DNA from: Sphingobacteriales bacterium
GTDB taxonomy: Bacteria; Bacteroidota; Bacteroidia; Chitinophagales; LD1
Reading direction: 5' to 3'
DNA length: 64,000 nt
Assembly (NCBI GenBank): GCA_018262795.1
Contig: JADFDM010000001.1
Span: forward strand, 1 to 64,000
Position 1 is the stretch's first letter. The number at the start of each line of letters is the position of its first letter. The notes below the pieces were generated by a model, which ran no database searches, was not told where the DNA came from, and worked only from the letters and a program-made list of their open reading frames with translations. Shown in pieces: positions 1 through 64,000 of the stretch. A program made the position numbers and the translations under genes.

Positions 1-1
1 C

Positions 2-1630
2 GGTTCTTATACCAATAGCAACATTACGGTAGATGCACAGGGAAGAATTACGGCTGCCACCAGCGGTACCGGTGGAACGGTAACTAATGTTACTGGCACG
101 GCTCCCATTGTATCATCCGGAGGGAACACCCCGACTATCAGCATTACGGCAGCCACAGGCAGTGCAGCGGGCAGCATGAGTGCAGCCGACAAAGCAAAGC
201 TCGATGCCATTACCAACACGAATACAGGCGATGTAACTTTAAGTGCAATAGGCTCAAGCCCGAATGCTAATGGGGCTTCTTTAACAGGACAGGTTTTAAA
301 TCTTCAACCTGCCAGTGCTTCGTATGGAGGGGTAGTTACTACCGGCACTCAAACCTTAGCAGGAAACAAAACATTTAACGGTTCGGGAACTTTTAATAGT
401 AATGCAGGTCTGCTTAATTTGGTAGGAACGGACCATGCCTATATTCAATGGTATCCTGATGGCTCTGTAACTCGTAAAGGATATACAGGCTATCCCGGAC
501 CCGCAAGTGATGATTTTACGGTGGCTAACGAAATATCGGGAGCTGATGTTGTGCTTGCTACTAATGGTGGTAAGGCCAGAGTTACTGGATTAGGAAATGG
601 TGTAGTTCACTCCAATGCTTCGGGGCAGCTAACATCTTCGGCTGTTACCAATGCAGATTTGGCTAACTCTTCCATTACGATATCAACAGGTACAGGATTG
701 AGTGGAGGAGGAACGGTGAACCTAGGTGAAACAATTAACCTCGCGAATATTGGTGTTACCTCCCTTACCGGAACAAGTAACCAAGTCAATGTTACTGCTT
801 CTACGGGCGCTGTTACGCTTTCACTTCCACAAAGCATCCATACAGGAGCTGATCCCACATTTAACTCGGTAACAGCTCCTAACGATTTTTATGGCCACAT
901 TCATGTAGATGACACTCGAAGTGTAAATGCTGCGCCCAGTAACTATGATAATGAAGTAGCTTTTGAGTTTAAAAATCTGAGTGCGATAGGCGCTCCTGGA
1001 TCAGGCACTTATGGCGGGTTGATGACTTTTGCCCCTTGGGGCGACAACTCAGGAGGCGTTCACCATCAGTTAAACTTCAATAGCGATGGAATCTATTGGA
1101 GAACAGGGCTGCCGGATGAAACTAATTCAGCCAACTGGGGAGAATGGAATAAAATTGCAACTGAGAAAGGCACATTTAAGCATATTACTTACCACACATT
1201 TGGAGTTCCTAGCTACCGTAATGGCACAAACTTTTCGCACTGGTTTCCAATGATGGGAACTGAAGGCACTGATGATTCTGGAGGGGATTTAGGAAGACCC
1301 CAAACCATGATAGCACCCTATTCGGGAAGGCTGGTCAAAGTTATTGTAAAAGCTGATAGAACATCATCAAACTCTGGAAATGAAATAAGTAACGCGCACA
1401 TTGGCTTTAGTGTAAACCAAGACGACTATACTAATCCAACCCCAACGTATATTAGTTCCGGTGCTTATTCCATTAATGAGGGAGGTTCTTTTGAATTTAT
1501 CGCGCCTACAAATTGGACTTTTGCCGAAGCCGCTTCCTTAAGAGTTGGATTTCGATTTACCGGTACTAATGGATATGTCGAGGATAACGACTACTATGTT
1601 GTGTGTGTTTGGGAGTATAATATGGACTAA
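2..1630 (+). CDS. Phage tail-fibre-like repeat protein, 5' end cut by window
   Basis: The frame is open from base 2, so the first in-frame ATG at 176 is internal and the true start lies outside the window; 542 residues are visible. The protein is rich in Thr, Ser, Gly and Asn and carries low-complexity beta repeats seen in bacteriophage tail fibres and related adhesins, including MSAADKAKLDAI and an STGTGLSGGGTVNLGETI-type segment. A His/Trp-containing middle part (around FYGHIHVDDTRS and WGDNSGGVHHQLNF, then IYWRTG) resembles receptor-binding fibre domains. The last 160 residues look like a compact C-terminal domain I cannot assign. The role is probably surface or target binding, in a phage tail, an injection device or an exported adhesin. 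No other phage gene lies within the window, so I cannot choose among these. Confidence 0.6.
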   Translation, partial: GSYTNSNITVDAQGRITAATSGTGGTVTNVTGTAPIVSSGGNTPTISITAATGSAAGSMSAADKAKLDAITNTNTGDVTLSAIGSSPNANGASLTGQVLNLQPASASYGGVVTTGTQTLAGNKTFNGSGTFNSNAGLLNLVGTDHAYIQWYPDGSVTRKGYTGYPGPASDDFTVANEISGADVVLATNGGKARVTGLGNGVVHSNASGQLTSSAVTNADLANSSITISTGTGLSGGGTVNLGETINLANIGVTSLTGTSNQVNVTASTGAVTLSLPQSIHTGADPTFNSVTAPNDFYGHIHVDDTRSVNAAPSNYDNEVAFEFKNLSAIGAPGSGTYGGLMTFAPWGDNSGGVHHQLNFNSDGIYWRTGLPDETNSANWGEWNKIATEKGTFKHITYHTFGVPSYRNGTNFSHWFPMMGTEGTDDSGGDLGRPQTMIAPYSGRLVKVIVKADRTSSNSGNEISNAHIGFSVNQDDYTNPTPTYISSGAYSINEGGSFEFIAPTNWTFAEAASLRVGFRFTGTNGYVEDNDYYVVCVWEYNMD

Positions 1631-1685
1631 AATCACTGCAATGCCTTAGATTCCCTGCTCGTCCGCGTCTGTAGTCAAACCAACT

Positions 1686-1729
1686 GGCGCAAGTATGATG
1701 CCCGGCATCCGAGCCGAGCTACTTGTGCC
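1686..1729. repeat. Nested inverted repeat
   Basis: The outer arms GGCGCAAGTA (1686-1695) and TACTTGTGCC (1720-1729) pair with one mismatch. Inside lies a perfect small hairpin, GATGC-ccg-GCATC (1697-1709). The structure could form a cruciform or an RNA fold. It has no T tract, so it is not an intrinsic terminator. Confidence 0.5.
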
Positions 1730-1741
1730 TTTAGCCCAACT

Positions 1742-1849
1742 AAGCGCAAGCCGTGCCTAGGTCCCATTCAGAAAACGCTTCTCAACACTCCCCTCCATAT
1801 TTAAACTTATATCGAACCAATTAGCATTGAACCATTAAACATTAACGAA
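1742..1849 (+). repeat. Diverged direct repeat, copy A
   Basis: This stretch aligns with 2086-2200. Both begin AAGCGCA, share CCCATTCAGAAAA and a CTTCTCA-CACTCC block, and end with an AATTAGC ... ATTAACGA segment. The copies differ by scattered substitutions and small insertions. No coding function is visible. Confidence 0.55.
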
Positions 1850-1988
1850 TTGCGGATTGCGGATTTTTGATTGCGAATGGACTTTCTCCGATTAACCATT
1901 TTGCCTTTGTTGGTATTCCTTGCATAGCCCTTGTTGTGTGTTATCACCAACAACCGTTTCTTCTTTCGCAGGGTCGCCTCCTTTGCCC

Positions 1989-2053
1989 GCGTCTGTGTCC
2001 TCACAGATGCGCCCGCAATGTTGAATATAGATGTCTGTGAGGACACAGACATC
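1989..2053. repeat. Pair of hairpins sharing the GTCTGTG word
   Basis: GCGTCTGTG-tcct-CACAGATGC (1989-2010) forms a 9-base stem with one mismatch. GATGTCTGTG-agga-CACAGACATC (2030-2053) is a perfect 10-base stem with a 4-base loop. The two stems share their core and could also pair with each other. Neither is followed by a T tract on either strand. Confidence 0.55.
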
Positions 2054-2085
2054 GGCTAAGCTGCTGGTGTCTTTCTAATTCCACA

Positions 2086-2200
2086 AAGCGCAGGCTGCGC
2101 CCGCGCCCCATTCAGAAAATGCTTCTCAGCACTCCTCCCTATTTTACAACTTGCATTGAACTAATTAGCCTATAACCATTACACGATCAACTATTAACGA
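2086..2200 (+). repeat. Diverged direct repeat, copy B
   Basis: Second copy of the sequence at 1742-1849, about 344 bases downstream in the same orientation. The best conserved core is CCCATTCAGAAAA followed by GCTTCTCA-CACTCC. Confidence 0.55.
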
Positions 2201-2321
2201 TTACACGATTCTCTATTCTCGCATCTGCGCCACCCGCCCATCGCCCGTTTGCCACTACACCCCGAACTAACTGTTATTCAGCTTTTAGGTGATTCCCTTT
2301 TCCCACTCACCACTTCCTGAG

Positions 2322-3893
2322 TTACTCCATTCCCCATTCCACATGCGTTGGTTCTGCCTTTTTAGCTCCTGTATTTTTTTCTTTAAAAAGCAAGAGGAAA
2401 GGAATCGAAATCAAAAAGAAAACGCCCAAGTCAAAGAATATATCTCGGTAGGTAAGCATCACTGCCTGCCGGGTAATTTCGCCCGAGATCACTTGATAAG
2501 CACTGTGTAAGGCACTTGCCGCATCGCAGCCTTTACTTATAAAGAAGTGTTGGAGCGTATGAATTCGCTGTTGAGCGATAGGGGAGGTGGCGGTGATATT
2601 TTCGGTGAGAGCTGAATAATGTTTCGCAGAACCGATACTTACAAAAGTGGTGATTAGGGCAATGCCGATAGAGCCACCCATTTGCCGAACCATATTGCTA
2701 AGGGCGGTCCCCTGAGGAATTTCCCGGCCTTTTAAATCTTGCAGTGAAATAGTAGTGAGAGGAATAAATATAAGCCCCATCGCAAAGCCGCGAACAATCA
2801 AGGGACCTAGGAAATCGTGCCCTCCGGCAGAGGTATTCAGCAACGACATATCATTAGAAAAAAGGAAGAACAGAAATAATCCTACTCCGGCATAAACGGC
2901 CGGATGCACCCAGTTGCGCTTCATCATCAACCCCACTACCGGCATCATAAAAGCGGTGGCCAAACTTCCGGGCAGCATCAACAACCCTGTTTGAAGGGCA
3001 GTGAGGCCTAACAGGTTTTGACAAAAGATAGGAACCAACAGCGTAGTTCCGTACAGTCCAAAGCCGAGCACAAAGTTGAATAAGGTGCCCATCGTAAAAC
3101 TGCGAATGGAAAAAAGCCGAAGGTTGACGAGCGGGTCTTTAGCGCGCAGCTCCCACCACACAAATAGCACGGAAGTGACAACAGCGGTCACGGTCAAGAA
3201 AGTAATGTAGCGAGTTTGGAACCAATCCTCCGATTGCCCTTTTTCCAACACCACTTGCAAGGCCCCGATAGCGGCTACTAACAAGCCAAAGGCAAACCAG
3301 TCCATTTTGCCGGCAGTCATTTTATCGTCCGGCTCTTTCACAAATGTAAGGGTGAGAAAAGTGGCAACAATACCGAACGGAACATTGATAAAGAAAATCC
3401 ATTGCCAAGCCATGTTGTCGGTAATGTAGCCCCCAAGCGTAGGGCCAATAGCCGGCCCGATGATAACCCCCAGCCCATAAATGGCATTAGCTAAGCCGAG
3501 CTCCTCCCGGGGAAAGGTTTCTACTAATATAGCTTGCGCGGTGGCCAACAAGCCGCCTCCTCCAAGTCCTTGTATGATCCGAAAAACCACTAACTCCCAT
3601 ACGTTGTGAGACAGGCCGCAAAATATAGAGGCCACTGTAAAAAGAATGATAGACCCGGCAAAGTAATACTTGCGCCCAAATTTGGCACTCATCCAACCGG
3701 ATAGGGTAATCATAATTACGTTAGAAACTGCATAGCCGGTAATGACCCAGCCAATTTCCTCGAAAGTAGCACCGAGGTTTCCCATCATGTCGGTCAGCGC
3801 TACATTCACGATGGAGGTATCTATCAGTTGCAACAAAGCGGCTGATACCACAGTGAAAATGACAATGATTTTATCGAAAGTGAACTTTGCCAT
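2322..3893 (-). CDS. DHA2-family multidrug efflux MFS transporter (EmrB/QacA type)
   Basis: This 523-residue inner-membrane protein fits the 14-helix DHA2 drug:proton antiporters, whose usual length is about 500. Helix 1 carries the LIDTSIVNVAL signature (motif D1). The loop after helix 2 reads GWMSAKFGRKYYF (motif A). GLGVIIGPAIGPTLGGYI around residue 145 matches antiporter motif C. The short C-terminal tail is charged. It lies 44 bases behind a TetR repressor gene on the same strand, with a palindrome in the gap, so it is very likely that repressor's target. The family exports hydrophobic drugs or dyes, usually with a membrane-fusion partner such as EmrA; no such partner or outer-membrane factor is present here. 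The substrate is unknown. Confidence 0.85.
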   Translation of the reverse strand: MAKFTFDKIIVIFTVVSAALLQLIDTSIVNVALTDMMGNLGATFEEIGWVITGYAVSNVIMITLSGWMSAKFGRKYYFAGSIILFTVASIFCGLSHNVWELVVFRIIQGLGGGGLLATAQAILVETFPREELGLANAIYGLGVIIGPAIGPTLGGYITDNMAWQWIFFINVPFGIVATFLTLTFVKEPDDKMTAGKMDWFAFGLLVAAIGALQVVLEKGQSEDWFQTRYITFLTVTAVVTSVLFVWWELRAKDPLVNLRLFSIRSFTMGTLFNFVLGFGLYGTTLLVPIFCQNLLGLTALQTGLLMLPGSLATAFMMPVVGLMMKRNWVHPAVYAGVGLFLFFLFSNDMSLLNTSAGGHDFLGPLIVRGFAMGLIFIPLTTISLQDLKGREIPQGTALSNMVRQMGGSIGIALITTFVSIGSAKHYSALTENITATSPIAQQRIHTLQHFFISKGCDAASALHSAYQVISGEITRQAVMLTYRDIFFDLGVFFLISIPFLLLFKEKNTGAKKAEPTHVEWGME

Positions 3894-3906
3894 ATTGCTT
3901 TACTGG

Positions 3907-3920
3907 TGAATGGTTATTCA
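3907..3920. promoter_or_regulatory. Probable TetR operator ahead of the efflux gene
   Basis: TGAAT-GGTT-ATTCA is a perfect 5-base inverted repeat in the gap between the tetR stop and the efflux gene start. It matches 11 of 14 bases of the palindrome in the tetR promoter. Ten fixed bases would be expected less than once in 64 kb, and both copies flank this regulator. Confidence 0.55.
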
Positions 3921-3937
3921 TTTTTGCCTTCCGGTAA

Positions 3938-4510
3938 CTACCCTTTAATACCGTCCCAACAAAGCTCAAACAACAACTTTACCATAGCCGGCTTCAAAGG
4001 CTTGCGGTGGTAATGGCTGTATCGAGCCACATTATTAATAGCCCCAACGATATGCGTGAGCAATAAAGTGGTATCGGCATTCTTTATCCAATGTTCTTTT
4101 TTGCCGCGTTCCATCAATATGAAAAGTGGTTGAATCTGCTGCTTCGAAACTTCCTTTAGGTTCTCGGTGATAAACGGAGAATGGTTGCATTGCTCTATAA
4201 AAACAGCTTCACTAAAATGCTGCATCCGATGACTGAGAAGATTCATCCATATTTTTTTAAAGCCGGTCTTAAAGGATTCTTCTTCCTTGTAGCCTTTAAA
4301 GTAAATAGCTACTGCCGAGCGCCTGCACTGCGAGAACAGTGCATTCAGTAAGTCTTCCTTATTCTTAAAGTAGATGTATAAAGTTCCCGTGGCAATCTTT
4401 GCTTCGCGAGCTATCTCACTCATGGTGATTCCCGCTAAGCCATTGGCCTCTACTAACTTTAAAGTGGCTTGAAAAATTTGCTGAATCTTTCTTTCGTCTT
4501 TGGGTTTCAC
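3938..4510 (-). CDS. TetR/AcrR-family transcriptional repressor
   Basis: The protein has 190 residues, the normal TetR length. The first 60 residues form the DNA-binding domain: a helix with RKIQQIFQATLKLVEANG, then the helix-turn-helix ITMSEIAREAKIATGTLYIYF and the conserved KNKEDLL. The remaining 130 residues are the ligand-binding and dimerisation part, which does not identify a ligand. The start is GTG at 4510, five bases from a TATGTTTG promoter element, so the transcript is nearly leaderless. A palindrome covers the promoter, which indicates autorepression. The gene precedes a DHA2 efflux pump in the same direction, and the pair forms a local drug-responsive efflux unit. Confidence 0.85.
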   Translation of the reverse strand: MKPKDERKIQQIFQATLKLVEANGLAGITMSEIAREAKIATGTLYIYFKNKEDLLNALFSQCRRSAVAIYFKGYKEEESFKTGFKKIWMNLLSHRMQHFSEAVFIEQCNHSPFITENLKEVSKQQIQPLFILMERGKKEHWIKNADTTLLLTHIVGAINNVARYSHYHRKPLKPAMVKLLFELCWDGIKG

Positions 4511-4514
4511 CGCG

Positions 4515-4538
4515 CAAACATAAGTGAATATCTATTCA
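4515..4538 (-). promoter_or_regulatory. tetR promoter with overlapping operator
   Basis: On the minus strand TATGTTTG (4522-4515) matches the Bacteroidota -7 element TAnnTTTG and lies just before the GTG start. Directly upstream is the perfect palindrome TGAATA-TC-TATTCA (4525-4538), placed between the -7 and -33 positions. A bound repressor would block RNA polymerase there. Confidence 0.6.
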
Positions 4539-4595
4539 GTTAAAAGCCGGAGATTTATTTTTTATTACTCCTACTGAATGCAGAGCCGTACCTCT

Positions 4596-4603
4596 TATAT
4601 TTG
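4596..4603 (+). promoter_or_regulatory. dusB promoter -7 element
   Basis: TATATTTG is an exact TAnnTTTG match ending 7 bases before the ATG at 4611. Transcription would begin at or just before that ATG, giving a leaderless message. This rules out the upstream in-frame ATG at 4578, which lies before the promoter. Confidence 0.6.
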
Positions 4604-4610
4604 CACCCCC

Positions 4611-5648
4611 ATGATAAAAATTGGCGCTATAGAACTGCCCGACTTGCCCCTGTTGCTGGCTCCGATGGAGGATGTGAGTGATCCGCCCTTTCGCCATCTG
4701 TGTAAAAAGCATGGAGCCGATATGCTGTACACCGAATTTATCAGTGCCGATGGGCTTATTCGGGAGGCGCATAAGAGCGTGAAGAAATTAGACATCATGG
4801 AGGATGAAAGGCCGGTGGGTATTCAGATTTTTGGTGGGGAAGAAGAAGCCATGATGCGGAGTGCTGAAATTGTGGAAGCTGCACGGCCTGACTTGTTAGA
4901 CATTAACTACGGCTGCCCGGTAAAGAATGTAGTTTGCCGTAATGCCGGCTCCGGCATTCTTCGCGATATTGATAAAATGGTGCGTTTGACCGAAGCTGTG
5001 GTGAAATCCACCAAACTGCCCGTTACTGTAAAAACCCGTCTCGGCTGGGATGATCATTCCATTCGCATTGTAGAAGTGGCAGAAAGGTTGCAGGATGTGG
5101 GCATACAAGCTATTTCGATTCACTGCCGCACCCGCAGCCAGATGTATAAAGGAACTGCTCGGTGGGAATGGCTATCGAAGGTGAAAGAAAACCCGCGCTT
5201 GACCATTCCGGTATTTGGCAATGGCGATGTAGATACTCCAGAAAAAGCGGTGCAGATGGTGAAACAATACGGAGTAGATGGAGTGATGATTGGGCGAGCG
5301 GCTATTGGCCACCCTTTTATTTTTCGGGAGATGAAGCATTATATAGCCACCGGAGAATATTTAGACCCGCCTACTCTTTCGGAGAGGTTAGCGGCTTGCC
5401 GAACGCATTTAGAAAAGAGTATTGTATGGAAAGGAGAAAAGTTAGGTATTCTGGAAATGCGCAGGCATTACGGCCCTTATTTTTCAGGGTTTCCGAATAT
5501 ACGCACCTACCGTTCTCGCTTGGTAACTACAGAAAATCTTTCTGAGATTTTTGCCATACTTCAGGAGATTGAAGAGCACTATAGTAACGAAGAAAACTTG
5601 CTATGCAGCCCTGCACAGAAGCCCGTTTATGGCGGCATTGATGCTTAG
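4611..5648 (+). CDS. dusB: tRNA-dihydrouridine synthase (DusB type)
   Basis: This 345-residue flavoenzyme reduces specific uridines to dihydrouridine in tRNA D-loops, using FMN and NADPH in the cytoplasm. The N-terminal TIM barrel begins with the family motif LLAPMEDVSDPPFR. It continues with YTEFISADGL, QIFGGEE, the NYGCPVKNV motif with AGSG, and VTVKTRLGWDD, then SIHCRTRSQMYKG and the FMN phosphate site GNGDV and GVMIGRAAIG. The C-terminal helical domain contains RRHYGPYFSGFPN. I chose the start at 4611 because a -7 element lies between it and the ATG at 4578, and because family members start close to this Met. The gene is divergent from tetR and appears monocistronic. Confidence 0.92.
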   Translation: MIKIGAIELPDLPLLLAPMEDVSDPPFRHLCKKHGADMLYTEFISADGLIREAHKSVKKLDIMEDERPVGIQIFGGEEEAMMRSAEIVEAARPDLLDINYGCPVKNVVCRNAGSGILRDIDKMVRLTEAVVKSTKLPVTVKTRLGWDDHSIRIVEVAERLQDVGIQAISIHCRTRSQMYKGTARWEWLSKVKENPRLTIPVFGNGDVDTPEKAVQMVKQYGVDGVMIGRAAIGHPFIFREMKHYIATGEYLDPPTLSERLAACRTHLEKSIVWKGEKLGILEMRRHYGPYFSGFPNIRTYRSRLVTTENLSEIFAILQEIEEHYSNEENLLCSPAQKPVYGGIDA

Positions 5649-5669
5649 TGCGACTGCTTTTCTCAGCGT

Positions 5670-7202
5670 TTACCGAACCGTTACTTCTAACAGTTTCACT
5701 TCGCGAGTTACCTCTCCATAATCCACTAAGCGATCTTCTTGAAAAAGCACTTTGTCGTCACCTCCCCAATAGAGATTAGACATGCTGATAAAAAAGTCGT
5801 TGGAGGTATTCAATACTTTTCGGGTATCGGGTTTGCCATTCAGCGGCAAACGGGTACACTTAAAGTTCATGGCATGTTCTTCGTCATTCTCCCAGTTATC
5901 GTTGTAGAACAGATACACATCATTGCCTTTGCGATAGGCCTGTGCAGAAAAAGCATAATCCACGAGCGCACTCTCCTGTTTCTTCGGAATAAAATGCTGC
6001 GATTTAATTCCCAGATTTTCATCCATGCGGTAGGTAATCATATACCCGCGCTCCACCTTCATAGGGCTGTTCTTGTCAGCCCCGGAAACGCTGGCGTGGT
6101 ATTCGGTGAGCAGCATAAAATTCTTTCCTTCGAGAGGTAAAATCTTCTGCAACTCCAGATTGGCAAATTCATTTCTTTTTTTGAGATCATGGTAGGCTCC
6201 CGCCATAGCCGAAAACTTTCCACTCGGCTCAATGGTGTTCTGCCCGGTGACCGAAAGCGCTTCATTGTACCGGGTCACCATAATACCATTCAAATGTATT
6301 CTTGCTTCATCCGCAAAGAGATCGCTGGCCAGTACCATATCTCCGCTGTTCAGCACTGCCAATCGCGGATCGTCCAAATAACCGCCATGTCCCGCAGGGG
6401 AATTAAAGGTGGCGGTCACCGGTTCTTTGCTATCGGCATTCATGGAGAACAGATGAAAAACCGCACTTACATTTTTATCTCTTTTCAAAGGCGGATAGCT
6501 CAATACATCATACCTCACTTTGGAGAGCAAATACACCTGCCCACTGTTGCTGATAGCTGTATGCAAAAATTGCAAGTATTCTTTGGTTTCCTTAAAGTCA
6601 AACGTTTTTGCATTTACCTGACCGGTAGCGTTATCGGTAATAATCACTTTATACTTCTGATATTTATAGTAAGGTTTGATTAAAACGGCTGTTTTGCTTT
6701 TGTCCTCACTTTGCACAATCTCGATACTTGAAGCGGCAAATCGTTCATCATTATGATCGAAAATTACTTCAGCCGGACCGGCAGGCTCTAATGTATTTAA
6801 GTCAAAATCCTGCCGTTCAATAGAAGGTAATACGGCACGACCTTCGGCCTTTTCCATCATCCCTTCTTCATCCACTCTCAACTCACAACGGCTATAAAAA
6901 AGAGAAATCTTATTGTTGATGATCGCGGCTTTCAGGTAAAAGGTTTTTTCACCGAACGAAGGGTACAGTTCAGATGTTTTCCCGGTTTTAAATCCACTGG
7001 AGTATTTTAAAATTCGGTATTGGGGAGGTTTGTTCAAATTTCCCGGAGTTTCAAACCCAATGGCATACCAAGACCCTTGGTATTCCCCTAACACTTCCGT
7101 TGAAGGCTGGCTGATAACAGAGCTGGTTTTTACATCGAAACCGGTAGCAAAGGCCGTTATTGCGATGAAAAATAAACTAAACCCAAAAATCGTCTTCTTC
7201 AT
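5670..7202 (-). CDS. Exported protein of unknown function
   Basis: The predicted product has 510 residues. I place the start at 7202, because the peptide from there (MKKTIFGFSLFFIAITAFATG) is a typical Sec signal peptide. The in-frame ATG at 7286 would put 28 polar and aromatic residues in front of it. The mature protein is mostly beta-strand in character, with many alternating hydrophobic positions and YxLxK-type repeats, and may be a beta-propeller. No lipobox, no C-terminal T9SS domain and no transmembrane helix follow the signal. I do not recognise a family. It is convergent with dusB and has no obvious partner downstream; the next gene upstream on the same strand ends in a terminator, so it is probably transcribed alone. 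A periplasmic location is the simplest inference. Confidence 0.7.
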   Translation of the reverse strand: MKKTIFGFSLFFIAITAFATGFDVKTSSVISQPSTEVLGEYQGSWYAIGFETPGNLNKPPQYRILKYSSGFKTGKTSELYPSFGEKTFYLKAAIINNKISLFYSRCELRVDEEGMMEKAEGRAVLPSIERQDFDLNTLEPAGPAEVIFDHNDERFAASSIEIVQSEDKSKTAVLIKPYYKYQKYKVIITDNATGQVNAKTFDFKETKEYLQFLHTAISNSGQVYLLSKVRYDVLSYPPLKRDKNVSAVFHLFSMNADSKEPVTATFNSPAGHGGYLDDPRLAVLNSGDMVLASDLFADEARIHLNGIMVTRYNEALSVTGQNTIEPSGKFSAMAGAYHDLKKRNEFANLELQKILPLEGKNFMLLTEYHASVSGADKNSPMKVERGYMITYRMDENLGIKSQHFIPKKQESALVDYAFSAQAYRKGNDVYLFYNDNWENDEEHAMNFKCTRLPLNGKPDTRKVLNTSNDFFISMSNLYWGGDDKVLFQEDRLVDYGEVTREVKLLEVTVR

Positions 7203-7410
7203 TTTTCTGAAAGGGATTAATTGTAAAAAGTAAAATACAGTATAAGGTTGCTTATACGGGTAATAAATGATTTTGTTTTCATCCACAGCACCGGCAGCGA
7301 TTGGCTATATTAACCTGCATGTGACCTTGCAATTTTTTTTCTGAAGAACTTCGCTATGAATCAGCCCAAGTAACCCGAAGCAAAAACTTGAGATATTGAA
7401 TGGAGAGTGA

Positions 7411-7442
7411 AAAAGCCCTCCCGAACAAAGTGCCCGGGAGGG
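7411..7442 (-). terminator. Intrinsic terminator
   Basis: Read on the minus strand, CCCTCCCG (7442-7435) pairs with CGGGAGGG (7423-7416) around an 11-base loop, followed by CTTTTTC. It lies 24 bases after the stop of the gene at 7467-8393. Confidence 0.8.
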
Positions 7443-7466
7443 AAACCACCCAAACCAAAGTTTTAC

Positions 7467-8393
7467 TCAGCTAAGTTTTACCTGACCCTGGCCCACCACA
7501 TATCCATTTTGGTATAGCTCTACTTTATAGGTACCGGGATCCTGTATGTATTTGCCCCAATAAACCACTACTTTCTTGTTCGACTGATCGTAATTTATGT
7601 CGGCTTTTTTAGTGTATTGCACGGGCTTATCCGATTCCACTGCTTGCATGATGCCTGAGCCTTGATCCTCGACTGCAATAGTTTCTCCTTTCGGATTAAT
7701 AATCCTAACATAAAGACTTACAGGGCCGGGATCTAATACCTTGTTTTCGCCCGTCTCGAAACTTATCTTCAGGTTCGAAGCCACTTTCGCTCTTCTCACA
7801 TCCACCTCTCTTCCGGTTCTTCTCGTTTTCACTGCCTCCACGTCTATATTAGCAATGGGGAGAAGCGAACCTATTTTGACCTTCTTTGCGAGAAGCGTGT
7901 TCTTTTCAGTTAACTGCGAAGTCGTTTGCTTCTCAGCGCTGAGGTCTTGGTTTAATTGACCGTTTTGCGCCAGCAACTCCTCTTTCTGTTTGGTCAGGGT
8001 GGCAATTTGGTTGCCCATGTCGGCAATGGAGTTTTTATACTGCGCCATCAGTCCTTTCACCTTTTTCAGTTCCGATTGAGTGAGCTTCACTTTTTTGAGC
8101 AGATTTTGAATCGTCAGCTTTTGATGGCTGATTTCCTCTTGCTTGCTGGCAATCGTTTTATCTAATTCAGCATTTTTACCGGTAAATTGCTCAATGGACG
8201 TATTTCTGTTTTGGAGTGTATCGTTGAGCATTCTGAAATCTTGCTCCAATGCCGTTTTCTGAAATCCTAAATCTTCCCGTTTGTTTTTTTCGTGGAACAG
8301 CATATATATTGATGCGCTGTTCAACAGCAGCAGCACTACTATAGCGCTGAGATAAGATTTTTTGCTTACTGCTTTTTTAGTGTTGGTTTCCAT
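7467..8393 (-). CDS. Membrane-anchored coiled-coil protein of unknown function
   Basis: The product has 308 residues in three parts. Residues 1-13 are charged, and one transmembrane helix (about 14-33, SAIVVLLLLNSASIYMLF) follows. A long coiled coil with heptad spacing and Lys, Glu and Gln richness spans about 35-165. A C-terminal beta-rich domain of about 140 residues includes ISFETGENKVLDPGPVSLYV and ends in YQNGYVVGQGQVKLS. That last domain resembles an immunoglobulin-like fold. The topology suggests an inner-membrane anchor with a periplasmic stalk and head. I know no characterised homologue. It has its own terminator and sits alone on the minus strand. Confidence 0.7.
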   Translation of the reverse strand: METNTKKAVSKKSYLSAIVVLLLLNSASIYMLFHEKNKREDLGFQKTALEQDFRMLNDTLQNRNTSIEQFTGKNAELDKTIASKQEEISHQKLTIQNLLKKVKLTQSELKKVKGLMAQYKNSIADMGNQIATLTKQKEELLAQNGQLNQDLSAEKQTTSQLTEKNTLLAKKVKIGSLLPIANIDVEAVKTRRTGREVDVRRAKVASNLKISFETGENKVLDPGPVSLYVRIINPKGETIAVEDQGSGIMQAVESDKPVQYTKKADINYDQSNKKVVVYWGKYIQDPGTYKVELYQNGYVVGQGQVKLS

Positions 8394-8483
8394 ACAATTT
8401 AGTTTTGGTTAAGTAATGTTTGGCTCTTTCGTTTCGCCAATTAAAAAATCAACGTTTCGATGTTTGCGATTAGTATGTGACTA

Positions 8484-8522
8484 CCCCTCCAAAGGGGCGA
8501 AATTCCCCCAACCGGGGGAGGG
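8484..8522. repeat. GC-rich hairpins with two alternative folds
   Basis: In an otherwise AT-rich gap (8394-8678), CCCC-tccaaa-GGGG (8484-8497) and CCCCC-aacc-GGGGG (8505-8518) can form adjacent hairpins. Alternatively CCCTCC (8485-8490) can pair with GGAGGG (8517-8522). There is no T tract. The function is unknown; the rest of the gap shows only the promoter listed next. Confidence 0.4.
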
Positions 8523-8647
8523 TTGCCCGATGATGCTCTCATTATTTCACTCAAAACTGAATAGGAATCCTCCAATAAATTTACTGCCACTTCGTCTTAA
8601 TCTTTGACAAAAGGGGTGCGTGAAATATATCAGCACGCTAATTGTTA

Positions 8648-8655
8648 TAACTTTG
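8648..8655 (+). promoter_or_regulatory. Promoter -7 element of the membrane peptidase gene
   Basis: TAACTTTG matches TAnnTTTG exactly and lies 23 bases before the ATG at 8679. It argues against the in-frame ATG at 8604, which precedes the promoter. No TTG is found at the usual -33 distance. Confidence 0.5.
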
Positions 8656-8678
8656 AATCACTAAAAAAACAAGAAAGA

Positions 8679-9356
8679 ATGATAGGAATTTATGTAATCG
8701 TTGGAGTGTTTATGCTGGCCAGTTGGTTGGTAAGCATGCGCCTTAAAAGCAAATTCAAGAAATATTCGGAAGTGGCATTTATCGGCAACCTCACCGGAGC
8801 GCAGGTGGCTGAGAAAATGCTGAATGATAATGGTATTACTGACGTGAAAGTGATTTCAGTGGAAGGGCAATTGACCGATCACTATAATCCGGTGGATAAA
8901 ACAGTGAATCTTTCTCCGGAGGTTTTTAGTGGTAGAAGTGTGGCCGCTGCCGCAGTGGCTGCTCACGAGTGCGGTCACGCAGTGCAACATGCTCGCGCTT
9001 ATATGTGGTTGGGCTTGCGCTCGCGTTTAGTGCCCGTAGTGAGTGTGGCCTCACGTTATATGCAGTGGATATTGTTAGCCGGTATTTTAACCATCACCGT
9101 GTTCCCTTACTTATTACTGTTTGGTATTGTTCTTTTCTCGGCCACTACTCTTTTCTCTTTTGTTACGCTGCCGGTAGAATTTGATGCCTCTAACCGAGGA
9201 TTAGCTTGGTTGAATAGTTCGGGCATTGTATCGTCTCGTGAACATGAAATGGCCAAAGATGCTCTTTGGTGGGCCGCCATGACTTATGTAGTCGCTGCCT
9301 TGTCTTCCTTAGCTACCCTGCTTTATTATGTTTCTATTTTTCTGAGAAGAAGGTAA
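8679..9356 (+). CDS. Membrane zinc metallopeptidase, YugP family
   Basis: This 225-residue integral membrane protein belongs to the YugP-like neutral zinc metallopeptidases, whose members are about 225-230 residues long. It has an N-terminal transmembrane helix (1-20) and a cytosol- or membrane-facing domain with the zinc motif HECGH inside AAHECGHAVQH near residue 105. Two to three hydrophobic helices follow. LPVEFDASNRGLAWL is a family-specific segment that precedes the last helix. The role is probably membrane protein turnover; the substrate is unknown. I chose the ATG at 8679 because the promoter element at 8648 lies just upstream and the protein then starts directly with the anchor helix. 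The gene is followed by a strong terminator, so it is monocistronic. Confidence 0.85.
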   Translation: MIGIYVIVGVFMLASWLVSMRLKSKFKKYSEVAFIGNLTGAQVAEKMLNDNGITDVKVISVEGQLTDHYNPVDKTVNLSPEVFSGRSVAAAAVAAHECGHAVQHARAYMWLGLRSRLVPVVSVASRYMQWILLAGILTITVFPYLLLFGIVLFSATTLFSFVTLPVEFDASNRGLAWLNSSGIVSSREHEMAKDALWWAAMTYVVAALSSLATLLYYVSIFLRRR

Positions 9357-9382
9357 GCGAAGGATAATTTGGAATAGATACA

Positions 9383-9415
9383 GCCCTGTTACATCAAAAG
9401 TAACGGGGCTTTTTT
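9383..9415 (+). terminator. Intrinsic terminator
   Basis: GCCCTGTTAC and GTAACGGGGC form a 10-base stem with one G-T pair around ATCAAAA, followed by TTTTTT. It lies 26 bases after the peptidase stop. Confidence 0.85.
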
Positions 9416-9807
9416 ATGTTCCTTGAGAAGGGATTAACGTTTGCATGTATCCGCAAATTGAAGGTATGCAACATGGGGTTTGCCGGCTGCTTACCCGCGA
9501 AGGAGGGAATGCTATCCCCAAATTTGGATTCGCTACCTATTTATATTAAATGTAGTTCTGTGGGTGGGCACGAGTGTCGGCTCGTGTCAGTAGGCCATTT
9601 CTTGACTTCAGTGTAACTGCATAGATGGAAGTAGTCAAAATCCAAAAAGTGTCAAAAGATATTTTTTTACCTGACGAAAGTCATCGTAAGGGCGTTTCAC
9701 TTAACTTTGTTTAGTATTATCCTTTTAGGAGGGCTTCAGCATTACTAGTAAAGTATTTTTTTGTTTTTGCTTTTATCAGGATTTCTTAATCAGTAAAATT
9801 TACCATT
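9416..9807. other. Intergenic region with a hairpin and the DoxX-like gene promoter
   Basis: About 390 bases hold no convincing gene. A hairpin CACGAG-tgtcgg-CTCGTG lies at 9569-9586. A probable regulatory palindrome and promoter follow at 9672-9709. The remaining sequence is AT-rich and shows nothing else I can support. Confidence 0.5.
9672..9709 (+). promoter_or_regulatory. Promoter with Crp/Fnr-like palindrome
   Basis: TGAC-GAAA-GTCA (9672-9683) is a perfect inverted repeat with the half-site spacing used by Crp/Fnr-family regulators. TAACTTTG (9702-9709) is an exact -7 element downstream, and there is no -33 TTG, as expected for an activated promoter. A Crp/Fnr gene lies within 1 kb. One exact TGAC-N4-GTCA is expected by chance in 64 kb, so the palindrome alone is not proof. 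Confidence 0.4.
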
Positions 9808-10221
9808 ATGATTTCACCAATTTGGATATTCATCGTTGTATTGGCTCTAATGTTTCTCGCTTTAGGAGTGACTAAAATTATTCATACACCAGGGAAAGAA
9901 CCCTCTGAATGGTGGAACTGGGCCAATGACTTTTCGGCTGCGCAGGTCAAGTTAATTGGTGTAGTAGAGGTTGTATGCGCCCTCGGCATTCTCGTTCCCA
10001 AATTATTAGGGCACGGATACTACTTAACTTCTGCTTCCGCTTTAGGGCTAACTCTTCTAATGGGAGCCGCTTGCTATACTCATTTCCGCAGAAAGGAGTA
10101 TGAATTATTAGGTATTGCCGCTGCATTTTTAGCCTTTGCCTTTGTTGTGGCCTACTTCACTTCTCCCATTTTAATTTCAGATTCGAGTTCTTCGGGGCTT
10201 GTTGCTTGGTTAAATAGATAG
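9808..10221 (+). CDS. DoxX-like four-helix membrane protein
   Basis: The product has 137 residues and four predicted transmembrane helices, at about 4-22, 46-66, 72-90 and 101-121. These match the DoxX/DoxX-like family. The first loop contains GVTKIIHTPGKEPSEWWNWA. Members are small quinone- or redox-associated membrane proteins of mostly undefined role. The gene has its own promoter with a possible Fnr-type site and is convergent with the Crp/Fnr regulator gene. Oxygen- or redox-linked control is therefore a reasonable inference, but no biochemical function can be read from the sequence. Confidence 0.7.
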   Translation: MISPIWIFIVVLALMFLALGVTKIIHTPGKEPSEWWNWANDFSAAQVKLIGVVEVVCALGILVPKLLGHGYYLTSASALGLTLLMGAACYTHFRRKEYELLGIAAAFLAFAFVVAYFTSPILISDSSSSGLVAWLNR

Positions 10222-10301
10222 AGGGTATTGCTTTTTCTCGAAGATTTTTTTCCTGCAAGGCAATTTTAACCATTGTCTCTATAGTGTAGCATATAACTGT
10301 G

Positions 10302-10997
10302 TTACAAGCAGGCAATACTTCGCAACTTCGCATAGTTGAGAATCTGTAACGTTCTACCACTCACAAAAATGATGCGTTCTTTTTTTAACTCGGCCATCGT
10401 TTTTGATACTTGTTCTTTTGTAACACCTATAAGGTCGCCAATGTCTTTCCTGCTCAAATTCACCTCAAAAGGTTCTTTAGAGTATTCTGAGAGATAGGTA
10501 TTGACAATGTGCAATAAGGCTTCTGCCACTTTCTCTCGCACGTTTAGCTGCGCCAAATGAATCATCCGGGTGTGCATTTGATTTAATTCTCGTTGAAATG
10601 CTTTTGTCAAATCTTCCCGAACTCCTGCGTTCCGGCTGCAAATGTCTTCATATTCTTTGCTTTCGATAAAACATACTGAAGTTTCTTCCACCGCAGTAAC
10701 TGAAATTTGTTGCTTGCCCAATTCATCTGTGGAATGACCTAACACAGAGCCGGCTTTGGCTAACGAAATGATTAGCGGCTGCCCTCTGTAACCGTTTACA
10801 AATACCTTCGCTACCCCTGATGAAATAAAATAAACGCCATCAATGTAGGTTCCTTGCCGGATAATAGGTTGCCCTTTGCGATAGGTCATGCAGAACTTAC
10901 TATTGTCAACAAACTCAAGATACTGCCGCTCGCAATTCTTAAGAATACAACAATATCTCGTACTACAGGTAAAGCAACTTGGGTCCTCTTTCTTCAT
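10302..10997 (-). CDS. Crp/Fnr-family regulator with N-terminal cysteine cluster
   Basis: The protein has 231 residues. Residues about 30-150 form the cyclic-nucleotide-binding-like beta roll (KGQPIIRQGTYIDGVYFISSG). A long dimer helix follows, then a C-terminal winged helix-turn-helix, VNLSRKDIGDLIGVTKEQVS. The first 22 residues hold five cysteines at 8, 11, 16, 17 and 22 (C-x2-C-x4-CC-x4-C). The order and spacing recall the N-terminal iron-sulfur ligands of oxygen-sensing FNR (C-x2-C-x5-C), so a [4Fe-4S] sensor is plausible. A fourth ligand, as in FNR, could be C17 or a Cys in the beta roll. With a nitrate-respiration island in the same window, it is the best candidate for anoxic control. 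Target sites have not been shown. Confidence 0.85.
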   Translation of the reverse strand: MKKEDPSCFTCSTRYCCILKNCERQYLEFVDNSKFCMTYRKGQPIIRQGTYIDGVYFISSGVAKVFVNGYRGQPLIISLAKAGSVLGHSTDELGKQQISVTAVEETSVCFIESKEYEDICSRNAGVREDLTKAFQRELNQMHTRMIHLAQLNVREKVAEALLHIVNTYLSEYSKEPFEVNLSRKDIGDLIGVTKEQVSKTMAELKKERIIFVSGRTLQILNYAKLRSIACL

Positions 10998-11050
10998 AGC
11001 TATTTAGCGTAGATAGTGTAAAAAAAGGAAACCGAAGAATACTTACCAAT

Positions 11051-11062
11051 TGATTTTGGTCA
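11051..11062. promoter_or_regulatory. Possible autoregulatory Crp/Fnr-like site
   Basis: TGAT-TTTG-GTCA differs from TGAC-N4-GTCA by one base and lies 54-65 bases upstream of the Crp/Fnr start. One-mismatch matches are expected about 24 times in 64 kb, so its position is the only support. Confidence 0.2.
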
Positions 11063-11201
11063 TGCGTTATTCATAAAATAGGATAGCGCTCCTTGTAAAA
11101 GGTAGTTTATCACTCTAATTCTCCTCTTTCGCAAAAGTGATTTCTGAGAGGTATGGAAGCGCAGTGGATGGTTTGCTTTAGTGAGAGCTTTGCAGTTGGT
11201 A

Positions 11202-12233
11202 TCAGAAATACGTACTCATTATTCCAAGTGATTTGTCCGTTTTTGAGATGCTGACCTTCCCCTCTTTTTCCACTCCGGTCAGCGCTCTGATGGCATCTAT
11301 ATTTTCAGGAATAACGATCGCCTGATTATCTACGATGTAAGAATAATACAACTCATCGCCCCTTACCGCGAGCATATCTTCCCACAAAGCCACCTCATAC
11401 ATGTCGCCACGGGGTCTTTCCATTTCGAGCATTAATTCTTTCACCACATTATTTGCCTGCAAGCCATCGGCATAGTTGATAAAGGCAATTCTTGAAGATG
11501 ATTTGAATGCTTGAAGCACTTCTTCCTTCGTTGCTTTTCGGGTGAGTTTCACTACCCATGAATGTAGATGACTCAGCGTTTCGGGAACTTTAATAGCGGT
11601 CGTTATTATATCCAGATTGGGCAACACCGTTTTTGCATCGGGAGCTTGATGGCTTGGAATATGTTCTTCGGGAAGCAGTGTATTCATGATTCCGTTCAAA
11701 TGGCTTTCCCAGGGATCAGTCGCTCTGCGCAGTAAAGTGCCTCTGGCAGATAAGAGTAAGCCGGCATTTTGTAAGGCTCCAAGAGTTCTCAAAATGGAAG
11801 TCGTGTTGCAGGAAACCACTCGGGTACTCTCGCGATTCACAGCCGAGTCATAATTTACTTCTGCCGTAAAGGAATGGCCGGTTGTTTCATGTTTATCTCC
11901 TCCTTGAACGATAAATTTTACTCCTGCGTTTTTATATTTCACAGTATTGGACGCACTGAATTTTTTCGGAGTGCAGTCCACTATCACATCGCATTGTTGC
12001 AACAGGCTATCCAATACTCCTACTACAGGAATGCCGTATCGTATCATCTCGCCCGCTACTTCGTTGGTGGTAGCAAAGATCTTATACTTTTTGCCCACTG
12101 CCATTTTTATTCGCCAATCGGCAGACACATCACAGACCCCCACGAACTCCATGTCCTCTTGAAGTGCAATCGCATCGGCCAAGCGCTTACCAATCACTCC
12201 ATATCCATTTACTGCTACTCTAATCTTTTTCAT
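11202..12233 (-). CDS. Archaeal-type (type II) glyceraldehyde-3-phosphate dehydrogenase
   Basis: The product has 343 residues and matches the type II GAPDH family that is usual in archaea and much less common in bacteria. It starts with the Rossmann motif IRVAVNGYGVIGKRLADAI. VDCTPKKFSASN and KFIVQGGDKHE follow. The catalytic Cys142 lies in RVVSCNTTSILRTL, and ATDPWESHLNGIMNTLLPE and PHxxPDAKTVLP-type motifs follow. It would convert glyceraldehyde 3-phosphate to 1,3-bisphosphoglycerate with NAD(P). It is divergent from a phosphofructokinase gene with 261 bases between the starts, so two glycolytic enzymes share a control region. It may be a second GAPDH beside a normal one elsewhere; the window cannot tell. 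Horizontal transfer from archaea is possible but old, since codon use looks native. Confidence 0.85.
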   Translation of the reverse strand: MKKIRVAVNGYGVIGKRLADAIALQEDMEFVGVCDVSADWRIKMAVGKKYKIFATTNEVAGEMIRYGIPVVGVLDSLLQQCDVIVDCTPKKFSASNTVKYKNAGVKFIVQGGDKHETTGHSFTAEVNYDSAVNRESTRVVSCNTTSILRTLGALQNAGLLLSARGTLLRRATDPWESHLNGIMNTLLPEEHIPSHQAPDAKTVLPNLDIITTAIKVPETLSHLHSWVVKLTRKATKEEVLQAFKSSSRIAFINYADGLQANNVVKELMLEMERPRGDMYEVALWEDMLAVRGDELYYSYIVDNQAIVIPENIDAIRALTGVEKEGKVSISKTDKSLGIMSTYF

Positions 12234-12336
12234 GTTTTAATAGTTTAAAATTTTTTTAGATTGACTTGCCAATTTCCGATTTCCTAATTTATAGACTAAA
12301 ACACAAATTTCCTTCGCGTTGAAAGATATTTAACCG

Positions 12337-12353
12337 CATGTGACTGTTACATG
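12337..12353. promoter_or_regulatory. Inverted repeat between the GAPDH and phosphofructokinase genes
   Basis: CATGTGAC-T-GTTACATG is a 17-base imperfect palindrome with 8-base arms and one mismatch. It lies roughly midway between the two divergent starts and could be an operator for both genes. I cannot name the binding family. Confidence 0.35.
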
Positions 12354-12455
12354 ATTTACCTCACCATGCAAAACAATTTATCGCAAGGGCTAAAACGGAA
12401 AGTACCGATTTTAATAGCGACTTTTAACAGCAAGTGCAGAAATTTTAATCCACCA

Positions 12456-12479
12456 AAGATGCCTTTTAGCAGGCATCTT
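12456..12479 (+). other. Leader hairpin just before pfkA
   Basis: AAGATGCC and GGCATCTT form a perfect 8-base stem around TTTTAGCA, ending 15 bases before the pfkA ATG. There is no T tract, so it is not a terminator. It could affect translation start or message stability. Confidence 0.4.
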
Positions 12480-12494
12480 AATCTAAACAAAAAA

Positions 12495-13478
12495 ATGGCA
12501 GAAAAGATTAAAACCATCGCGGTACTTACTTCGGGAGGGGATGCTCCCGGCATGAATGCCGCCATACGAGCAGTAGTGAGAACGGCTATCGTTAAGAAAG
12601 TAAAAGTGTTAGCCATCAATGGCGGTTTTGAAGGAATGATAGAGGGTAACTTTGTGGAAATGGATGCCGGCTCGGTCAGCAACATCATCCATAAAGGAGG
12701 CACTATTATTAAAACTTCGCGCAGCCCTCGCTTTAGAAAAAAACAATGGCGGAAAGTGGCTTATGAGCAACTGAAAAAAGCCGGTGTGGGAGGTGTTGTT
12801 ATTATTGGTGGCAACGGCTCCTTAGCGGGAGCGCATGTGTTTACTTCTGAATTTGACATGCCCTTTATAGGCATCCCCAAAACGATTGATAACGACATTT
12901 ACGGCACCGACTATTCCATCGGTTTTGATACCGCCACCAATACTGCTTTAGAAGCCATTGATAAAATAAGAGACACGGCCAATTCGCATCATCGCTTATT
13001 TTTTGTAGAAGTAATGGGACGCGACATGGGATTTATTGCGCTTCACTGCGGCATTTCATCAGGGGCTGAAATGATTTTAGTTCCTGAAAACAAAAACAAT
13101 ATCAGCGAGTTGATGGAGCGATTAGAGCGAGGTTGGGCCAGGCATAAGTCCTCCATGATTGTGGTAGTGGCTGAGGGAGCCGTGAAAGGTGGCGTGAACG
13201 CGATTGCCGAAAAAGTAAAAGCCAAATTCAAGCAGTACGAAATTCGTATCAGTGTGCTCGGCTATTTTCAGCGGGGAGGCAATCCGAGTTGTTTTGATCG
13301 GTTTATTGCCAGCCTGTTCGGGAATCACGCAGTGAAAGCATTACTAAGCGGAAAAAGGCATGTGTTGGTGGGCTTGCAAAACAATCAAATTACCTACACG
13401 GCCCTGCGCAAGGTAAGCGAGGGCAAGCACCACATTAATAAAAAGTTGTTGGATATAGCGAATGAATTATCTTGCTGA
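12495..13478 (+). CDS. pfkA: 6-phosphofructokinase, hybrid ATP/PPi-type active site
   Basis: The 327-residue length is that of ATP-dependent PfkA (about 320). The start at 12495 gives the usual N-terminus MAEKIKTIAVLTSGGDAPGM; longer in-frame starts add residues with no family match. Fructose 6-phosphate motifs are present (PKTIDNDI, VEVMGRDMG, QRGGNPSCFDR). The phosphoryl-donor site is unusual. Where ATP enzymes have GGDGS, this one has GGNGS (Asn107, Gly108). Where they have PGTIDND, it has PKTIDND with Lys129, a residue typical of PPi-dependent enzymes. Gly plus Lys at these two sites occurs in some actinobacterial ATP enzymes. The donor (ATP or PPi) is therefore uncertain. It is divergent from the type II GAPDH gene. 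Confidence 0.88.
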   Translation: MAEKIKTIAVLTSGGDAPGMNAAIRAVVRTAIVKKVKVLAINGGFEGMIEGNFVEMDAGSVSNIIHKGGTIIKTSRSPRFRKKQWRKVAYEQLKKAGVGGVVIIGGNGSLAGAHVFTSEFDMPFIGIPKTIDNDIYGTDYSIGFDTATNTALEAIDKIRDTANSHHRLFFVEVMGRDMGFIALHCGISSGAEMILVPENKNNISELMERLERGWARHKSSMIVVVAEGAVKGGVNAIAEKVKAKFKQYEIRISVLGYFQRGGNPSCFDRFIASLFGNHAVKALLSGKRHVLVGLQNNQITYTALRKVSEGKHHINKKLLDIANELSC

Positions 13479-13500
13479 GGTAGGCGTAAAGTATCCAAAC

Positions 13501-14508
13501 TTAGGGCTTCGACAAGTCGGGGTTGGTGGTAAAGTTGGTATCGGTGAGTGTTTTTAAAAAAGAGAGCAAGTCATCCTTGTCTTGTTGGGTGAGGTGCAGC
13601 CCTGTTTCTTTAAAGGGAAGCGTCATCAAGGGGTCTATGTTGGGGGAGTTTTGATGCACGCCACTGTTGTAAAACTCAATCACTTGCTCCAGCGTGGTAT
13701 ATCTTCCATCGTGCATAAACCGGTCGCGAAGTTCGCAGTTTCTAAGCGTGGGAGTTTTGTATTTTCCCATGTCACTCACCTCACCGGTCACATCATATCT
13801 TCCCTTGCTAATGGAACTGAAAGTGCTATCCAAACCGGTATTGTGAAAGTCATTATCGGTCAAGAAAATTTCATTATGGCAATGGAAACAATCTCCTTTC
13901 TCTGTAAAAAAAGTAATCATGCCATTTCGTTCGTTGGGGGTTAGCACGGCTTCTCCTCTGCGGTATTGATCAAACTTTGAATTTCCTGAATTGAGTGTGC
14001 GGAAAAACTGTGCTAAAGCATAAGCCACGTTTAGCGAAGTGATGTTTTGCACGTTGTACGCTTTAAAAAATAAGTCGCGATATGTTTTATCGGCATTCAG
14101 TTTATTAATGTCTGTTTGAAAAAACTCATTCACTTCATACATCATCATATCTTCCAGCGAGCAGGTCTTTTCTCCTTTCCACAAAAAGTGTTTACTCCAT
14201 CCCAAATTCACATGCGGCAACACCGGAGTTACCGGAAAGTTATCGGAAGTAAATCCCATATTCTGATAATGGCAACTGGCGCAAGCGCGGCCATCATTAC
14301 TCAGAATAGGATCGTAATAAAGTTTGCGACCTAAGGCGACTCGCTCCACACTCATCGCATTGTAAGTGGGAACTTCCATCGGTGGAAATCGCTTGGGGAT
14401 TTGAATGTCGTAAGGGGTGAAAGAGTTCTTAGGCGCATCACTATCTCTCTTACAAGAGGAAATCGCGAGCGCCCATAACCCAACTATTAAAAGGGCAAGA
14501 TGTTTCAT
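13501..14508 (-). CDS. MauG/MbnH-like di-heme cytochrome c peroxidase-family lipoprotein (copy 1)
   Basis: The 335-residue protein starts at 14508, one base after the stop of the MbnP-like gene. Its signal peptide ends in the lipobox AISSC (Cys19), so it is a periplasmic lipoprotein. Two heme c motifs are visible: CASCH (76-80) and CFHCH (207-211). KTPTLRNCELRDRFMHDGRYTTLEQVI is split by family motifs LRN and MHDGR typical of the CcpA/MauG family. The segment that reads FWDGR in ordinary peroxidases is FLWKGEKTCSLED here. In characterised MbnH, the di-heme centre reaches a bis-Fe(IV) state and oxidises a Trp of its partner MbnP to kynurenine. The adjacent MbnP-like gene suggests the same pairing, which is inference. 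Confidence 0.85.
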   Translation of the reverse strand: MKHLALLIVGLWALAISSCKRDSDAPKNSFTPYDIQIPKRFPPMEVPTYNAMSVERVALGRKLYYDPILSNDGRACASCHYQNMGFTSDNFPVTPVLPHVNLGWSKHFLWKGEKTCSLEDMMMYEVNEFFQTDINKLNADKTYRDLFFKAYNVQNITSLNVAYALAQFFRTLNSGNSKFDQYRRGEAVLTPNERNGMITFFTEKGDCFHCHNEIFLTDNDFHNTGLDSTFSSISKGRYDVTGEVSDMGKYKTPTLRNCELRDRFMHDGRYTTLEQVIEFYNSGVHQNSPNIDPLMTLPFKETGLHLTQQDKDDLLSFLKTLTDTNFTTNPDLSKP

Positions 14509-14509
14509 G

Positions 14510-15220
14510 TCAGTTAAAAATATCGGCACCGTTTATACATAACTTTTGCATAGCCGTATCGTTGTTCATTGAATAATTTCCATCCGTATTAAAATCGTAC
14601 ACCGCAGGGTTTTTAAACCATTCATTTATGTTCATCGTGAGATTCAAGGGGGAGGAATGACCGCCACTGACGGTGAGCGCGCGACTTAAATGAATAGGCA
14701 CTAAGTGTTTATTTTTTCCCAGATGGATGGCAAAACCATAGGTTCCGTTTGCATCTTTATAATGCCCTTCTAACTTCATAAAGTGGTACCCACCGCCCAT
14801 CTCATCGGGCCATCCCATGTTTATGTTATCCAGGGTAGCCGCCAAGCCATCGGTCACGTTGTGGCTTGAATCTAAGCCTACATAAAAATCTACTGCGGTG
14901 TAATCACCGGGGGGGAAATTTTCAAACAACAAGCTATTGGTGGTGGGGTTCGCTGCGTTCACATAAAACACTTTATCGCTTTCATATTGGCTGCCATCAT
15001 TTTTTGAAAACACAAAGTGCGATACGTAATAATTCAGTTTAGTCACCTCATAATCGTATCCCGCTTCGCACATGTACATCATGCGGTTCATTTGCAACGG
15101 ACTGCTATCTACTTGGTACGAAATATTGACCTGCCATGCGGTCTCTTTTTCGTCCGTTTTTTTGCAGCCGGGAAGTATAGAAAAGAAGGTGAACAGAAAG
15201 AATGAAAATCTAATAACCAT
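14510..15220 (-). CDS. MbnP-like copper-binding-family lipoprotein (copy 1)
   Basis: The product has 236 residues, with a signal peptide and lipobox ending ILPGC (Cys19). The body matches the MbnP-like family: LNYYVSHFVF near residue 62, FYVGLDSSHN, then the family segment NINMGWPDEMGGGYHFMKLE and a late VSGGHSSPLNL. Family members are periplasmic proteins whose copper binding depends on conversion of a Trp to kynurenine by a MauG-like enzyme. Here the core segment keeps only one Trp (GWP), whereas the second copy in the window has WPW. The gene is translationally coupled to the di-heme gene behind it. It may bind copper, but the metal ligands cannot be read from the sequence alone. Confidence 0.8.
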   Translation of the reverse strand: MVIRFSFFLFTFFSILPGCKKTDEKETAWQVNISYQVDSSPLQMNRMMYMCEAGYDYEVTKLNYYVSHFVFSKNDGSQYESDKVFYVNAANPTTNSLLFENFPPGDYTAVDFYVGLDSSHNVTDGLAATLDNINMGWPDEMGGGYHFMKLEGHYKDANGTYGFAIHLGKNKHLVPIHLSRALTVSGGHSSPLNLTMNINEWFKNPAVYDFNTDGNYSMNNDTAMQKLCINGADIFN

Positions 15221-15278
15221 GCGACTAAACTACTCGTATTCAGTATTCGTAATTATGACTTTCATCATCTGTCTGTGA

Positions 15279-16304
15279 TTATCGCCTCAAATTATTGTAG
15301 GCTATTGAAAGCAAAGCCCAAAATGCAAGGGTGGTCAACAGCAGCAGTATAAATGCCGAACGGTTCTTTTCTTTCACCATCCGAATGCCATAAAATTCCT
15401 CTAAAGGAGTGTTCCACTTTTTATAATAATCATAGAATATCGTATCGCCTGTGATCTTCCACATTTGTTCCATTTGATCCACTACCACTTTCTGATATTT
15501 TTTATCTGACTTTTTCCCCCATCGGTCATAATAACTCCAGCCATCCCCCATCTCATACTTATTCAACTCCGTCTTCAACGCTTTCTTTCCATTTTCGTAA
15601 ATCAAAGCCGCTGAATCGTCTTTGGTCACTTGCCAATATTTACCTATCCCCAGAAAAGCACCAATATGCCCGTTCAATACTCGTGGCGTGTTCATATTCG
15701 TATCGGCATACTCCTCATACCACCAGCCGTTCGGCTCCATATAAGTAAAGCCTCCTTGCTGAATAGGCACATAAAATCCGCGCAACAATTCCTTTGCATA
15801 GTTCAAATACTCTGCTTCCTTCGTTAATTCATAAGCGTAAGAAAAGGCTTCGATAGCCGTACCGGAAGCCAAGCCCGAACGCCACGGCACCCTCACGCTT
15901 GGGTAAAAAGGTTGCTGCCAATTCATTTCATAAAAGGCCACAGCCCCATAAATCGTTCGGTGATCAATCAGCCAATCAATGCAGTTGAAAAATTTTATGC
16001 GAATGGCAGTATCGTGAGTCTGCTGATACTCTTCGTAATAATGAATGGCAGAAATGCTGACCGTGGTGGGCAGATATTTTTCGCCCGCATCTATACCATT
16101 ACAAGGCGCATAATGCACCAGTGGAATGCCTTTTGAATTTACCCGTATCGCATAGCTGGCAGGCACCTCGGTGTGCTTCACTTGCAGGTAATAAAAACGT
16201 CTGATATACTCTTCCCACTTGTCTCCTCGGTATTCTCCAAGGAAGAGGGCCGCACCTAACGCAGGTAGTAGAAGAAGAAAATAAATTTTGGTGCTTCGTT
16301 TCAA
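15279..16304 (-). CDS. D-glucuronyl C5-epimerase-like membrane protein
   Basis: The 341-residue protein resembles the C-terminal domain of D-glucuronyl C5-epimerases. An (alpha/alpha)-barrel-like body contains VRVPWRSGLASGTAIEAFSYAYE, GGFTYMEPNGWWYEEYAD and RVLNGHIGAFLGIGKYW, all hallmark segments. A transmembrane or signal-anchor helix lies at about 6-23, and a second helix near the C-terminus (about 315-335) is followed by a basic tail. Family enzymes invert C5 of glucuronic acid in polysaccharides such as heparosan; the bacterial substrates are mostly unknown. It lies 33 bases behind a T9SS-secreted protein gene and 58 bases ahead of the MbnP-like gene, so the four genes may be one transcript. 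Epimerase activity on a surface glycan is inference. Confidence 0.75.
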   Translation of the reverse strand: MKRSTKIYFLLLLPALGAALFLGEYRGDKWEEYIRRFYYLQVKHTEVPASYAIRVNSKGIPLVHYAPCNGIDAGEKYLPTTVSISAIHYYEEYQQTHDTAIRIKFFNCIDWLIDHRTIYGAVAFYEMNWQQPFYPSVRVPWRSGLASGTAIEAFSYAYELTKEAEYLNYAKELLRGFYVPIQQGGFTYMEPNGWWYEEYADTNMNTPRVLNGHIGAFLGIGKYWQVTKDDSAALIYENGKKALKTELNKYEMGDGWSYYDRWGKKSDKKYQKVVVDQMEQMWKITGDTIFYDYYKKWNTPLEEFYGIRMVKEKNRSAFILLLLTTLAFWALLSIAYNNLRR

Positions 16305-16337
16305 GTTATGGAGTCATTGCCACCCTTCGGTTTTAAA

Positions 16338-18218
16338 TTACTGCTTCACCATTCTGCCGGTGTATCTCTTATCCAATATTTTTAATTGGTAGATAAAAAC
16401 GCCTGGGGCCATAGCTGGCAAGTCTATCGAAATTTTATTGACCATGCCTGCATCAGTCGTTTTTGTAAGCACCAATAGTTGCTGCCCCAGCAAATTAGAA
16501 ATGATTAAAACCGCTTCCGTTTTTTGTGTGGAATAAAAATTCAACGTAGTTTTTTGATGGAATGGATTTGGAAACACCTGCACCCATGGGTCATTTTGCA
16601 ATGCTGTAATTCCGGTAAGCACATTCGCCCACACACTATCACTTTCGGCAGAAATACAGGTATTTGCATCCGATATTTTCACCGAGTAATAGCCCGACTG
16701 AGTGGCTTTGAAACTCTGCGTAGTAATTGCACTTTGCCACACGCCATTCAAAAACCAAGTGTAACCGCTGGCCGTTTCGTTGCAGGTAAGGGTATCTGCA
16801 TTCCCCGTAATAGTTGGCTGCGCAGGCAGCGGATACACCGTGACGGAATGGTAGGCCGTATCGGCATTCGTTCCATTCCCCGCCACTAACATCACATCGT
16901 AGAGGCCCGAGGTGGAGTAAGTATGGGTAGGAGTTGTGAGCGCAGAGCCGGTTCCATCCCCAAAGTCCCAAAAGAACGAAGAAGCTACACCGGTAGAGGT
17001 ATTGCTAAAGATCACAGGCATTCCTTCGCAAGCATTCGCAGCCACAAAATCAGCAGTAGGCATTTGCGGGCTGCACCAAGTAATTTGCGAACTGATGGTG
17101 CCGCTATTGTTGTCAATGAAAGGGGCTTGCGCAGCAGGAGTGAGGTCACAAAAGTCGAAAGAGCCAATCATAAAGCCCGAATTGCCGGTGTTGTGAGCCA
17201 CCACAAAACTTCCAAACTGCCCCGAAACAGTATCGGCATTATACCAGTTAGAGTCCACCACCATTCTCCCATTATTAAAAAAGGAAGCATAGTGGTGAAT
17301 AGAATCTGCATTCATAAAGCTGTTGCCCAGCATAAGCATTCCCCCCAGTGCATTCGTAAACCTTCCGATGTTGTAGAAATTGCCCGCTCCCAGCAGCGAA
17401 TCGCTATTGGTGAAAGTGTTCTGATTCACCGCGTCCTGAAAATCAAAGCGACCTTGGTTATGGATAGTTCCCAAATTGGCAAAGGCGGAAGTGTGCACAG
17501 CGCCTTGATTAATCAAAGAACCGGTATTCAGCACGCGGTCTGCGTTTATTTGTGCGTTTACATGATTCGTCATCACCCCGGCATTGGTAAAGCTGTCCAC
17601 CTCTGCTATATCTCCCCGATTCACCAAAATGCCACCGGTGAAAAATGTAGGAGAGATAATGGAATCGTTGTTGAGCAGAAAACCGGTATTAAAAAAGCTA
17701 TCAACACCCATCAACAAACCATCGTTTATCAAGGTATCGCTGTTCTGAAATTTATTGGCAGAAAACGTTCCGCTATTGTGCAAGAAACCGAGATTGATAA
17801 AACTATCTACCTGATACACGATACCCGAATTTTCTATCCCACTATAATTAGCGAAGGATTTCAACCGAAGTGTATCGCTATTATTCACACTGCCCGACTG
17901 CAACAGCAGATAGCGAAAATCAACCGTGCCATGATTGATCAAAAAGCCTCCGTTTATCTGCATATCTCTCGGGGTCGCATCCTGAATCAAAGAGCCACTG
18001 GCATTCACCGTGATGCCGCCCGAGGGTAATTGAAAACTGGTATTCAGCGTAACCGCATGGTTAATGGTAACGGTGTATCCCGGAGTGGGAATACAAGTGC
18101 AGTTCCAAGTAAACGGACTTAGCCACGGCCCATTGGCAATAGAGGTGGCCGATTGCGAAAAAGAGTTTTGAAAGAGAATGCAGAAGAGAACAGATAGAAA
18201 AAGATAACCGGTTTTCAT
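16338..18218 (-). CDS. T9SS-secreted protein with PKD domain
   Basis: The 626-residue protein has a Sec signal peptide (residues 1-21, ending SFS-Q). Residues 30-370 are a long run of imperfect repeats rich in N-x-G, such as LINHGTVDF, LLNNDSI and LINQGAVHT, typical of a right-handed beta-solenoid. A PKD domain follows at about 395-465, with the hallmark FFWDFGDGTGSALTTPTHTY. A second Ig-like segment comes next, and then a C-terminal type A sorting domain (about 545-626; VFPNPFHQKTTLNFYS and GVFIYQLKI). The sorting domain directs export through the type IX system and attachment or release at the cell surface. It has a well-formed promoter and heads a four-gene minus-strand array. Its ligand is unknown; adhesion is likely. 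Confidence 0.85.
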   Translation of the reverse strand: MKTGYLFLSVLFCILFQNSFSQSATSIANGPWLSPFTWNCTCIPTPGYTVTINHAVTLNTSFQLPSGGITVNASGSLIQDATPRDMQINGGFLINHGTVDFRYLLLQSGSVNNSDTLRLKSFANYSGIENSGIVYQVDSFINLGFLHNSGTFSANKFQNSDTLINDGLLMGVDSFFNTGFLLNNDSIISPTFFTGGILVNRGDIAEVDSFTNAGVMTNHVNAQINADRVLNTGSLINQGAVHTSAFANLGTIHNQGRFDFQDAVNQNTFTNSDSLLGAGNFYNIGRFTNALGGMLMLGNSFMNADSIHHYASFFNNGRMVVDSNWYNADTVSGQFGSFVVAHNTGNSGFMIGSFDFCDLTPAAQAPFIDNNSGTISSQITWCSPQMPTADFVAANACEGMPVIFSNTSTGVASSFFWDFGDGTGSALTTPTHTYSTSGLYDVMLVAGNGTNADTAYHSVTVYPLPAQPTITGNADTLTCNETASGYTWFLNGVWQSAITTQSFKATQSGYYSVKISDANTCISAESDSVWANVLTGITALQNDPWVQVFPNPFHQKTTLNFYSTQKTEAVLIISNLLGQQLLVLTKTTDAGMVNKISIDLPAMAPGVFIYQLKILDKRYTGRMVKQ

Positions 18219-18232
18219 AAAGTAAATTTTGA

Positions 18233-18262
18233 CAAAGATAAATCCTATGGCAATTTATTCAA
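18233..18262 (-). promoter_or_regulatory. Promoter of the T9SS-secreted protein gene
   Basis: On the minus strand TATCTTTG (18240-18233) is an exact -7 element, with TTG (18262-18260) 19 bases upstream. This matches the full Bacteroidota housekeeping promoter. The ATG follows 14 bases after the -7 element. Confidence 0.7.
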
Positions 18263-18292
18263 TGATCTTCGTCAACCTTCACCGCGGCCTTC

Positions 18293-18658
18293 TTATCTCT
18301 TATCGGGCCCGGTGTAAATACATCCCGAGGTCTCTGTTTCGTACACGGTTACTTTTGAAAGCATTGGAATTGTGGGGGAAATTTTTTCCCAAATCCACAC
18401 CGTCAGATTTTCTACTGTGGGGTTTTCAAGCCCCTCCACTTCATTCAGCACTTTGTGATCTACCTGCCGCATCACCGGCATAAAAGCACTTTTTATATCC
18501 GTAAAGTCAGCAATCCAACCCGAATCACTTCCGGGTGTTCCTTCCAAATAAATAATCACTCGGTAAGCATGGCCGTGCATATTCCGGCACTTATGCTCCA
18601 GCGGCACATTCGGTAAAAAATGGGCGGCCTCAAATCTGAACTCTTTAAAAATTTCCAT
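18293..18658 (-). CDS. queD: 6-carboxytetrahydropterin synthase QueD
   Basis: The 121-residue length is right for QueD (about 120), which converts dihydroneopterin triphosphate to 6-carboxy-5,6,7,8-tetrahydropterin in queuosine (and related deazapurine) synthesis. FEAAHFLP supplies the first zinc His. CRNMHGHAYRV supplies the catalytic Cys24 and the other two zinc His residues; the C-x3-HGH form separates QueD from PTPS enzymes that lack this Cys. WIADFTDIKS and the VDHKVLNE segment complete the active site, and VYETETSGCIY lies at the end. No other queuosine gene is nearby. The protein is a cytoplasmic homohexamer in characterised members. Confidence 0.92.
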   Translation of the reverse strand: MEIFKEFRFEAAHFLPNVPLEHKCRNMHGHAYRVIIYLEGTPGSDSGWIADFTDIKSAFMPVMRQVDHKVLNEVEGLENPTVENLTVWIWEKISPTIPMLSKVTVYETETSGCIYTGPDKR

Positions 18659-18692
18659 GTTAATTCAAACCATTATTGGTGGAGAGCAACGC

Positions 18693-20102
18693 TTATACTA
18701 ACTTCTCAAACTTTGCTTGAAAGAAGCGAAGGTACTTCGGCTCATACACCATTTTCAATCCCTTAATTTTTTCTCTGCGCTGATACACCGAATACACCGA
18801 CTCGGCAATCACATCCATGTGTGCCTGCGTATAAACTCTTCGGGGAATAGTAAAGCGCACCAACTCTAATTTGGGGAAATAATTTTCTCCGTTTGATTTT
18901 CTACCGGCTGAAACAATTCCTCGCTCCATCGTTCTTACTCCCGAATCCAAGTACACCTCAGCCGCCAACGTTTGTGCCGGAAACTGATCTTGCGGAATGT
19001 GCGGAAGAAATTGCTTGGCATCTACAAATATGCCGTGTCCACCAATAGGTTTCACGATGGGAATGCCATAACTCTCCATCAAGCGCCCCAGATATTCCAC
19101 TTGCCCCACTCTGGCGCGCATGTGGTTGTCGCTCAAACTTTCTTCAATACCAATGGACATGGCTTCCATGTCGCGTCCTGCCAAACCACCATAAGTATGC
19201 AGCCCTTCATACACCACTACCAAGTTTCTCGCTTCTTCAAAAGCATCCCAATCATTCAAGGCTAGAAAACCGCCAATGTTTACCAAGGCATCTTTCTTGG
19301 CACTCATCGTAGCGCCATCGGTGTAAGAGCATATTTCAAAAACAATTTCGCGGATGCTCTTCTTATCGTATCCTTTTTCGCGCTGCTGAATAAAGTATGC
19401 ATTCTCTGCCACGCGAGTCATGTCGTGAATCACTTTGATGCCGAGCTTCTTGGTAAAAGCGCGCAACTTTCTCAAATTATCCATGCTCATGGGCTGCCCA
19501 CCGGCCATATTCACATTGGTAGCAATGCACACATAGGGAATGCGCTTGGCTCCGTACTTTTTCACGATGGCCTGCAACTTCGCCATGTCCACATTTCCTT
19601 TAAAAGGAAACTCGCTCACGGGGTCGTGTGCCTCATCCACAATTACATCTACAAAGGTGCCCCCTGCCAGTTCTTGGTGCAGTCGAGTAGTGGTGAAATA
19701 CATATTGCCGGGAATGATGTCGCCCTTTTTAATTAATATTTTCGACAGAATATTTTCGGCCCCGCGTCCCTGGTGCGTAGGAATAATGTATTTATAGCCG
19801 TAACACTTCTGTATCGTTTTTTCAAGTTTGAAGAAATTGCGACTGCCTGCATAAGATTCATCGCCCAACATCATGCCGGCCCATTGTTGATCGCTCATGG
19901 CAGAGGTGCCACTATCTGTCAGCAAGTCTATATACACATCTTCGGAGCGAAGCAGAAACGTGTTATAACCGGCTTGCTTAATAGCTTTCAGTCTGTGAGG
20001 CCGATCGGTCATGGTCAGCAACTCCACCATCTTCATTTTATACGGTTCGGCCCAAGAGCGTTTTACGATCTGTTTCTTGCTTGATTTTATTTCATTTTTC
20101 AT
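18693..20102 (-). CDS. Tyrosine phenol-lyase (beta-tyrosinase)
   Basis: This 469-residue PLP enzyme belongs to the tryptophanase/tyrosine phenol-lyase family. Three positions that separate the two activities all point to tyrosine phenol-lyase. NMYFTTTR has Thr137 where tryptophanase has Asp. SGVRTMERG has Arg394 where tryptophanase has a hydrophobic residue. YLRFFQAKF has Phe460 where tryptophanase has His. The PLP lysine lies in MSAKKDALVNIGG. The enzyme cleaves L-tyrosine to phenol, pyruvate and ammonia, and can run in reverse. It starts 21 bases after the nadB stop and is probably co-transcribed with nadA-nadB. Automatic annotation may call it tryptophanase. Confidence 0.85.
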   Translation of the reverse strand: MKNEIKSSKKQIVKRSWAEPYKMKMVELLTMTDRPHRLKAIKQAGYNTFLLRSEDVYIDLLTDSGTSAMSDQQWAGMMLGDESYAGSRNFFKLEKTIQKCYGYKYIIPTHQGRGAENILSKILIKKGDIIPGNMYFTTTRLHQELAGGTFVDVIVDEAHDPVSEFPFKGNVDMAKLQAIVKKYGAKRIPYVCIATNVNMAGGQPMSMDNLRKLRAFTKKLGIKVIHDMTRVAENAYFIQQREKGYDKKSIREIVFEICSYTDGATMSAKKDALVNIGGFLALNDWDAFEEARNLVVVYEGLHTYGGLAGRDMEAMSIGIEESLSDNHMRARVGQVEYLGRLMESYGIPIVKPIGGHGIFVDAKQFLPHIPQDQFPAQTLAAEVYLDSGVRTMERGIVSAGRKSNGENYFPKLELVRFTIPRRVYTQAHMDVIAESVYSVYQRREKIKGLKMVYEPKYLRFFQAKFEKLV

Positions 20103-20123
20103 ACTGTAAGAATTTTGATTTTT

Positions 20124-21698
20124 TTATTCGTTGTGGAAAAATATGCGGTCGGAATATTGTGTGATCATTTTTGGAGAATCGGCATGAACAGGAAAATCAC
20201 TGCGGTAATGACAACCCCGGCTCTCTTCGCGCTGCAAAGCTCCCTGCACAATCAATAAGGAAGTCTCTACCAAATTCAACAGTTCCAGGGCAGCGATAGA
20301 AATACCCATTAAAGAAATTTTTGAGTGAAGTTCGCGCTGCATCTGCTTCAATTCTTTTAGGCAATCATTCAGTTCCTTCCCCGTGCGAATAATTCCTGCG
20401 TACTTCCACATCAACTCCTGCAAGTGTTTTTTCTGGCGGTTCAGTTCTGAATCTTCTTCTTCATTCAAGTGTAAGAAGTTTAAGCTCTTTGAAGAGATAG
20501 GCACTTGACCAAGAAGTGTTTTGGTATCAGCGGCTGCAGTTTCTGCAAATACCAATCCTTCTAACAGTGAGTTGCTGGCTAAGCGATTGGCTCCATGCAC
20601 GCCCGTACACGAAACCTCGCCACAGGCATAAAGGTTTTTGATAGAGCTTCTGCCGTTTAAATCCGTTACTACACCCCCGCACATATAATGCGCTGCCGGC
20701 ACTACCGGAATCATATCTTTCTTTAAATCAAGCCCGGCTTGCACGCACCGTTGATAGATATTTGGGAAGTGGGTTTGAATATCGTGCGTATCAAAATTTC
20801 TTATATCGAGATACACACAAGGCTCGCCACTTTTTGCCAGTTCGTTCACAATAGCTCGGCTCACAATATCGCGAGGGGCCAGTGATTTCATGGGATGATA
20901 TTTTTCCATGAAAGTTTCTCCCTGCATATTCTTCAACTCTGCTCCAAATCCGCGAAGCGCTTCAGTAATCAAAAAAACCTGCTGCCCATATTCATACAAA
21001 GTAGTAGGATGAAATTGAACAAACTCCATGTTTGCCATTGCGGCTCCGGCTCGGTAGGCCATCCCAAATCCATCCCCGGTAGCAATTGCCGGATTGGTGT
21101 TGAGTTGATACACTTGCCCGGCTCCTCCACTTGCCAGCATCACTACCTTTGCATGAATTTGCAAAGGCTCTTTCTCTTTATCGTGGATGGCAATGACCCC
21201 GCAGCATTGATTATCAGTCACACAAAAATCTACCGCAAAACAGTTTTCGAGAATAGTAATGTTCGCATTGGAACACACCTGACTAACTAATGTAGTTTCT
21301 ACTTCTTTCCCCGTAGCATCGGTGGCGTGTACTACGCGGGCATGGGAATGTCCCCCTTCGCGATGCAAATCGAAAGTACCCGATTCTTTTTTGTCGAATT
21401 TTACATGCAGGCTATCCAATTCTAAAATAGCCTGTTGGGCATTTTGAGCAATCAACTGAACGGCCTTCTCCTCACACAAACCATCGCCAGCCACCAACGT
21501 ATCGCGCACATGATTTTCTACCGCATCTGCCTGATCAAACACGGCTGCAATGCCACCTTGAGCATACATAGTATTCGACTCGCCCACTGTGCCTTTAGTT
21601 ATCAAGGTCACTTTTGCAAATCTCGCACAGTGTAAAGCATAGAACAGACCGGCAATACCGCTGCCTATTACTAATACTTCAGTTTCCTGCTGTTTCAT
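20124..21698 (-). CDS. nadB: L-aspartate oxidase
   Basis: The 524-residue flavoprotein matches NadB, which oxidises L-aspartate to iminoaspartate, the first step of NAD synthesis from aspartate. The FAD-binding motif VIGSGIAGLFYALHCARF is at the N-terminus. SNTMYAQGGIAAVF, the REGGHSHARVVHA loop, EFVQFHPTTLY and MCGGVVTDLNGRSSI are typical family motifs. HGANRLASNSLLEGLVFA lies before the C-terminal helical domain. Its ATG overlaps the nadA stop by four bases (ATGA), so the two are translationally coupled and iminoaspartate can pass straight to NadA. A tyrosine phenol-lyase gene follows 21 bases downstream. Confidence 0.95.
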   Translation of the reverse strand: MKQQETEVLVIGSGIAGLFYALHCARFAKVTLITKGTVGESNTMYAQGGIAAVFDQADAVENHVRDTLVAGDGLCEEKAVQLIAQNAQQAILELDSLHVKFDKKESGTFDLHREGGHSHARVVHATDATGKEVETTLVSQVCSNANITILENCFAVDFCVTDNQCCGVIAIHDKEKEPLQIHAKVVMLASGGAGQVYQLNTNPAIATGDGFGMAYRAGAAMANMEFVQFHPTTLYEYGQQVFLITEALRGFGAELKNMQGETFMEKYHPMKSLAPRDIVSRAIVNELAKSGEPCVYLDIRNFDTHDIQTHFPNIYQRCVQAGLDLKKDMIPVVPAAHYMCGGVVTDLNGRSSIKNLYACGEVSCTGVHGANRLASNSLLEGLVFAETAAADTKTLLGQVPISSKSLNFLHLNEEEDSELNRQKKHLQELMWKYAGIIRTGKELNDCLKELKQMQRELHSKISLMGISIAALELLNLVETSLLIVQGALQREESRGCHYRSDFPVHADSPKMITQYSDRIFFHNE

Positions 21699-22669
21699 AC
21701 AAAATCCAACATACGTTTAATGGGCGGGTACGCTCTGGTCATCACCTCCTCCGGCAAAATAATTTCGTAAGGCGGCACATTTCCGGTGCCGATGGCCTCC
21801 AGCACTTGAAGGGTATTCGTCAAGGTGATTTTTTTCATGTAAGGGCATTTGAAGCAAGGCGTTATAAATTCCCGATCGGGATACATCCCTTTTAAAGTAG
21901 CTCCCAAGTCACATTCCGAAGCCATGATAAATTTCTGCGACTTGCTCTCTCCTACATATTTCAAAATATCGTTAGTGCTGCCCAGCACTCCGGTATTTTG
22001 ATCAAAGGAAGCATCCACTCCTTCAGCAGGCACTTCCCAATGCACCAGCACTTCGGCATCGGGGTTCATCAGCCGCATCATTTTCATAGCACTGCCGGTA
22101 AACTGCTCGTGTACTTCACATTTGCCGTGCCACAGAATTAAATGCTTTCCGGTTTCCGCTTCAATCTTTTTGCTGAGGTTTTGCCCCATATACACATCGG
22201 GTACAAAAATCAATTCTTCCGAATCAAACGATTTGGCAATGCTCATAGCATTGCGCGAAGTGCAACAAATATCCACCTCTGCCTTGGTCTCGGCATAGGT
22301 GTTTACATAGGCCACCACCGGAACGCCCGGATGTTGCCTTCTTAATTCAAGAACATCTGCCGCAGTTATGCTGGAAGCAAGCGAACAACCGGCTTCCATA
22401 TCAGGAATAAAAACTTGTTTCTCCCGATTCAAAATTTTTGCGGTTTCGGCCATAAAGCGCACCCCGCAAAAAATAATATTGGCAGCATTCACCCGCGTGG
22501 CTTCTATACTTAAGCCCAATGAATCTCCAATAAAGTCGGCTACCCCTCCATCCTTTTCGAGTAATTGCAATTCGGGCGGCATATAGTAATGAGAGAGGAT
22601 AACTGCGTTCTTTTCCTCTTTCAGTTTCCTTATTTCCGAATAAATAGTGCTGCTATTTTCATTTCCCAT
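21695..22669 (-). CDS. nadA: Quinolinate synthase A
   Basis: The 324-residue protein condenses iminoaspartate with dihydroxyacetone phosphate to quinolinate using a [4Fe-4S] cluster. Motifs present include VILSHYYMPPELQ (substrate His and Tyr), GDSLGLS, IFCGVRFMAETAKIL, AGCSLAS with the first cluster Cys, VAYVNTYAETKAE, WHGKCEVHEQF, and the C-terminal pair in TPCFKCPYMKKITL. Its length and the three conserved cluster cysteines fit the usual bacterial type. It is the first gene of nadA-nadB-tyrosine phenol-lyase. A possible promoter with a Crp/Fnr-like site lies 50-95 bases upstream. Confidence 0.95.
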   Translation of the reverse strand: MGNENSSTIYSEIRKLKEEKNAVILSHYYMPPELQLLEKDGGVADFIGDSLGLSIEATRVNAANIIFCGVRFMAETAKILNREKQVFIPDMEAGCSLASSITAADVLELRRQHPGVPVVAYVNTYAETKAEVDICCTSRNAMSIAKSFDSEELIFVPDVYMGQNLSKKIEAETGKHLILWHGKCEVHEQFTGSAMKMMRLMNPDAEVLVHWEVPAEGVDASFDQNTGVLGSTNDILKYVGESKSQKFIMASECDLGATLKGMYPDREFITPCFKCPYMKKITLTNTLQVLEAIGTGNVPPYEIILPEEVMTRAYPPIKRMLDFV

Positions 22670-22719
22670 TTCACAAAAAATTTCACGTAAAGATCAAGTG
22701 ATACATCTGTATTTGGGCG

Positions 22720-22763
22720 CAAATGAAGAAGATTTAGCAAAAAGCCTGAAATGAGTTTTGTCA
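22720..22763 (-). promoter_or_regulatory. Candidate nadA promoter with Crp/Fnr-like site
   Basis: On the minus strand TTCATTTG (22727-22720) is one base away from TAnnTTTG. The near-palindrome TGAG-TTTT-GTCA (22752-22763) is centred 37.5 bases from the last G of that element. The distance is exactly the same at the porin promoter near 57.2 kb. One mismatch in the palindrome makes chance possible. Confidence 0.3.
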
Positions 22764-22831
22764 GTTGTTCATTGGCTAATGGAAATGCCCTTGCGCCCCG
22801 GCAAAATGGAAGAAAAGTGCTTCCCGACTTT

Positions 22832-24439
22832 CTAATAGTAATAATAGATGCCTTCCCATGCTTTGCGCTGAGTGGAATCGGGGTCGTCAACAAGGCGGCT
22901 GTGTTTATCGAATATCATGGTGGGTCTTTCGGTAGTGTTGTATTTTTTCCATTCTCCCTCCTCTTTTCCATTTGGGTTTCCGTAACGCGCAAAGTTGATC
23001 CAAGATTGTTGCATCTGATTCGATAATCGGCTCACCACTTTTTTAGTTCCCATCAAATGCAGCAAACGACCGAAACGCCCATTGATATTTCCAAACACAA
23101 AAGGAATTTCTAATCCATGAAAAGAGCGTAAGCCCGCAAGTTTCAACAGAAAAGGGGACCACTCAAAGCGATACATATACACCGGAGCGACATGGGTTTG
23201 GCATTCGGCCAAATAAATAGCCGGCATGCGAAAGGCCGCATCGGTGAGTAAATCGAGAATGCCCCGCTTGTGAGGAAAGCGCGGATAAGCAGCCGTTATT
23301 TTTTCTTTGTCTTCTTCTTTAAAACGATGCAGCAATTCTTTGTTCAAATCCTTTTGGTTGTTGGGAGCCATCTTGAGCCGATGGCTGGCAAACATGGAGG
23401 ACTCATCTTTATTGGTGCCAATCATTAAAGGGATACCTCCGCTTTGTTTGGGGCTGAGGCAAGTAAATAGGTCAGTTGTAATAAGCCTTCCGTCAATCGT
23501 GGGCGAAAACACTTTGTTGGCCGTTTCCTTAATTAAATAGCCTGACAGTTTCTTTTGAGCTGCCATCAGCGTATCGAGCGGAAGCGTTTTAAGTTGTTGG
23601 AGGTTATCAGAGGTCAAGCCCAGAAATTCCAAATACTTTGCAGTAACGGTGGAGGCTGTTTCGGGTCGCCACAACATCGCAGCCGGCCCACTCTCTGCAA
23701 TTGCTCCTTTAAAAAGTCCTTTTGCAGCCGGGCAAGCCAGCAAGGTTTCTACACTGGTGCCTCCGGCCGATTCTCCAAAAATAGTTACCTGATCGGGGTC
23801 GCCTCCAAAAGCCGCAATGTTCTCCTCTACCCACTGTAGCGCAGCCATCTGGTCGCGGATGCCTAAGTTATTCTCAAAGGCCGGGCCTGCTTCCTTCCCA
23901 AAATACAGAAAGCCCAAAGTGCCGAGGCGATAATTAAGAGTGACCACCACCACATCTCCCTTCTGCGCCATGTTGGCTCCGTTGTATAGGTCTGCCGAAC
24001 CCGAACCAATTTCAAAACCACCACCGTGTATCCACACCATCACGGGACGTTTCTTCCCATCCGCTGCCGGTGACCACACATTCAAATACAAACAATCTTC
24101 ACTCGTAACCTGACCTTTTACAAAACTGTTTTTCCCCTGTGGAGCGGCTTCTCCAAATTCGGTTGCTTCCTTAATTCCATTCCAATTATCTAAGGGTTGC
24201 GGAGCGCGAAATCTCAGATCTCCCACCGGAGCTTTGGCATAGCGTACACCCCGCCACACATATACTTCTTTTTCAGTAGTCCCTTTCAGCAAACCCTGCA
24301 TAGTCCGCACCACCAAAAAGGAAGTATCGGGAGCAGCAGTTTTATCAATAACGGTAGCCGCAAAAGTGATTTGACGGGAGAAGGTGAGGGCAAACAGGAA
24401 AGCAAATGCTACATAAATACTTCTTCGTTTCAGGTACAT
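22832..24439 (-). CDS. Type B carboxylesterase, exported
   Basis: The 535-residue protein is a carboxylesterase/lipase of the type B family (para-nitrobenzyl esterase-like, usual length 490-550). A signal peptide occupies about residues 1-27. Conserved segments run in the family order: VYVWRGVRYAKAP, SEDCLYLNVWSPA, MVWIHGGGF (oxyanion hole), LNYRLGTLGFL, FGGDPDQVTIFGESAGG with the nucleophile Ser, TNKDESSMF with the catalytic Glu, and FHGLEIPFVFG with the His. All three triad residues are present. It would hydrolyse carboxylic esters in the periplasm or outside; the natural substrate is unknown. It is divergent from an alpha/beta hydrolase gene and appears to be a single unit. Confidence 0.88.
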   Translation of the reverse strand: MYLKRRSIYVAFAFLFALTFSRQITFAATVIDKTAAPDTSFLVVRTMQGLLKGTTEKEVYVWRGVRYAKAPVGDLRFRAPQPLDNWNGIKEATEFGEAAPQGKNSFVKGQVTSEDCLYLNVWSPAADGKKRPVMVWIHGGGFEIGSGSADLYNGANMAQKGDVVVVTLNYRLGTLGFLYFGKEAGPAFENNLGIRDQMAALQWVEENIAAFGGDPDQVTIFGESAGGTSVETLLACPAAKGLFKGAIAESGPAAMLWRPETASTVTAKYLEFLGLTSDNLQQLKTLPLDTLMAAQKKLSGYLIKETANKVFSPTIDGRLITTDLFTCLSPKQSGGIPLMIGTNKDESSMFASHRLKMAPNNQKDLNKELLHRFKEEDKEKITAAYPRFPHKRGILDLLTDAAFRMPAIYLAECQTHVAPVYMYRFEWSPFLLKLAGLRSFHGLEIPFVFGNINGRFGRLLHLMGTKKVVSRLSNQMQQSWINFARYGNPNGKEEGEWKKYNTTERPTMIFDKHSRLVDDPDSTQRKAWEGIYYYY

Positions 24440-24622
24440 GGCAGAGGAAATGAAATTTGAATCAAGAACAAAAAGAGGGGACGAAAGTAAAGCGCTTATA
24501 TTTTAAATACCGTTAAGAATATCTATTTCGCACTTTTAGAAACCGAAGAAACCAAAAGAAAAGAGTGCAAAGCGCAACAGACCGACCATCGTTTTATTAA
24601 AAGTGGGTAACATCGCGGCATC

Positions 24623-25492
24623 ATGAAGAAGGAACCAAAAATACCGACACGAGTTAAATGGATGCAATGGTTTTTTCGCATAGCCGGCAATATTGCTCCA
24701 CAGGCTACGCTTCCGGTATTGGTGCGATTTATGTTTTTGCCGCAGAAGCACACGCTGAAGCCTCCTCATATTGAATGCCTAAACAAGGGAGAGCAGTTCT
24801 TTGTAGAAGTGCACGATTTTATGGAGCCTTCCAAAACCTTGCAAATGTCTTGTTACAGTTGGGGGAATGGGAGCAAGGTTGTATTGCTCGTTCACGGGTG
24901 GAGTGCCAAAGCGCTGGACTATTACAAAATGATTCCGGTGTTGGTAGAGAAAGGATATAAAGTGGTAGCTTTTGATGGCCCGGCTCACGGACAGTCAGAA
25001 GGCCAAGTGACCAACCTTGTTCATTTTAAAGAAGTAATCGGAGCACTGATTCATCGTATCGGAACCCCCTATGCTATTATCGGTCACTCCATGGGAGGTG
25101 GTGCCAGCACTTATTTTCTGATAGAAGAAGCCGTGCCCATAGAGCGATTAGTATTGCTGGCTACGCCTATTATATCGAAACGATTTTTCGATCAGGCATT
25201 TGACTTTATGAAGATTCCGCAAAAACTACGGAAAGCCATGTTTACTTCTATGGAAAAGAAATTTGGCAAGCCGGTGGGCTATTACAATCTCGCAGAGCGC
25301 AAAGAACCGATAAAGGCCGATAAAATATTTGTAGTGTATGACGAGCAGGACGAAGACATTCCGGCAGAAGAGATAAAATTCTTTTTACAAAAGCATCCGG
25401 AGATGAAAAGCATGAGTACCAACGGAGTGGGTCACAACCGCGTGATGAAAGATAAAGCAGTGATAGAGGCGGTAGCGGAGTTTTTGGGGTGA
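24623..25492 (+). CDS. Alpha/beta hydrolase
   Basis: The 289-residue protein has a complete alpha/beta-hydrolase core. VVLLVHGWSAKALDY forms the oxyanion turn and VVAFDGPAHGQSEG the following strand. IIGHSMGGGAS is the nucleophile elbow with Ser, and VVYDEQDEDIPAEE carries the Asp. GVGHNRVMKD supplies the His. The first 60 residues form a short hydrophobic and basic N-terminal extension (FFRIAGNIAPQATLPVLVRFMF) that may touch the membrane; there is no cleavable signal. The substrate cannot be predicted. It is divergent from the type B carboxylesterase, and aconitase follows 199 bases later with its own promoter. Confidence 0.85.
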   Translation: MKKEPKIPTRVKWMQWFFRIAGNIAPQATLPVLVRFMFLPQKHTLKPPHIECLNKGEQFFVEVHDFMEPSKTLQMSCYSWGNGSKVVLLVHGWSAKALDYYKMIPVLVEKGYKVVAFDGPAHGQSEGQVTNLVHFKEVIGALIHRIGTPYAIIGHSMGGGASTYFLIEEAVPIERLVLLATPIISKRFFDQAFDFMKIPQKLRKAMFTSMEKKFGKPVGYYNLAERKEPIKADKIFVVYDEQDEDIPAEEIKFFLQKHPEMKSMSTNGVGHNRVMKDKAVIEAVAEFLG

Positions 25493-25624
25493 TGGGATGG
25501 TATTTGCCTTTGCTTTTTAGCCCCGATTTTGATAAAGACGGCACACCAATTCCCTCTGCGAGACAAAGATCATATTCATTCAGCGAATTTTCGCTACATC
25601 CTTTTTCTATCTCCCAAAACCTTC

Positions 25625-25632
25625 TACTTTTG
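25625..25632 (+). promoter_or_regulatory. Aconitase promoter -7 element
   Basis: TACTTTTG is an exact TAnnTTTG match, 59 bases before the aconitase ATG. It implies a leader of about 55 bases. No clear -33 TTG is present. Confidence 0.5.
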
Positions 25633-25691
25633 CACCCGCATTTTTGCCTTTATCTAAATACTAATTACTTACTACTAAATACTTTTAAAGA

Positions 25692-27959
25692 ATGGCATTC
25701 GACATTGAAATGATCAAGAAGGTTTATGCAGAACTTCCTTCAAAAATTGCTGCGGCTCGCAAAGTGCTCAATCGTCCTTTAACGCTGACCGAGAAGATTC
25801 TTTACTCGCACTTACATTCCTCTCAAAAGCTGGAAGAATTTAAGCGTGGAGGTTCGTATGTGGATTTTGCCCCCGATCGGGTAGCCATGCAAGACGCAAC
25901 TGCACAAATGGCCTTGTTGCAATTTATGCAAGCCGGTCGCCCCAAGGTGGCAGTGCCTTCAACCGTTCACTGCGACCACTTGATTACTGCAAAAGATGGC
26001 TCTAAAACTGACTTAGCCGCAGCTACTTCAGGCAATAAAGAAGTGTATGATTTCTTAGCTTCTGTTTCTAACAAATACGGTATTGGTTTCTGGAAACCGG
26101 GCGCAGGTATTATTCATCAGATAGTTTTAGAAAACTATGCTTTCCCGGGTGGAATGATGATTGGAACCGATAGCCATACGGTGAATGCCGGTGGTTTGGG
26201 AATGGTAGCGATTGGTGTGGGTGGTGCCGATGCCTGCGATGTAATGGCCGGTTTGGCTTGGGAATTAAAACAACCAAAATTGATTGGTGTGAAACTGACC
26301 GGCAAACTAAACGGATGGGCTTCCCCGAAAGATGTGATTCTGAAAGTAGCGGGCATACTTACCGTAAAAGGAGGCACCGGTGCAATTGTTGAATATTTTG
26401 GCGAAGGCGCTATCTCCATGAGCTGCACCGGCAAAGGAACTATCTGCAACATGGGGGCTGAAATTGGTGCTACTACTTCCACTTTCGGATATGACGAAAG
26501 CATGAGCCGCTATTTATCAGCCACCGGCCGTGCGGATGTAGCTGCTGCTGCCGATGCGGTAAGCGAACACTTAACCGGTGATGCAGAAGTGTATGCCGAT
26601 CCTGCAAAATATTTCGATCAGGTAATTGAAATTAACTTGACTGAATTAGAGCCATACATCAACGGCCCTTACACTCCTGATTTAGCTACCCCCATTTCTA
26701 AAATGAAAGAAGCGGCTAAAGCAAACGACTGGCCAACTAAAGTGAGCGTAGGCTTAATTGGTTCTTGCACTAACTCCAGTTATGAAGATATTTCTCGTGC
26801 TGTTTCATTAGCCAAACAAGTAGCAGAGAAGAATCTAAAAGCAAAAGCAGAATTCAGTATTACTCCGGGATCAGAGCAAATCCGTTTCACGATTGAGCGC
26901 GATGGATTTATTGATACGTTCAATAAAATTGGCGCAACGGTTTACGCGAACGCCTGTGGTCCTTGCATCGGAATGTGGGCGCGTCATGGAGCCGATAAGC
27001 AGGAGCGCAATACCATTGTTCACTCTTTCAACCGCAACTTTGCAAAGCGGCAGGATGGAAACCCAAACACAATGGCTTTTGTTGCTTCTCCCGAATTGAC
27101 TACCGCTTTAGCAATTGCGGGTGACCTAACTTTCAATCCACTTACCGATACCTTGACCAATGAAAAAGGCGAGCAGGTAAAATTAGATGCCCCGGTTGGC
27201 GATGAATTACCTACTAAAGGTTTTGATGTAGGCGATGCAGGTTTTCAGGCTCCTATTCCCGATGGTAGCGGTGTAGAAGTAAAGGTAAATTCAGTTTCTG
27301 ACCGCTTGCAATTATTAGCTCCTTTTGCCGCTTGGGAAGGAGTTGATTTGAAAGGCTTGAAATTGCTGATTAAAGCAAAAGGCAAATGCACGACCGACCA
27401 CATTTCGATGGCGGGACCTTGGTTGAAATACCGCGGACACTTAGACAACATCAGCAACAATATGTTGATCGGTGCGGTGAATTTTTTCAATGAAAAAACA
27501 AACTCTGTAAAGAATCAACTGACTGGTGAATATGGCGAGGTGCCTGCCGTTCAGCGCGCTTACAAAGCTGCCGGCATTGGTTCCATAGTAGTTGGGGATG
27601 AAAACTACGGGGAAGGTTCAAGCCGCGAACACGCAGCGATGGAGCCGCGTTTCTTAGGTGTTCGCGCGGTGTTAGTGAAATCGTTCGCCCGTATTCACGA
27701 AACCAATTTGAAGAAACAAGGAATGCTTGGTCTTACCTTTGTAAACAAAGACGACTACAACAAAATTCAGGAAGATGATTCCATAGATATTCTTGGTTTA
27801 ACTTCGTTTGCTCCCGGTAAAAATTTAACCATACAGCTAAACCACCAGGATGGTTCTACTGAATCTTTCGAAGTTGCGCATACTTACAACGAAGCACAAA
27901 TTGAATGGTTCAAAGCCGGTGGTGCACTGAATATTATCCGCAAACAAGCTGCGGTATAG
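25692..27959 (+). CDS. Aconitate hydratase
   Basis: The 755-residue enzyme isomerises citrate to isocitrate in the TCA cycle. Its length and sequence fit the mitochondrial-type aconitases (about 750-780) rather than AcnA (about 890) or AcnB. Motifs include [46 protein letters not shown] and the [4Fe-4S] ligands in [10 protein letters not shown] and ACGPCIGMW. Also present are [19 protein letters not shown] and, in the swivel domain, [17 protein letters not shown] and [15 protein letters not shown]. It has its own promoter and a strong downstream terminator, so it is monocistronic. Confidence 0.95.
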
Positions 27960-27980
27960 ATTTCCGGCAACAAACTAAAA

Positions 27981-28016
27981 AAGAAAAGCGCGAAAGATTT
28001 CTTCCGCGCTTTTCTT
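27981..28016. terminator. Bidirectional terminator between aconitase and tsf
   Basis: AAGAAAAGCGCG and CGCGCTTTTCTT form a perfect 12-base stem around a 12-base loop. T-rich ends follow the GC core in both directions. It serves the aconitase gene on the plus strand and the ribosomal operon on the minus strand. Confidence 0.9.
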
Positions 28017-28073
28017 TTATGCCATTTATGAAGCACCACTACACAAAGGTGGTTGCCTATTCCATTTGCTGAA

Positions 28074-28913
28074 TTATTTTCCAGCGCCTCTTTCTAATCT
28101 AACAAAACCGGTTACCGTCAAGCCACTTTCAGCGCTACCTAACACCTGTGCAACAGTTTTGCTTCCGTCTTTTACAAAAGCCTGTGTCAGCAGAGTATTT
28201 TCTTTGATGTAAGTATTAGCAGCCCCTTCGGCTATTCTATCTATAATGTTTTCCGGCTTTCCTGCGGCAATTGCTTTTTCACGAGCTACCGTTTTTTCTC
28301 TTTCAATAGTTTCTGCCGAAACGCTGGAACCATCCACCGCGATCGGATTCATAGCAGCAATCTGCATGGCCACATCTCGGCCAACAGTTGCAACGGCATC
28401 ATTCAACGGCTTATTCAAAGCCACCAATACGCCAATTTTATTTCCCATGTGGTTATAAGCTACCACCGATTCTCCCTCAATACTATCATAGGCAGAAACA
28501 CTGATAAGTTCTCCAATAGCAGAAACTTTTCCCTGCACCGCTTCCTGCACGGAAGAGCCTCCCAAATCGAGGGCTAATACTTCTTCTACGGTTTTCGATC
28601 CTGCTTTCAAAGCTGCTTCAGCTATGGAACTCGCTAATTTCACAAACTCCTCATTCTTGGCTACAAAATCAGTTTCGCAAGAAAGATAAACCGCAACTCC
28701 TTTTTTATTGTCGGTAGAAGTGATGGCAATCACTGCCCCTTCAGCGGCTGCGCGTCCGGCACGTAGTTCTGCCACCTTAGCCCCTTTTTTACGGAGGTAA
28801 TCAATAGCTGCTTGTACATCCCCATTTGCTTCTGTTAGTGCTTTTTTACAATCCATTAAACCTGCACCGGTCAGGTTTCTTAATTCGTTTACTTGTGCTG
28901 CTGTAATGTTCAT
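28074..28913 (-). CDS. tsf: Translation elongation factor Ts
   Basis: The 279-residue protein is EF-Ts, the nucleotide-exchange factor for EF-Tu. The N-terminal UBA-like domain is ITAAQVNELRNLTGAGLMDC followed by KKAL. The EF-Tu contact motif TDFVAKNEEF comes next, then two core subdomains ending in LTQAFVKDGSKTVAQVL. It is the last gene of rplM-rpsI-rpsB-tsf, 121 bases after rpsB, and is closed by the bidirectional terminator. Confidence 0.97.
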   Translation of the reverse strand: MNITAAQVNELRNLTGAGLMDCKKALTEANGDVQAAIDYLRKKGAKVAELRAGRAAAEGAVIAITSTDNKKGVAVYLSCETDFVAKNEEFVKLASSIAEAALKAGSKTVEEVLALDLGGSSVQEAVQGKVSAIGELISVSAYDSIEGESVVAYNHMGNKIGVLVALNKPLNDAVATVGRDVAMQIAAMNPIAVDGSSVSAETIEREKTVAREKAIAAGKPENIIDRIAEGAANTYIKENTLLTQAFVKDGSKTVAQVLGSAESGLTVTGFVRLERGAGK

Positions 28914-29034
28914 TTTTATTTTTTTTCTTGTTTGAAATTTGTGTTCGAGTTTATAAATTAAACGAAGTTGCCAAGTCGAATCAACCTGGCAACCTCATAA
29001 TGGATAGCTGCATCCGCAGCATCAGTCAAATTGA

Positions 29035-29916
29035 TTAAACTTTTTTGGCAGGGCCTTTTGTTCTTGGCCGTCCTGAACCACCTGCTGAAGAACCGCGTTT
29101 TTTAGCTCCGCGTCCTGCTCCGGCATCCTTTTTAGTGGCATCATCTTCTTCGGCAGCAAGATCTGACTCATAGCGATTTCTTTCAGCCATCTCTTCATCT
29201 GTTTCCTGCTCGCCTGCTTCCTGAGAGGCAGCGCGTTCGGCTAATCCTTCTGCAATAGCATCGGCTATAAAATTGGCGAGTACCGATACTGAAGTAGCGG
29301 CATCATCGTTACCGGGAATAGCAAAGTCCACTTTCGTAGGGTCGCTATTGGTATCCACAATTCCAAAAGTATTGATGTTAAGACGTTGTGCTTCTTTCAA
29401 CGCAATATTTTCGTGCATAATATCAATCAGAAAAAGTGCAGCCGGAACTCGACTCATATTGGCTACCCCACCTAATACTTTTTCCATTTTCTCTTTTTCG
29501 CGACTCAATACTAACTTTTCCTTTTTGGTCACACTTTCCAAAGTACCATCGCTCAACATTTTTTCAATGCTTTGCATTTTCTTGATAGACTTGCGAATGG
29601 TAGAGAAATTGGTGAGCATACCTCCTAACCATCTTTCGGTAACAAAGGGCATGTTCACTCGCTGTGCAGCGGCTTTCACCACTTCTTTCGCTTGTTTTTT
29701 AGTAGCCACAAACATTATTTTCCGTCCGCTTTTTGCAATAGATTTAGCTGCGGCAGCCGCTTCTTCTAACTTATCGGCAGTGCGATTCAGGTCAATGATG
29801 TGGATACCTTTCTTTTCACCAAAAATGTAAGGGAGCATCTTAGGATTCCACTTTCTTTTAAGGTGGCCAAAGTGAACGCTTGCCTCCAATAATACTTTAT
29901 GTTCGATTCTTTCCAT
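29035..29916 (-). CDS. rpsB: 30S ribosomal protein S2 with charged C-terminal tail
   Basis: The 293-residue protein is S2 (usually 230-260 residues). Core motifs include EASVHFGHLKRKWNPKM, GIHIIDLNRT, FVATKKQA, FVTERWLGGMLTNFSTI and GIVDTNSDPTKVDFAIPGND. After about residue 225 there is an extra tail of about 65 residues, first acidic and then strongly basic and Gly-rich (KKDAGAGRGAKKRG). Such tails occur in some Bacteroidota. S2 lacks the usual contact partner for the anti-Shine-Dalgarno region in this phylum, but the tail's role is unknown. It lies between rpsI and tsf in a four-gene operon. Confidence 0.96.
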   Translation of the reverse strand: MERIEHKVLLEASVHFGHLKRKWNPKMLPYIFGEKKGIHIIDLNRTADKLEEAAAAAKSIAKSGRKIMFVATKKQAKEVVKAAAQRVNMPFVTERWLGGMLTNFSTIRKSIKKMQSIEKMLSDGTLESVTKKEKLVLSREKEKMEKVLGGVANMSRVPAALFLIDIMHENIALKEAQRLNINTFGIVDTNSDPTKVDFAIPGNDDAATSVSVLANFIADAIAEGLAERAASQEAGEQETDEEMAERNRYESDLAAEEDDATKKDAGAGRGAKKRGSSAGGSGRPRTKGPAKKV

Positions 29917-29946
29917 GATCTTTCTGTTATTTGAATTAAACGATGA

Positions 29947-30330
29947 TTAACGCTTAGAGTATTGTTCTCTCTTCCGAGCTTTGCGCAAGCCGGTCTTTTT
30001 ACGCTCTACCACGCGAGCATCTCTGCGCAGCAGCTTCTCTTTTTTCAGCGGTGGTCTTTTCTCCGGGTTATCATTCACTAATGCGCGGGCAATAGCTAAG
30101 GATACAGCTTCTGACTGCCCCTTTACACCCCCACCGAAAACATTAATGCTGATGTCAAACTTGCCTTCACTGTCAGAAACTTTTAAAGGAGCCTCTACTT
30201 TATTCTGAAGGTAAACGAGCGAGAAGTATTCTTTATAGTCCTTGCCGTTTACGGTAATGTTACCTGAGCCCGATTTTACATAGGCGCGTGCAACAGATGC
30301 TTTTCTTCTTCCTACGGTTATTTTATCCAT
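29947..30330 (-). CDS. rpsI: 30S ribosomal protein S9
   Basis: The 127-residue protein is S9. I chose the start at 30330 (MDKITVGRRKASVARAYV), the normal N-terminus; an in-frame upstream ATG at 30399 would overlap rplM. It contains GSGNITVNGKDYKEYF and GGGVKGQSEAVSLAIARAL, and the conserved C-terminus ends in KAPxxSKR form as KAREQYSKR-like sequence (RKAREQYSKR-type tail), whose Arg touches the P-site tRNA. It starts 19 bases after rplM, with which it always pairs. Confidence 0.95.
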   Translation of the reverse strand: MDKITVGRRKASVARAYVKSGSGNITVNGKDYKEYFSLVYLQNKVEAPLKVSDSEGKFDISINVFGGGVKGQSEAVSLAIARALVNDNPEKRPPLKKEKLLRRDARVVERKKTGLRKARKREQYSKR

Positions 30331-30349
30331 GTTATAGGTTTGGAGTGAT

Positions 30350-30787
30350 TTACAATTGTTTTGGCTTTTGCGCTGCATGGGGATGATCGGCTCCCTCATA
30401 CACGAAAAGTTTACGGAACATTTTGTTACCCAACGATGATTTCGGAAGCATCCCCTTCACGGAATGTTCGATCAACTTGTTCGGATTTTTTTCAATCAAT
30501 TCTTTAGGAGTGGTAAGGCGCTGACCTCCCGGATTACCGGTATAGCGCACTAAAGGGCGATCGGTCATTTTCTTCCCGGTCATACGCACCTTGGCAGAAT
30601 TGATAACGATAACAAAATCTCCGGTGTCAGAATTAGGAGTAAAGGTAGGTTTGTGCTTTCCGCTAAGAATGGATGCTATCCCGGAAACCATGCGACCCAG
30701 CGTTTTACCCTGGGCATCCACGATAAACCACTCGCGCTTTACATCTTTTTCAGCTACCGATACGGTGTTATAGCTGCGTGATTTCAT
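30350..30787 (-). CDS. rplM: 50S ribosomal protein L13
   Basis: The 145-residue protein is L13. Motifs are WFIVDAQGKTLGRMVSGIAS, LSGKHKPTFTPNSDTGDFVI, MTDRPLVRYTGNPGG and the C-terminal AVKGMLPxxxLG-type segment (SVKGMLPKSSLGNKMFRKL), followed by HPHAAQKP. It is the first gene of rplM-rpsI-rpsB-tsf. A full promoter (TTG-N20-TACATTTG) and a short leader hairpin lie directly upstream. Confidence 0.96.
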   Translation of the reverse strand: MKSRSYNTVSVAEKDVKREWFIVDAQGKTLGRMVSGIASILSGKHKPTFTPNSDTGDFVIVINSAKVRMTGKKMTDRPLVRYTGNPGGQRLTTPKELIEKNPNKLIEHSVKGMLPKSSLGNKMFRKLFVYEGADHPHAAQKPKQL

Positions 30788-30813
30788 GCTTTTTCTCTTT
30801 AAATTTTTAAAAA

Positions 30814-30828
30814 CGCTTTTTACAAGCG
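30814..30828 (-). promoter_or_regulatory. Short hairpin with T tract in the rplM leader
   Basis: Read on the minus strand, CGCTT-GTAAA-AAGCG is followed by TTTTT at the expected 5' end of the rplM transcript, 27 bases before the ATG. It looks like a weak attenuator or a small autoregulatory leader. The stem is only five bases, so the call is tentative. Confidence 0.35.
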
Positions 30829-30833
30829 GGGCG

Positions 30834-30864
30834 CAAATGTAATTTTAGGGAACTAAGATTCCAA
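30834..30864 (-). promoter_or_regulatory. rplM operon promoter
   Basis: On the minus strand TACATTTG (30841-30834) is an exact -7 element, with TTG (30864-30862) 20 bases upstream. The transcript would start near 30829 and run through rplM, rpsI, rpsB and tsf. Confidence 0.7.
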
Positions 30865-31758
30865 GTGTTTGCTTAGAATTATTTTAGGCACCTACTGTAA
30901 TACATTGATAATGAGTGTGTGAATCGCACAAATCTCAACCGATCCCTCTTTGCTTTGCGTAGGCGGTGCCTGCACTCATCCACTTAACGAATTTAATATG
31001 ACTGAGTCTTTTAGTGGTCAGAACCAATCATAAATTTCTGTCGGAAACGGTAGATGAGCGAGGGCAATGCCATTCGCTCCGAGGGGAAACTTATCTCTTT
31101 GCAGGCTCTCGCGAAGTGGCACAGAACGCGGCCGTGTTTTATTCTCTCTTTGTTACTTTGTAAAGCCAACGGGATAGATCCATATAACTGGATAGCAGAA
31201 GCACTATAGAAAATAGCCGCACCTCCCATAACTCGGATGAGTGAGCTTTTGTCATTTACTATTTACTGAGCCATAGATGACAGGGTTTACCAGATGGTCG
31301 CGGGGGAGAAGGAGTAAAATCTCTCTTTATTCTTCCTTACTATTAGTGCAATCATCTTTTATCGGGATAGGCAGTTTTTTTCTATCGTATCCCATTTTCA
31401 ATGACTCTTCACTTCCTCTTCCCATAAGTCTAAACACCTTCATTTTAAGAATAACTCTATGTTGTTCGCCCTTTTATAAGTTGGTAGCTTTTGCCAGCGT
31501 TCCTCGCCAAAAGCCGCATCACAGCTTGTGTTGCCATATTTTAAAGTGGAAATTCTTCTTCTCTGACTTTACAACGGAAACTCTAAAAAATACGAAAAGA
31601 CATTTTTCTGCTTGAGAATGGTCATGTTTTTTCATGTCGTGCGAATGTTCTTTTGCCGCATCAATATGAGAAAGGTAGTTACAAAAAATAGGGTGGCAGC
31701 CAAACTACAAAATCCGTCATTAACAGGAGGAATAATTACTCATTTAGAACAGAACACA
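30865..31758. other. Long gap between the ribosomal operon and the nitrate-respiration cluster
   Basis: About 890 bases hold no gene I can support. Open frames at 31011-31229 (minus) and 31277-31615 (plus) lack family motifs, and their compositions look random. The upstream promoter of the nitrate cluster should lie here, but I find no exact TAnnTTTG near the cytochrome start. A GTCA half-site occurs near 31240 without a matching partner. Confidence 0.5.
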
Positions 31759-32697
31759 ATGGAAAAATTATTTCCGAGAAATCAATTTTCAACAAAATTT
31801 ATCTACCACATGAGGTCAATGTTACAAAATGCCTATTCAGTGCTTCTTCAAAATCTATCTAATAAGAAAGCAATAGCTATATTGATTATGGCAGTTGTAT
31901 GTTCTCAGCAGGATATTCTTGCACAGGATGGAGAAAAGTTATTTAAACAAAATTGCGCTGCCTGCCACTCCATCGGTAAAGGGAAATTAGTAGGGCCCGA
32001 TTTGCACGGAGTAACTGAACTGCGCACTGAGCCATGGCTTATCAAATGGATAAAAGGCTCGCAGGCAATGGTCAATGCAGGCGATCCGGATGCAAAAGCC
32101 ATCTTCGAGGAATTCAACAAAATTCCAATGCCGGATCAAAACCTTCCGGATGCGGATATCAAAGGAATTCTTGCTTTTATAAAAGAGAAGAGTGGCCAAA
32201 TTCCAGCAGCATCTGAAACAGCCGCAGTTGGCAATAAATCAGACAATGCAACAGCGGCAGAGATAACTACCGGTCAGCATCTGTTTGAGGGAGGGAAAAG
32301 ACTTACCAACGGAGGGCCAGCCTGTATCTCTTGCCACAATGTAACGAACAATAAAATTATTCCCGGTGGCTTACTTGCTAAAGATTTGACCAACGCACAT
32401 AGCCGCTTAGGTGGCGATGCCGGTATCATGGGAATTTTAAATGCTCCGCCATTCCCTGCTATGACTGAGGCTTATAACGGAAAACCAATCACCGAAACAG
32501 AGATTGCCGACCTTACGGCATTCCTTAATAAAGCTGACAAAGAAAGTGCTACTCAAAACGCAGCCGCAAGCCCCTTGTTGAAATGGGGATTTTTAGGCTT
32601 TGCCATTTGGGTGGGTATTGTATTGCTGCTGTGGCGTAAGAAAAAGTGGAACATGGTGAAACAGCGGATTTTTGATCGCCAAGTGAAAACAAGATAA
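31759..32697 (+). CDS. Membrane-anchored di-heme cytochrome c of the nitrate reductase cluster
   Basis: The product has 312 residues from the ATG at 31759; other Mets at 31612, 31810 and 31819 are possible starts. A hydrophobic signal (about 38-52, AIAILIMAVVC) is followed by two cytochrome c domains. The first has CAACH (66-70) and a likely Met ligand in IPMPDQ. The second has CISCH near residue 193 and a Met in GIMGILNAPPFPAMTEAY. A C-terminal helix (LLKWGFLGFAIWVGIVLLLW) and a basic tail anchor it in the inner membrane with the hemes in the periplasm. It lies 42 bases ahead of narG and resembles NarC-type cytochromes that accompany some NarGHI enzymes. It may take electrons to or from NarI or the quinone pool. 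Confidence 0.8.
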   Translation: MEKLFPRNQFSTKFIYHMRSMLQNAYSVLLQNLSNKKAIAILIMAVVCSQQDILAQDGEKLFKQNCAACHSIGKGKLVGPDLHGVTELRTEPWLIKWIKGSQAMVNAGDPDAKAIFEEFNKIPMPDQNLPDADIKGILAFIKEKSGQIPAASETAAVGNKSDNATAAEITTGQHLFEGGKRLTNGGPACISCHNVTNNKIIPGGLLAKDLTNAHSRLGGDAGIMGILNAPPFPAMTEAYNGKPITETEIADLTAFLNKADKESATQNAAASPLLKWGFLGFAIWVGIVLLLWRKKKWNMVKQRIFDRQVKTR

Positions 32698-32739
32698 ACT
32701 GAACAAATCTTAAAAAACGAATTCTAAAACAATATAACT

Positions 32740-35700
32740 ATGAGTTGGATTGAAGACATCATTTCTCCGAAAACACGCAAATGGGAAGAGTTTTATCGCA
32801 ATCGTTGGCAGTATGATAAAGTAGTACGAAGCACGCATGGAGTAAACTGTACGGGTGGCTGTTCTTGGAACATTCACGTGAAAGACGGAATTGTAGTATG
32901 GGAAACTCAGGCATTAGATTACCCTTTATTGGAAGAAAGTTTGCCGCCTTATGAGCCTCGCGGATGTCAAAGAGGAATTTCTTATTCATGGTACCTCTAT
33001 AGCCCTATTCGGGTGAAATATCCGTTAATGCGCGGAGCCTTAATGGATTTATTTCAGGAAGCAAAGAAAGCTGCCAATGGAGATCCAATACAGGCATGGG
33101 AAAATCTTCAAAGCAATCCGACTAATCGCGCTCGTTACCAAAGAGCCAGAGGTAAAGGCGGTTTCAGAAGAGCGAACTGGGAGGAAGTAGTGGAGTTAAT
33201 AGCAGCCGCTAACCTCTACACAATAAAGAAATATGGGCCTGATCGCGTAATTGGGTTCTCCCCTATACCAGCGATGTCCATGCTAAGTTATGCATCAGGA
33301 GCACGCTATTTGCAATTGTTAGGTGGTGTTAACTTGAGCTTTTATGATTGGTATTGCGATTTGCCAACAGCATTCCCCGAAGTTTGGGGTGAACAAACCG
33401 ATGTGTGCGAAAGTGCGGACTGGTATAATTCCAAGTTTTGTGTTTCTATGGGAGCCAACTTAGGAATGACCCGGACCCCAGATATTCACTTCTTCTCCGA
33501 ATCAAAACACAACGGAACAAAAACAGTAGTAATGTCACCTGACTTCAGTATGGTGGCAAAGCATGCCGATCAATGGATTCCTTGCCATGCCGGTTCTGAT
33601 GGTGCGTTTTGGATGGCCGTGACACATGTGATTCTGAAGGAATTTCATGCCGATAGGCAAGTGCCATATTTTATTGATTATGTGAAACGATATACCGATT
33701 GCCCATTCTTGGTTGAATTACAAAAAGAGGGAGATCATTATAAGCCAGGACGATTGATTCGTGCTAATCGAATTGCAAAATATAAGGATGTTGAGAATGG
33801 AGATTGGAAGTTTTTAAATATTGATTCCAAAACTGGAAAATTGGTTATGCCGAAAGGCAGTATGGGGCAGCGTTGGGATAAGGGTAAAATTGGTAATTGG
33901 AATTTAAAATTTGAGGATGGAGAAGATAATTCTGAGTTTGATCCAACCTTGACTATCTTAAACAAAAGTGATGATGTACTGAAGGTTGAATTCGTTGAAT
34001 TCGGATTGAACAAAAAGATGTTACGGTCAGTTCCTGTGAAATACATTGACACCGTTGATGGGCAAAAAATTGCAGGAGTAACAATATATGACTTGACCTT
34101 TGGCCAATACGGTGTATCACGCGGTTTGCCGGGCGATTATCCTGCCGACTACAATGATAAAGACCAATCATATACTCCGGCTTGGCAGGAGATATTCACT
34201 GGTATAGGGCGTGAAGTGGTGTTGCAAATAGCCCGCGAGTGGGGTAGTACAGCCGAAACCACAAAGGGGAAATGTATGGTAATTGTTGGGGCCGCTATTT
34301 GTCACTGGTTTCATAACAACTTGATGTATCGCTCTGCAATTATGACACAGATGCTGACCGGTTGTAACGGGGTGAATGGAGGGGGTATGAATCACTATGT
34401 AGGTCAGGAGAAATTAGCTCCCGTGGATTCTTGGGGAACTATCATGGCCGCTAAAGATTGGCAAAGTGCCAACCGCTTGCAGCAGGCTCCTATTTGGCAC
34501 TATATCAATTCCGACCAATGGAGATACGATGGTAATCAGGCGCAGTACAACAACATACCTACCGGAAGTAAGTTAGGTAACATGCACTCGGCTGATTTTG
34601 CTGCAATGGCTGTTCGCAACGGGTGGATGCCCTTTTATCCCCAATACAACAAGAGCAACTTCGAAATTGTAACAGATGCAGTGTCTGCCGGAGCTAAAAC
34701 TGATGATGAAATAAAAAATTATGTAGTAGATAAATTGAAGTCTAAGGAACTGCTCTATTCCATTTCTGATCCCGATGCAGAAATAAATTTCCCGCGCAAC
34801 TGGTTTATATGGCGGGGCAATGCACTGATGGCGAGCGCCAAAGGACACGAGTATATGCTCGATCACTATTTGGGTACACACACCAATAAGATTGCCGATG
34901 AAGTAGCTCAAGACCATGTTTCAGAATTAATATGGAGAGAAGCTCCTAAAGGGAAAATGGATTTGATAGTAGATCTCAATTTCCGCATGGATACATCTGC
35001 GCTTTATTCTGATGTAGTTCTTCCTGCCGCTTCGTGGTACGAAAAAGCAGATATCAACTCAACGGATATGCACTCCTTCATTCACCCGTTAGGGCAAGCT
35101 ATTGCTCCGGTATGGGAAGCGAAGAGCGACTGGCAGATATTTCAATTGCTGGCAAAGAAAGTGAGTGAGATGGCAAAGTCATATATGCCGCATCCGATTA
35201 AGGACGTAGTGAACACCCCATTATCACACGATTCAATTGACGAAATAAGCCAGCCGAGATTATTGGATTGGTATAAAGGAGAGTGCGAGCCTATTCCCGG
35301 AAAAACAATGCACAAAATTGCAATTGTAGAGCGTGATTATACTCAGATTTATAACCGCTACATTTCTCTTGGCGCAAACATGGAAACGAACCCGATAGGA
35401 GCGCACGGAGTGAGTTTTATGGCAAACGATGTGTATGCCGAAATGAAAAATGATAAGCGTCACGTTCAAAAAGTGAATGGTGTGGAATATCCTTCTTTGA
35501 AGGAAGATATAGAAGCAGTAAATGCAGTATTGCGATTGTCTTCTTTGACCAACGGGAAAATGACCGTGCGGGCTTACGAAAACATGGAGAAGAAAACAGG
35601 CATGCCACTGCTACAACATGGTATTGGCAGCAAGGATGTGAAAATTGATTATAAAGATTTGCAAGCGCAGCCTCGCAGGTATAACAATTCTCCACTTTGG

Positions 35701-36363
35701 TCGGGGTTAATGGATAATGGCCGTGCCTATGCAGCCTATAGCTATAACGTAGATTGCTTGGTGCCTTGGAGAACACTTACTGGTCGGCAGCATTTTTATC
35801 TTGACCATGATGGTTACATTGCCTTTGGCGAAAATCTCACAACTTTTAAACCATCTCCAACACCAGAGGCTTATGGCGATATACGTAAAACAATAAATGA
35901 TGGTAAGGCGAAAATGCTGAACTGTTTAACCCCTCACGGCAAATGGCATATTCACTCTACTTATGGCGATACGTTGAGAATGCTCACTCTTTCAAGAGGT
36001 ATGGAGCCATGCTGGATGAGCGAAGGAGACGCAGCCGCCATTGGCGTGAAAGACAATGATTGGGTAGAAGTGTATAATGACCACGGAGTGTATTGCACTC
36101 GTGCTTGCGTAAGCGCACGGATTCCTAATGGTGTTTGTATTGTGTATCACTCTCCTGAAAGAACTTACTCCGTTCCAAAATCACAGGAAAGAGGAGGAAG
36201 AAGGGCCGGTGGACACAATAGTTTCACTCGTGTGCACTTGAAACCAAGTTTAATGGTGGGTGGTTACGGACAGTTTTCCTATCACTTTAATTACTGGGGA
36301 CCGGTAGGCTCTAACCGCGACACGCACGTTTTGGTGAGGAAAATGGAAAAAGTAGAATTTTAA
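32740..36363 (+). CDS. narG: Respiratory nitrate reductase, alpha subunit
   Basis: The 1207-residue protein aligns along its whole length with NarG (about 1240). It reduces nitrate to nitrite at a molybdo-bis(MGD) centre. The FS0 cluster ligands are His33, Cys37, Cys41 and Cys76 ([12 protein letters not shown] and EPRGCQRG). The Mo-ligand Asp lies in [50 protein letters not shown] and the VGSNRDTHV end are also conserved. There is no twin-arginine signal, so the active site faces the cytoplasm as in classical Nar. The organism therefore needs nitrate import, which NarK downstream provides. It is followed by narH, narJ and narI. Confidence 0.97.
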
Positions 36364-36390
36364 AAGAACAATAAAAAACAGCTCAATAAT

Positions 36391-37887
36391 ATGGACGTAA
36401 GATCGCAAGTATCAATGGTTTTTCACCTCGATAAATGTATCGGGTGCCACACTTGTTCTATTGCCTGCAAAAACGTTTGGACAGATAGAAAAGGGGCAGA
36501 GTATATGTGGTGGAACAACGTGGAAACAAAACCCGGAACCGGTTATCCTACCAAATGGGAAGATCAAGATATTTATAAAGGTGGATGGGAGAAAAATGGA
36601 GATTCGGTTTCACTGAAAGGAGCCGGAAAGTTGAAAGGATTGAAAAATATTTTTCACAATCCGCATCTTCCTGTACTGGATGATTACTACGAACCGTGGA
36701 CATACAAATATCAGGATTTGTTTACGGCTCCTGAAGGGGATGACCAACCAACTGCTCGTCCGGTTTCATTAGTAACCGGGGAACATATAGATGTCAAATC
36801 GGGGCCAAACTGGGATGATGATTTAGGCGGTTCTCAGGATTATGCTCGGCAGGATGTTAATTTTAAAGACCTCAGCCCTTCAGAACAGGAAGTGATGTTT
36901 CAGTTGGAGCGAATGACTTTCTTCTACTTACCAAGAATTTGTAATCACTGTTTGAATCCGGCATGTGTAGCTGCTTGTCCATCAGGTGCTATTTACAAGC
37001 GAGGCGAAGATGGAGTAGTGTTGATTAATCAACAGGTTTGCCGTGCTTGGAGAATGTGTGTAACCGCTTGTCCCTACAAAAAATCTTATTACAACTGGCA
37101 TACCGGGAAATCAGAAAAATGTATTTTATGTTATCCGCGATTGGAATCAGGACAAGCACCTGCTTGTATGCACCAGTGCGTTGGTCGGATTCGTTATCTG
37201 GGAGTGATGCTTTACGATGCTGATAGAATTCATGAAGTAGCTTCTACTAAAAATGATGCTGATTTGGTGGACGCGCAATTGGGGATTTATTTAGATCCAT
37301 TTGATCCCGAAGTTATTCGTGAAGCGCAGAAAAACGGCATTGCCATGTCAACGATTGAAGCCGCACAAAAATCACCGGTTTACAAATTCGTGAAAGTATG
37401 GAAACTTGCCCTCCCGCTTCACCCTGAGTTCAGAACCCTGCCCAATTTATTTTATGTGCCGGCACTTATGCCCGGTATGGCATCGGTGCAAGACGGTATT
37501 TATAAAGAAACCAATAAACAATTTTTGTGGGGTGGAATTGAAACAAACCGCTTACCGATAAAATATCTTTCGAATCTCTTCACTGCCGGCAATCAAAATA
37601 AAATTGTAGAAGTATTGAAACGACTGATGGCAGTGAGATGGCACAGACGCCAAACAACGGTTGGAGATGTAGAACAAGAAATTGTTGACACCGCCATGCA
37701 GGAAGTAAATTTAGGAGCCGAAACGGCAGATGCTATTTTCAGATTAACGGCCTTAGCCACGTTTGATGAACGTTTTGTGATTCCACCGGCACATCGAGAA
37801 GAATCTATTGAAATGCTGGAAAACACAGCCGATGTAAAAGGAAATACCGGATTTGGATTTAAAGAAAAACCTGAAAGAGGATGGTAA
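36391..37887 (+). CDS. narH: Respiratory nitrate reductase, beta (iron-sulfur) subunit
   Basis: The 498-residue protein matches NarH (about 510), which carries electrons from NarI hemes to NarG through one [3Fe-4S] and three [4Fe-4S] clusters. The first motif is C16-x2-C19-x2-C22-x3-C26. The second group is in CNHCLNPACVAACPSG. The third is CRAWRMCVTACPYKK, where Trp replaces one Cys and makes the [3Fe-4S] site. The last group is in KCILCYPRLESGQAPACMHQC. All cluster ligands of the family are present. The gene starts 27 bases after narG and overlaps the narJ start by 7 bases. Confidence 0.97.
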   Translation: MDVRSQVSMVFHLDKCIGCHTCSIACKNVWTDRKGAEYMWWNNVETKPGTGYPTKWEDQDIYKGGWEKNGDSVSLKGAGKLKGLKNIFHNPHLPVLDDYYEPWTYKYQDLFTAPEGDDQPTARPVSLVTGEHIDVKSGPNWDDDLGGSQDYARQDVNFKDLSPSEQEVMFQLERMTFFYLPRICNHCLNPACVAACPSGAIYKRGEDGVVLINQQVCRAWRMCVTACPYKKSYYNWHTGKSEKCILCYPRLESGQAPACMHQCVGRIRYLGVMLYDADRIHEVASTKNDADLVDAQLGIYLDPFDPEVIREAQKNGIAMSTIEAAQKSPVYKFVKVWKLALPLHPEFRTLPNLFYVPALMPGMASVQDGIYKETNKQFLWGGIETNRLPIKYLSNLFTAGNQNKIVEVLKRLMAVRWHRRQTTVGDVEQEIVDTAMQEVNLGAETADAIFRLTALATFDERFVIPPAHREESIEMLENTADVKGNTGFGFKEKPERGW

Positions 37888-38609
37888 AGAACAGAGAACA
37901 TTATACGCTTATGTCCACTCTATTCAAATATCCTACTGAAGGATTTATGAAAGATGTGAAAGAGAATTTGACATTTCTTAAAAGCAACTATCCCGAAGCT
38001 GCCAATGCGTTACAGGTATTTTCAGAATATATGGCACATTGCACTTTAGATGAGCAGCAAGAACTGTTTACCAAAACATTTGATGTACAGCCTATTTGTT
38101 ATCTCGATTTAGGATATGTGATGTTTGGAGAAGATTATAAGCGGGGTGCGTTTTTGCTAAACATGCAAACCGAGCAGCTTAAAATAGGAAACAACTGTGG
38201 AACTGACCTGCCCGATAATCTCTGCAACGTACTTACGCTGATGACTATTTCTACCGACAAGGATTTTGTAGCTGATTTAACTTGGCGTATTACCATTCCA
38301 TGTGTGAAAAAAATGATTGCAGAGTTTGCCATGGCCAGAGTGGACATGAAAATGAAAGTACTTCGGAAAATGCACCGCGCCATTATTCAGGAAGAATTGA
38401 ATCACGGCAATGTTTACAAAAATTGTTTCGCTGCGCTGCTTGAAGTTTTAATTAAAGATTTTGGCGAGAAAGAATTTACATCTGCGGAGGATACCGTTCT
38501 TACCTCTGCCCATCATCAATCATTTTTCAATAAGCAAACGGCCTTAACAACTATTTCTATAAAAAATTCAGAGGTACAAGAATATGTAGCTCTTCAAAAA
38601 CTAGACTAA
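37881..38609 (+). CDS. narJ: Nitrate reductase assembly chaperone
   Basis: The 242-residue protein is NarJ, a cytoplasmic helical chaperone that holds NarG until its molybdenum cofactor and FS0 cluster are inserted. The start at 37881 overlaps narH by 7 bases and gives the usual opening REHYTLMSTLFKYP; a Met at 37911 is the alternative. The segment LFTKTFDVQPICYLDLGYVMFGED is the family core (the F-D-x5-L-x-L region). The protein is slightly longer than E. coli NarJ (236). Conservation is lower than for the other Nar subunits, as is normal. Confidence 0.9.
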   Translation: MVKNREHYTLMSTLFKYPTEGFMKDVKENLTFLKSNYPEAANALQVFSEYMAHCTLDEQQELFTKTFDVQPICYLDLGYVMFGEDYKRGAFLLNMQTEQLKIGNNCGTDLPDNLCNVLTLMTISTDKDFVADLTWRITIPCVKKMIAEFAMARVDMKMKVLRKMHRAIIQEELNHGNVYKNCFAALLEVLIKDFGEKEFTSAEDTVLTSAHHQSFFNKQTALTTISIKNSEVQEYVALQKLD

Positions 38610-38611
38610 TC

Positions 38612-39334
38612 ATGAACTATCTATTATTCGTTGTATTCCCCTACACTTGTTTAGCGATTTTTTTAATCGGCTCTATTTATCGGTACAACAAAAAGGCCTT
38701 TACAGTTTCATCGCTGTCATCTGAATTTTTAGAAGGGAAAAAACTCTTCTTGGCCAGCCAGTTGTTTCACTGGGGCTTGTTGGTTCTGTTTTTTGGACAT
38801 TTGATTGGCTTTTTGTTCCCTAAAAGTGTGATGGCATGGAACGGGCAACCGGTTCGGCTGTTAATCCTTGAGATAACCGCCTTTGTTTTCGGCTTATCTG
38901 CCTTCTTTGGTATCATACTTTTAGTTTACAGACGGTTGACCGATAGACGAGTGCAGATTGTTACGACTAAGATGGATTTCGTGGTGCTGGCTATTTTGTT
39001 GATACAAATCATTTCAGGTTTATTGGTGGCTTACACTAACCGTTGGGGTTCTGCATGGTTTGCCGCATTCCTTACCCCGTATCTCCGCTCCATTTTTGTA
39101 TTCAATCCACAAATTGATGCCATTGCCAGTGTAAACTCACTGTCACTAAAAATTCACGTTATCTCTGCTTTCAGCATTATAGGTATTATTCCATTCACCC
39201 GCTTTATGCACTTCTTGGTTTACCCTTTGGATTATACTTGGAGAAGTTATCAAGTGGTGTATTGGAACTGGAACCGGAAAAATATCCGTGTTTCGAGAGC
39301 ACACCGCGAAGGACAGAAATCAACGAATAACTAA
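38612..39334 (+). CDS. narI: Respiratory nitrate reductase, gamma (cytochrome b) subunit
   Basis: The 240-residue membrane protein has five transmembrane helices and is NarI, the quinol-oxidising anchor. Four His ligands for two b hemes are visible: FHWG and GHLIG in the second helix, and LKIHVISAF and RFMHFLVYP in the last. The cytoplasmic C-terminus after VYPLDYTWRSYQ binds NarH. It starts 2 bases after narJ. A small membrane protein gene follows 20 bases downstream. Confidence 0.95.
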   Translation: MNYLLFVVFPYTCLAIFLIGSIYRYNKKAFTVSSLSSEFLEGKKLFLASQLFHWGLLVLFFGHLIGFLFPKSVMAWNGQPVRLLILEITAFVFGLSAFFGIILLVYRRLTDRRVQIVTTKMDFVVLAILLIQIISGLLVAYTNRWGSAWFAAFLTPYLRSIFVFNPQIDAIASVNSLSLKIHVISAFSIIGIIPFTRFMHFLVYPLDYTWRSYQVVYWNWNRKNIRVSRAHREGQKSTNN

Positions 39335-39354
39335 TTAACCAACAAGTATCAGTT

Positions 39355-39708
39355 ATGAAAATTGCACTTTATAATTTCAGCAAAATTTTTGCTCACTACA
39401 GGAAGGCTGTAGGTTTTCTACTCAGTTTTGTTTTTGTAGTAACAGCTCATGGCGCTTCCGCTACTCCACCTTCGTCCGGCAGAAGTGTATGGTATGATTT
39501 GATAGTAGTGGGGCTGATTGTTTTGTGCCTTTGGATTATTTACGTGATACAGAAATCATCAAAAATTTTAAGCCAAAATGGTTACTCAATTACTGATTTA
39601 GACTTCCCCATTTTTAAAAAGATGAGTGAACACGGTATTGCTGTGGCTGTGATGATGGCAATTTTGGTATTGATAGGGATGTACTTTGTAGTGACTTACG
39701 GTCAGTAA
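39355..39708 (+). CDS. Small three-helix membrane protein of unknown function in the nar operon
   Basis: The product has 117 residues. Hydrophobic segments lie at about 17-36 (AVGFLLSFVFVVTAHGASA, possibly a cleaved signal), 46-64 (WYDLIVVGLIVLCLWIIYVI) and 94-115 (IAVAVMMAILVLIGMYFVV). A short soluble loop, QNGYSITDLDFPIFKKMSEHG, lies between the last two. I do not recognise a family. It starts 20 bases after narI and is followed by a hairpin, so it is the last gene of the narGHJI transcript. A role in Nar stability or quinone or cytochrome contact is possible but is only inferred from position. Confidence 0.7.
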   Translation: MKIALYNFSKIFAHYRKAVGFLLSFVFVVTAHGASATPPSSGRSVWYDLIVVGLIVLCLWIIYVIQKSSKILSQNGYSITDLDFPIFKKMSEHGIAVAVMMAILVLIGMYFVVTYGQ

Positions 39709-39716
39709 TAATTTCA

Positions 39717-39732
39717 TCAGCAATTTTGCTGA
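39717..39732 (+). terminator. Hairpin after the narGHJI operon
   Basis: TCAGCAA-TT-TTGCTGA is a perfect 7-base inverted repeat 9 bases after the stop of the small membrane protein gene. It lacks a T tract, so termination is uncertain. The remaining gap to 39989 shows nothing else I can support. Confidence 0.4.
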
Positions 39733-39989
39733 ACTGATTTGTGGAGGTAGAAATGTGTTTGATGAATTTAGATACAAAGAAAGAATTACCACATTTAGGG
39801 ATAGTACACCTCTTGATTAATTGCCTTCAGTTGCTATCTGTTCCTACAGATCCCCTCAGCATTCATATCAGTCCTTAGTTCCAAGTCCATGATGAATCTA
39901 CGGTGTTTTTCCTCTGCTTATAATGTCTCCTACCTAACGCCTGAAGCAGTTATTTATAAACCCCATGAGTCACACCAATAAGCAAGGAT

Positions 39990-40622
39990 ATGGAAAATAG
40001 CTATCAACGGCTTTTGAAAAATAATAGGAGTTGGGCGCAAAAGCATATCGCTAAAGATGCCTCCTTTTTTAAAAAATTATCTGTAGGCCAATCTCCTGAA
40101 TACTTATGGATCGGTTGCTCTGACAGTCGCGTTCCCGCTAATGATGTTACCGGCACCAAGCCGGGTGAACTGTTTGTGCATCGCAATATTGCGAATGTGG
40201 TCATTCAAACGGATATGAATCTGCTGAGTGTGCTGTACTATGCGGTTGATCTTTTGAAAGTGAAACATGTAATTGTTTGCGGACACTATGATTGTGGCGG
40301 TGTTTGCGCGGCTATGCAAAATCAGGATTTCGGTTTTGTAAATAACTGGCTTAGGAGCATCAAAGAAGTTTATGCAAAGCATAAGACGGAACTACTGGCC
40401 ATTGAGGATATGGCGAAACGCGAAAGGCGGTTAGTGGAGTTGAATGTAATGGAGCAGGTGAATAATCTGGCCAAAACAAGAATTGTTCAACGGGCATGGA
40501 AAAATAGCACCCTGCAAATTCATGGTTGGGTGTACGATGGTAATAATGGGCAAATAAAAGATTTGAACTACAACAAAAGTGGCCATAGTGATATGGAAGA
40601 TATTTTCAGATATAACCTTTAA
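39990..40622 (+). CDS. Beta-class carbonic anhydrase
   Basis: The 210-residue enzyme interconverts CO2 and bicarbonate. Zinc ligands are Cys43 in GCSDSRVPA, His99 and Cys102 in GHYDCGGV. Asp45 and Arg47 form the catalytic dyad. VHRNIANVV and the late WVYDGNNGQIKDL are also typical. There is no signal peptide, so it acts in the cytoplasm. It starts 281 bases after the narGHJI transcript and only 9 bases ahead of narK, so it is co-transcribed with the nitrate transporter. Coupling of bicarbonate or pH balance to nitrate import is inferred from position. Confidence 0.92.
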   Translation: MENSYQRLLKNNRSWAQKHIAKDASFFKKLSVGQSPEYLWIGCSDSRVPANDVTGTKPGELFVHRNIANVVIQTDMNLLSVLYYAVDLLKVKHVIVCGHYDCGGVCAAMQNQDFGFVNNWLRSIKEVYAKHKTELLAIEDMAKRERRLVELNVMEQVNNLAKTRIVQRAWKNSTLQIHGWVYDGNNGQIKDLNYNKSGHSDMEDIFRYNL

Positions 40623-40631
40623 AAATTAGCA

Positions 40632-42143
40632 ATGGAAACCACCAATAAATCTTATCGGATGTTATTCTTGAACACGCTCGCATTCACGGTTTGCTTTGCT
40701 GCATGGATGCTGAACGGTGTATTAGTGACCTACTTAGTCAATAATGGTATTTTCAAATGGAGTCCGGTGCAAATCGGCTGGCTCTTAGGTGTTCCTGTGC
40801 TGGTAGGCTCTATTTTTCGCTTACCCATTGGGGTGCTCACTGATAAATTTGGCGGCAAGTGGGTAATGGGTGCTCTTTTGATTTTCTGCGCAGTGCCCAT
40901 GTTCTTTTTGTCGCAAGCCAATAGCTTCTCCTCCTTCCTTATGTTGAGTTTTGGTTTTGGAATGGCCGGGAGCATTTTTGCTGCCGGGGTGGCTTACACC
41001 TCTCTATGGTATCCGAAAGAAAAACAAGGTACTGCATTGGGGATTTTTGGAGTAGGAAATGCAGGAGCCGCGTTGACAACTTTGTTTGCCCCCTCTCTTC
41101 TCAATCACCTAACTCAACATGGAAATAATCCCGAAGGGTGGCGAACATTGCCGCAACTATATGCTGCTATGCTGATTGTGATGGCGATTATTTTTCTTTT
41201 AACGACCGAAAACAGAAAGCCTACTGAAATTAAAACTATGGCGCAACGGTTAGCACCATTAAAAGAAATGAGAGTATGGCGTTTTGGGCTTTATTACTTT
41301 TTTGTATTCGGAGGCATCGTTACGCTGGCGCAATGGCTACTACCATATTATGTCAATATGTACTCGGTATCTATTGTTACTGCCGGTATAATGGTCTCGG
41401 CTTTTAGTTTGCCTGCCGGTTTAATTCGTGCTGCTGGCGGATGGCTTTCCGATAAAGTAGGTGCCCGAGCAGTGCTTCTTTGGGTATTTGGTGTGAGCAT
41501 TGTATGTCTTATTTTTCTATTCCCTCCGCGTATGGAAATTAGAGCTCCGGGACAGGGAATTATGGCCAGCAAGCCAGGTTATGTAACTGCCGTTTCAGAT
41601 TCGGAGATTGTCATTGATGATGCAAGGTTTATTCTTCAACCCAAAAATGAAAGTTCCTCTCCATCAGAAATTCGCTTGGGAATATTCCATAATGCGGATG
41701 AGGATTTTACGGCCCTGCCAACTTCTTCTTTTTGGCAAGAACCACAAGTGAAGGTAGGGGATACCGTTACTAAAGGGCAACTTCTCGCCAAAGGGTTCAC
41801 GCATATTTATTTTCAGGCAAACAAATGGATCTTTTTCAGTTTGATTTTTATCCTTGGTATCATGATGGGGATTGGAACTGCTGCGGTGTATAAGCATATT
41901 TCCGATTATTATCCTACCAGTATTGGAACGGTCGGTGGTATTGTGGGAGTGATTGGTGGTATCGGTGGATTTATAAACCCAATTCTTTTCGGATATCTGC
42001 TCAAAGGAACTGGCGTGTGGACCACCTGCTGGATGTTTCTTGCGCTGGTAGCAGCCATCTGCATCATCTTCCAAAGCTTTGCTATTAAGGCGGCAAAACT
42101 ATCGGAGGCTCAGAAAAAAGCGATTGCTGATAAATTAAAATGA
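40632..42143 (+). CDS. narK: NarK-type nitrate/nitrite transporter with extra periplasmic domain
   Basis: The 503-residue MFS protein has both nitrate signatures: GNAGAALTTLFAPSL in helix 5 and GTVGGIVGVIGGIGGFINPI in helix 11. Motif A repeats are GVLTDKFGGKW and GWLSDKVGARA. It should move nitrate in and/or nitrite out across the inner membrane. Unusually, about 97 residues (301-397) are inserted between helices 9 and 10, on the periplasmic side by the inside-positive topology. The insert has beta-rich sequence, with GYVTAVSDSEIVIDD and VKVGDTVTKGQLLAKGFTH, which looks like a biotinyl/lipoyl-type barrel sandwich. The usual modified Lys motif is not evident. NarK proteins of about 460 residues lack this insert. 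Confidence 0.9.
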   Translation: METTNKSYRMLFLNTLAFTVCFAAWMLNGVLVTYLVNNGIFKWSPVQIGWLLGVPVLVGSIFRLPIGVLTDKFGGKWVMGALLIFCAVPMFFLSQANSFSSFLMLSFGFGMAGSIFAAGVAYTSLWYPKEKQGTALGIFGVGNAGAALTTLFAPSLLNHLTQHGNNPEGWRTLPQLYAAMLIVMAIIFLLTTENRKPTEIKTMAQRLAPLKEMRVWRFGLYYFFVFGGIVTLAQWLLPYYVNMYSVSIVTAGIMVSAFSLPAGLIRAAGGWLSDKVGARAVLLWVFGVSIVCLIFLFPPRMEIRAPGQGIMASKPGYVTAVSDSEIVIDDARFILQPKNESSSPSEIRLGIFHNADEDFTALPTSSFWQEPQVKVGDTVTKGQLLAKGFTHIYFQANKWIFFSLIFILGIMMGIGTAAVYKHISDYYPTSIGTVGGIVGVIGGIGGFINPILFGYLLKGTGVWTTCWMFLALVAAICIIFQSFAIKAAKLSEAQKKAIADKLK

Positions 42144-42224
42144 TCAAACTAACTGGAACTAAATCAGGGGGAATATTCAATAGGCTTCAATGTTTTGGAG
42201 AAATAGAGAGAACAAAAATTTCAC

Positions 42225-42593
42225 ATGAATAAGTTAATAACGGAAATATTGAATTGTGAAGGGGCTGCAACGTTAGTGACCGAGAGTTCTGCCGGAGCGC
42301 ATGTAACCGCCACTTGGAATTCTTATATGGAGGAGGGAAACGCAGATCAACTTTTAATACCTGCCGGTGGCCTTGAGAAAACGGAGCAAAATATTAAATC
42401 AGGGAGTAAACTAAGGATGTTAATCGGGAGTAAGCAAGTGCGGGGAAAGAACGGGATGGGAGCAGGATTTCGTTTAACCGGTACAGCAACATTTGTTGTT
42501 GCGGGTGAATCCTTTAATAAAATTAAAAGCCGGTTTCCGTGGGCGAGGGCAGTAGTAGTGTTTACCATCGAAATTGCCGAACAGTTAATCTAA
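42225..42593 (+). CDS. Pyridoxamine 5'-phosphate oxidase-family flavin split-barrel protein
   Basis: The 122-residue protein resembles small FMN-binding split-barrel proteins of the PNPOx-like group. It opens with ILNCEGAATLVTESSAGAHVTATWNSY and continues with LLIPAGGLEKTEQNI, MLIGSKQVRGKNGMGAGFRL and TGTATFVV, all in family order. The protein is cytoplasmic and likely a dimer with FMN between subunits. It lies 81 bases after narK and 91 bases before the TehA-like gene. It could be a flavin reductase or a nitrosative-stress protein, but the substrate is unknown. Confidence 0.75.
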   Translation: MNKLITEILNCEGAATLVTESSAGAHVTATWNSYMEEGNADQLLIPAGGLEKTEQNIKSGSKLRMLIGSKQVRGKNGMGAGFRLTGTATFVVAGESFNKIKSRFPWARAVVVFTIEIAEQLI

Positions 42594-42684
42594 CTAAAGC
42601 GAAGTGATGAATAGGCATTGCTAATTAGCAGCACCAACATATTTAGACACATAAAAGTTAAAAAACAGGAAAACTCAAAATAAT

Positions 42685-43746
42685 TTGAATCACACAAAAG
42701 GCAATCATTTTTCATTAGCCCTGAAGGAGATGATAAGAGATTTATCTCCTTCCTATTTTGCTATGGTAATGGCCACCGGTATTGTATCTATTGCCTCTGA
42801 TTTGTTCGGAATGCCAATGATTGCGATGGGCTTATTTTGGTTGAATACAGTTGCTTATTTGATTTTATGTGTTGCTTTTTTTCTGCGGCTTGTTTTTTTT
42901 AGGAATGAATTTTTTCATGATTTATTTGATCATGCTCGCGGTCCCGGTTTCTTTACTACGGTTGCCGCTACTTGCATACTTGGGGCCCAGTTTATAGCTG
43001 TATGGGAGAATTATGAAATAGCAATAATACTTTGGTTATTGGCTATTATTCTTTGGCTCATTATTACTTATACAGTATTCACCACCTTTACTATTAAAGA
43101 GAATAAACCTCCTCTTGAAGAAGGAATAAATGGAGCGTGGCTGCTGGCAGTAGTATCTACACAAGCGTTGGCGGTATTGAGTGCGCGATTATCTATGCAC
43201 TTTGAAGCGCATAAACTCATTATCAATTTCTTTGCATTTTCTATGTGGCTATGGGGCGGGATGCAGTATATCTGGATGATTTCCCTTATATTTTATCGTT
43301 ACACATTCTTTAAGTTTTCTCCGGCCGATCTTTCCCCACCTTACTGGATCAATATGGGCGCGATGGCTATTTCTACACTGGCGGGTTCTTTGCTTATCAC
43401 CAACACTCCGCATGCTCCATTTTTATTTTCTACCCTTGCATTCCTGAAAGGGTTTACCATCTTCTATTGGGCAACCGGCACCTGGTGGATTCCCATGCTA
43501 ATCATTCTTGCTTTTTGGCGACATGTGTACAAAAGATTTCCTTTGACCTACGATCCACTGTATTGGGGAGCTGTATTCCCTTTGGGAATGTACACCGTTT
43601 GCACGTATATGATGGCTGAATCTATGGAATTGGAATTTCTGTTGCCGGTGCCTAAATATTTTGTTTACATCGCACTATTGGCGTGGGCCGCCACATTCAT
43701 CGGCTTCATCAGCAACTTAACCAAGACGCTTTTCTCTAAGAAATAG
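42685..43746 (+). CDS. TehA/SLAC1-type anion channel or transporter
   Basis: The 353-residue membrane protein has about ten helices and matches the tellurite-resistance/dicarboxylate transporter (TDT) family. LSPSYFAMVMATGIVSIASDL is split across its opening helix. The start is probably TTG at 42685; an ATG at 42730 (MIRDLSPSY) is the alternative and also gives a family-like N-terminus. TFIYWATGTWWIPML-type helix 9 (FTIFYWATGTWWIP) and the SMELEFL segment are conserved. Relatives include plant SLAC1, which conducts nitrate and chloride. Inside a nitrate cluster, an anion (nitrate or nitrite) channel role is a reasonable inference. No tellurite gene is nearby. Confidence 0.78.
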   Translation: MNHTKGNHFSLALKEMIRDLSPSYFAMVMATGIVSIASDLFGMPMIAMGLFWLNTVAYLILCVAFFLRLVFFRNEFFHDLFDHARGPGFFTTVAATCILGAQFIAVWENYEIAIILWLLAIILWLIITYTVFTTFTIKENKPPLEEGINGAWLLAVVSTQALAVLSARLSMHFEAHKLIINFFAFSMWLWGGMQYIWMISLIFYRYTFFKFSPADLSPPYWINMGAMAISTLAGSLLITNTPHAPFLFSTLAFLKGFTIFYWATGTWWIPMLIILAFWRHVYKRFPLTYDPLYWGAVFPLGMYTVCTYMMAESMELEFLLPVPKYFVYIALLAWAATFIGFISNLTKTLFSKK

Positions 43747-43780
43747 ATTTCAAAACTGTATAAATGTACTAGGAGAATAA

Positions 43781-43792
43781 TGACGAAAATCA
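43781..43792. promoter_or_regulatory. Possible Crp/Fnr-like site before the hemerythrin-like gene
   Basis: TGAC-GAAA-ATCA differs from the exact palindrome by one base and lies 49-60 bases upstream of the ATG at 43841. A CATTT word lies at the same distance from it as the -7 elements near 22.7 and 57.2 kb. Chance cannot be excluded. Confidence 0.25.
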
Positions 43793-43840
43793 TTTTCTCA
43801 ATAAAATCAGATTCCCGTCATTTACAACAAAACATAACGC

Positions 43841-44509
43841 ATGATAACTGTAAGAGAATTAAAGAAAGTTGACCCCGTTACAAAACAACAAGAAAAGGGT
43901 TTAGACCAGCAGGAAGATTCACCGATGGATCCACCGGCTGCCTACGAAGAACCCGGCAAAGTGGATATAAAAAAAGAAGACTTATGCGACTCGCTACAAA
44001 CCTTTATGCACGAGCACGAGGAGATGTTGAAAGTAGTTACCGCATTTGAAAAAGGAATTGTTGATTATAAAACAAATGGGTACAAACTAACAAATGAAAT
44101 TAATGAAGCGTTTGGAAACTTTTTCAAATGCTTGGATGATGACTTGCTCCCTCACAACCGGAAGGAAGAAAAAATTCTGTTCCCTATCCTTAATCAAAAG
44201 CTGATTGAAGCAGGTGAACATAGCAAAGGACATAAGTTAGTGACGGCCATTGACGTTATGGAAGATGACCATGTGAAATTCATTCAACTCGGAGCACTGT
44301 CATTTAACCTGCTTGGTTTAGCCAGCCGAATTGTTGATGAACGGTCAAAAATATTTGTGTTAGATACTGCCTACGAAACTTCTCGTGAGTTAATTGAATT
44401 GCTCAAGCTGCATATTTATCGTGAAGATGTGACCTTATTTCCTCTTGCACAAAAATATATCTCAAAAGAGGAATTTGAAGCCATTCAAAAGCAAATGGAG
44501 AAATTTTGA
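43841..44509 (+). CDS. Hemerythrin HHE-domain protein
   Basis: The 222-residue cytoplasmic protein has a charged N-terminal leader (about 1-45) and then a four-helix HHE domain. Iron-binding candidates are visible in order: MHEHEEML, LLPHNRKEEKILFPIL, DVMEDDHVKFI and LKLHIYREDVTLFPLA. The H-x3-E and H-x4-D/E spacing fits a di-iron site. Such proteins bind O2 or NO or help repair iron centres damaged by nitrosative stress (the RIC/YtfE group). That role suits a nitrate-reducing cell, where nitrite and NO arise. It sits between the TehA-like gene and moaA, 27 bases before the latter. Confidence 0.8.
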   Translation: MITVRELKKVDPVTKQQEKGLDQQEDSPMDPPAAYEEPGKVDIKKEDLCDSLQTFMHEHEEMLKVVTAFEKGIVDYKTNGYKLTNEINEAFGNFFKCLDDDLLPHNRKEEKILFPILNQKLIEAGEHSKGHKLVTAIDVMEDDHVKFIQLGALSFNLLGLASRIVDERSKIFVLDTAYETSRELIELLKLHIYREDVTLFPLAQKYISKEEFEAIQKQMEKF

Positions 44510-44536
44510 AAGGTTGAATTGATTTAAGTAGACGGA

Positions 44537-45511
44537 ATGATCATTGACCAATATAATCGCGTTCACGATTACCTGCGTATTTCGCTCACGGAGCGATGCA
44601 ATCTTCGTTGCTCGTATTGTATGCCCGAAGAAGGAATTAAACTTCGTCCGAGGAGCGATTTCATGTCTTTGGAAGAGGTGGTAACGATGGCACAGACTTT
44701 TGTGTCACTGGGCGTTCAGAAAATCAGGTTAACCGGAGGAGAGCCTTTAGTCAGAAAAGACGCCAAGGAAATTTTACAAGAGCTTTCAAAACTTCCGATT
44801 GAACTTGCCATTACTACCAACGGAATTTTATTGAATGAATATATTGACACGTTTAGATCGTGCGGAGTTCGGTCAATCAATGTGAGTTTAGATTCACTTC
44901 AAGAAGAAAAATTTAATTCCATTACGCGCAGAGATTATTTTAAACGAGTAACTGCTAATATTCAGTCATTGCTCAACGGAAAGTTTCATGTAAAGGTGAA
45001 TGCAGTGGTGATAAAAGGGGTAAATGACGATGAGGTTTGCGATTTTGTGTCATGGACTCGCGATAGAAATGTTCATGTTCGGTTTATTGAGTTTATGCCT
45101 TTCCAAGGAAATAAATGGGATTGGAGCAAAGGAGTTTCATTCAAGGATATGATGACTAAAATTGAAACTCGGTTTGGAAACAATGTCATAAAATTGGATG
45201 ATGGGAAGAATGATACAGCGAAGAATTTTGCCATTGCAAATCATTTGGGAACCTTCGCCATCATCAGTTCTGTGACCAACCCTTTTTGCGATACCTGTAA
45301 CCGTATCCGCCTCACGGCTGATGGGAAAATGAAAAATTGCTTATTCTCTTCATCCGAAACCGATTTGCTCACAGCTATGAGGGCCGGTGAAGATATTGAG
45401 CCATTGATTTTAAAATCAGTTTGGGGAAAGAAGGCGCTACGCGGGGGAATTGAGACGATGGAGGATTTTACTAAACAAAAAAACAGAACGATGGTAGCCA
45501 TCGGAGGGTAG
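44537..45511 (+). CDS. moaA: GTP 3',8-cyclase
   Basis: The 324-residue radical SAM enzyme starts molybdenum cofactor synthesis by turning GTP into 3',8-cyclo-GTP. The SAM-binding cluster motif is ERCNLRCSYCMPEEG. RLTGGEPLVRKD, ITTNGILL and VSLDSL follow. The second cluster is in CDTCNRIRLTADGKMKNCLF. The C-terminus ends in the functional Gly-Gly (MVAIGG). It is on the plus strand with the nar genes, while the other cofactor genes are on the facing strand. An unknown gene follows after 13 bases. Confidence 0.95.
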   Translation: MIIDQYNRVHDYLRISLTERCNLRCSYCMPEEGIKLRPRSDFMSLEEVVTMAQTFVSLGVQKIRLTGGEPLVRKDAKEILQELSKLPIELAITTNGILLNEYIDTFRSCGVRSINVSLDSLQEEKFNSITRRDYFKRVTANIQSLLNGKFHVKVNAVVIKGVNDDEVCDFVSWTRDRNVHVRFIEFMPFQGNKWDWSKGVSFKDMMTKIETRFGNNVIKLDDGKNDTAKNFAIANHLGTFAIISSVTNPFCDTCNRIRLTADGKMKNCLFSSSETDLLTAMRAGEDIEPLILKSVWGKKALRGGIETMEDFTKQKNRTMVAIGG

Positions 45512-45524
45512 TTCAACAAATAAA

Positions 45525-46004
45525 ATGCACGATATGACACAAGAAAAAAATGATGTTGTTGTAATAAAAAATGAAATGATTGAGGCTGCATTTAATTTCT
45601 GGTTCAATGAGCAGGGGCATATTCGTTCACCTTTCCCTCATTACATCCGAGAGGCTTTGCGCAATCAATCATTAGATAAGTTTTTCGATTGGACCGGTAA
45701 GATTTCAGATCGTGCAAAAGAGGAAATCAATGATGAAATTGTAGCCGAGAAATTTGAAGAGATTCTTTTTGAAACGGCTGCCGAATTAGTTAAAACTCAG
45801 GATGAGCGATTAACTATTCTTTACCCGTTTATGCCCCGCATTGGAGATATAATTGAACCTAAGGTGGCTGGAGATAAAAACGGGCAGAGTGTTGTCATTG
45901 ATCGCACACATTTAAAACGTGATGATCATTCATATCTCAAAGTAAAACTAAAATCTACTGACACTGAAAATGTTTGGGAAACGGAATTTGAATTGCCGGA
46001 GTAA
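45525..46004 (+). CDS. Unknown protein encoded directly after moaA
   Basis: The 159-residue cytoplasmic protein has no signal or membrane segment. The first 95 residues are helical and acidic, with AFNFWFNEQGHIRSPFPHYIREA as the most distinctive run in two parts. The C-terminal 50 residues are predicted beta and include MPRIGDIIEPKVAGDKNGQ and VIDRTHLKRDDHSYLKVKL. A second Met at codon 4 is also a possible start. I recognise no family. It is 13 bases after moaA and is the last plus-strand gene of the nitrate island, so a link to cofactor synthesis or Nar maturation is suggested by position only. Confidence 0.7.
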   Translation: MHDMTQEKNDVVVIKNEMIEAAFNFWFNEQGHIRSPFPHYIREALRNQSLDKFFDWTGKISDRAKEEINDEIVAEKFEEILFETAAELVKTQDERLTILYPFMPRIGDIIEPKVAGDKNGQSVVIDRTHLKRDDHSYLKVKLKSTDTENVWETEFELPE

Positions 46005-46030
46005 AATTCAAATGTAGGTGGTTTACTTTA

Positions 46031-46492
46031 TTAATGGATTTCTTCTCCACTTAAATAATTCTTCACTTCCTTCACATTCCCCTTATCATCATAATAAGTA
46101 ACTGCCCCCTCCAATTTATCATTCGCATAAAAGCCTTCACTTTCCTTTTGCCCATTAGAATGCCAGTGTATGAATTTTCCATTTAGTTTATCATCCTGAT
46201 AAAGGCTTTCACTCACTTTATTCCCATTATCGTCCCATATAGTCCAAATTCCATTCCGCTTGCCTTTTACAAATGTTCCTTCCATTTGCTTTTTCCCATC
46301 CTCATAATACCATATCCACTGGCCTTCATCTTTGCCATTTACTTTTTGGCCGCTGATTTTTGATTGTCCGTTTTCGTAGCTGGTATCAGCGGTGTTGTAT
46401 TCGTAGGTGGCCCAAATAGAAACAAGAATAATGCACGCCATCACTACGCGGTGGTATTTCAGGTTTTCTTTAAATGTTGACCGGTCTGCCAT
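46031..46492 (-). CDS. YwqK-like MORN-repeat protein with membrane anchor
   Basis: The 153-residue protein has one N-terminal helix (about 14-30, VVMACIILVSIWATY), then four to five repeats of about 22 residues. Examples are GQWIWYYEDGKKQMEGTF, GIWTIWDDNGNKVSESLY and GKFIHWHSNGQKESEGFY. These match the YwqK/MORN-type repeat. Relatives are annotated as antitoxin-like, but that label rests on weak evidence and no toxin gene is visible. It is probably anchored at the inner membrane with the repeats outside. A promoter element lies 42 bases upstream. It does not overlap the cofactor genes around it. Confidence 0.75.
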   Translation of the reverse strand: MADRSTFKENLKYHRVVMACIILVSIWATYEYNTADTSYENGQSKISGQKVNGKDEGQWIWYYEDGKKQMEGTFVKGKRNGIWTIWDDNGNKVSESLYQDDKLNGKFIHWHSNGQKESEGFYANDKLEGAVTYYDDKGNVKEVKNYLSGEEIH

Positions 46493-46533
46493 TTAGAGAT
46501 AAGGGTAATACTTATTAGTTAATGTTTACTGTG

Positions 46534-46541
46534 CAAAATTA
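46534..46541 (-). promoter_or_regulatory. Promoter -7 element of the YwqK-like gene
   Basis: On the minus strand TAATTTTG (46541-46534) is an exact TAnnTTTG match, 41 bases before the ATG. It suggests the gene is transcribed apart from the cofactor operon upstream. Confidence 0.4.
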
Positions 46542-46619
46542 AAAGTTCTGTCGTGGCAAAGGATATTTTCAATTTATTTGCGCTGCATTTTTGAAGAGGC
46601 TTTATATTTAATTGCGGTA

Positions 46620-47378
46620 TCAATTTTGCCTTTTCAGATTTATTTTGTGGGTTATGCCTATCCAAAAAATATCGGAATGTTCAAATACATTGAGCGCATT
46701 TTTTTGTCCGTATTGGTAGCTATATAGGAAAGAGACTGTTATATTATCTTGAAATTTAATCGAAGCTCCCAATAACAATCTGTTGGTGATAAGTACATTG
46801 TATTTAATTCCCTTATCGACATTTGCGAATACCTCATCGCCAATATTCAAGAAGAATTTTGGGTCAGAATTATTAGTGGATGATTTTTGCAGCGGGACAG
46901 TGAAAAATAAGCGGTAACGAAACCTGAAATTGAAGATTGAATTGCTTGTAATCTCACCATCAGAAATTGTTCTGAAATATCTCTCTTCGATTCGAAAGCG
47001 ATTCTGAATGGAAATTCCTTTAATTTTCTGAGTGGTATATAATTCCTGATACACACGGAATTCTATTTTGCTTGCTTTGTTACTGTTGAAAAAACTGAAG
47101 CAGGCAACACCGGTTGCAATTTGAATCTTTTTGGGGAGCATGTATCCTACCCCAAAGCGAGCGGTTATTTGCGACCATTGTTGTAAATTATTTATTCTTC
47201 TAATGCTAACATCACTGAGTAAGGTCAGTTTTCTCGGGAGTTGCAACTGTAAATAATACTGTAGCCACTGTTGATTGTTATGCGTAACTGTTTTTTGGGC
47301 ATTACAAACCTGCGTTGTAATCAAAACAATTAAAAAAAATACACATTGCAATTTATAGTAGCGGAATGATTTGTTCAT
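46620..47378 (-). CDS. DUF2490-family outer-membrane beta-barrel protein
   Basis: The product has 252 residues from the ATG at 47378, which gives a clean signal peptide (residues 1-27, VFFLIVLITTQVCNAQ). The ATG at 47465 would add 29 residues with no signal character. The mature part is alternating beta-strand, with TVTHNNQQWLQYYLQLQLP at the start and KFQDNITVSFLYSYQYGQ near the end, as in DUF2490 barrels. The function of the family is unknown. It is 37 bases after an unknown gene and is the last member of the minus-strand cofactor array. Confidence 0.75.
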   Translation of the reverse strand: MNKSFRYYKLQCVFFLIVLITTQVCNAQKTVTHNNQQWLQYYLQLQLPRKLTLLSDVSIRRINNLQQWSQITARFGVGYMLPKKIQIATGVACFSFFNSNKASKIEFRVYQELYTTQKIKGISIQNRFRIEERYFRTISDGEITSNSIFNFRFRYRLFFTVPLQKSSTNNSDPKFFLNIGDEVFANVDKGIKYNVLITNRLLLGASIKFQDNITVSFLYSYQYGQKNALNVFEHSDIFWIGITHKINLKRQN

Positions 47379-47415
47379 AACCGAATTCCACCTCCACATC
47401 ATCTGGCGAGAGGTA

Positions 47416-47802
47416 CTATGCGTCATACTTCTGAGGGTCTTTGGTCTTATCCATTTCCAGCACATAAATCCTATTGGGATTCAACACGTAAATATCCATC
47501 CCGAAATTGATGACTTTTTTGTTCTGCAAACCTTTGAGAATATTGTGGTTCTCATCATTCATAGAGAAAACAACAAAATGTTTATCTCGGAAACAGTCCA
47601 GGAGCTTTTCTACAATGGCAAAGCCTGCATCCAGCAAGTTAATGTCCTTTGCGGTATCTTCTGAATACGGAACACCATATTCATTTTTAAATATTTCCTT
47701 CATCATACTGTGGCTTTTGAAAAAATCCTCCATCGAGTTGATTTCCCATATCGCCATGTTTTCATACATAAAATAATTGTCGTTGAAATCTGTTGCTATC
47801 AT
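47416..47802 (-). CDS. Unknown protein at the end of the cofactor operon
   Basis: The 128-residue protein is cytoplasmic, with no signal or helix in the membrane. It is acidic at the N-terminus and carries MAIWEINSMEDFFKSHS, DAGFAIVEKLLDCFRDKHFV and INFGMDIYVLNPNRIYVLEM. I do not recognise a family. It starts 17 bases after the moaC-moaB stop, so it is almost surely in the same transcript. A cofactor-related or regulatory role is inferred from position only. Confidence 0.7.
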   Translation of the reverse strand: MIATDFNDNYFMYENMAIWEINSMEDFFKSHSMMKEIFKNEYGVPYSEDTAKDINLLDAGFAIVEKLLDCFRDKHFVVFSMNDENHNILKGLQNKKVINFGMDIYVLNPNRIYVLEMDKTKDPQKYDA

Positions 47803-47819
47803 TGTTTATGGTTTAGTAT

Positions 47820-48731
47820 TTAATTATGTCTTGCTCCTTCTATTATTCTAAAAATGTGAAGCACGGAAGGGAAAAGTGCATCCATCGTTTCTTTGGCACC
47901 TTTTGTTGAGCCGGGCAGGGCAAGTATTAAGCAATTCCCTTTCATACCGGCTACACCGCGCGAAAGCATAGCGTAGGGTGTTCTATCTTGGCCGTAATTT
48001 CTGGCAGCTTCCATAATGCCGGGTATTTCTCGATCGAGTAAAGGACGAATAGCTTCCGGTGTACTATCTCTCGGAGAAAGTCCCGTTCCCCCGGTTAGAA
48101 TGATGATGTCATTTTTTTCTTCGTAGAGTTTCTGCACCTTATTTTGTATCACCTCTATTTCATCGGGAATAATAGAGTAGTCGGAAATATTTACGCTACA
48201 ACTTTCTAATTTTTTAATGATGGCTTTACCTGCTTTGTCTTCTTTCTTTCCTGCCGAAATACTATCGGAGCATACGAGAACTGCGGCTTTTAAATCTTTT
48301 CTGAACTTGTCAATAAAGTCAGACTTACCACCTTTCTTTTCTTTCAGCTTGATAGTAGAAATTTCAATGCCTTTGTCAATTGGCTTCAGCATATCGTAAA
48401 TGGTAAGCGCCACCACCGATGCTCCGTGCATGGCTTCTACTTCCACTCCGGTTTTGTAAACGGTATGTACTTCTACCTCAATCTGAATTTCCATTTCAGA
48501 AATAGCGTAACGAATTTGAGTAAACTCTACCGGCATGGGATGGCAATCGGGAATCATATCACTCGTTCGCTTTACTGCGAAAAGCCCGGCTGTGCGGGCG
48601 CACTCCAACACATCGCCCTTGGGCACAGTTTTATTTTTTACAGCATCAATAGTTCCCTGCTCGCTCACTTTTACTACAGCCATTGCAATTGCTTCCCGCA
48701 GTGTTGAGCTTTTAAATGTTATGTCCACCAT
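47820..48731 (-). CDS. Bifunctional molybdenum cofactor protein MoaC-MoaB
   Basis: The 303-residue protein fuses two enzymes. Residues about 1-145 are MoaC, cyclic pyranopterin monophosphate synthase: [29 protein letters not shown] and [19 protein letters not shown]. Residues about 155-303 are MoaB/MogA-like, which adenylylates molybdopterin: [37 protein letters not shown] and [15 protein letters not shown]. Such fusions are known in this phylum. With MoeA upstream, the fusion covers two separated steps of the pathway. It is 4 bases after moaE. Confidence 0.93.
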
Positions 48732-48735
48732 ACAA

Positions 48736-49182
48736 TCAATTTGTGTTTACCTTCCATGAATGTGTTGCGTCTTCAAATATTTCTTTGCCCCAGATAGGAA
48801 CATTCGCTTTAATTTCTTCTACCACAAACCGGCAAGCATCAAAAGCATCCGCACGATGTGTTGAGGATACAAAAACAAAAAGAGAAATCTCTCCGGCTTT
48901 CACAGCGCCTAAACTATGATAGACGTGCATACAGCTAAGACTGAATTTTGCAAAAGTTGCTTCTCTAATTTCATGAAATTTCTCTTCTGCCATTTCTTCA
49001 TAAGCTGTATAGTCAATAGCCTGAACAGTTTTGCCTCCTATCACATCGCTGCGCACCTGACCCAAAAAAATATCATGCGCTCCTATCGTTGTTTTGCTAC
49101 TGTGTTTGGCAATAGAATTAGCGATAAACTCAGGTGCGATGGCCCCACTTACTAATACTTTGCGTTTCTTTTTTTCGCTCAT
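48736..49182 (-). CDS. moaE: Molybdopterin synthase catalytic subunit
   Basis: The 148-residue protein pairs with MoaD to add the dithiolene sulfurs to cyclic pyranopterin. [25 protein letters not shown] is the family opening. [35 protein letters not shown] and [22 protein letters not shown] follow in the usual order, ahead of the catalytic Lys (WGKEIFED). Its ATG overlaps the moeB stop by four bases. Confidence 0.95.
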
Positions 49183-50315
49183 GTTCTTTGTGTTTTGTTT
49201 TCAATCATGATCCATTCCATGACACCGCCTTTTAGGTTGTATAAATTTTTAAATCCGTATTTTATTTGTAAGATTTCAATTGCCCTTGTACTTCTTATTC
49301 CGCTTTTGCAGATTACAATTACCTTTTTATCTCTTGCGATTTCTGAAGCATGTTCTGCAATTTCTCCAAGTGGAATTTTTAGGTCATTCAAGGCTTCTAT
49401 TTCAGGTTGTTCCTCTTTTTCTCGCACATCAAGAATCTGAATATTCTGTTCAGCGGAAATCAAATCGAGAAGTTCACCAGCAGAAATCTCTTTGACAGAA
49501 ACATCTTTCACTTTGCTTCCGCAAAAATATTCGTAATCCATTTGTTTGAATTCTACTTCTGTTTTTGGAATTGCTTTTACTGATTCCGTATTTCTGTCAA
49601 ACTCCACGGTCTGAAAATTCATGTTCAGAACATTTAATACCAAGAGTTTGCCGGTAAGAATTTCCCCGATGCCGGTCAGCCACTTAATGGTTTCGTTAGC
49701 CATCAAGGTGCCGATGACACCCGGAAGTACTCCCACAACGCCTGCCTCCGAACAACTCGGAGCCAGCTCTGGTGAGGGAGGTGATGGAAATAAACAGCGA
49801 TAGGTGGGTGCATTTTCTTTTCTGAAGTCAAAAACACAAACCTGCCCTTCAAACCTGAAAATGGAACCTGATACTAATGTCTTATGGAGAAGGAAACATG
49901 CATCATGCACTAAGTAGCGAGTCGCAAAATTATCAGTGCCATCTATGATAATGTCGTACTCTGAAAATATTTCTAAGGCATTTTCGGTAGAAAGTTTTGT
50001 ATTGAAAACTTGTATTTCAATAAATGGATTTTGTTTTTGAAGTTTTGCTTTTACAATTTCTGTTTTCGGTTTACCAATGTCTGAAACATCAAATATTGTT
50101 TGTCTTTGTAAATTGCTTTCCTCTACTACATCAAAATCAACAATGCCAATGGTGCCTATGCCCGCTGCTGTAAGGTAAAGCAATACGGGGCAACCAAGCC
50201 CCCCCGCACCCATCACCAACACTCGTGCGCTCTTCAACTTCTCTTGTCCCTTCATTCCAATTTCAGGAAGCAAAAGATGTCGGTTATACCTCGATATTTC
50301 CTGCTTTGACAACAT
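49179..50315 (-). CDS. moeB: MoeB/ThiF-family adenylyltransferase with rhodanese domain
   Basis: The 378-residue protein has an E1-like adenylation domain (about 1-245) and a C-terminal rhodanese domain (about 275-370). The ATP site is VMGAGGLGCPVLLYL. The catalytic Cys is in PSCSEAGVVGVLPG. The rhodanese active Cys lies in VIVICKSGIRSTRA. It activates the MoaD C-terminus and can deliver sulfur to it. The two zinc-binding CxxC pairs of E. coli MoeB are not evident, since only YRCLFP is recognisable. It lies 2 bases after moaD and overlaps moaE. It may also serve thiamine synthesis. Confidence 0.9.
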   Translation of the reverse strand: MLSKQEISRYNRHLLLPEIGMKGQEKLKSARVLVMGAGGLGCPVLLYLTAAGIGTIGIVDFDVVEESNLQRQTIFDVSDIGKPKTEIVKAKLQKQNPFIEIQVFNTKLSTENALEIFSEYDIIIDGTDNFATRYLVHDACFLLHKTLVSGSIFRFEGQVCVFDFRKENAPTYRCLFPSPPSPELAPSCSEAGVVGVLPGVIGTLMANETIKWLTGIGEILTGKLLVLNVLNMNFQTVEFDRNTESVKAIPKTEVEFKQMDYEYFCGSKVKDVSVKEISAGELLDLISAEQNIQILDVREKEEQPEIEALNDLKIPLGEIAEHASEIARDKKVIVICKSGIRSTRAIEILQIKYGFKNLYNLKGGVMEWIMIENKTQRT

Positions 50316-50317
50316 GA

Positions 50318-50551
50318 TTACCCTCCAGCAAATGGTGGTAACAGCGCTACCACATCTCCCGTTTGTATTTTTTGATTCTGATTGACAAATTTTTTATTCA
50401 CTACAATTACAAAGGGGAAGTTTTTGAGTTTTGGAAAATCCGAAATCAATCTCTCTTTGATAAAATTAGTGTCACTTGCATCTTGTACGTGCCATTCATT
50501 GCTTCCTACAATCTCTGCAAGCTGCCCGAATATTTTAATTGTAATACTCAT
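50318..50551 (-). CDS. moaD: Molybdopterin synthase sulfur-carrier subunit
   Basis: The 77-residue ubiquitin-like protein ends in the activated Gly-Gly (LPPFAGG). It opens with ITIKIFGQLAEIVG and has VVNKKFVNQNQKIQTGDVVALLPP near the end, the standard MoaD pattern. The gene starts inside mobA (17-base overlap) and ends 2 bases before moeB, its activating enzyme. Confidence 0.93.
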   Translation of the reverse strand: MSITIKIFGQLAEIVGSNEWHVQDASDTNFIKERLISDFPKLKNFPFVIVVNKKFVNQNQKIQTGDVVALLPPFAGG

Positions 50552-51125
50552 GTTCGCTACTTTTTAGGTTATCGTATTCAGCTGGTGTATTAATGTTGAC
50601 AAAGCAATTTTTGTTCAACATAAAGTCTGAAACCAAAATGTGCTTGACTTTAAAATGCCCCAACGCATCTTGAAGTTTCCATTCTTTATTTTTTAATAAC
50701 TCTTCCAATTTCGTTTGGCAACACTTATCGTAAACGGCACAGAGCGGTTCCAATTTCCCATTGTGCATTGGGATACCAATTTCACTATCCCCGGAGTCCT
50801 GAATTATAAATTCGACAAGTTCTTTAGTAATGAAAGGCATATCACAACTTATTACTAAATTCTTTTCTGTTTTGCTGAAATGCAGTGCCGTGTATATGCC
50901 TCCCATAGGACCGCAGTCTTTAATTAAGTCTTTGTATGTTTTAAAACCGAGGTATTCGTAATTATTCCCGTTGGTGATGATGATGATTTCATCCACGAGT
51001 GGTTTCATTGCCCCCGCTGTCCTCTCTACAATCTTTTTTCCGTTCACCCGCAACAGGCCTTTGTCGGTTCCCATGCGGCTGTTTTTCCCTCCTGCTAAAA
51101 TTACTCCTGTTACTTTTGTTTTCAT
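50535..51125 (-). CDS. mobA: Molybdenum cofactor guanylyltransferase
   Basis: The 196-residue protein attaches GMP to molybdopterin to make the MGD form that NarG needs. The nucleotide-binding motif is GVILAGGKNSRMGTDKGLL. CGPMGGIYTALHFS, LVISCDMPFITKELV and GKLEPLCAVYDKC follow. It is the first gene of the mobA-moaD-moeB-moaE-moaCB series, 131 bases after the ModE-like gene. Confidence 0.93.
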   Translation of the reverse strand: MKTKVTGVILAGGKNSRMGTDKGLLRVNGKKIVERTAGAMKPLVDEIIIITNGNNYEYLGFKTYKDLIKDCGPMGGIYTALHFSKTEKNLVISCDMPFITKELVEFIIQDSGDSEIGIPMHNGKLEPLCAVYDKCCQTKLEELLKNKEWKLQDALGHFKVKHILVSDFMLNKNCFVNINTPAEYDNLKSSEHEYYN

Positions 51126-51256
51126 TTGTGTTCTACTGTGGTCAGAAGTTTAATTCTCAATATCAATGGCACATTTGTAAGCGTTTCTTAAGAATTAGGT
51201 TTGTTGATTTTTCGTTATTCCTTTTTTAAAATAGCGCAAAGCAAAAAAATAGCCAT

Positions 51257-51589
51257 TCACAATTTCAACCGTACCGTTTGGCTACTTTTAAATTTATCAA
51301 AACTCGCGAGCAATTCTTTGTACTTTTTAATTGCTTTTTTCCCTTCTAAAGTTACAATGGAACCTCCACCTCCGATTCCACCTGCGGATGTTACAACCAA
51401 TGGTTTTTTTGATTGTTTGTTCATAGAGTCAACCAATTCCCACGCCTGCCGGTACGACATCTTCATTGTTTTTGCTGCGGCAGTAATAGACCCTGATTGA
51501 TCTATTTGCTCCAATAGGTTCATTCTTCCTGAACCCATTAAAGCCCCGGTTTTACCTTCAATCCATATATTCCCCCTTACCTTATACAT
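51257..51589 (-). CDS. ModE-like DNA-binding protein without Mop domains
   Basis: The 110-residue protein is the N-terminal winged helix of ModE only. It has GSGRMNLLEQIDQSGSITAAAK, MKMSYRQAWELVDSMNKQS and GGIGGGGSIVTLEGKKAIKKY, matching the helix-turn-helix and the Gly-rich wing. E. coli ModE adds two Mop domains that bind molybdate, and none are here. I chose the start at 51589 because it precedes the family opening; an ATG at 51655 is possible. A separate protein with two Mop domains is encoded at 53312-53716 in the same gene series, so the regulator may be split. Confidence 0.85.
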   Translation of the reverse strand: MYKVRGNIWIEGKTGALMGSGRMNLLEQIDQSGSITAAAKTMKMSYRQAWELVDSMNKQSKKPLVVTSAGGIGGGGSIVTLEGKKAIKKYKELLASFDKFKSSQTVRLKL

Positions 51590-51769
51590 CTTGAGGCGAA
51601 GATGTAGGTGTAGAGTTTTCTGAAAAATGATGCTGGTCATGCCAAAAAATACCATTTGTTATAAAATCAGCTCATCACATCTAAACCTTTTGTGCTCGCC
51701 TCCGGTTTTTTTGAGGAAAGTAAAGTAGTATGCCAACTCTCAAATTCAAAACAGATTTTTTGCATGAGA

Positions 51770-52645
51770 TTATTCAATTTTCCGCAAGATTGGATTAAAA
51801 GCCTTGGATGCGACTAAGACCTTACTTCCAACTTGCAGCCCTTGTATTTCCTGATCGGTAGCAATGATTTTTGCTATGTTATTACCAATCAGCACGGATA
51901 CTATGTAAACAATATTTTCATTTTCAATTTTCACAATCTCGCCAACGAACTGAAATTTTCTACTGGTTAAAGAGCTTGAAAATATGCTCGGTGGATCTCC
52001 CTGTTTTGTGATGGTACCGTTTTCAATGACAAACATTTTATTGGATACTTTATAAACCTCCGAAATGTCATGGCTAACGAGAATAGTAGTGAGGCGATAG
52101 AGACGATGTGCCCGAAGAATAAAATCCTGAAGCTTTAAACGCATTTCAATATCCAAAGAAGAAAATGGTTCGTCAAGCAACAATAGCTTGGGTTGGCGAA
52201 CTAAAGCTCGCGCTATAGCTACTCTTTGTTTTTGCCCACCTGATAATTTTTCGGGTTTTAAATGCTTTAACTGAACAAGCTCCATTGTTTCCAGCAATTC
52301 ATCAATGATATTTTTTTTCTGCCCCTTTTCTAAAGCAAAAGTTAAGTTCTCCTTTATGCTCATATTTGGAAATAAGGCATAGTCTTGAAACACATAGCCT
52401 AATTTACGTTTTTGTACAGACAGGTTTATTTTCTTTTCCGTATCGAGCCATATCTCATTATTTACTTTAATGAAACCAGTATCAGGTTGCGTTAACCCGG
52501 AAAGAATTCGTAGGGTGGTTGTTTTCCCCGAACCGGAGGGGCCATACAGTGTAACAAAATCCTTTTCTCTGATCTGAAAATCGAGGTTGAGATTCATATC
52601 GCCTGCTGCCGAATGAAGTTTTTTTATTACACTGAATTCGATCAA
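51770..52645 (-). CDS. modC: Molybdate ABC transporter ATP-binding protein
   Basis: The 291-residue ATPase has Walker A GPSGSGKTTTLRIL, the Q-loop VFQDYALFPNMS, signature LSGGQKQRVAIARAL, Walker B LLLLDEPFSSLD and the switch His in LVSHD. The last 70 residues form one TOBE/Mop-like domain (FVGEIVKIENENIVYIV and KVLVASKAFNPIL). It is shorter than E. coli ModC (352). Its ATG overlaps the modB stop by four bases. Confidence 0.93.
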   Translation of the reverse strand: MIEFSVIKKLHSAAGDMNLNLDFQIREKDFVTLYGPSGSGKTTTLRILSGLTQPDTGFIKVNNEIWLDTEKKINLSVQKRKLGYVFQDYALFPNMSIKENLTFALEKGQKKNIIDELLETMELVQLKHLKPEKLSGGQKQRVAIARALVRQPKLLLLDEPFSSLDIEMRLKLQDFILRAHRLYRLTTILVSHDISEVYKVSNKMFVIENGTITKQGDPPSIFSSSLTSRKFQFVGEIVKIENENIVYIVSVLIGNNIAKIIATDQEIQGLQVGSKVLVASKAFNPILRKIE

Positions 52646-53319
52646 TTTGACGAGTTGATTTTATAGAAACGGTGATTAATCAGGTAAACAGATAATAGAA
52701 TAATGAATGTAAGTGCAAACAAAATTCCTGCATAAACATTTGCATTGTGATAGTTCATGGATTGGACTTCGTCATAGATAGCTACGGAAACTACTTTGGT
52801 TTCATTTGGAATGTTCCCGCCAATCATCAGCACTACGCCAAATTCACCAATCGTATGCGCAAATGACAATACGATTCCGGTTAGCAAGGATGCCTTCATA
52901 TTTGGAATTAAGATTTTGCAAAGCGTTTTAAACTTGCTTTTTCCCAAAATGTAAGAGGCTTCGATGAGTGATGCCGGCAATGTTTTGAATCCTGATTGCA
53001 AAGGCTGGACCATAAATGGCAGACTGTAAATCACAGAAGCGATGACAAGTCCCGGGAAAGTAAATACAAGCCGTGTATTTAAATATTGATCGAAGAATTT
53101 TCCTAACACATTTTCTGGACTAAATGCTATTAATAAATAAAATCCCAATACGGATGGAGGCAATACTAACGGAAGACTTACCATCACTTCAACGACTGCC
53201 TTTAGTCTGAATTTACTATACGCCAACCAATATGCTATAGGCAATCCAATCGCAAACAAAATAACGGTTGTAGTCAATGCGAGTTTAAGCGTGAGGTAAA
53301 ACGGTTCTAAATCAATCAT
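52642..53319 (-). CDS. modB: Molybdate ABC transporter permease
   Basis: The 225-residue protein has five to six helices and the ABC permease coupling loop EASYILGKSKFKTLCKILIP. FSHTIGEFGVVLMIGGN-type sequence (AHTIGEFGVVLMIGGNIP) is specific for ModB. I chose the start at 53319 (MIDLEPFYLTLKLAL), the usual N-terminus; its ATG overlaps the stop of the upstream Mop gene by 8 bases. An ATG at 53379 would add 20 residues inside that gene. Confidence 0.92.
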   Translation of the reverse strand: MIDLEPFYLTLKLALTTTVILFAIGLPIAYWLAYSKFRLKAVVEVMVSLPLVLPPSVLGFYLLIAFSPENVLGKFFDQYLNTRLVFTFPGLVIASVIYSLPFMVQPLQSGFKTLPASLIEASYILGKSKFKTLCKILIPNMKASLLTGIVLSFAHTIGEFGVVLMIGGNIPNETKVVSVAIYDEVQSMNYHNANVYAGILFALTFIILLSVYLINHRFYKINSSN

Positions 53320-53716
53320 ACGGAGCAAGACTAACTTCAGTGGATTTAATGAGAGCAGTAATATTTTCTTTTTCCACAATCCTCAATTGGTCCGCAGCGT
53401 TTCTTGTAATGATGGACACTATTCTTAGGCCATGAAAATCCATTGAGATTTTAGAAAGTACTTCCCCTCTTTCGATATGCTCAACGATGCAATTCAATTT
53501 ATTTTGAACACTGATGAGCCCTTCTAATTGTTTGGCAAGAATTACTTCGGTTTCCTTAAAAACCACATTTATCTGGTGACCTGTTTTTAGATAATCTGAA
53601 CTCTGCGGAGTATCAATCACCAAAGAAGAGATAACGCAATTTTGAACCATCACTTTCACTAATGAAAGCGATCCCTCTGTTTTTATTTCTGAAATTTCTC
53701 CTTGTAGTACATTCAT
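53312..53716 (-). CDS. Molbindin-like protein with two Mop (TOBE) domains
   Basis: The 134-residue protein contains two Mop domains in tandem. The first spans about 1-62 (NVLQGEISEIKTEGSLSLV, ending FKETEVILAK). The second spans about 68-132 (ISVQNKLNCIVEHIERGEV, with IITRNAADQL, ending IKSTEVSLA). Only the second keeps the SxxN and TR-like positions used to hold oxyanions. Molbindins bind molybdate or tungstate in the cytoplasm. It lies between modA and modB. It also could supply the ligand-binding half of the ModE-like protein encoded nearby. Confidence 0.82.
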   Translation of the reverse strand: MNVLQGEISEIKTEGSLSLVKVMVQNCVISSLVIDTPQSSDYLKTGHQINVVFKETEVILAKQLEGLISVQNKLNCIVEHIERGEVLSKISMDFHGLRIVSIITRNAADQLRIVEKENITALIKSTEVSLAPYD

Positions 53717-53726
53717 AGAGCTGTAT

Positions 53727-54482
53727 TTAAGAAAACCCAAAATGCGTTAGAATATTTTTTGCCGTTTTTGATTCGCAAAAATCAGCAAACTTGATGGCCG
53801 TAGAATTACTCTTCGCCCTTTTCAGTATCACGTAACCTTGTTTGAGCGGTTGATGGCTTTCTTCCGGGATAATAAAATACTTTCCTCCTTCCTTTTGCAT
53901 GGGTGGTGATAAGGCTAAGGATAAGGCGATAATGCCAATATCGGCAGCTCCCAATGTTACAAATTGTGCTGTTTGAGTAATGTTTTCGCCCAACACCAAT
54001 TTGCTTTTTACCTGATCATATATTTTGTAAAATTTCATGCTCTCTACTGCTCGCTTTCCATACGGGGCATGTGCAGGATTGGCAATCGCAATTTTTTTAA
54101 TTGAAATGTCTGCTAAAGCGTTCATCTTATCTGTATTTGGATCATTTTTTTTACTCCAAATTACAATTTGTCCTATCCCATATATTTTCGGCTCCGTAAT
54201 AGCAAAGCCCTTCTCTCTGAGTTTTTGGGGATACGCAATGTCTGCCGAAAAATATATATCGTAAGGGGCATCATTTGAAATCTGCTCAAAGAATTTGCCG
54301 GAGGAACCATAGGTTACCTGGATTGCCACATCGGGATTGGATTTTTTAAACACGGCAACTATAGAATCCATGGCAAACTTCATGTCTGATGCTGCTGCAA
54401 TACTCAGTGGCTGACTCGCGGGAGACTTAAACCCTGCAAATAAAATTGAACCGACTATTAGTAGTAATGAGAAATTTTTCAA
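53727..54482 (-). CDS. modA: Molybdate ABC transporter substrate-binding protein
   Basis: The 251-residue protein has a signal peptide (about 1-23) and the ModA fold. SIAAASDMKFAMDSIVAVF opens the domain and VTYGSSGKFFEQI supplies oxyanion-binding Ser residues. PYDIYFSADIAYPQKL and NPAHAPYGKRAVESMKF follow. GAADIGIIALSLAL and the PEESHQPLKQGYVILK segment complete the site. It delivers molybdate from the periplasm to ModBC. There is no lipobox, so it is probably free in the periplasm. The order is modA, Mop, modB, modC. Confidence 0.93.
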   Translation of the reverse strand: MKNFSLLLIVGSILFAGFKSPASQPLSIAAASDMKFAMDSIVAVFKKSNPDVAIQVTYGSSGKFFEQISNDAPYDIYFSADIAYPQKLREKGFAITEPKIYGIGQIVIWSKKNDPNTDKMNALADISIKKIAIANPAHAPYGKRAVESMKFYKIYDQVKSKLVLGENITQTAQFVTLGAADIGIIALSLALSPPMQKEGGKYFIIPEESHQPLKQGYVILKRAKSNSTAIKFADFCESKTAKNILTHFGFS

Positions 54483-54618
54483 GAAGCGGATGTTATATAA
54501 GGTTTACAATCATTTTTTAGAGTAGAATATTTTGAGTTTACTTCTTTTATATTCGATGTATCGTTGCAAGTATCGCCATTCCCTATCCGTACTACCGGTT
54601 ACTTGCGATTACTTTTAT

Positions 54619-55803
54619 CTAAGGTAATAAGTGCACTTCCACTAATTCATCTGCTTTTACGTTCCCCTTTGTAGCGGGCAGATAAATAATACAATCCGCA
54701 AAAGCGAAAGCACCGAGATTGTTCGATTCTTGCCCGGCCAACACTTCTGCTTTGGCATCTGCAATCTTTGCTTTCAAGAAAAATCCAAGTCCTTCCTTTT
54801 TATTGAAATTGGCCGAGAGTGGAAGATTCAATTTCTTCAAAAATATTTCGGTGAACCCTTGCATTATTTTTATAGAGGGCAACACATACTCGTAAAAGCA
54901 ACTCAACACCGAAGCCGGATTTCCCGGCAAAGCAAATATTAAGCACTGCTTTTGCTTGCCGAAGAATAACGGCTTGCCGGGCTTCTGATATATTTTGTAG
55001 AAAATATTATCCACGTTCAACTCTTGTAAACACTTGCCTACAAAATCGTATTTGCCTACGGAAATTCCACCGGATACTAAAACAATATCTGAGTTAGCGA
55101 TTGCCGCGCGAAGTGAATCAGTGGTTTGCTTTTCATCATCGCCAATCGAAACTACCTCAACGGGAGTAATGTAAATAGACTCCAAAGCTGCGATAAGCGA
55201 ATACGAATTGGATTCATACACTTGCCCGTCCTTTAATGGCTGGCCGGGCTTTTGCAATTCGCTGCCGGTAACAATGATGGATACTTTGGGCTTTGGATAA
55301 ACGTTGACGAACTCCACTCCAAGCCCAATAAGGTAGCCGATGGCTCCGGCATTCAGCACCATTCCTTGCTTTAAAGCTACTTCCCCTTTTTTAACCTGTA
55401 GTCCTTGTTCACGCACATTTGCGCCATGTAACAAGGCGGCATCATTTACAACAAGTTGACTTTTTTCAACCGTAACTTTCTCTTGCATAACTACCGTATC
55501 GGTACCATCGGGAATTTTTGCTCCGGTAAATACGCGAACGGCTGTGCCGGGTAAAACGTTTTCTGTAAAGGGAGTTCCGGCTGGAGCCTCACCTATTATT
55601 TCAATGGTTCTTTTTTCGGCATAATCGGTAAACACAATTGCAAAGCCATCCATTGCCGACTGACGAAATGGAGGATAAGAAGTAGGTGATAGCACATCTT
55701 CTGCCAATACAAAATGCAGTGCTTTTGATACCGGATGTTGAATAGGTGCAAGTTGTGTGCTTGCTTCTACTATTGCTTTTTTTGCTTCTTCTACCGAAAT
55801 CAT
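54619..55803 (-). CDS. moeA: Molybdopterin molybdenumtransferase
   Basis: The 394-residue protein inserts molybdate into adenylylated molybdopterin. SYPPFRQSAMDGFAI is the family opening. RVFTGAKIPDGTDTVVMQE, VSIIVTGSELQKPGQPLK, ILVSGGISVGKYDFV (as DIVLVSGGISVGKYDF) and FALPGNPASVLSCFYEYVLP follow. It has the usual four-domain length of about 400. It is 33 bases after the porin gene and 136 bases before modA. The complete set with moaA, moaCB, moaD, moaE and mobA means the window encodes the full Mo-bis-MGD route. Confidence 0.94.
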   Translation of the reverse strand: MISVEEAKKAIVEASTQLAPIQHPVSKALHFVLAEDVLSPTSYPPFRQSAMDGFAIVFTDYAEKRTIEIIGEAPAGTPFTENVLPGTAVRVFTGAKIPDGTDTVVMQEKVTVEKSQLVVNDAALLHGANVREQGLQVKKGEVALKQGMVLNAGAIGYLIGLGVEFVNVYPKPKVSIIVTGSELQKPGQPLKDGQVYESNSYSLIAALESIYITPVEVVSIGDDEKQTTDSLRAAIANSDIVLVSGGISVGKYDFVGKCLQELNVDNIFYKIYQKPGKPLFFGKQKQCLIFALPGNPASVLSCFYEYVLPSIKIMQGFTEIFLKKLNLPLSANFNKKEGLGFFLKAKIADAKAEVLAGQESNNLGAFAFADCIIYLPATKGNVKADELVEVHLLP

Positions 55804-55836
55804 TGTAATTATTCTTGAGCTATTAGTGAGTCAATG

Positions 55837-57129
55837 TCATTTCTTTTCTTTCTCCCACTTGAAAACCGTAGGGTTCACGTTCAACATAATAAATCCCCAA
55901 CCGGCAAATTGTTTGCGGTTTCCACCTTTGAGCGCTTCCATAGACGAAGCTGCTATCAAGGTGGAGTACCCGGCAGTTAACTCGATATACGCAATGGGTT
56001 TGTAAGAGCCATACACATCCAACTCAAAGCCAAGGGGAAGTTTTAAATATTGACCGGGTGTAGCGGAGTCTCTCACTTTATTAGCCAGCAAAAAATAGTG
56101 GGCATCAAATCCGATAGCTCCTTTAGGTTTAGGCATGGCTTTAAATTTAAAGTACGCATCGTGCAAGCCACCCCCTTTGGTATCTTTTGGCAGGTTCTGG
56201 AAGTAATCCATATTTCCGTAAAATTTATGGTTGGTGGCGTAAAGCGTGTGGAAGGTGTTGTTGCGTTTGTTGCCAATAGCAGCAGCATTGTTACCCGAAA
56301 CAAAATCATAACCAACTCCTAAAGACACTAATTTCTTCACTGTATATTCTACATAAGCGGAGGCAAAGAATGCGAGAATGTCTCTCTGGTAGGTATCTTT
56401 CCCAAATTGGGTAAAGAAGGTAACATTGGCTTTAACTCCTTTTGTGTTCACATTGAACATCGGGCCAGCGGTTCCACGGAAATACACTTTGTTTTTATGT
56501 AAAGAAGTATCTGCATTAAAACCATCGGTTACGGCATAGAAAGACAGGTTGAATTTGTCGTCAATAAATTTTTGATGGAGCCAAAGAAAGGCCAAGGCTT
56601 TGTAATTATTGAGCGCATAATAAGTGCCGAAAAATCCTTCTGATGCTTGGTTGAAAGCCCCGCCAACATGCAGCGTAGTTCCCTTCTGTTGGAATTTAAA
56701 AACAGCTGCATCGTGTGCGCGAGCTTGTTGCACCCAATCTACATTTCCAAATAAACGTTGATCGTCATACACTAACTCCTGCCGCCCCAGTTTAAAGGAG
56801 ATATTGTCTTTTATAAAAACCTCTGCCCACCCTTCGTGCAAAGCAAAGCTGGCAACATTTTGCAACTGCGTTTCGGAACCCCAAAGCCGCACATCCTGCA
56901 AGCTCATATACATCTTTACATATTTGGATTTGAAGCCTACATTTAGCCGGGCACGCTCTGAAATAAAGAAAGCCGATTTAGAACCGGTAGCAGGAAGGGT
57001 GCCGTATCCGAGCCGTTGTTCAAATCGAGGGCGAAATTGCATAGCCACATCAAAGGAAGTTTGAGCATCGGAGTATATGAATCCGAAACAACTTGCTACT
57101 ACCAATAATAATAGTTTATGACCTTTCAT
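55837..57129 (-). CDS. Alginate-export-type outer-membrane porin
   Basis: The 430-residue protein has a signal peptide (about 1-22, from the ATG at 57129; a Met four codons upstream is also possible). The rest is a beta-barrel of the alginate_exp group. It has FRPRFEQRLGYG near the start, FKLGRQELVYDDQRLFGNVDW, and terminal strands ending in a hydrophobic VFKWEKEKK. Family members move anionic polymers or small anions across the outer membrane. Located at the head of moeA-mod-mob-moa genes and behind a possible Fnr-type site, it may admit nitrate or molybdate; the substrate is not shown by sequence. Confidence 0.78.
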   Translation of the reverse strand: MKGHKLLLLVVASCFGFIYSDAQTSFDVAMQFRPRFEQRLGYGTLPATGSKSAFFISERARLNVGFKSKYVKMYMSLQDVRLWGSETQLQNVASFALHEGWAEVFIKDNISFKLGRQELVYDDQRLFGNVDWVQQARAHDAAVFKFQQKGTTLHVGGAFNQASEGFFGTYYALNNYKALAFLWLHQKFIDDKFNLSFYAVTDGFNADTSLHKNKVYFRGTAGPMFNVNTKGVKANVTFFTQFGKDTYQRDILAFFASAYVEYTVKKLVSLGVGYDFVSGNNAAAIGNKRNNTFHTLYATNHKFYGNMDYFQNLPKDTKGGGLHDAYFKFKAMPKPKGAIGFDAHYFLLANKVRDSATPGQYLKLPLGFELDVYGSYKPIAYIELTAGYSTLIAASSMEALKGGNRKQFAGWGFIMLNVNPTVFKWEKEKK

Positions 57130-57159
57130 GATAATTGGCATTTACTTATTAAGAGGAGT

Positions 57160-57203
57160 CAAATGTGGAGCAAACGAAGAGGAGTAAAGAATGACTTTTG
57201 TCA
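57160..57203 (-). promoter_or_regulatory. Candidate porin promoter with Crp/Fnr-like palindrome
   Basis: TGAC-TTTT-GTCA (57192-57203) is a perfect inverted repeat in the gap between the porin and the VIT-type transporter. On the minus strand CACATTTG (57167-57160), one base off TAnnTTTG, lies 37.5 bases from its centre, close to the -41.5 position of an activator. The site could also serve the divergent gene at 57317. Confidence 0.4.
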
Positions 57204-57316
57204 CTTTAGCGCAGGAATAATACTCTGGAAGGAGAAGTTTCGCGACTCTCTCTTGCGGCTTGTCAAAAGTTGCCTATCTCGAATTACCGCAAACATTTTA
57301 TTTTCCGAAAAAATTT

Positions 57317-58006
57317 ATGCACCAGGAAAAACATTTCGATAGCCCCGACTTTGTTAAGGATATAGTGATTGGCATGGCCGATGGACTTACGGTGCCTTTT
57401 GCGTTGGCGGCCGGTTTGAGTGGTGCTGTAGATAACAGTACAATTATTATTACAGCCGGTATTGCCGAGATCGCTGCCGGAAGTATTGCGATGGGATTAG
57501 GTGGCTATCTTGCCGGAAGAACCGAAGTAGATCATTATCAATCAGAATTGAAAAGAGAATATTTTGAAGTGGAGAAGTATCCCGAAAAGGAGAAAAGCGA
57601 AGTGGCAGAGGTGTTGCAAGAGTTTGGAGTGAGTGTGCCTTACAGTGTGCAGATTGCAGAGGAAATGAGTAAGGATAAAGAGAAGTGGGTGAAATTTATG
57701 ATGCGATTTGAACTGGGTCTCGAAAAGCCGGATGAGAAGCGCGCTGCTAAAAGTGCCATGAATATTGGCGGGGCTTATATTGTAGGTGGCTTTGTTCCTT
57801 TGGCTCCGTACTTTCTGATTACTGAGGCGCACGAAGCCTTGCTCGTATCGGTAGTCGTTACCCTTATCGCGCTATTTATTTTTGGATTTTTAAAGGCCAA
57901 GGCTATTGGTCAGCCACCCTTTGTTGGGGCATTAAAAACGACCATTATTGGGGCGCTGGCAGCAGGTGCAGCTTTCGGTCTTGCTTCTCTCATTAATGGG
58001 GCTTAA
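57317..58006 (+). CDS. VIT1/CCC1-type iron or manganese transporter
   Basis: The 229-residue membrane protein matches the VIT family. SPDFVKDIVIGMADGLTVPFALAAG is the opening helix in two parts. SIAMGLGGYLAGRTEVDHY follows, then a charged cytoplasmic metal-binding region (about 75-135, KREYFEVEKYPEKEKSEV). RAAKSAMNIGGAYIVGGFVP and two more helices close the protein. Five helices are expected. I chose the ATG at 57317, which places the family motif close to the start; a longer form from 57260 needs a non-ATG start. It is divergent from the porin and probably sequesters or exports Fe(II) or Mn(II). Confidence 0.85.
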   Translation: MHQEKHFDSPDFVKDIVIGMADGLTVPFALAAGLSGAVDNSTIIITAGIAEIAAGSIAMGLGGYLAGRTEVDHYQSELKREYFEVEKYPEKEKSEVAEVLQEFGVSVPYSVQIAEEMSKDKEKWVKFMMRFELGLEKPDEKRAAKSAMNIGGAYIVGGFVPLAPYFLITEAHEALLVSVVVTLIALFIFGFLKAKAIGQPPFVGALKTTIIGALAAGAAFGLASLINGA

Positions 58007-58010
58007 TCAT

Positions 58011-58018
58011 TATCTTCG
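58011..58018 (+). promoter_or_regulatory. Possible aguB promoter -7 element
   Basis: TATCTTCG is one base from TAnnTTTG and ends 18 bases before the ATG at 58037. It starts 4 bases after the preceding stop. Confidence 0.35.
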
Positions 58019-58036
58019 CCTCCCAAAATGTGAACT

Positions 58037-58912
58037 ATGAGTATGGTTAGAGTGGGATTGGTGCAAATGAGTTGCGCAAAGGAGCCTTCGCTTAATTTGT
58101 CAAAGGCCATCACCGGTATTCGGGAAGCTGCTGCGAAGGGGGCGCAGATTATTTGTTTGCAGGAACTCTTCACCTCTTTGTATTTCTGTGATGTAGAAGA
58201 GTATGAAAATTTTAAGCTGGCCGAACCCATCCCCGGCCCCTCCACTGATTCTTTAAGCGCAGTAGCTAAAGAGTTGAACGTAGTCATTATCGCTTCTCTT
58301 TTTGAAAAGCGCGCCCAAGGCATTTATCATAACACCACCGCGGTACTCGATGCTGATGGAACCTACCTCGGCAAATACCGGAAAATGCACATCCCCGATG
58401 ATCCCGCTTATTTTGAAAAATTTTATTTCACTCCCGGTGATTTAGGTTACAAAGTATTTCAAACTAAGTATGCGAAAATCGGAGTGCTCATTTGCTGGGA
58501 TCAATGGTACCCTGAAGCGGCCCGTATTACTTCTTTAATGGGAGCCGAAATTTTATTTTACCCAACAGCGATTGGCTGGGCAACGGCACAGGATGAGGAC
58601 ACCAACCAAGAGCAGTACCAAGCCTGGCAAACCATTCAACGATCTCATGCGGTGGCAAACGGAGTATTTGTGGTCAGCGTGAACCGGGTGGGTTTTGAGC
58701 AAGAAGGAAGGATGAAATTCTGGGGGGGCAGTTTTGTGTCCAACCCGTTTGGGAATTTGTTGTATTCCGCTTCGCACGATAAGGAAGAAAATGCAGTCGT
58801 GGAGATAGATATAAACAAGACAGATTTTTATCGCACTCACTGGCCTTTTTTGCGCGACAGACGGATTGATTCCTATCAACCCATCACGAAACGATTTATT
58901 GACGAAACATGA
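58037..58912 (+). CDS. aguB: N-carbamoylputrescine amidase
   Basis: The 291-residue protein is a nitrilase-superfamily amidase that hydrolyses N-carbamoylputrescine to putrescine, CO2 and ammonia. The triad is Glu in IICLQELFTSLYF, Lys in GKYRKMHIPDD and Cys in GVLICWDQWYPEAARI. EKFYFTPGD and AIGWATAQDEDTNQEQYQ are typical of the plant and bacterial AguB group. It overlaps aguA by four bases (ATGA), so the two steps are translationally coupled. Confidence 0.93.
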   Translation: MSMVRVGLVQMSCAKEPSLNLSKAITGIREAAAKGAQIICLQELFTSLYFCDVEEYENFKLAEPIPGPSTDSLSAVAKELNVVIIASLFEKRAQGIYHNTTAVLDADGTYLGKYRKMHIPDDPAYFEKFYFTPGDLGYKVFQTKYAKIGVLICWDQWYPEAARITSLMGAEILFYPTAIGWATAQDEDTNQEQYQAWQTIQRSHAVANGVFVVSVNRVGFEQEGRMKFWGGSFVSNPFGNLLYSASHDKEENAVVEIDINKTDFYRTHWPFLRDRRIDSYQPITKRFIDET

Positions 58913-59952
58913 TTGAAACTCCTCGCTCACTCGGATTTTCGTTCCCTGCTGAATTTGAGCCGCAACGAGCTATGTGGCTTTCGTGGCCACATAAAGAAGC
59001 CAGTTGGCCGGGAAAAATTGAAGCTATTTACCCTGTTTATTCTGAATTTATAAAACTGGTCGCTCGGGGGCAAAGAGTCTGTATCAACATCACCAACGAA
59101 CGAATGAAGGCTTTTGCCATTCATCACTTAGATAGGGTGGGAGCCAATCTCCAACAGATAGATTTTTTCTTTCACCCTACCGATGATGCTTGGTGCCGCG
59201 ACCACGGCCCCGCTTTTTTGATTAACCGGAAAACGAAAGAGAAAGTAGTAGTAGATTGGGGCTACAATGCTTGGGGAGATAAATATCCGCCTTATGATTT
59301 AGATGATGTGATTCCCACTCTCATTGCCGGTAAATTAAATCTACCGGTATTTTATCCGCAAATAATTATGGAAGGAGGCAGTGTAGAATTTAACGGCAAA
59401 GGCACTTTGCTCACGACAACTTCTTGCTTGCTGAATAAAAATAGAAACCCCGGCTTAACGCAGGCAGAAATAGAAAAGTACCTTATCGAATACTATGGTG
59501 TAGAAAATATTCTTTGGCTGGGAGATGGAATTGATGGCGATGATACCGATGGACATATTGATGACCTGACCCGATTTGTGAATGCCGATACTGTGGTGAC
59601 AGTAATAGAAGACGATGCCTCTGATAAAAACTACCGGCCTTTAAAAGAAAACTTAAAAACACTTTCTACAATGCGCTTAGAAACCGGAAAGCAAATGAAT
59701 ATTGTAGAGTTGCCAATGCCAGGTAAAGTAGTGTATGAAGGGCAGCGATTGCCCGCATCGTATGCCAACTTTTATATTGCCAATGAGGGGGTGATAGTTC
59801 CCACTTTCAGAGATAAGTTGAACGACACAAAAGCACTCGATATTTTACAAACTTGCTTCCCCGATAGGAAAGTCATGGGTCTTGATTCTACCGATTTGAT
59901 ATGGGGTCTGGGTAGTTTTCATTGCCTGTCGCAACAGGAGCCGGCCATTTAA
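58909..59952 (+). CDS. aguA: Agmatine deiminase
   Basis: The 347-residue protein converts agmatine to N-carbamoylputrescine and ammonia. PAEFEPQRAMWLSWPHKEASW is split at the family opening. DDAWCRDHGPAFLI supplies active-site Asp and His. EGGSVEFNGKGTLLTTTSCLLNKNRN, DGDDTDGHIDDLTRFV and the catalytic Cys in LGSFHCLSQQEPA follow. With aguB it completes putrescine synthesis from agmatine. Its TAA stop overlaps the TAA of the converging di-heme gene within the palindrome at 59949-59952. Confidence 0.95.
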   Translation: MIETPRSLGFSFPAEFEPQRAMWLSWPHKEASWPGKIEAIYPVYSEFIKLVARGQRVCINITNERMKAFAIHHLDRVGANLQQIDFFFHPTDDAWCRDHGPAFLINRKTKEKVVVDWGYNAWGDKYPPYDLDDVIPTLIAGKLNLPVFYPQIIMEGGSVEFNGKGTLLTTTSCLLNKNRNPGLTQAEIEKYLIEYYGVENILWLGDGIDGDDTDGHIDDLTRFVNADTVVTVIEDDASDKNYRPLKENLKTLSTMRLETGKQMNIVELPMPGKVVYEGQRLPASYANFYIANEGVIVPTFRDKLNDTKALDILQTCFPDRKVMGLDSTDLIWGLGSFHCLSQQEPAI

Positions 59953-61052
59953 AATGGATTTTGGAATGCCGGATTATTGGTATAGGAGGTATCGGTCATC
60001 GAGTAAAGAAGATTTAGTAGATCCTGCTTTTCCTGAGCCGTTAAATGCACGCCTCCGTTGGCATGATTCGCTTTCAACATAATGGCATCCACCGTTGGCG
60101 ACAGCTTAATGCTGTCACTGTAAAAATTGATCACCTGCTCCAGCGTTTGATACCTGCCATCGTGCATGTAAGGAGCCGTTAAGGCTACGTTGCGCAAAGA
60201 GGGGCTTTTAAACTTTCCGTAATCATTTATATCTCCGGTTATCTCCCCACGGCCTTTATCAGTAAAATCATTTACATCATTTACTGAATCCAACCCGTTG
60301 TTATGAAAAATATTGTCCGTCATCAGCAGATCATTGCCGTGTGTGTGGCAGTGGAAACAATCCCCTCGCTCGGTCAAAAAAATTTGAAATCCTCTTGCTT
60401 CCGATTCGGTAAATTGTTCCTGCCCTCTTTGCACTTTGTCGAAGTGCGACTCCGAAGAAATCAGCGTCATTCCGAACTGCTGTATGGCTAAGTAAATATG
60501 TTCTTCAGTAATATCACCCGGGCGGCCAAATGCTTTCTTGAAAAGTCGCACATATTCTGAATCTGCTTCTAAATATTGAATCGCATTCGGCACGTTCAAA
60601 TCTTGCTCTCCGTGAAAAGCGTCTTTTGCTTGTTCTCCCAAAGTGGCAGAGCGCCCATCCCAAAAAATTTTAGGTGCCCAAAGTAAATTCTGAACAGAAG
60701 GCGCATTTCTCTTAGTAGGCCCAAACACATTCGTGCTTTTAGCATGACCGGCATCAGAAAATGCAAATTCGGACTTATGACACGAAGCACAGGATAACTG
60801 CCCGGTGCTCGACAAATGTTTGTCATAAAATAATCTTCTGCCGAGTTCTACACCTTCGTAGGTCAGCGAGTCGGCATACGTATTATTGATGTTGGAAAAT
60901 CGAAAAGGCTTGGCGATCGTATAAGTGGTACCGATGTACAAACTATCCGACTCCGGCTTCCCCGGAGGGGCATCCGGCACATCGGGCTTGCAGTTTTCTA
61001 AGGTTAGCAACGCCATTAATATTCCCAAAAACAGAATACTGAATTTCCTCAT
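59949..61052 (-). CDS. MauG/MbnH-like di-heme cytochrome c peroxidase-family protein (copy 2)
   Basis: The 367-residue protein has a signal peptide with a possible but weak lipobox (LENC, Cys21). Heme c motifs are CASCH (88-92) and CFHCH (232-236). The family segments KIFWDGRSATLGEQ, SPSLRNVALTAPYMHDGRYQTLEQVI-type LRN and MHDGR motifs, and FDKVQRGQ are present. Unlike copy 1, it keeps the standard FWDGR. It follows the second MbnP-like gene by 9 bases. Function as a peroxidase or as a Trp-modifying MbnH is not separable by motif, but the neighbour favours MbnH. Confidence 0.87.
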   Translation of the reverse strand: MRKFSILFLGILMALLTLENCKPDVPDAPPGKPESDSLYIGTTYTIAKPFRFSNINNTYADSLTYEGVELGRRLFYDKHLSSTGQLSCASCHKSEFAFSDAGHAKSTNVFGPTKRNAPSVQNLLWAPKIFWDGRSATLGEQAKDAFHGEQDLNVPNAIQYLEADSEYVRLFKKAFGRPGDITEEHIYLAIQQFGMTLISSESHFDKVQRGQEQFTESEARGFQIFLTERGDCFHCHTHGNDLLMTDNIFHNNGLDSVNDVNDFTDKGRGEITGDINDYGKFKSPSLRNVALTAPYMHDGRYQTLEQVINFYSDSIKLSPTVDAIMLKANHANGGVHLTAQEKQDLLNLLYSMTDTSYTNNPAFQNPF

Positions 61053-61061
61053 GGCTGATTT

Positions 61062-61808
61062 TTAAAAAGTAAAAGCCTGAGCAAAATTATCAGAGAATTT
61101 TATTGCCACATTCGGATCATCGGAGGTACCCATTTGGGTACTACTTTCCGAAATAATGTCGAGAGTTTGCGTATCTCCGTAGAATATCTTCTTCACATCC
61201 AAATACAGCGTAAGAGTGTATTGGTTGTTGCAGCAAACGGAGAAAGTTTTATCAAGCGTTACCTGACGATACATACTATTCGTACCGATGTGATAAAGCG
61301 GAAACCAGTTATAGCTGCCACTTCCCGTGCCGGTGGTGTCGCACCGAGCTTCTAACTTGTAGAAAATATATTTCAGCCACGGCCAGTACATGCCCATATC
61401 GTTGCTCAATGGATTACTGCTCGGAACTGATAGGGGATCGGTAGCATTTTGTACAGAATCTAAGCCGGTACTAAAGCGCAGCGATTTGAAGTCTCCGCTT
61501 ATATTATCCACGCTAATACTTAGGGTATTGGGATTGCTGAAGTCTATCAGCGCAGCTTCGGAAAGGTTCACTTCCGAATTATCCGCTTTTACCAGAGAAA
61601 TATGTGATAGGTAGAACTTTAGTTCGTCCATTTTGATTCTGCGATTCTGAGGATCTGTATTGGGGGTATTCAACGAAAATGATTGATCGCCATACTTCGC
61701 TTTTAACTCCAGCGTGAAATTGCCCTGCTTGGTATCGGGCTTGCAGCCGGAAATAAAGAATAGGAGAGTAGCCAACACCAGCGAAGTGGTACATTTCAAA
61801 AATTGCAT
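61062..61808 (-). CDS. MbnP-like copper-binding-family lipoprotein (copy 2)
   Basis: The 248-residue protein has a lipobox ending in FFISGC (Cys22). It matches the MbnP-like family with LKFYLSHISLVKADNSEV, STGLDSVQNATDPL, the core MGMYWPWLKYIFYKLEARC and a late VTLDKTFSVCCNNQYTLTL. The core keeps two Trp residues (WPW), unlike copy 1. A Cys pair (VCCN) lies in the late strand. In the family, kynurenine formed from a Trp is needed for copper binding. Paired with the di-heme gene 9 bases downstream. Confidence 0.82.
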   Translation of the reverse strand: MQFLKCTTSLVLATLLFFISGCKPDTKQGNFTLELKAKYGDQSFSLNTPNTDPQNRRIKMDELKFYLSHISLVKADNSEVNLSEAALIDFSNPNTLSISVDNISGDFKSLRFSTGLDSVQNATDPLSVPSSNPLSNDMGMYWPWLKYIFYKLEARCDTTGTGSGSYNWFPLYHIGTNSMYRQVTLDKTFSVCCNNQYTLTLYLDVKKIFYGDTQTLDIISESSTQMGTSDDPNVAIKFSDNFAQAFTF

Positions 61809-62263
61809 TGTCTTTAATTTTTAAGCCACCTAATGTAGATTAATCAGAAGTGGAATTGACATCATTTGAAGAGTTTAACATTGAGGGCTTGCTAAATTGG
61901 AATCTTTCCCCTCAGTGAACCTACTTCGAAATAGCATGTTGATTGTCGGAGATACCAAATAAAAAGAAATGTGGTATGATATACCCCATAAAGGAGTAGC
62001 ATATATCCTAAAAGAAATGTTGACAGAGAGAAATAGCTTAGAGCGATCGCAAAGGAGGGTAGAAGGCTCGGGAGGTATTAAAAAACAGTTCGGTCATTGT
62101 CCTTTCTCCGTGGTCAAGTCTGCAACAAGTGATGGAGGTCTTAAAAGAAGTTTATAGTACCTGCGCGCTCAAACAAAAGCAGTTATTTTGCTTTAATGCA
62201 GGAGTAAATTCTGCATCAGTTTGAAGATTGTAGAAAAAGACTTGGTATTTAAAAGCAATAACC
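61809..62263. other. Intergenic region without a supported gene
   Basis: About 455 bases separate the MbnP-like gene from the small membrane protein gene. A short inverted repeat GGTAT-gat-ATACC lies near 61973. On the minus strand TACATTAG (61837-61830), one base off the -7 consensus, could be the MbnP promoter. Short open frames here have no family features. Confidence 0.45.
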
Positions 62264-62563
62264 ATGGCGAACAAATCATCGCAGCACATTCTGAATACAT
62301 CGGCAACGCTTTTGGGGTTTTGCCTTTTCGTCATCACCTCCTTGCACAGTTCTAAGTATTCCGCAACCAGCCTTATTGATGAATTTACCTCTGTGGTCGC
62401 CTTGCTTCTTATTTTCTCTTGCATGTGTTCCTTTTATTCCATACAAACAGTACATCCAAACATCGAAAAACGCACAGAAAAAATTGCTGAACTTTTATTT
62501 GCTTTTTCGCTCGTAGGAATTCTAATCATCGTCACTCTCTTGTTGCTGGATATAATACAGTAG
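62264..62563 (+). CDS. Small three-helix membrane protein, conserved type
   Basis: The 99-residue protein has three hydrophobic segments, at about 8-24 (ILNTSATLLGFCLFVIT), 43-60 (VVALLLIFSCMCSFYSI) and 79-97 (LFAFSLVGILIIVTLLLL). The opening SSQHILNTSATLLGFC is a pattern I have seen in small bacterial membrane proteins of unknown function. An overlapping minus-strand frame is less likely because it lacks such features. No function can be assigned. It stands alone between the MbnP pair and the next enzyme. Confidence 0.65.
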   Translation: MANKSSQHILNTSATLLGFCLFVITSLHSSKYSATSLIDEFTSVVALLLIFSCMCSFYSIQTVHPNIEKRTEKIAELLFAFSLVGILIIVTLLLLDIIQ

Positions 62564-62630
62564 ATGTTGGAGAATGGCAGGAAACATCGTTTGAAAGGTA
62601 GAATTTATCAGCAAATTTAAATTCAGAAAA

Positions 62631-63476
62631 ATGACAACTAATCACCGGCAACAAAGTAAGGCAGCACAATTTCATCAACTTCATCATTCCGGTAAAATGC
62701 TTGTATTCCCCAATATTTGGGACGTATTAGGAGCGATGTTGCTCGAAAGTTTACAATATCCTGCCGTGGCGACTGCAAGTGCCTCAATTGCTTTTGCGAA
62801 TGGCTATAATGATGGGGAAAACATTCCCTTCAGCCAACTGCTAACACTCTTCACTAAAATAGTTGACAGCGTAAATATTCCTGTAACTGCCGATATTGAA
62901 AGTGGGTATGCTTCCACCAATAAGCAACTTGAGGAAAATATGAAGCAACTCATGGCTACCGGTATTGTAGGAATTAATATTGAAGACACTGACAAGGCAA
63001 CCGATGCGCTCTTTTCAACCGAAGTTCAATGTGATAAAATCCGACTCTTGAAGAATGTTTCAGCCGAAATGGGTATTCCGTTATTCATCAATGCCCGAAC
63101 AGATGTATATATTCATGGGAAAGAATTTGAAACAGCGGAATCTAAATTGGAAGAAACGATAAAGAGGGGCCTTGCCTATAAAAGTGCGGGGGCTGATTGT
63201 TTTTACCCCATTGTGATGCGACAAGAACAGGATATAAAAGCGACTGTTGAACAACTTCAAATGCCGGTCAACATTTTGACACTTCCGGGTGTTCCGGAAT
63301 TGAATACGCTCAGTAAAATTGGTGTAACAAGAGTTAGTTTAGGTCCTTCATTTCTTAAAATAGCAGTCAGAGCCATGAAGGATATGGCTGTCAAACTAAA
63401 GACTTTTGAAGGCTTAGCAGAAATTACCGGGAATGAAGTTTCGAGTGATTATTTGAAGAGCCTTGTGAATAAGTAG
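62631..63476 (+). CDS. Isocitrate lyase/PEP mutase-family enzyme
   Basis: The 281-residue protein is a TIM-barrel member of the isocitrate lyase/phosphoenolpyruvate mutase group. LVFPNIWDVLGAMLLES opens the fold. TADIESGYAS has metal-binding Asp and Glu, and GINIEDTDK, FINARTDVYIHG and GADCFYPIV follow. The KKCGH motif of isocitrate lyase is absent, so it is a different member, for example an oxaloacetate, methylisocitrate-like or carboxyphosphonoenolpyruvate-type lyase. The substrate is not clear. It is cytoplasmic and followed by a terminator. Confidence 0.82.
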   Translation: MTTNHRQQSKAAQFHQLHHSGKMLVFPNIWDVLGAMLLESLQYPAVATASASIAFANGYNDGENIPFSQLLTLFTKIVDSVNIPVTADIESGYASTNKQLEENMKQLMATGIVGINIEDTDKATDALFSTEVQCDKIRLLKNVSAEMGIPLFINARTDVYIHGKEFETAESKLEETIKRGLAYKSAGADCFYPIVMRQEQDIKATVEQLQMPVNILTLPGVPELNTLSKIGVTRVSLGPSFLKIAVRAMKDMAVKLKTFEGLAEITGNEVSSDYLKSLVNK

Positions 63477-63529
63477 TATTAGTGCTCCACTAACTCTTAG
63501 GTTTACTTTCCCAAACAATTGAAAATTAA

Positions 63530-63558
63530 AAAAGCCACCAGAAAATCTGATGGCTTTT
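63530..63558. terminator. Terminator shared by the PEP mutase-family gene and the tRNAs
   Basis: AAAAGCCACCAG and CTGATGGCTTTT form a 12-base stem around AAAAT. The single mismatch on the plus strand becomes a G-T pair on the minus strand, where a run of six T follows. It fits best as the end of the tRNA transcript and also works for the plus-strand gene. Confidence 0.75.
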
Positions 63559-63563
63559 AATTT

Positions 63564-63640
63564 GTCGGGGTACCAGGATTCGAACCTGGGACCCCCTGCT
63601 CCCAAAGCAGGTGCGCTAACCGGGCTGCGCTACACCCCGA
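63564..63640 (-). tRNA. tRNA-Pro (TGG)
   Basis: The acceptor arms TCGGGGT and ACCCCGA pair. The anticodon stem CCTGC/GCAGG encloses TTTGGGA with anticodon TGG. The T arm carries GGTTCGAATCC. CCA is not encoded. It follows tRNA-Ser by 29 bases on the same strand. Confidence 0.95.
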
Positions 63641-63669
63641 ACGGTATTCAAAAAAAGGTAAGAACAATG

Positions 63670-63758
63670 CGGTGAGGGCGGGATTCGAACCCGCGGTACC
63701 GTTTAACCAGTACGACAGTTTAGCAAACTATTGATTTCAGCCACTCATCCACCTCACC
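63670..63758 (-). tRNA. tRNA-Ser (GCT)
   Basis: The acceptor arms GGTGAGG and CCTCACC pair. The anticodon loop TTGCTAA lies between ATAGT and ACTGT, giving anticodon GCT. A long variable arm and GGTTCGAATCC T arm identify a class II serine tRNA. CCA is not encoded. Confidence 0.95.
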
Positions 63759-63828
63759 GTTGCCTTACAGGTTTTCTGAAAGGACGACAAAAATAGAAAT
63801 TCCCTCTAATTCACCAACGGGTAAAAAC

Positions 63829-63861
63829 AAAAATCCTTCTAAATTTATTAGAAGGATTTTT
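63829..63861 (-). terminator. dnaA terminator
   Basis: AAAAATCCTTCT and AGAAGGATTTTT form a perfect 12-base stem around a 9-base loop. On the minus strand it lies 19 bases after the dnaA stop, with a T-rich end. Confidence 0.8.
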
Positions 63862-63880
63862 GAGGAGAGTGATCCCCTGC

Positions 63881-64000
63881 TTAAGAAATGCTCATTTGTA
63901 TTTTCTTCTGAATATCTGATACCGCTTCGCGAAACTCCTGATCGGTGTCAATCAGGTTTTGCACGGCCTGGCAGGAATGAATCACCGTAGAGTGATCGCG
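63881..64000 (-). CDS. dnaA: Chromosomal replication initiator DnaA, C-terminal end only
   Basis: The last 39 codons of a gene that runs off the right edge. The visible part, RDHSTVIHSC followed by QAVQNLIDTD, is the end of the DnaA domain IV signature (GGRDHSTV) that binds DnaA boxes through Arg and His side chains. The final residues QKKIQMSIS are a normal C-terminus. DnaA starts replication at oriC, which in many bacteria lies next to this gene, so an origin may lie just outside the window. Confidence 0.9.
   Translation of the reverse strand, partial: RDHSTVIHSCQAVQNLIDTDQEFREAVSDIQKKIQMSIS

Follow-up and report, generated by a model that had tools for sequence, protein, structure and literature searches.

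The stretch of DNA analysed here (64,000 nucleotides, hereafter the window) carries an MbnP-like and a MauG-like di-heme lipoprotein gene side by side, which raises the question of whether the two form a maturation pair of the MbnP/MbnH kind and, if so, what such a pair serves in a Bacteroidota genome. To our knowledge, the pairs of this kind that have been characterized so far all come from methanotrophs.

The gene pair and its surroundings

The original prediction, that an MbnP-like lipoprotein and a di-heme MauG-like lipoprotein are encoded one base apart, is borne out (Table 1). The MbnP ORF matches Pfam family PF20243 (5.5e-33, 114.9 bits against a gathering cut-off of 27), and the di-heme ORF matches PF03150 (CCP_MauG; 1.1e-29, 104.4 bits against 25.6). 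The TGA stop codon of the MbnP gene is followed by a single base and then by the ATG of the di-heme gene at 14508 (junction TGACATG); an alternative GTG start at 14529 would make the two genes overlap instead. Both proteins have a lipobox-like cysteine (LPG-C19 in MbnP and ISS-C19 in the enzyme), and C19 is kept in 163 of 199 MbnPs. Given these E-values, and since the pair recurs at hundreds of loci, chance is excluded, and the pair is a real, operon-like pairing of an MbnP lipoprotein with a MauG/MbnH-type di-heme lipoprotein.

Table 1. Features of the window around the gene pair and in the nitrate-respiration island
Feature	Position	Strand	Evidence or remark
Crp/Fnr-family regulator gene (recurrent neighbour family)	10302..10997	-	
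MbnH/MauG-like di-heme lipoprotein gene (P0003, 335 aa)	13501..14508	-	PF03150; 6E1C best in sequence and fold; loop statistics
MbnP-family lipoprotein gene (P0004, 236 aa)	14510..15220	-	PF20243; predicted fold; profile match; conservation
Subfamily signature WPDEMGGGYHF	14780..14812	-	DNA pattern match; conservation in 93 members
C5-epimerase-like gene, directly upstream of MbnP	15279..16304	-	PF06662, 2e-35
T9SS-secreted PKD protein gene	16338..18218	-	PF18962/TIGR04183
6-pyruvoyl-tetrahydropterin synthase (PTPS) family gene (recurrent subfamily neighbour)	18293..18658	-	PF01242
Tyrosine phenol-lyase/tryptophanase family gene (recurrent neighbour)	18693..20102	-	TIGR02618, 745 bits, above cut-off 720.7
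nadB (recurrent neighbour)	20124-21698	-	
nadA (recurrent neighbour)	21695-22669	-	
Nitrate-respiration island	31612..45511	+	about 17 kb from the pair
narG	32740-36363	+	
narH	36391-37887	+	
Gene at narJ position	37881-38609	+	
narI	38612-39334	+	
RIC-like hemerythrin	43841-44509	+	

The whole source genome has two PF20243 matches, namely the two MbnPs of the window, and the family is present in 51 of 60 relatives and in 78 of 296 genomes across the phylum. The second MbnP/di-heme pair of the window (59949-61808) belongs to the WLKY/FWDGR branch, its enzyme having an intact FWDGR and its MbnP a WPW and a 'WLKY'; this branch has no N-oxide neighbours.

Pfam and TIGR matches confirm the T9SS-tailed surface protein and the C5-epimerase predicted upstream of the pair. 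The epimerase gene stands next to MbnP also in the same-genus relatives L183 and L185/L263, and the T9SS PKD neighbour is kept in one relative (L185/L263). Because both are conserved only within the genus, they were taken as local context and rejected as functional partners. None of mbnA, mbnB and mbnC was among the annotated neighbours of the pair, in a look at annotation level. The earlier reading of the context holds in that there is no obvious methanobactin setting, but the epimerase and T9SS genes are a genus-level feature, and the wider recurrent neighbourhood is that of denitrification. The tyrosine phenol-lyase gene, nadAB and the PTPS gene recur, without obvious reason, beside this branch of MbnPs. 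On the other side of the pair, at 11202-13478, a GAPDH-like gene with an unusual domain match (DapB_N plus Gp_dh_C, as in archaeal-type GAPDH) adjoins a phosphofructokinase gene. An Fnr-box search of the window gave 9 matches with at most one mismatch against 12.9 expected, none of them informative, and a promoter and terminator scan stayed below shuffled expectation.

The lipoprotein and the di-heme enzyme

The fold of the window MbnP was modelled with AlphaFold2 (pLDDT 91.9), and all six Foldseek matches of the model at E<1e-3 were chains of 7L6G, the MbnP of Methylosinus trichosporium OB3b, with a TM of about 0.55. A profile built from 70 relatives matched 7L6G at 2.7e-9; in this alignment, W137 falls on the first Trp of the WxW motif, and the M135 and H166 columns fall on a Met and a His of 7L6G. 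In the 7L6G study, MbnH reportedly converts this first Trp to kynurenine, and the copper ligands are said to be a His, a Met and a solvent molecule, the kynurenine lying close by. By alignment, W137 is thus the predicted kynurenine position, and the conserved Met and His columns suggest that the window MbnP may bind copper(I), with M135 and H166 as the presumed site. Other residues that stand out are the subfamily-specific H146, as well as M141, W201 and M218.

The second Trp of WxW is replaced in the window MbnP (WPDEMGGGYHF, within INMGWPDEMGGGYHFMKLEGH), which thus lacks the WxW motif of TIGR04052 (MbnP_like_WxW equivalog) and scores 33.7 bits against a cut-off of 140; the canonical Bacteroidota MbnP L003 likewise falls below this cut-off (53.9 bits). 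The earlier statement that the core segment has a single Trp was mistaken: the Pfam core (30-207) contains both W137 and W201.

The di-heme enzyme has CxxCH motifs at 76-80 and 207-211 (C76-H80 and C207-H211), and Y280, E125 and FLWKG were further marked in it. Its best PDB sequence match is MbnH (6E1C, 3.9e-45), a MauG-like protein linked to copper homeostasis, and in a Foldseek search its AlphaFold2 model (pLDDT 93.2) again ranked 6E1C first (9.4e-23, TM 0.82) and MauG next, so that MbnH is the closest solved relative in both sequence and fold. Pfam, profile and fold matches together uphold the family assignment and the pairing made in the original prediction. The enzyme scores 194.1 bits with TIGR04039 (MbnH; cut-off 362.85), a cut-off that the canonical L003 enzyme (208.2) and the second enzyme of the window (229.3) also miss.

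The pair was originally singled out on the grounds that the enzyme had lost the FWDGR motif and that its chemistry might differ. The place reads FLWKGE in the window enzyme, with D and R indeed changed but Trp and Gly retained. Since the characterized MbnH (6E1C) reads LTWANP there, a missing FWDGR makes no case for changed chemistry, and the argument was rejected. A claimed loss of a distal-pocket Gln was also dropped, the alignment column being unanchored at that place. The real differences from MbnP/MbnH lie in the WPxxMGGGYH stretch that replaces WxW, in one additional invariant His and, in the enzyme, in a post-heme-1 loop that has been shortened.

At the distal heme-ligand position, Y280 aligns in sequence with M258 of the Nitrosomonas CCP (1IQC), giving a MauG-like Tyr that is kept in 88 of 90 partner enzymes, the other two having gaps. 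This residue bears on the possibility of an ordinary di-heme cytochrome c peroxidase, which would clear peroxide when conditions shift between oxic and anoxic and for which MbnP would be a docking or electron-transfer partner that undergoes no covalent modification. Membership of the PF03150 superfamily and the Crp/Fnr neighbours would suit such a role, but the Tyr at the CCP Met position, the best match to MbnH rather than to a CCP, and the strict pairing with a lipoprotein that has an almost invariant Trp, unexpected for a free peroxidase, make it very improbable.

Beyond both folds, the window pair shares with MbnP/MbnH of M. trichosporium OB3b the gene pairing, the first Trp of WxW, the Met and His columns, the Tyr for the CCP Met and the absence of FWDGR. 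In contrast, its MbnP is only 12-13% identical to that of OB3b and differs at WxW and in the extra His, its enzyme has the shorter loop, its members lie under the NCBI equivalog cut-offs, and none of its annotated neighbours is a methanobactin gene. MauG likewise has the di-heme fold, the Tyr at the CCP Met position and a Trp of a partner protein as its substrate, but its target is methylamine dehydrogenase and its product TTQ; the window enzyme reaches 130.4 bits with TIGR03791 (MauG) against a cut-off of 443.85. CorA/CorB and MopE/SACCP of methanotrophs resemble the pair in that a surface copper(I) protein with kynurenine is encoded beside a di-heme CCP-like gene. The copper site of CorA consists of two His, a water and Kyn (PMC3912023), and CorA/MopE form a different protein sequence family from MbnP (PMC3621798).

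A distinct Bacteroidota branch

The window MbnP has the signature MxWPxxMGGGYH, which defines a subfamily together with the extra invariant H146. A search of genome contigs for this subfamily found at least 575 stretches encoding a relative, and the 80 best of these were retained as named loci; among the matches listed, every record naming a group is from Bacteroidota. P138, G142, G144, H146, H166, M218 and N230 are invariant in 93 of 93 members. W137 is kept in 91 of them, contrary to any absence of a conserved Trp, which the original prediction had named as grounds for refuting it, and W201 in 87. In the tree, all sampled members fall on one side of a single branch with a support of 99.

The partner enzymes are altered as well. 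The loop from the heme-1 ligand His80 to Asn101 has 16-27 residues in 87 of 92 subfamily partners and 28-30 in all 143 others, so that a loop of fewer than 28 residues occurs in 87/92 versus 0/143. The MbnP signature and the shortening of the enzyme therefore go together, with a few signature members retaining a standard enzyme, and the Asp of FWDG is mostly replaced. Clade monophyly, Trp/Met/His conservation and loop shortening demonstrate that the pair belongs to a distinct Bacteroidota branch. The canonical Bacteroidota MbnP/CCP pairs (WxW; WLKY/FWDGR) share its gene order and the conserved Trp and His, but have the standard 28-30-residue loop and N-oxide neighbours in 0 of 78 CCP-linked loci. 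An uncharacterized protein of about 324 residues and a small HCxGKC protein recur beside them instead; the latter, a membrane-type protein with an HCxGKCYLxK motif that is possibly copper-related, is encoded next to canonical Bacteroidota MbnP genes at L069 (5746-6144) and 31 other loci.

Among 194 distinct MbnPs, W137 is present in 158 of 160 with an adjacent di-heme gene versus 10 of 31 without (p=2e-18), the counts being limited to MbnPs with enough downstream sequence. H166 parallels it (158/160 with an adjacent CCP gene, 17/34 without). On the tree, about seven supported independent contrasts were found, two or three concordant and none discordant, and the sign test was not significant; the coupling was accordingly rejected as phylogenetically independent proof. 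As the independent evolutionary events are few, the coupling of W137 to the CCP gene is suggestive and falls short of proof. MbnP homologues without a di-heme partner, some in tandem (L085, L101, L111, L125 and L132), are natural paralogues lacking the site, with F, N or Y for the key Trp and often Q for the His. At L119, L130 and L176, two successive MbnP copies precede one di-heme gene, and the distal copy lacks both the Trp and the His.

The two exceptions with a di-heme gene are L173, in which the Trp is shifted, and L180 (3420-4190), where a subfamily MbnP encoded beside an intact di-heme gene has Phe at the predicted kynurenine position and thus represents a natural W-to-F variant. L180 retains W201, and this, with the 87 of 93 members that keep W201, the shortened loop and the replaced FWDG Asp in most partners, is what would be expected if the enzyme modified its partner unlike MbnH, forming another product (e.g. 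hydroxy-Trp or a Trp cross-link) or acting on another residue, W201. The alteration of the distal region and of the post-heme-1 loop is the reason for considering such a modification. We nevertheless think it improbable, because W137 is conserved throughout the CCP-linked family whereas W201 is conserved in the subfamily only, and because M135 and H166 are retained around W137.

Linkage to N-oxide respiration genes

Clustering of the neighbours at the named loci (the best 80 of at least 575) gave NorB 23, NorC 23, RIC 15, tryptophanase/tyrosine phenol-lyase 15, PTPS 14, Crp/Fnr 13, NadB 12, Rrf2 10, NadA 10 and MoaA 10. The best matches of the NorB cluster among solved structures are nitric-oxide reductase subunit B (4XYD and 3O0R), and the RIC neighbour has ScdA_N plus hemerythrin domains. 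An N-oxide gene lies within 3.5 kb at 27 of 71 named subfamily loci (from the best 80 of at least 575) versus 0 of 102 other MbnP loci under the same sampling; the exact p of 1e-12 is optimistic, since the neighbour families were selected for recurring in the test set itself. The zero among the controls, many of which are of the same genus and family, is a stronger point than the p-value. Again from the best 80 of at least 575, the proportion is 21 of 58 after removal of near-copies, and 28 of 57 at 6 kb when only loci with full flanks are counted. Within the same set, five loci have the RIC gene immediately after that of the enzyme and in the same orientation, and the immediate CCP-RIC and NorB-MbnP arrangements recur on the same strand. 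None of the 12 subfamily loci from the search of relatives has an N-oxide gene inside 3.5 kb, and at L263, L264 and L269 of that set such genes lie slightly beyond this distance. The linkage of the subfamily to N-oxide respiration genes is thus demonstrated at the locus level.

Individual contigs illustrate the arrangement: L267 carries cytochrome c-narGHJI and norBC-Crp-moaA-RIC-enzyme-MbnP; L265 carries nosZ, NosL, RIC, norBC, PTPS, enzyme and MbnP; and L269 carries norBC, RIC, nadAB, MbnP and enzyme. At L264 and L275, nosZ is close to the pair on the same contig. L263, from the genus of the window, has nirK 6.5 kb from MbnP, as well as the same epimerase and T9SS genes. Across 65 genomes, nosZ is present in 12 of 17 with the signature versus 10 of 48 without (p=6e-4), and nirK in 6 of 17 versus 4 of 48 (p=0.015). 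The co-occurrence of norB (3/17 versus 3/48) was not significant in these genomes and was set aside, and three of the 17 signature genomes have none of nosZ, nirK, norB and narG.

The nitrate-respiration island of the window also contains genes for a cytochrome c, a carbonic anhydrase, a NarK-like MFS protein, SLAC1 and MoaA, and more molybdenum-cofactor genes follow up to 55.8 kb. In all, nitrate-respiration and Moa/Moe genes occupy 31612-57141 in this Bacteroidota genome. In the 65 sampled genomes, narG exceeds the cut-off in just 2, both with the signature (p=0.07); narG was on this count rejected as a general partner. The source genome has narG as well as nosZ, the latter on another contig, and gave no match for nirK or norB, so that the copper client here would be NosZ.

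These data bear on whether the site has any functional tie to denitrification. A kynurenine-copper site could be made for general copper handling, the pair merely sharing an oxygen-responsive region with respiration genes. In line with this, about half of the full-flank named loci (from the best 80 of at least 575) have no N-oxide gene within 6 kb, the recurrent neighbours are not all denitrification genes, with nadAB, PTPS, tyrosine phenol-lyase and moaA among them, and other copper-related operons are known to contain MbnPH-like genes (PMC9426467). The absence of N-oxide genes from the other MbnP loci, the recurrent same-strand adjacencies and the genome-level association with nosZ argue against it, and we consider it unlikely, although the most credible of the alternatives.

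We favour, at slightly better than even chances, a distinct denitrification-associated MbnP/MbnH-type system in which W137 becomes kynurenine, a copper(I) site is formed and copper is provided for N-oxide respiration. In the pathway that we infer, the di-heme lipoprotein would dock on its partner MbnP in the periplasm or at the outer membrane and, through a high-valent di-heme state formed with peroxide or oxygen as the putative oxidant, would turn W137 into kynurenine. This conversion would preform a copper(I) site of Kyn137, M135 and H166, to which H146, peculiar to the branch, would probably add a ligand or a second-sphere residue. The copper-loaded lipoprotein may then supply or buffer copper for NosZ, and for NirK where present. 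Since kynurenine formation needs oxygen atoms, which is awkward under anoxia, maturation would have to proceed during the transition from oxic to anoxic conditions or else use peroxide.

The window pair is therefore of a known kind, was flagged for the wrong reason (FWDGR) and lies in a distinct denitrification-linked variant. The open-access papers that we searched include none joining MbnP and nosZ, and as far as they show the variant is unreported. More tentatively, the branch might consist of kynurenine-copper proteins with a redesigned site (extra His) and a compact maturation enzyme, devoted to supplying or sensing copper in Bacteroidota denitrification, where post-translational Trp oxidation would gate N2O reduction. 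Through a clade tied to nosZ, nirK and norB by gene neighbourhood and genome co-occurrence, kynurenine-copper chemistry would be connected to N2O reduction, and the clade offers a host group, residues and a growth condition for probing MbnP/MbnH pairs outside methanotrophs.
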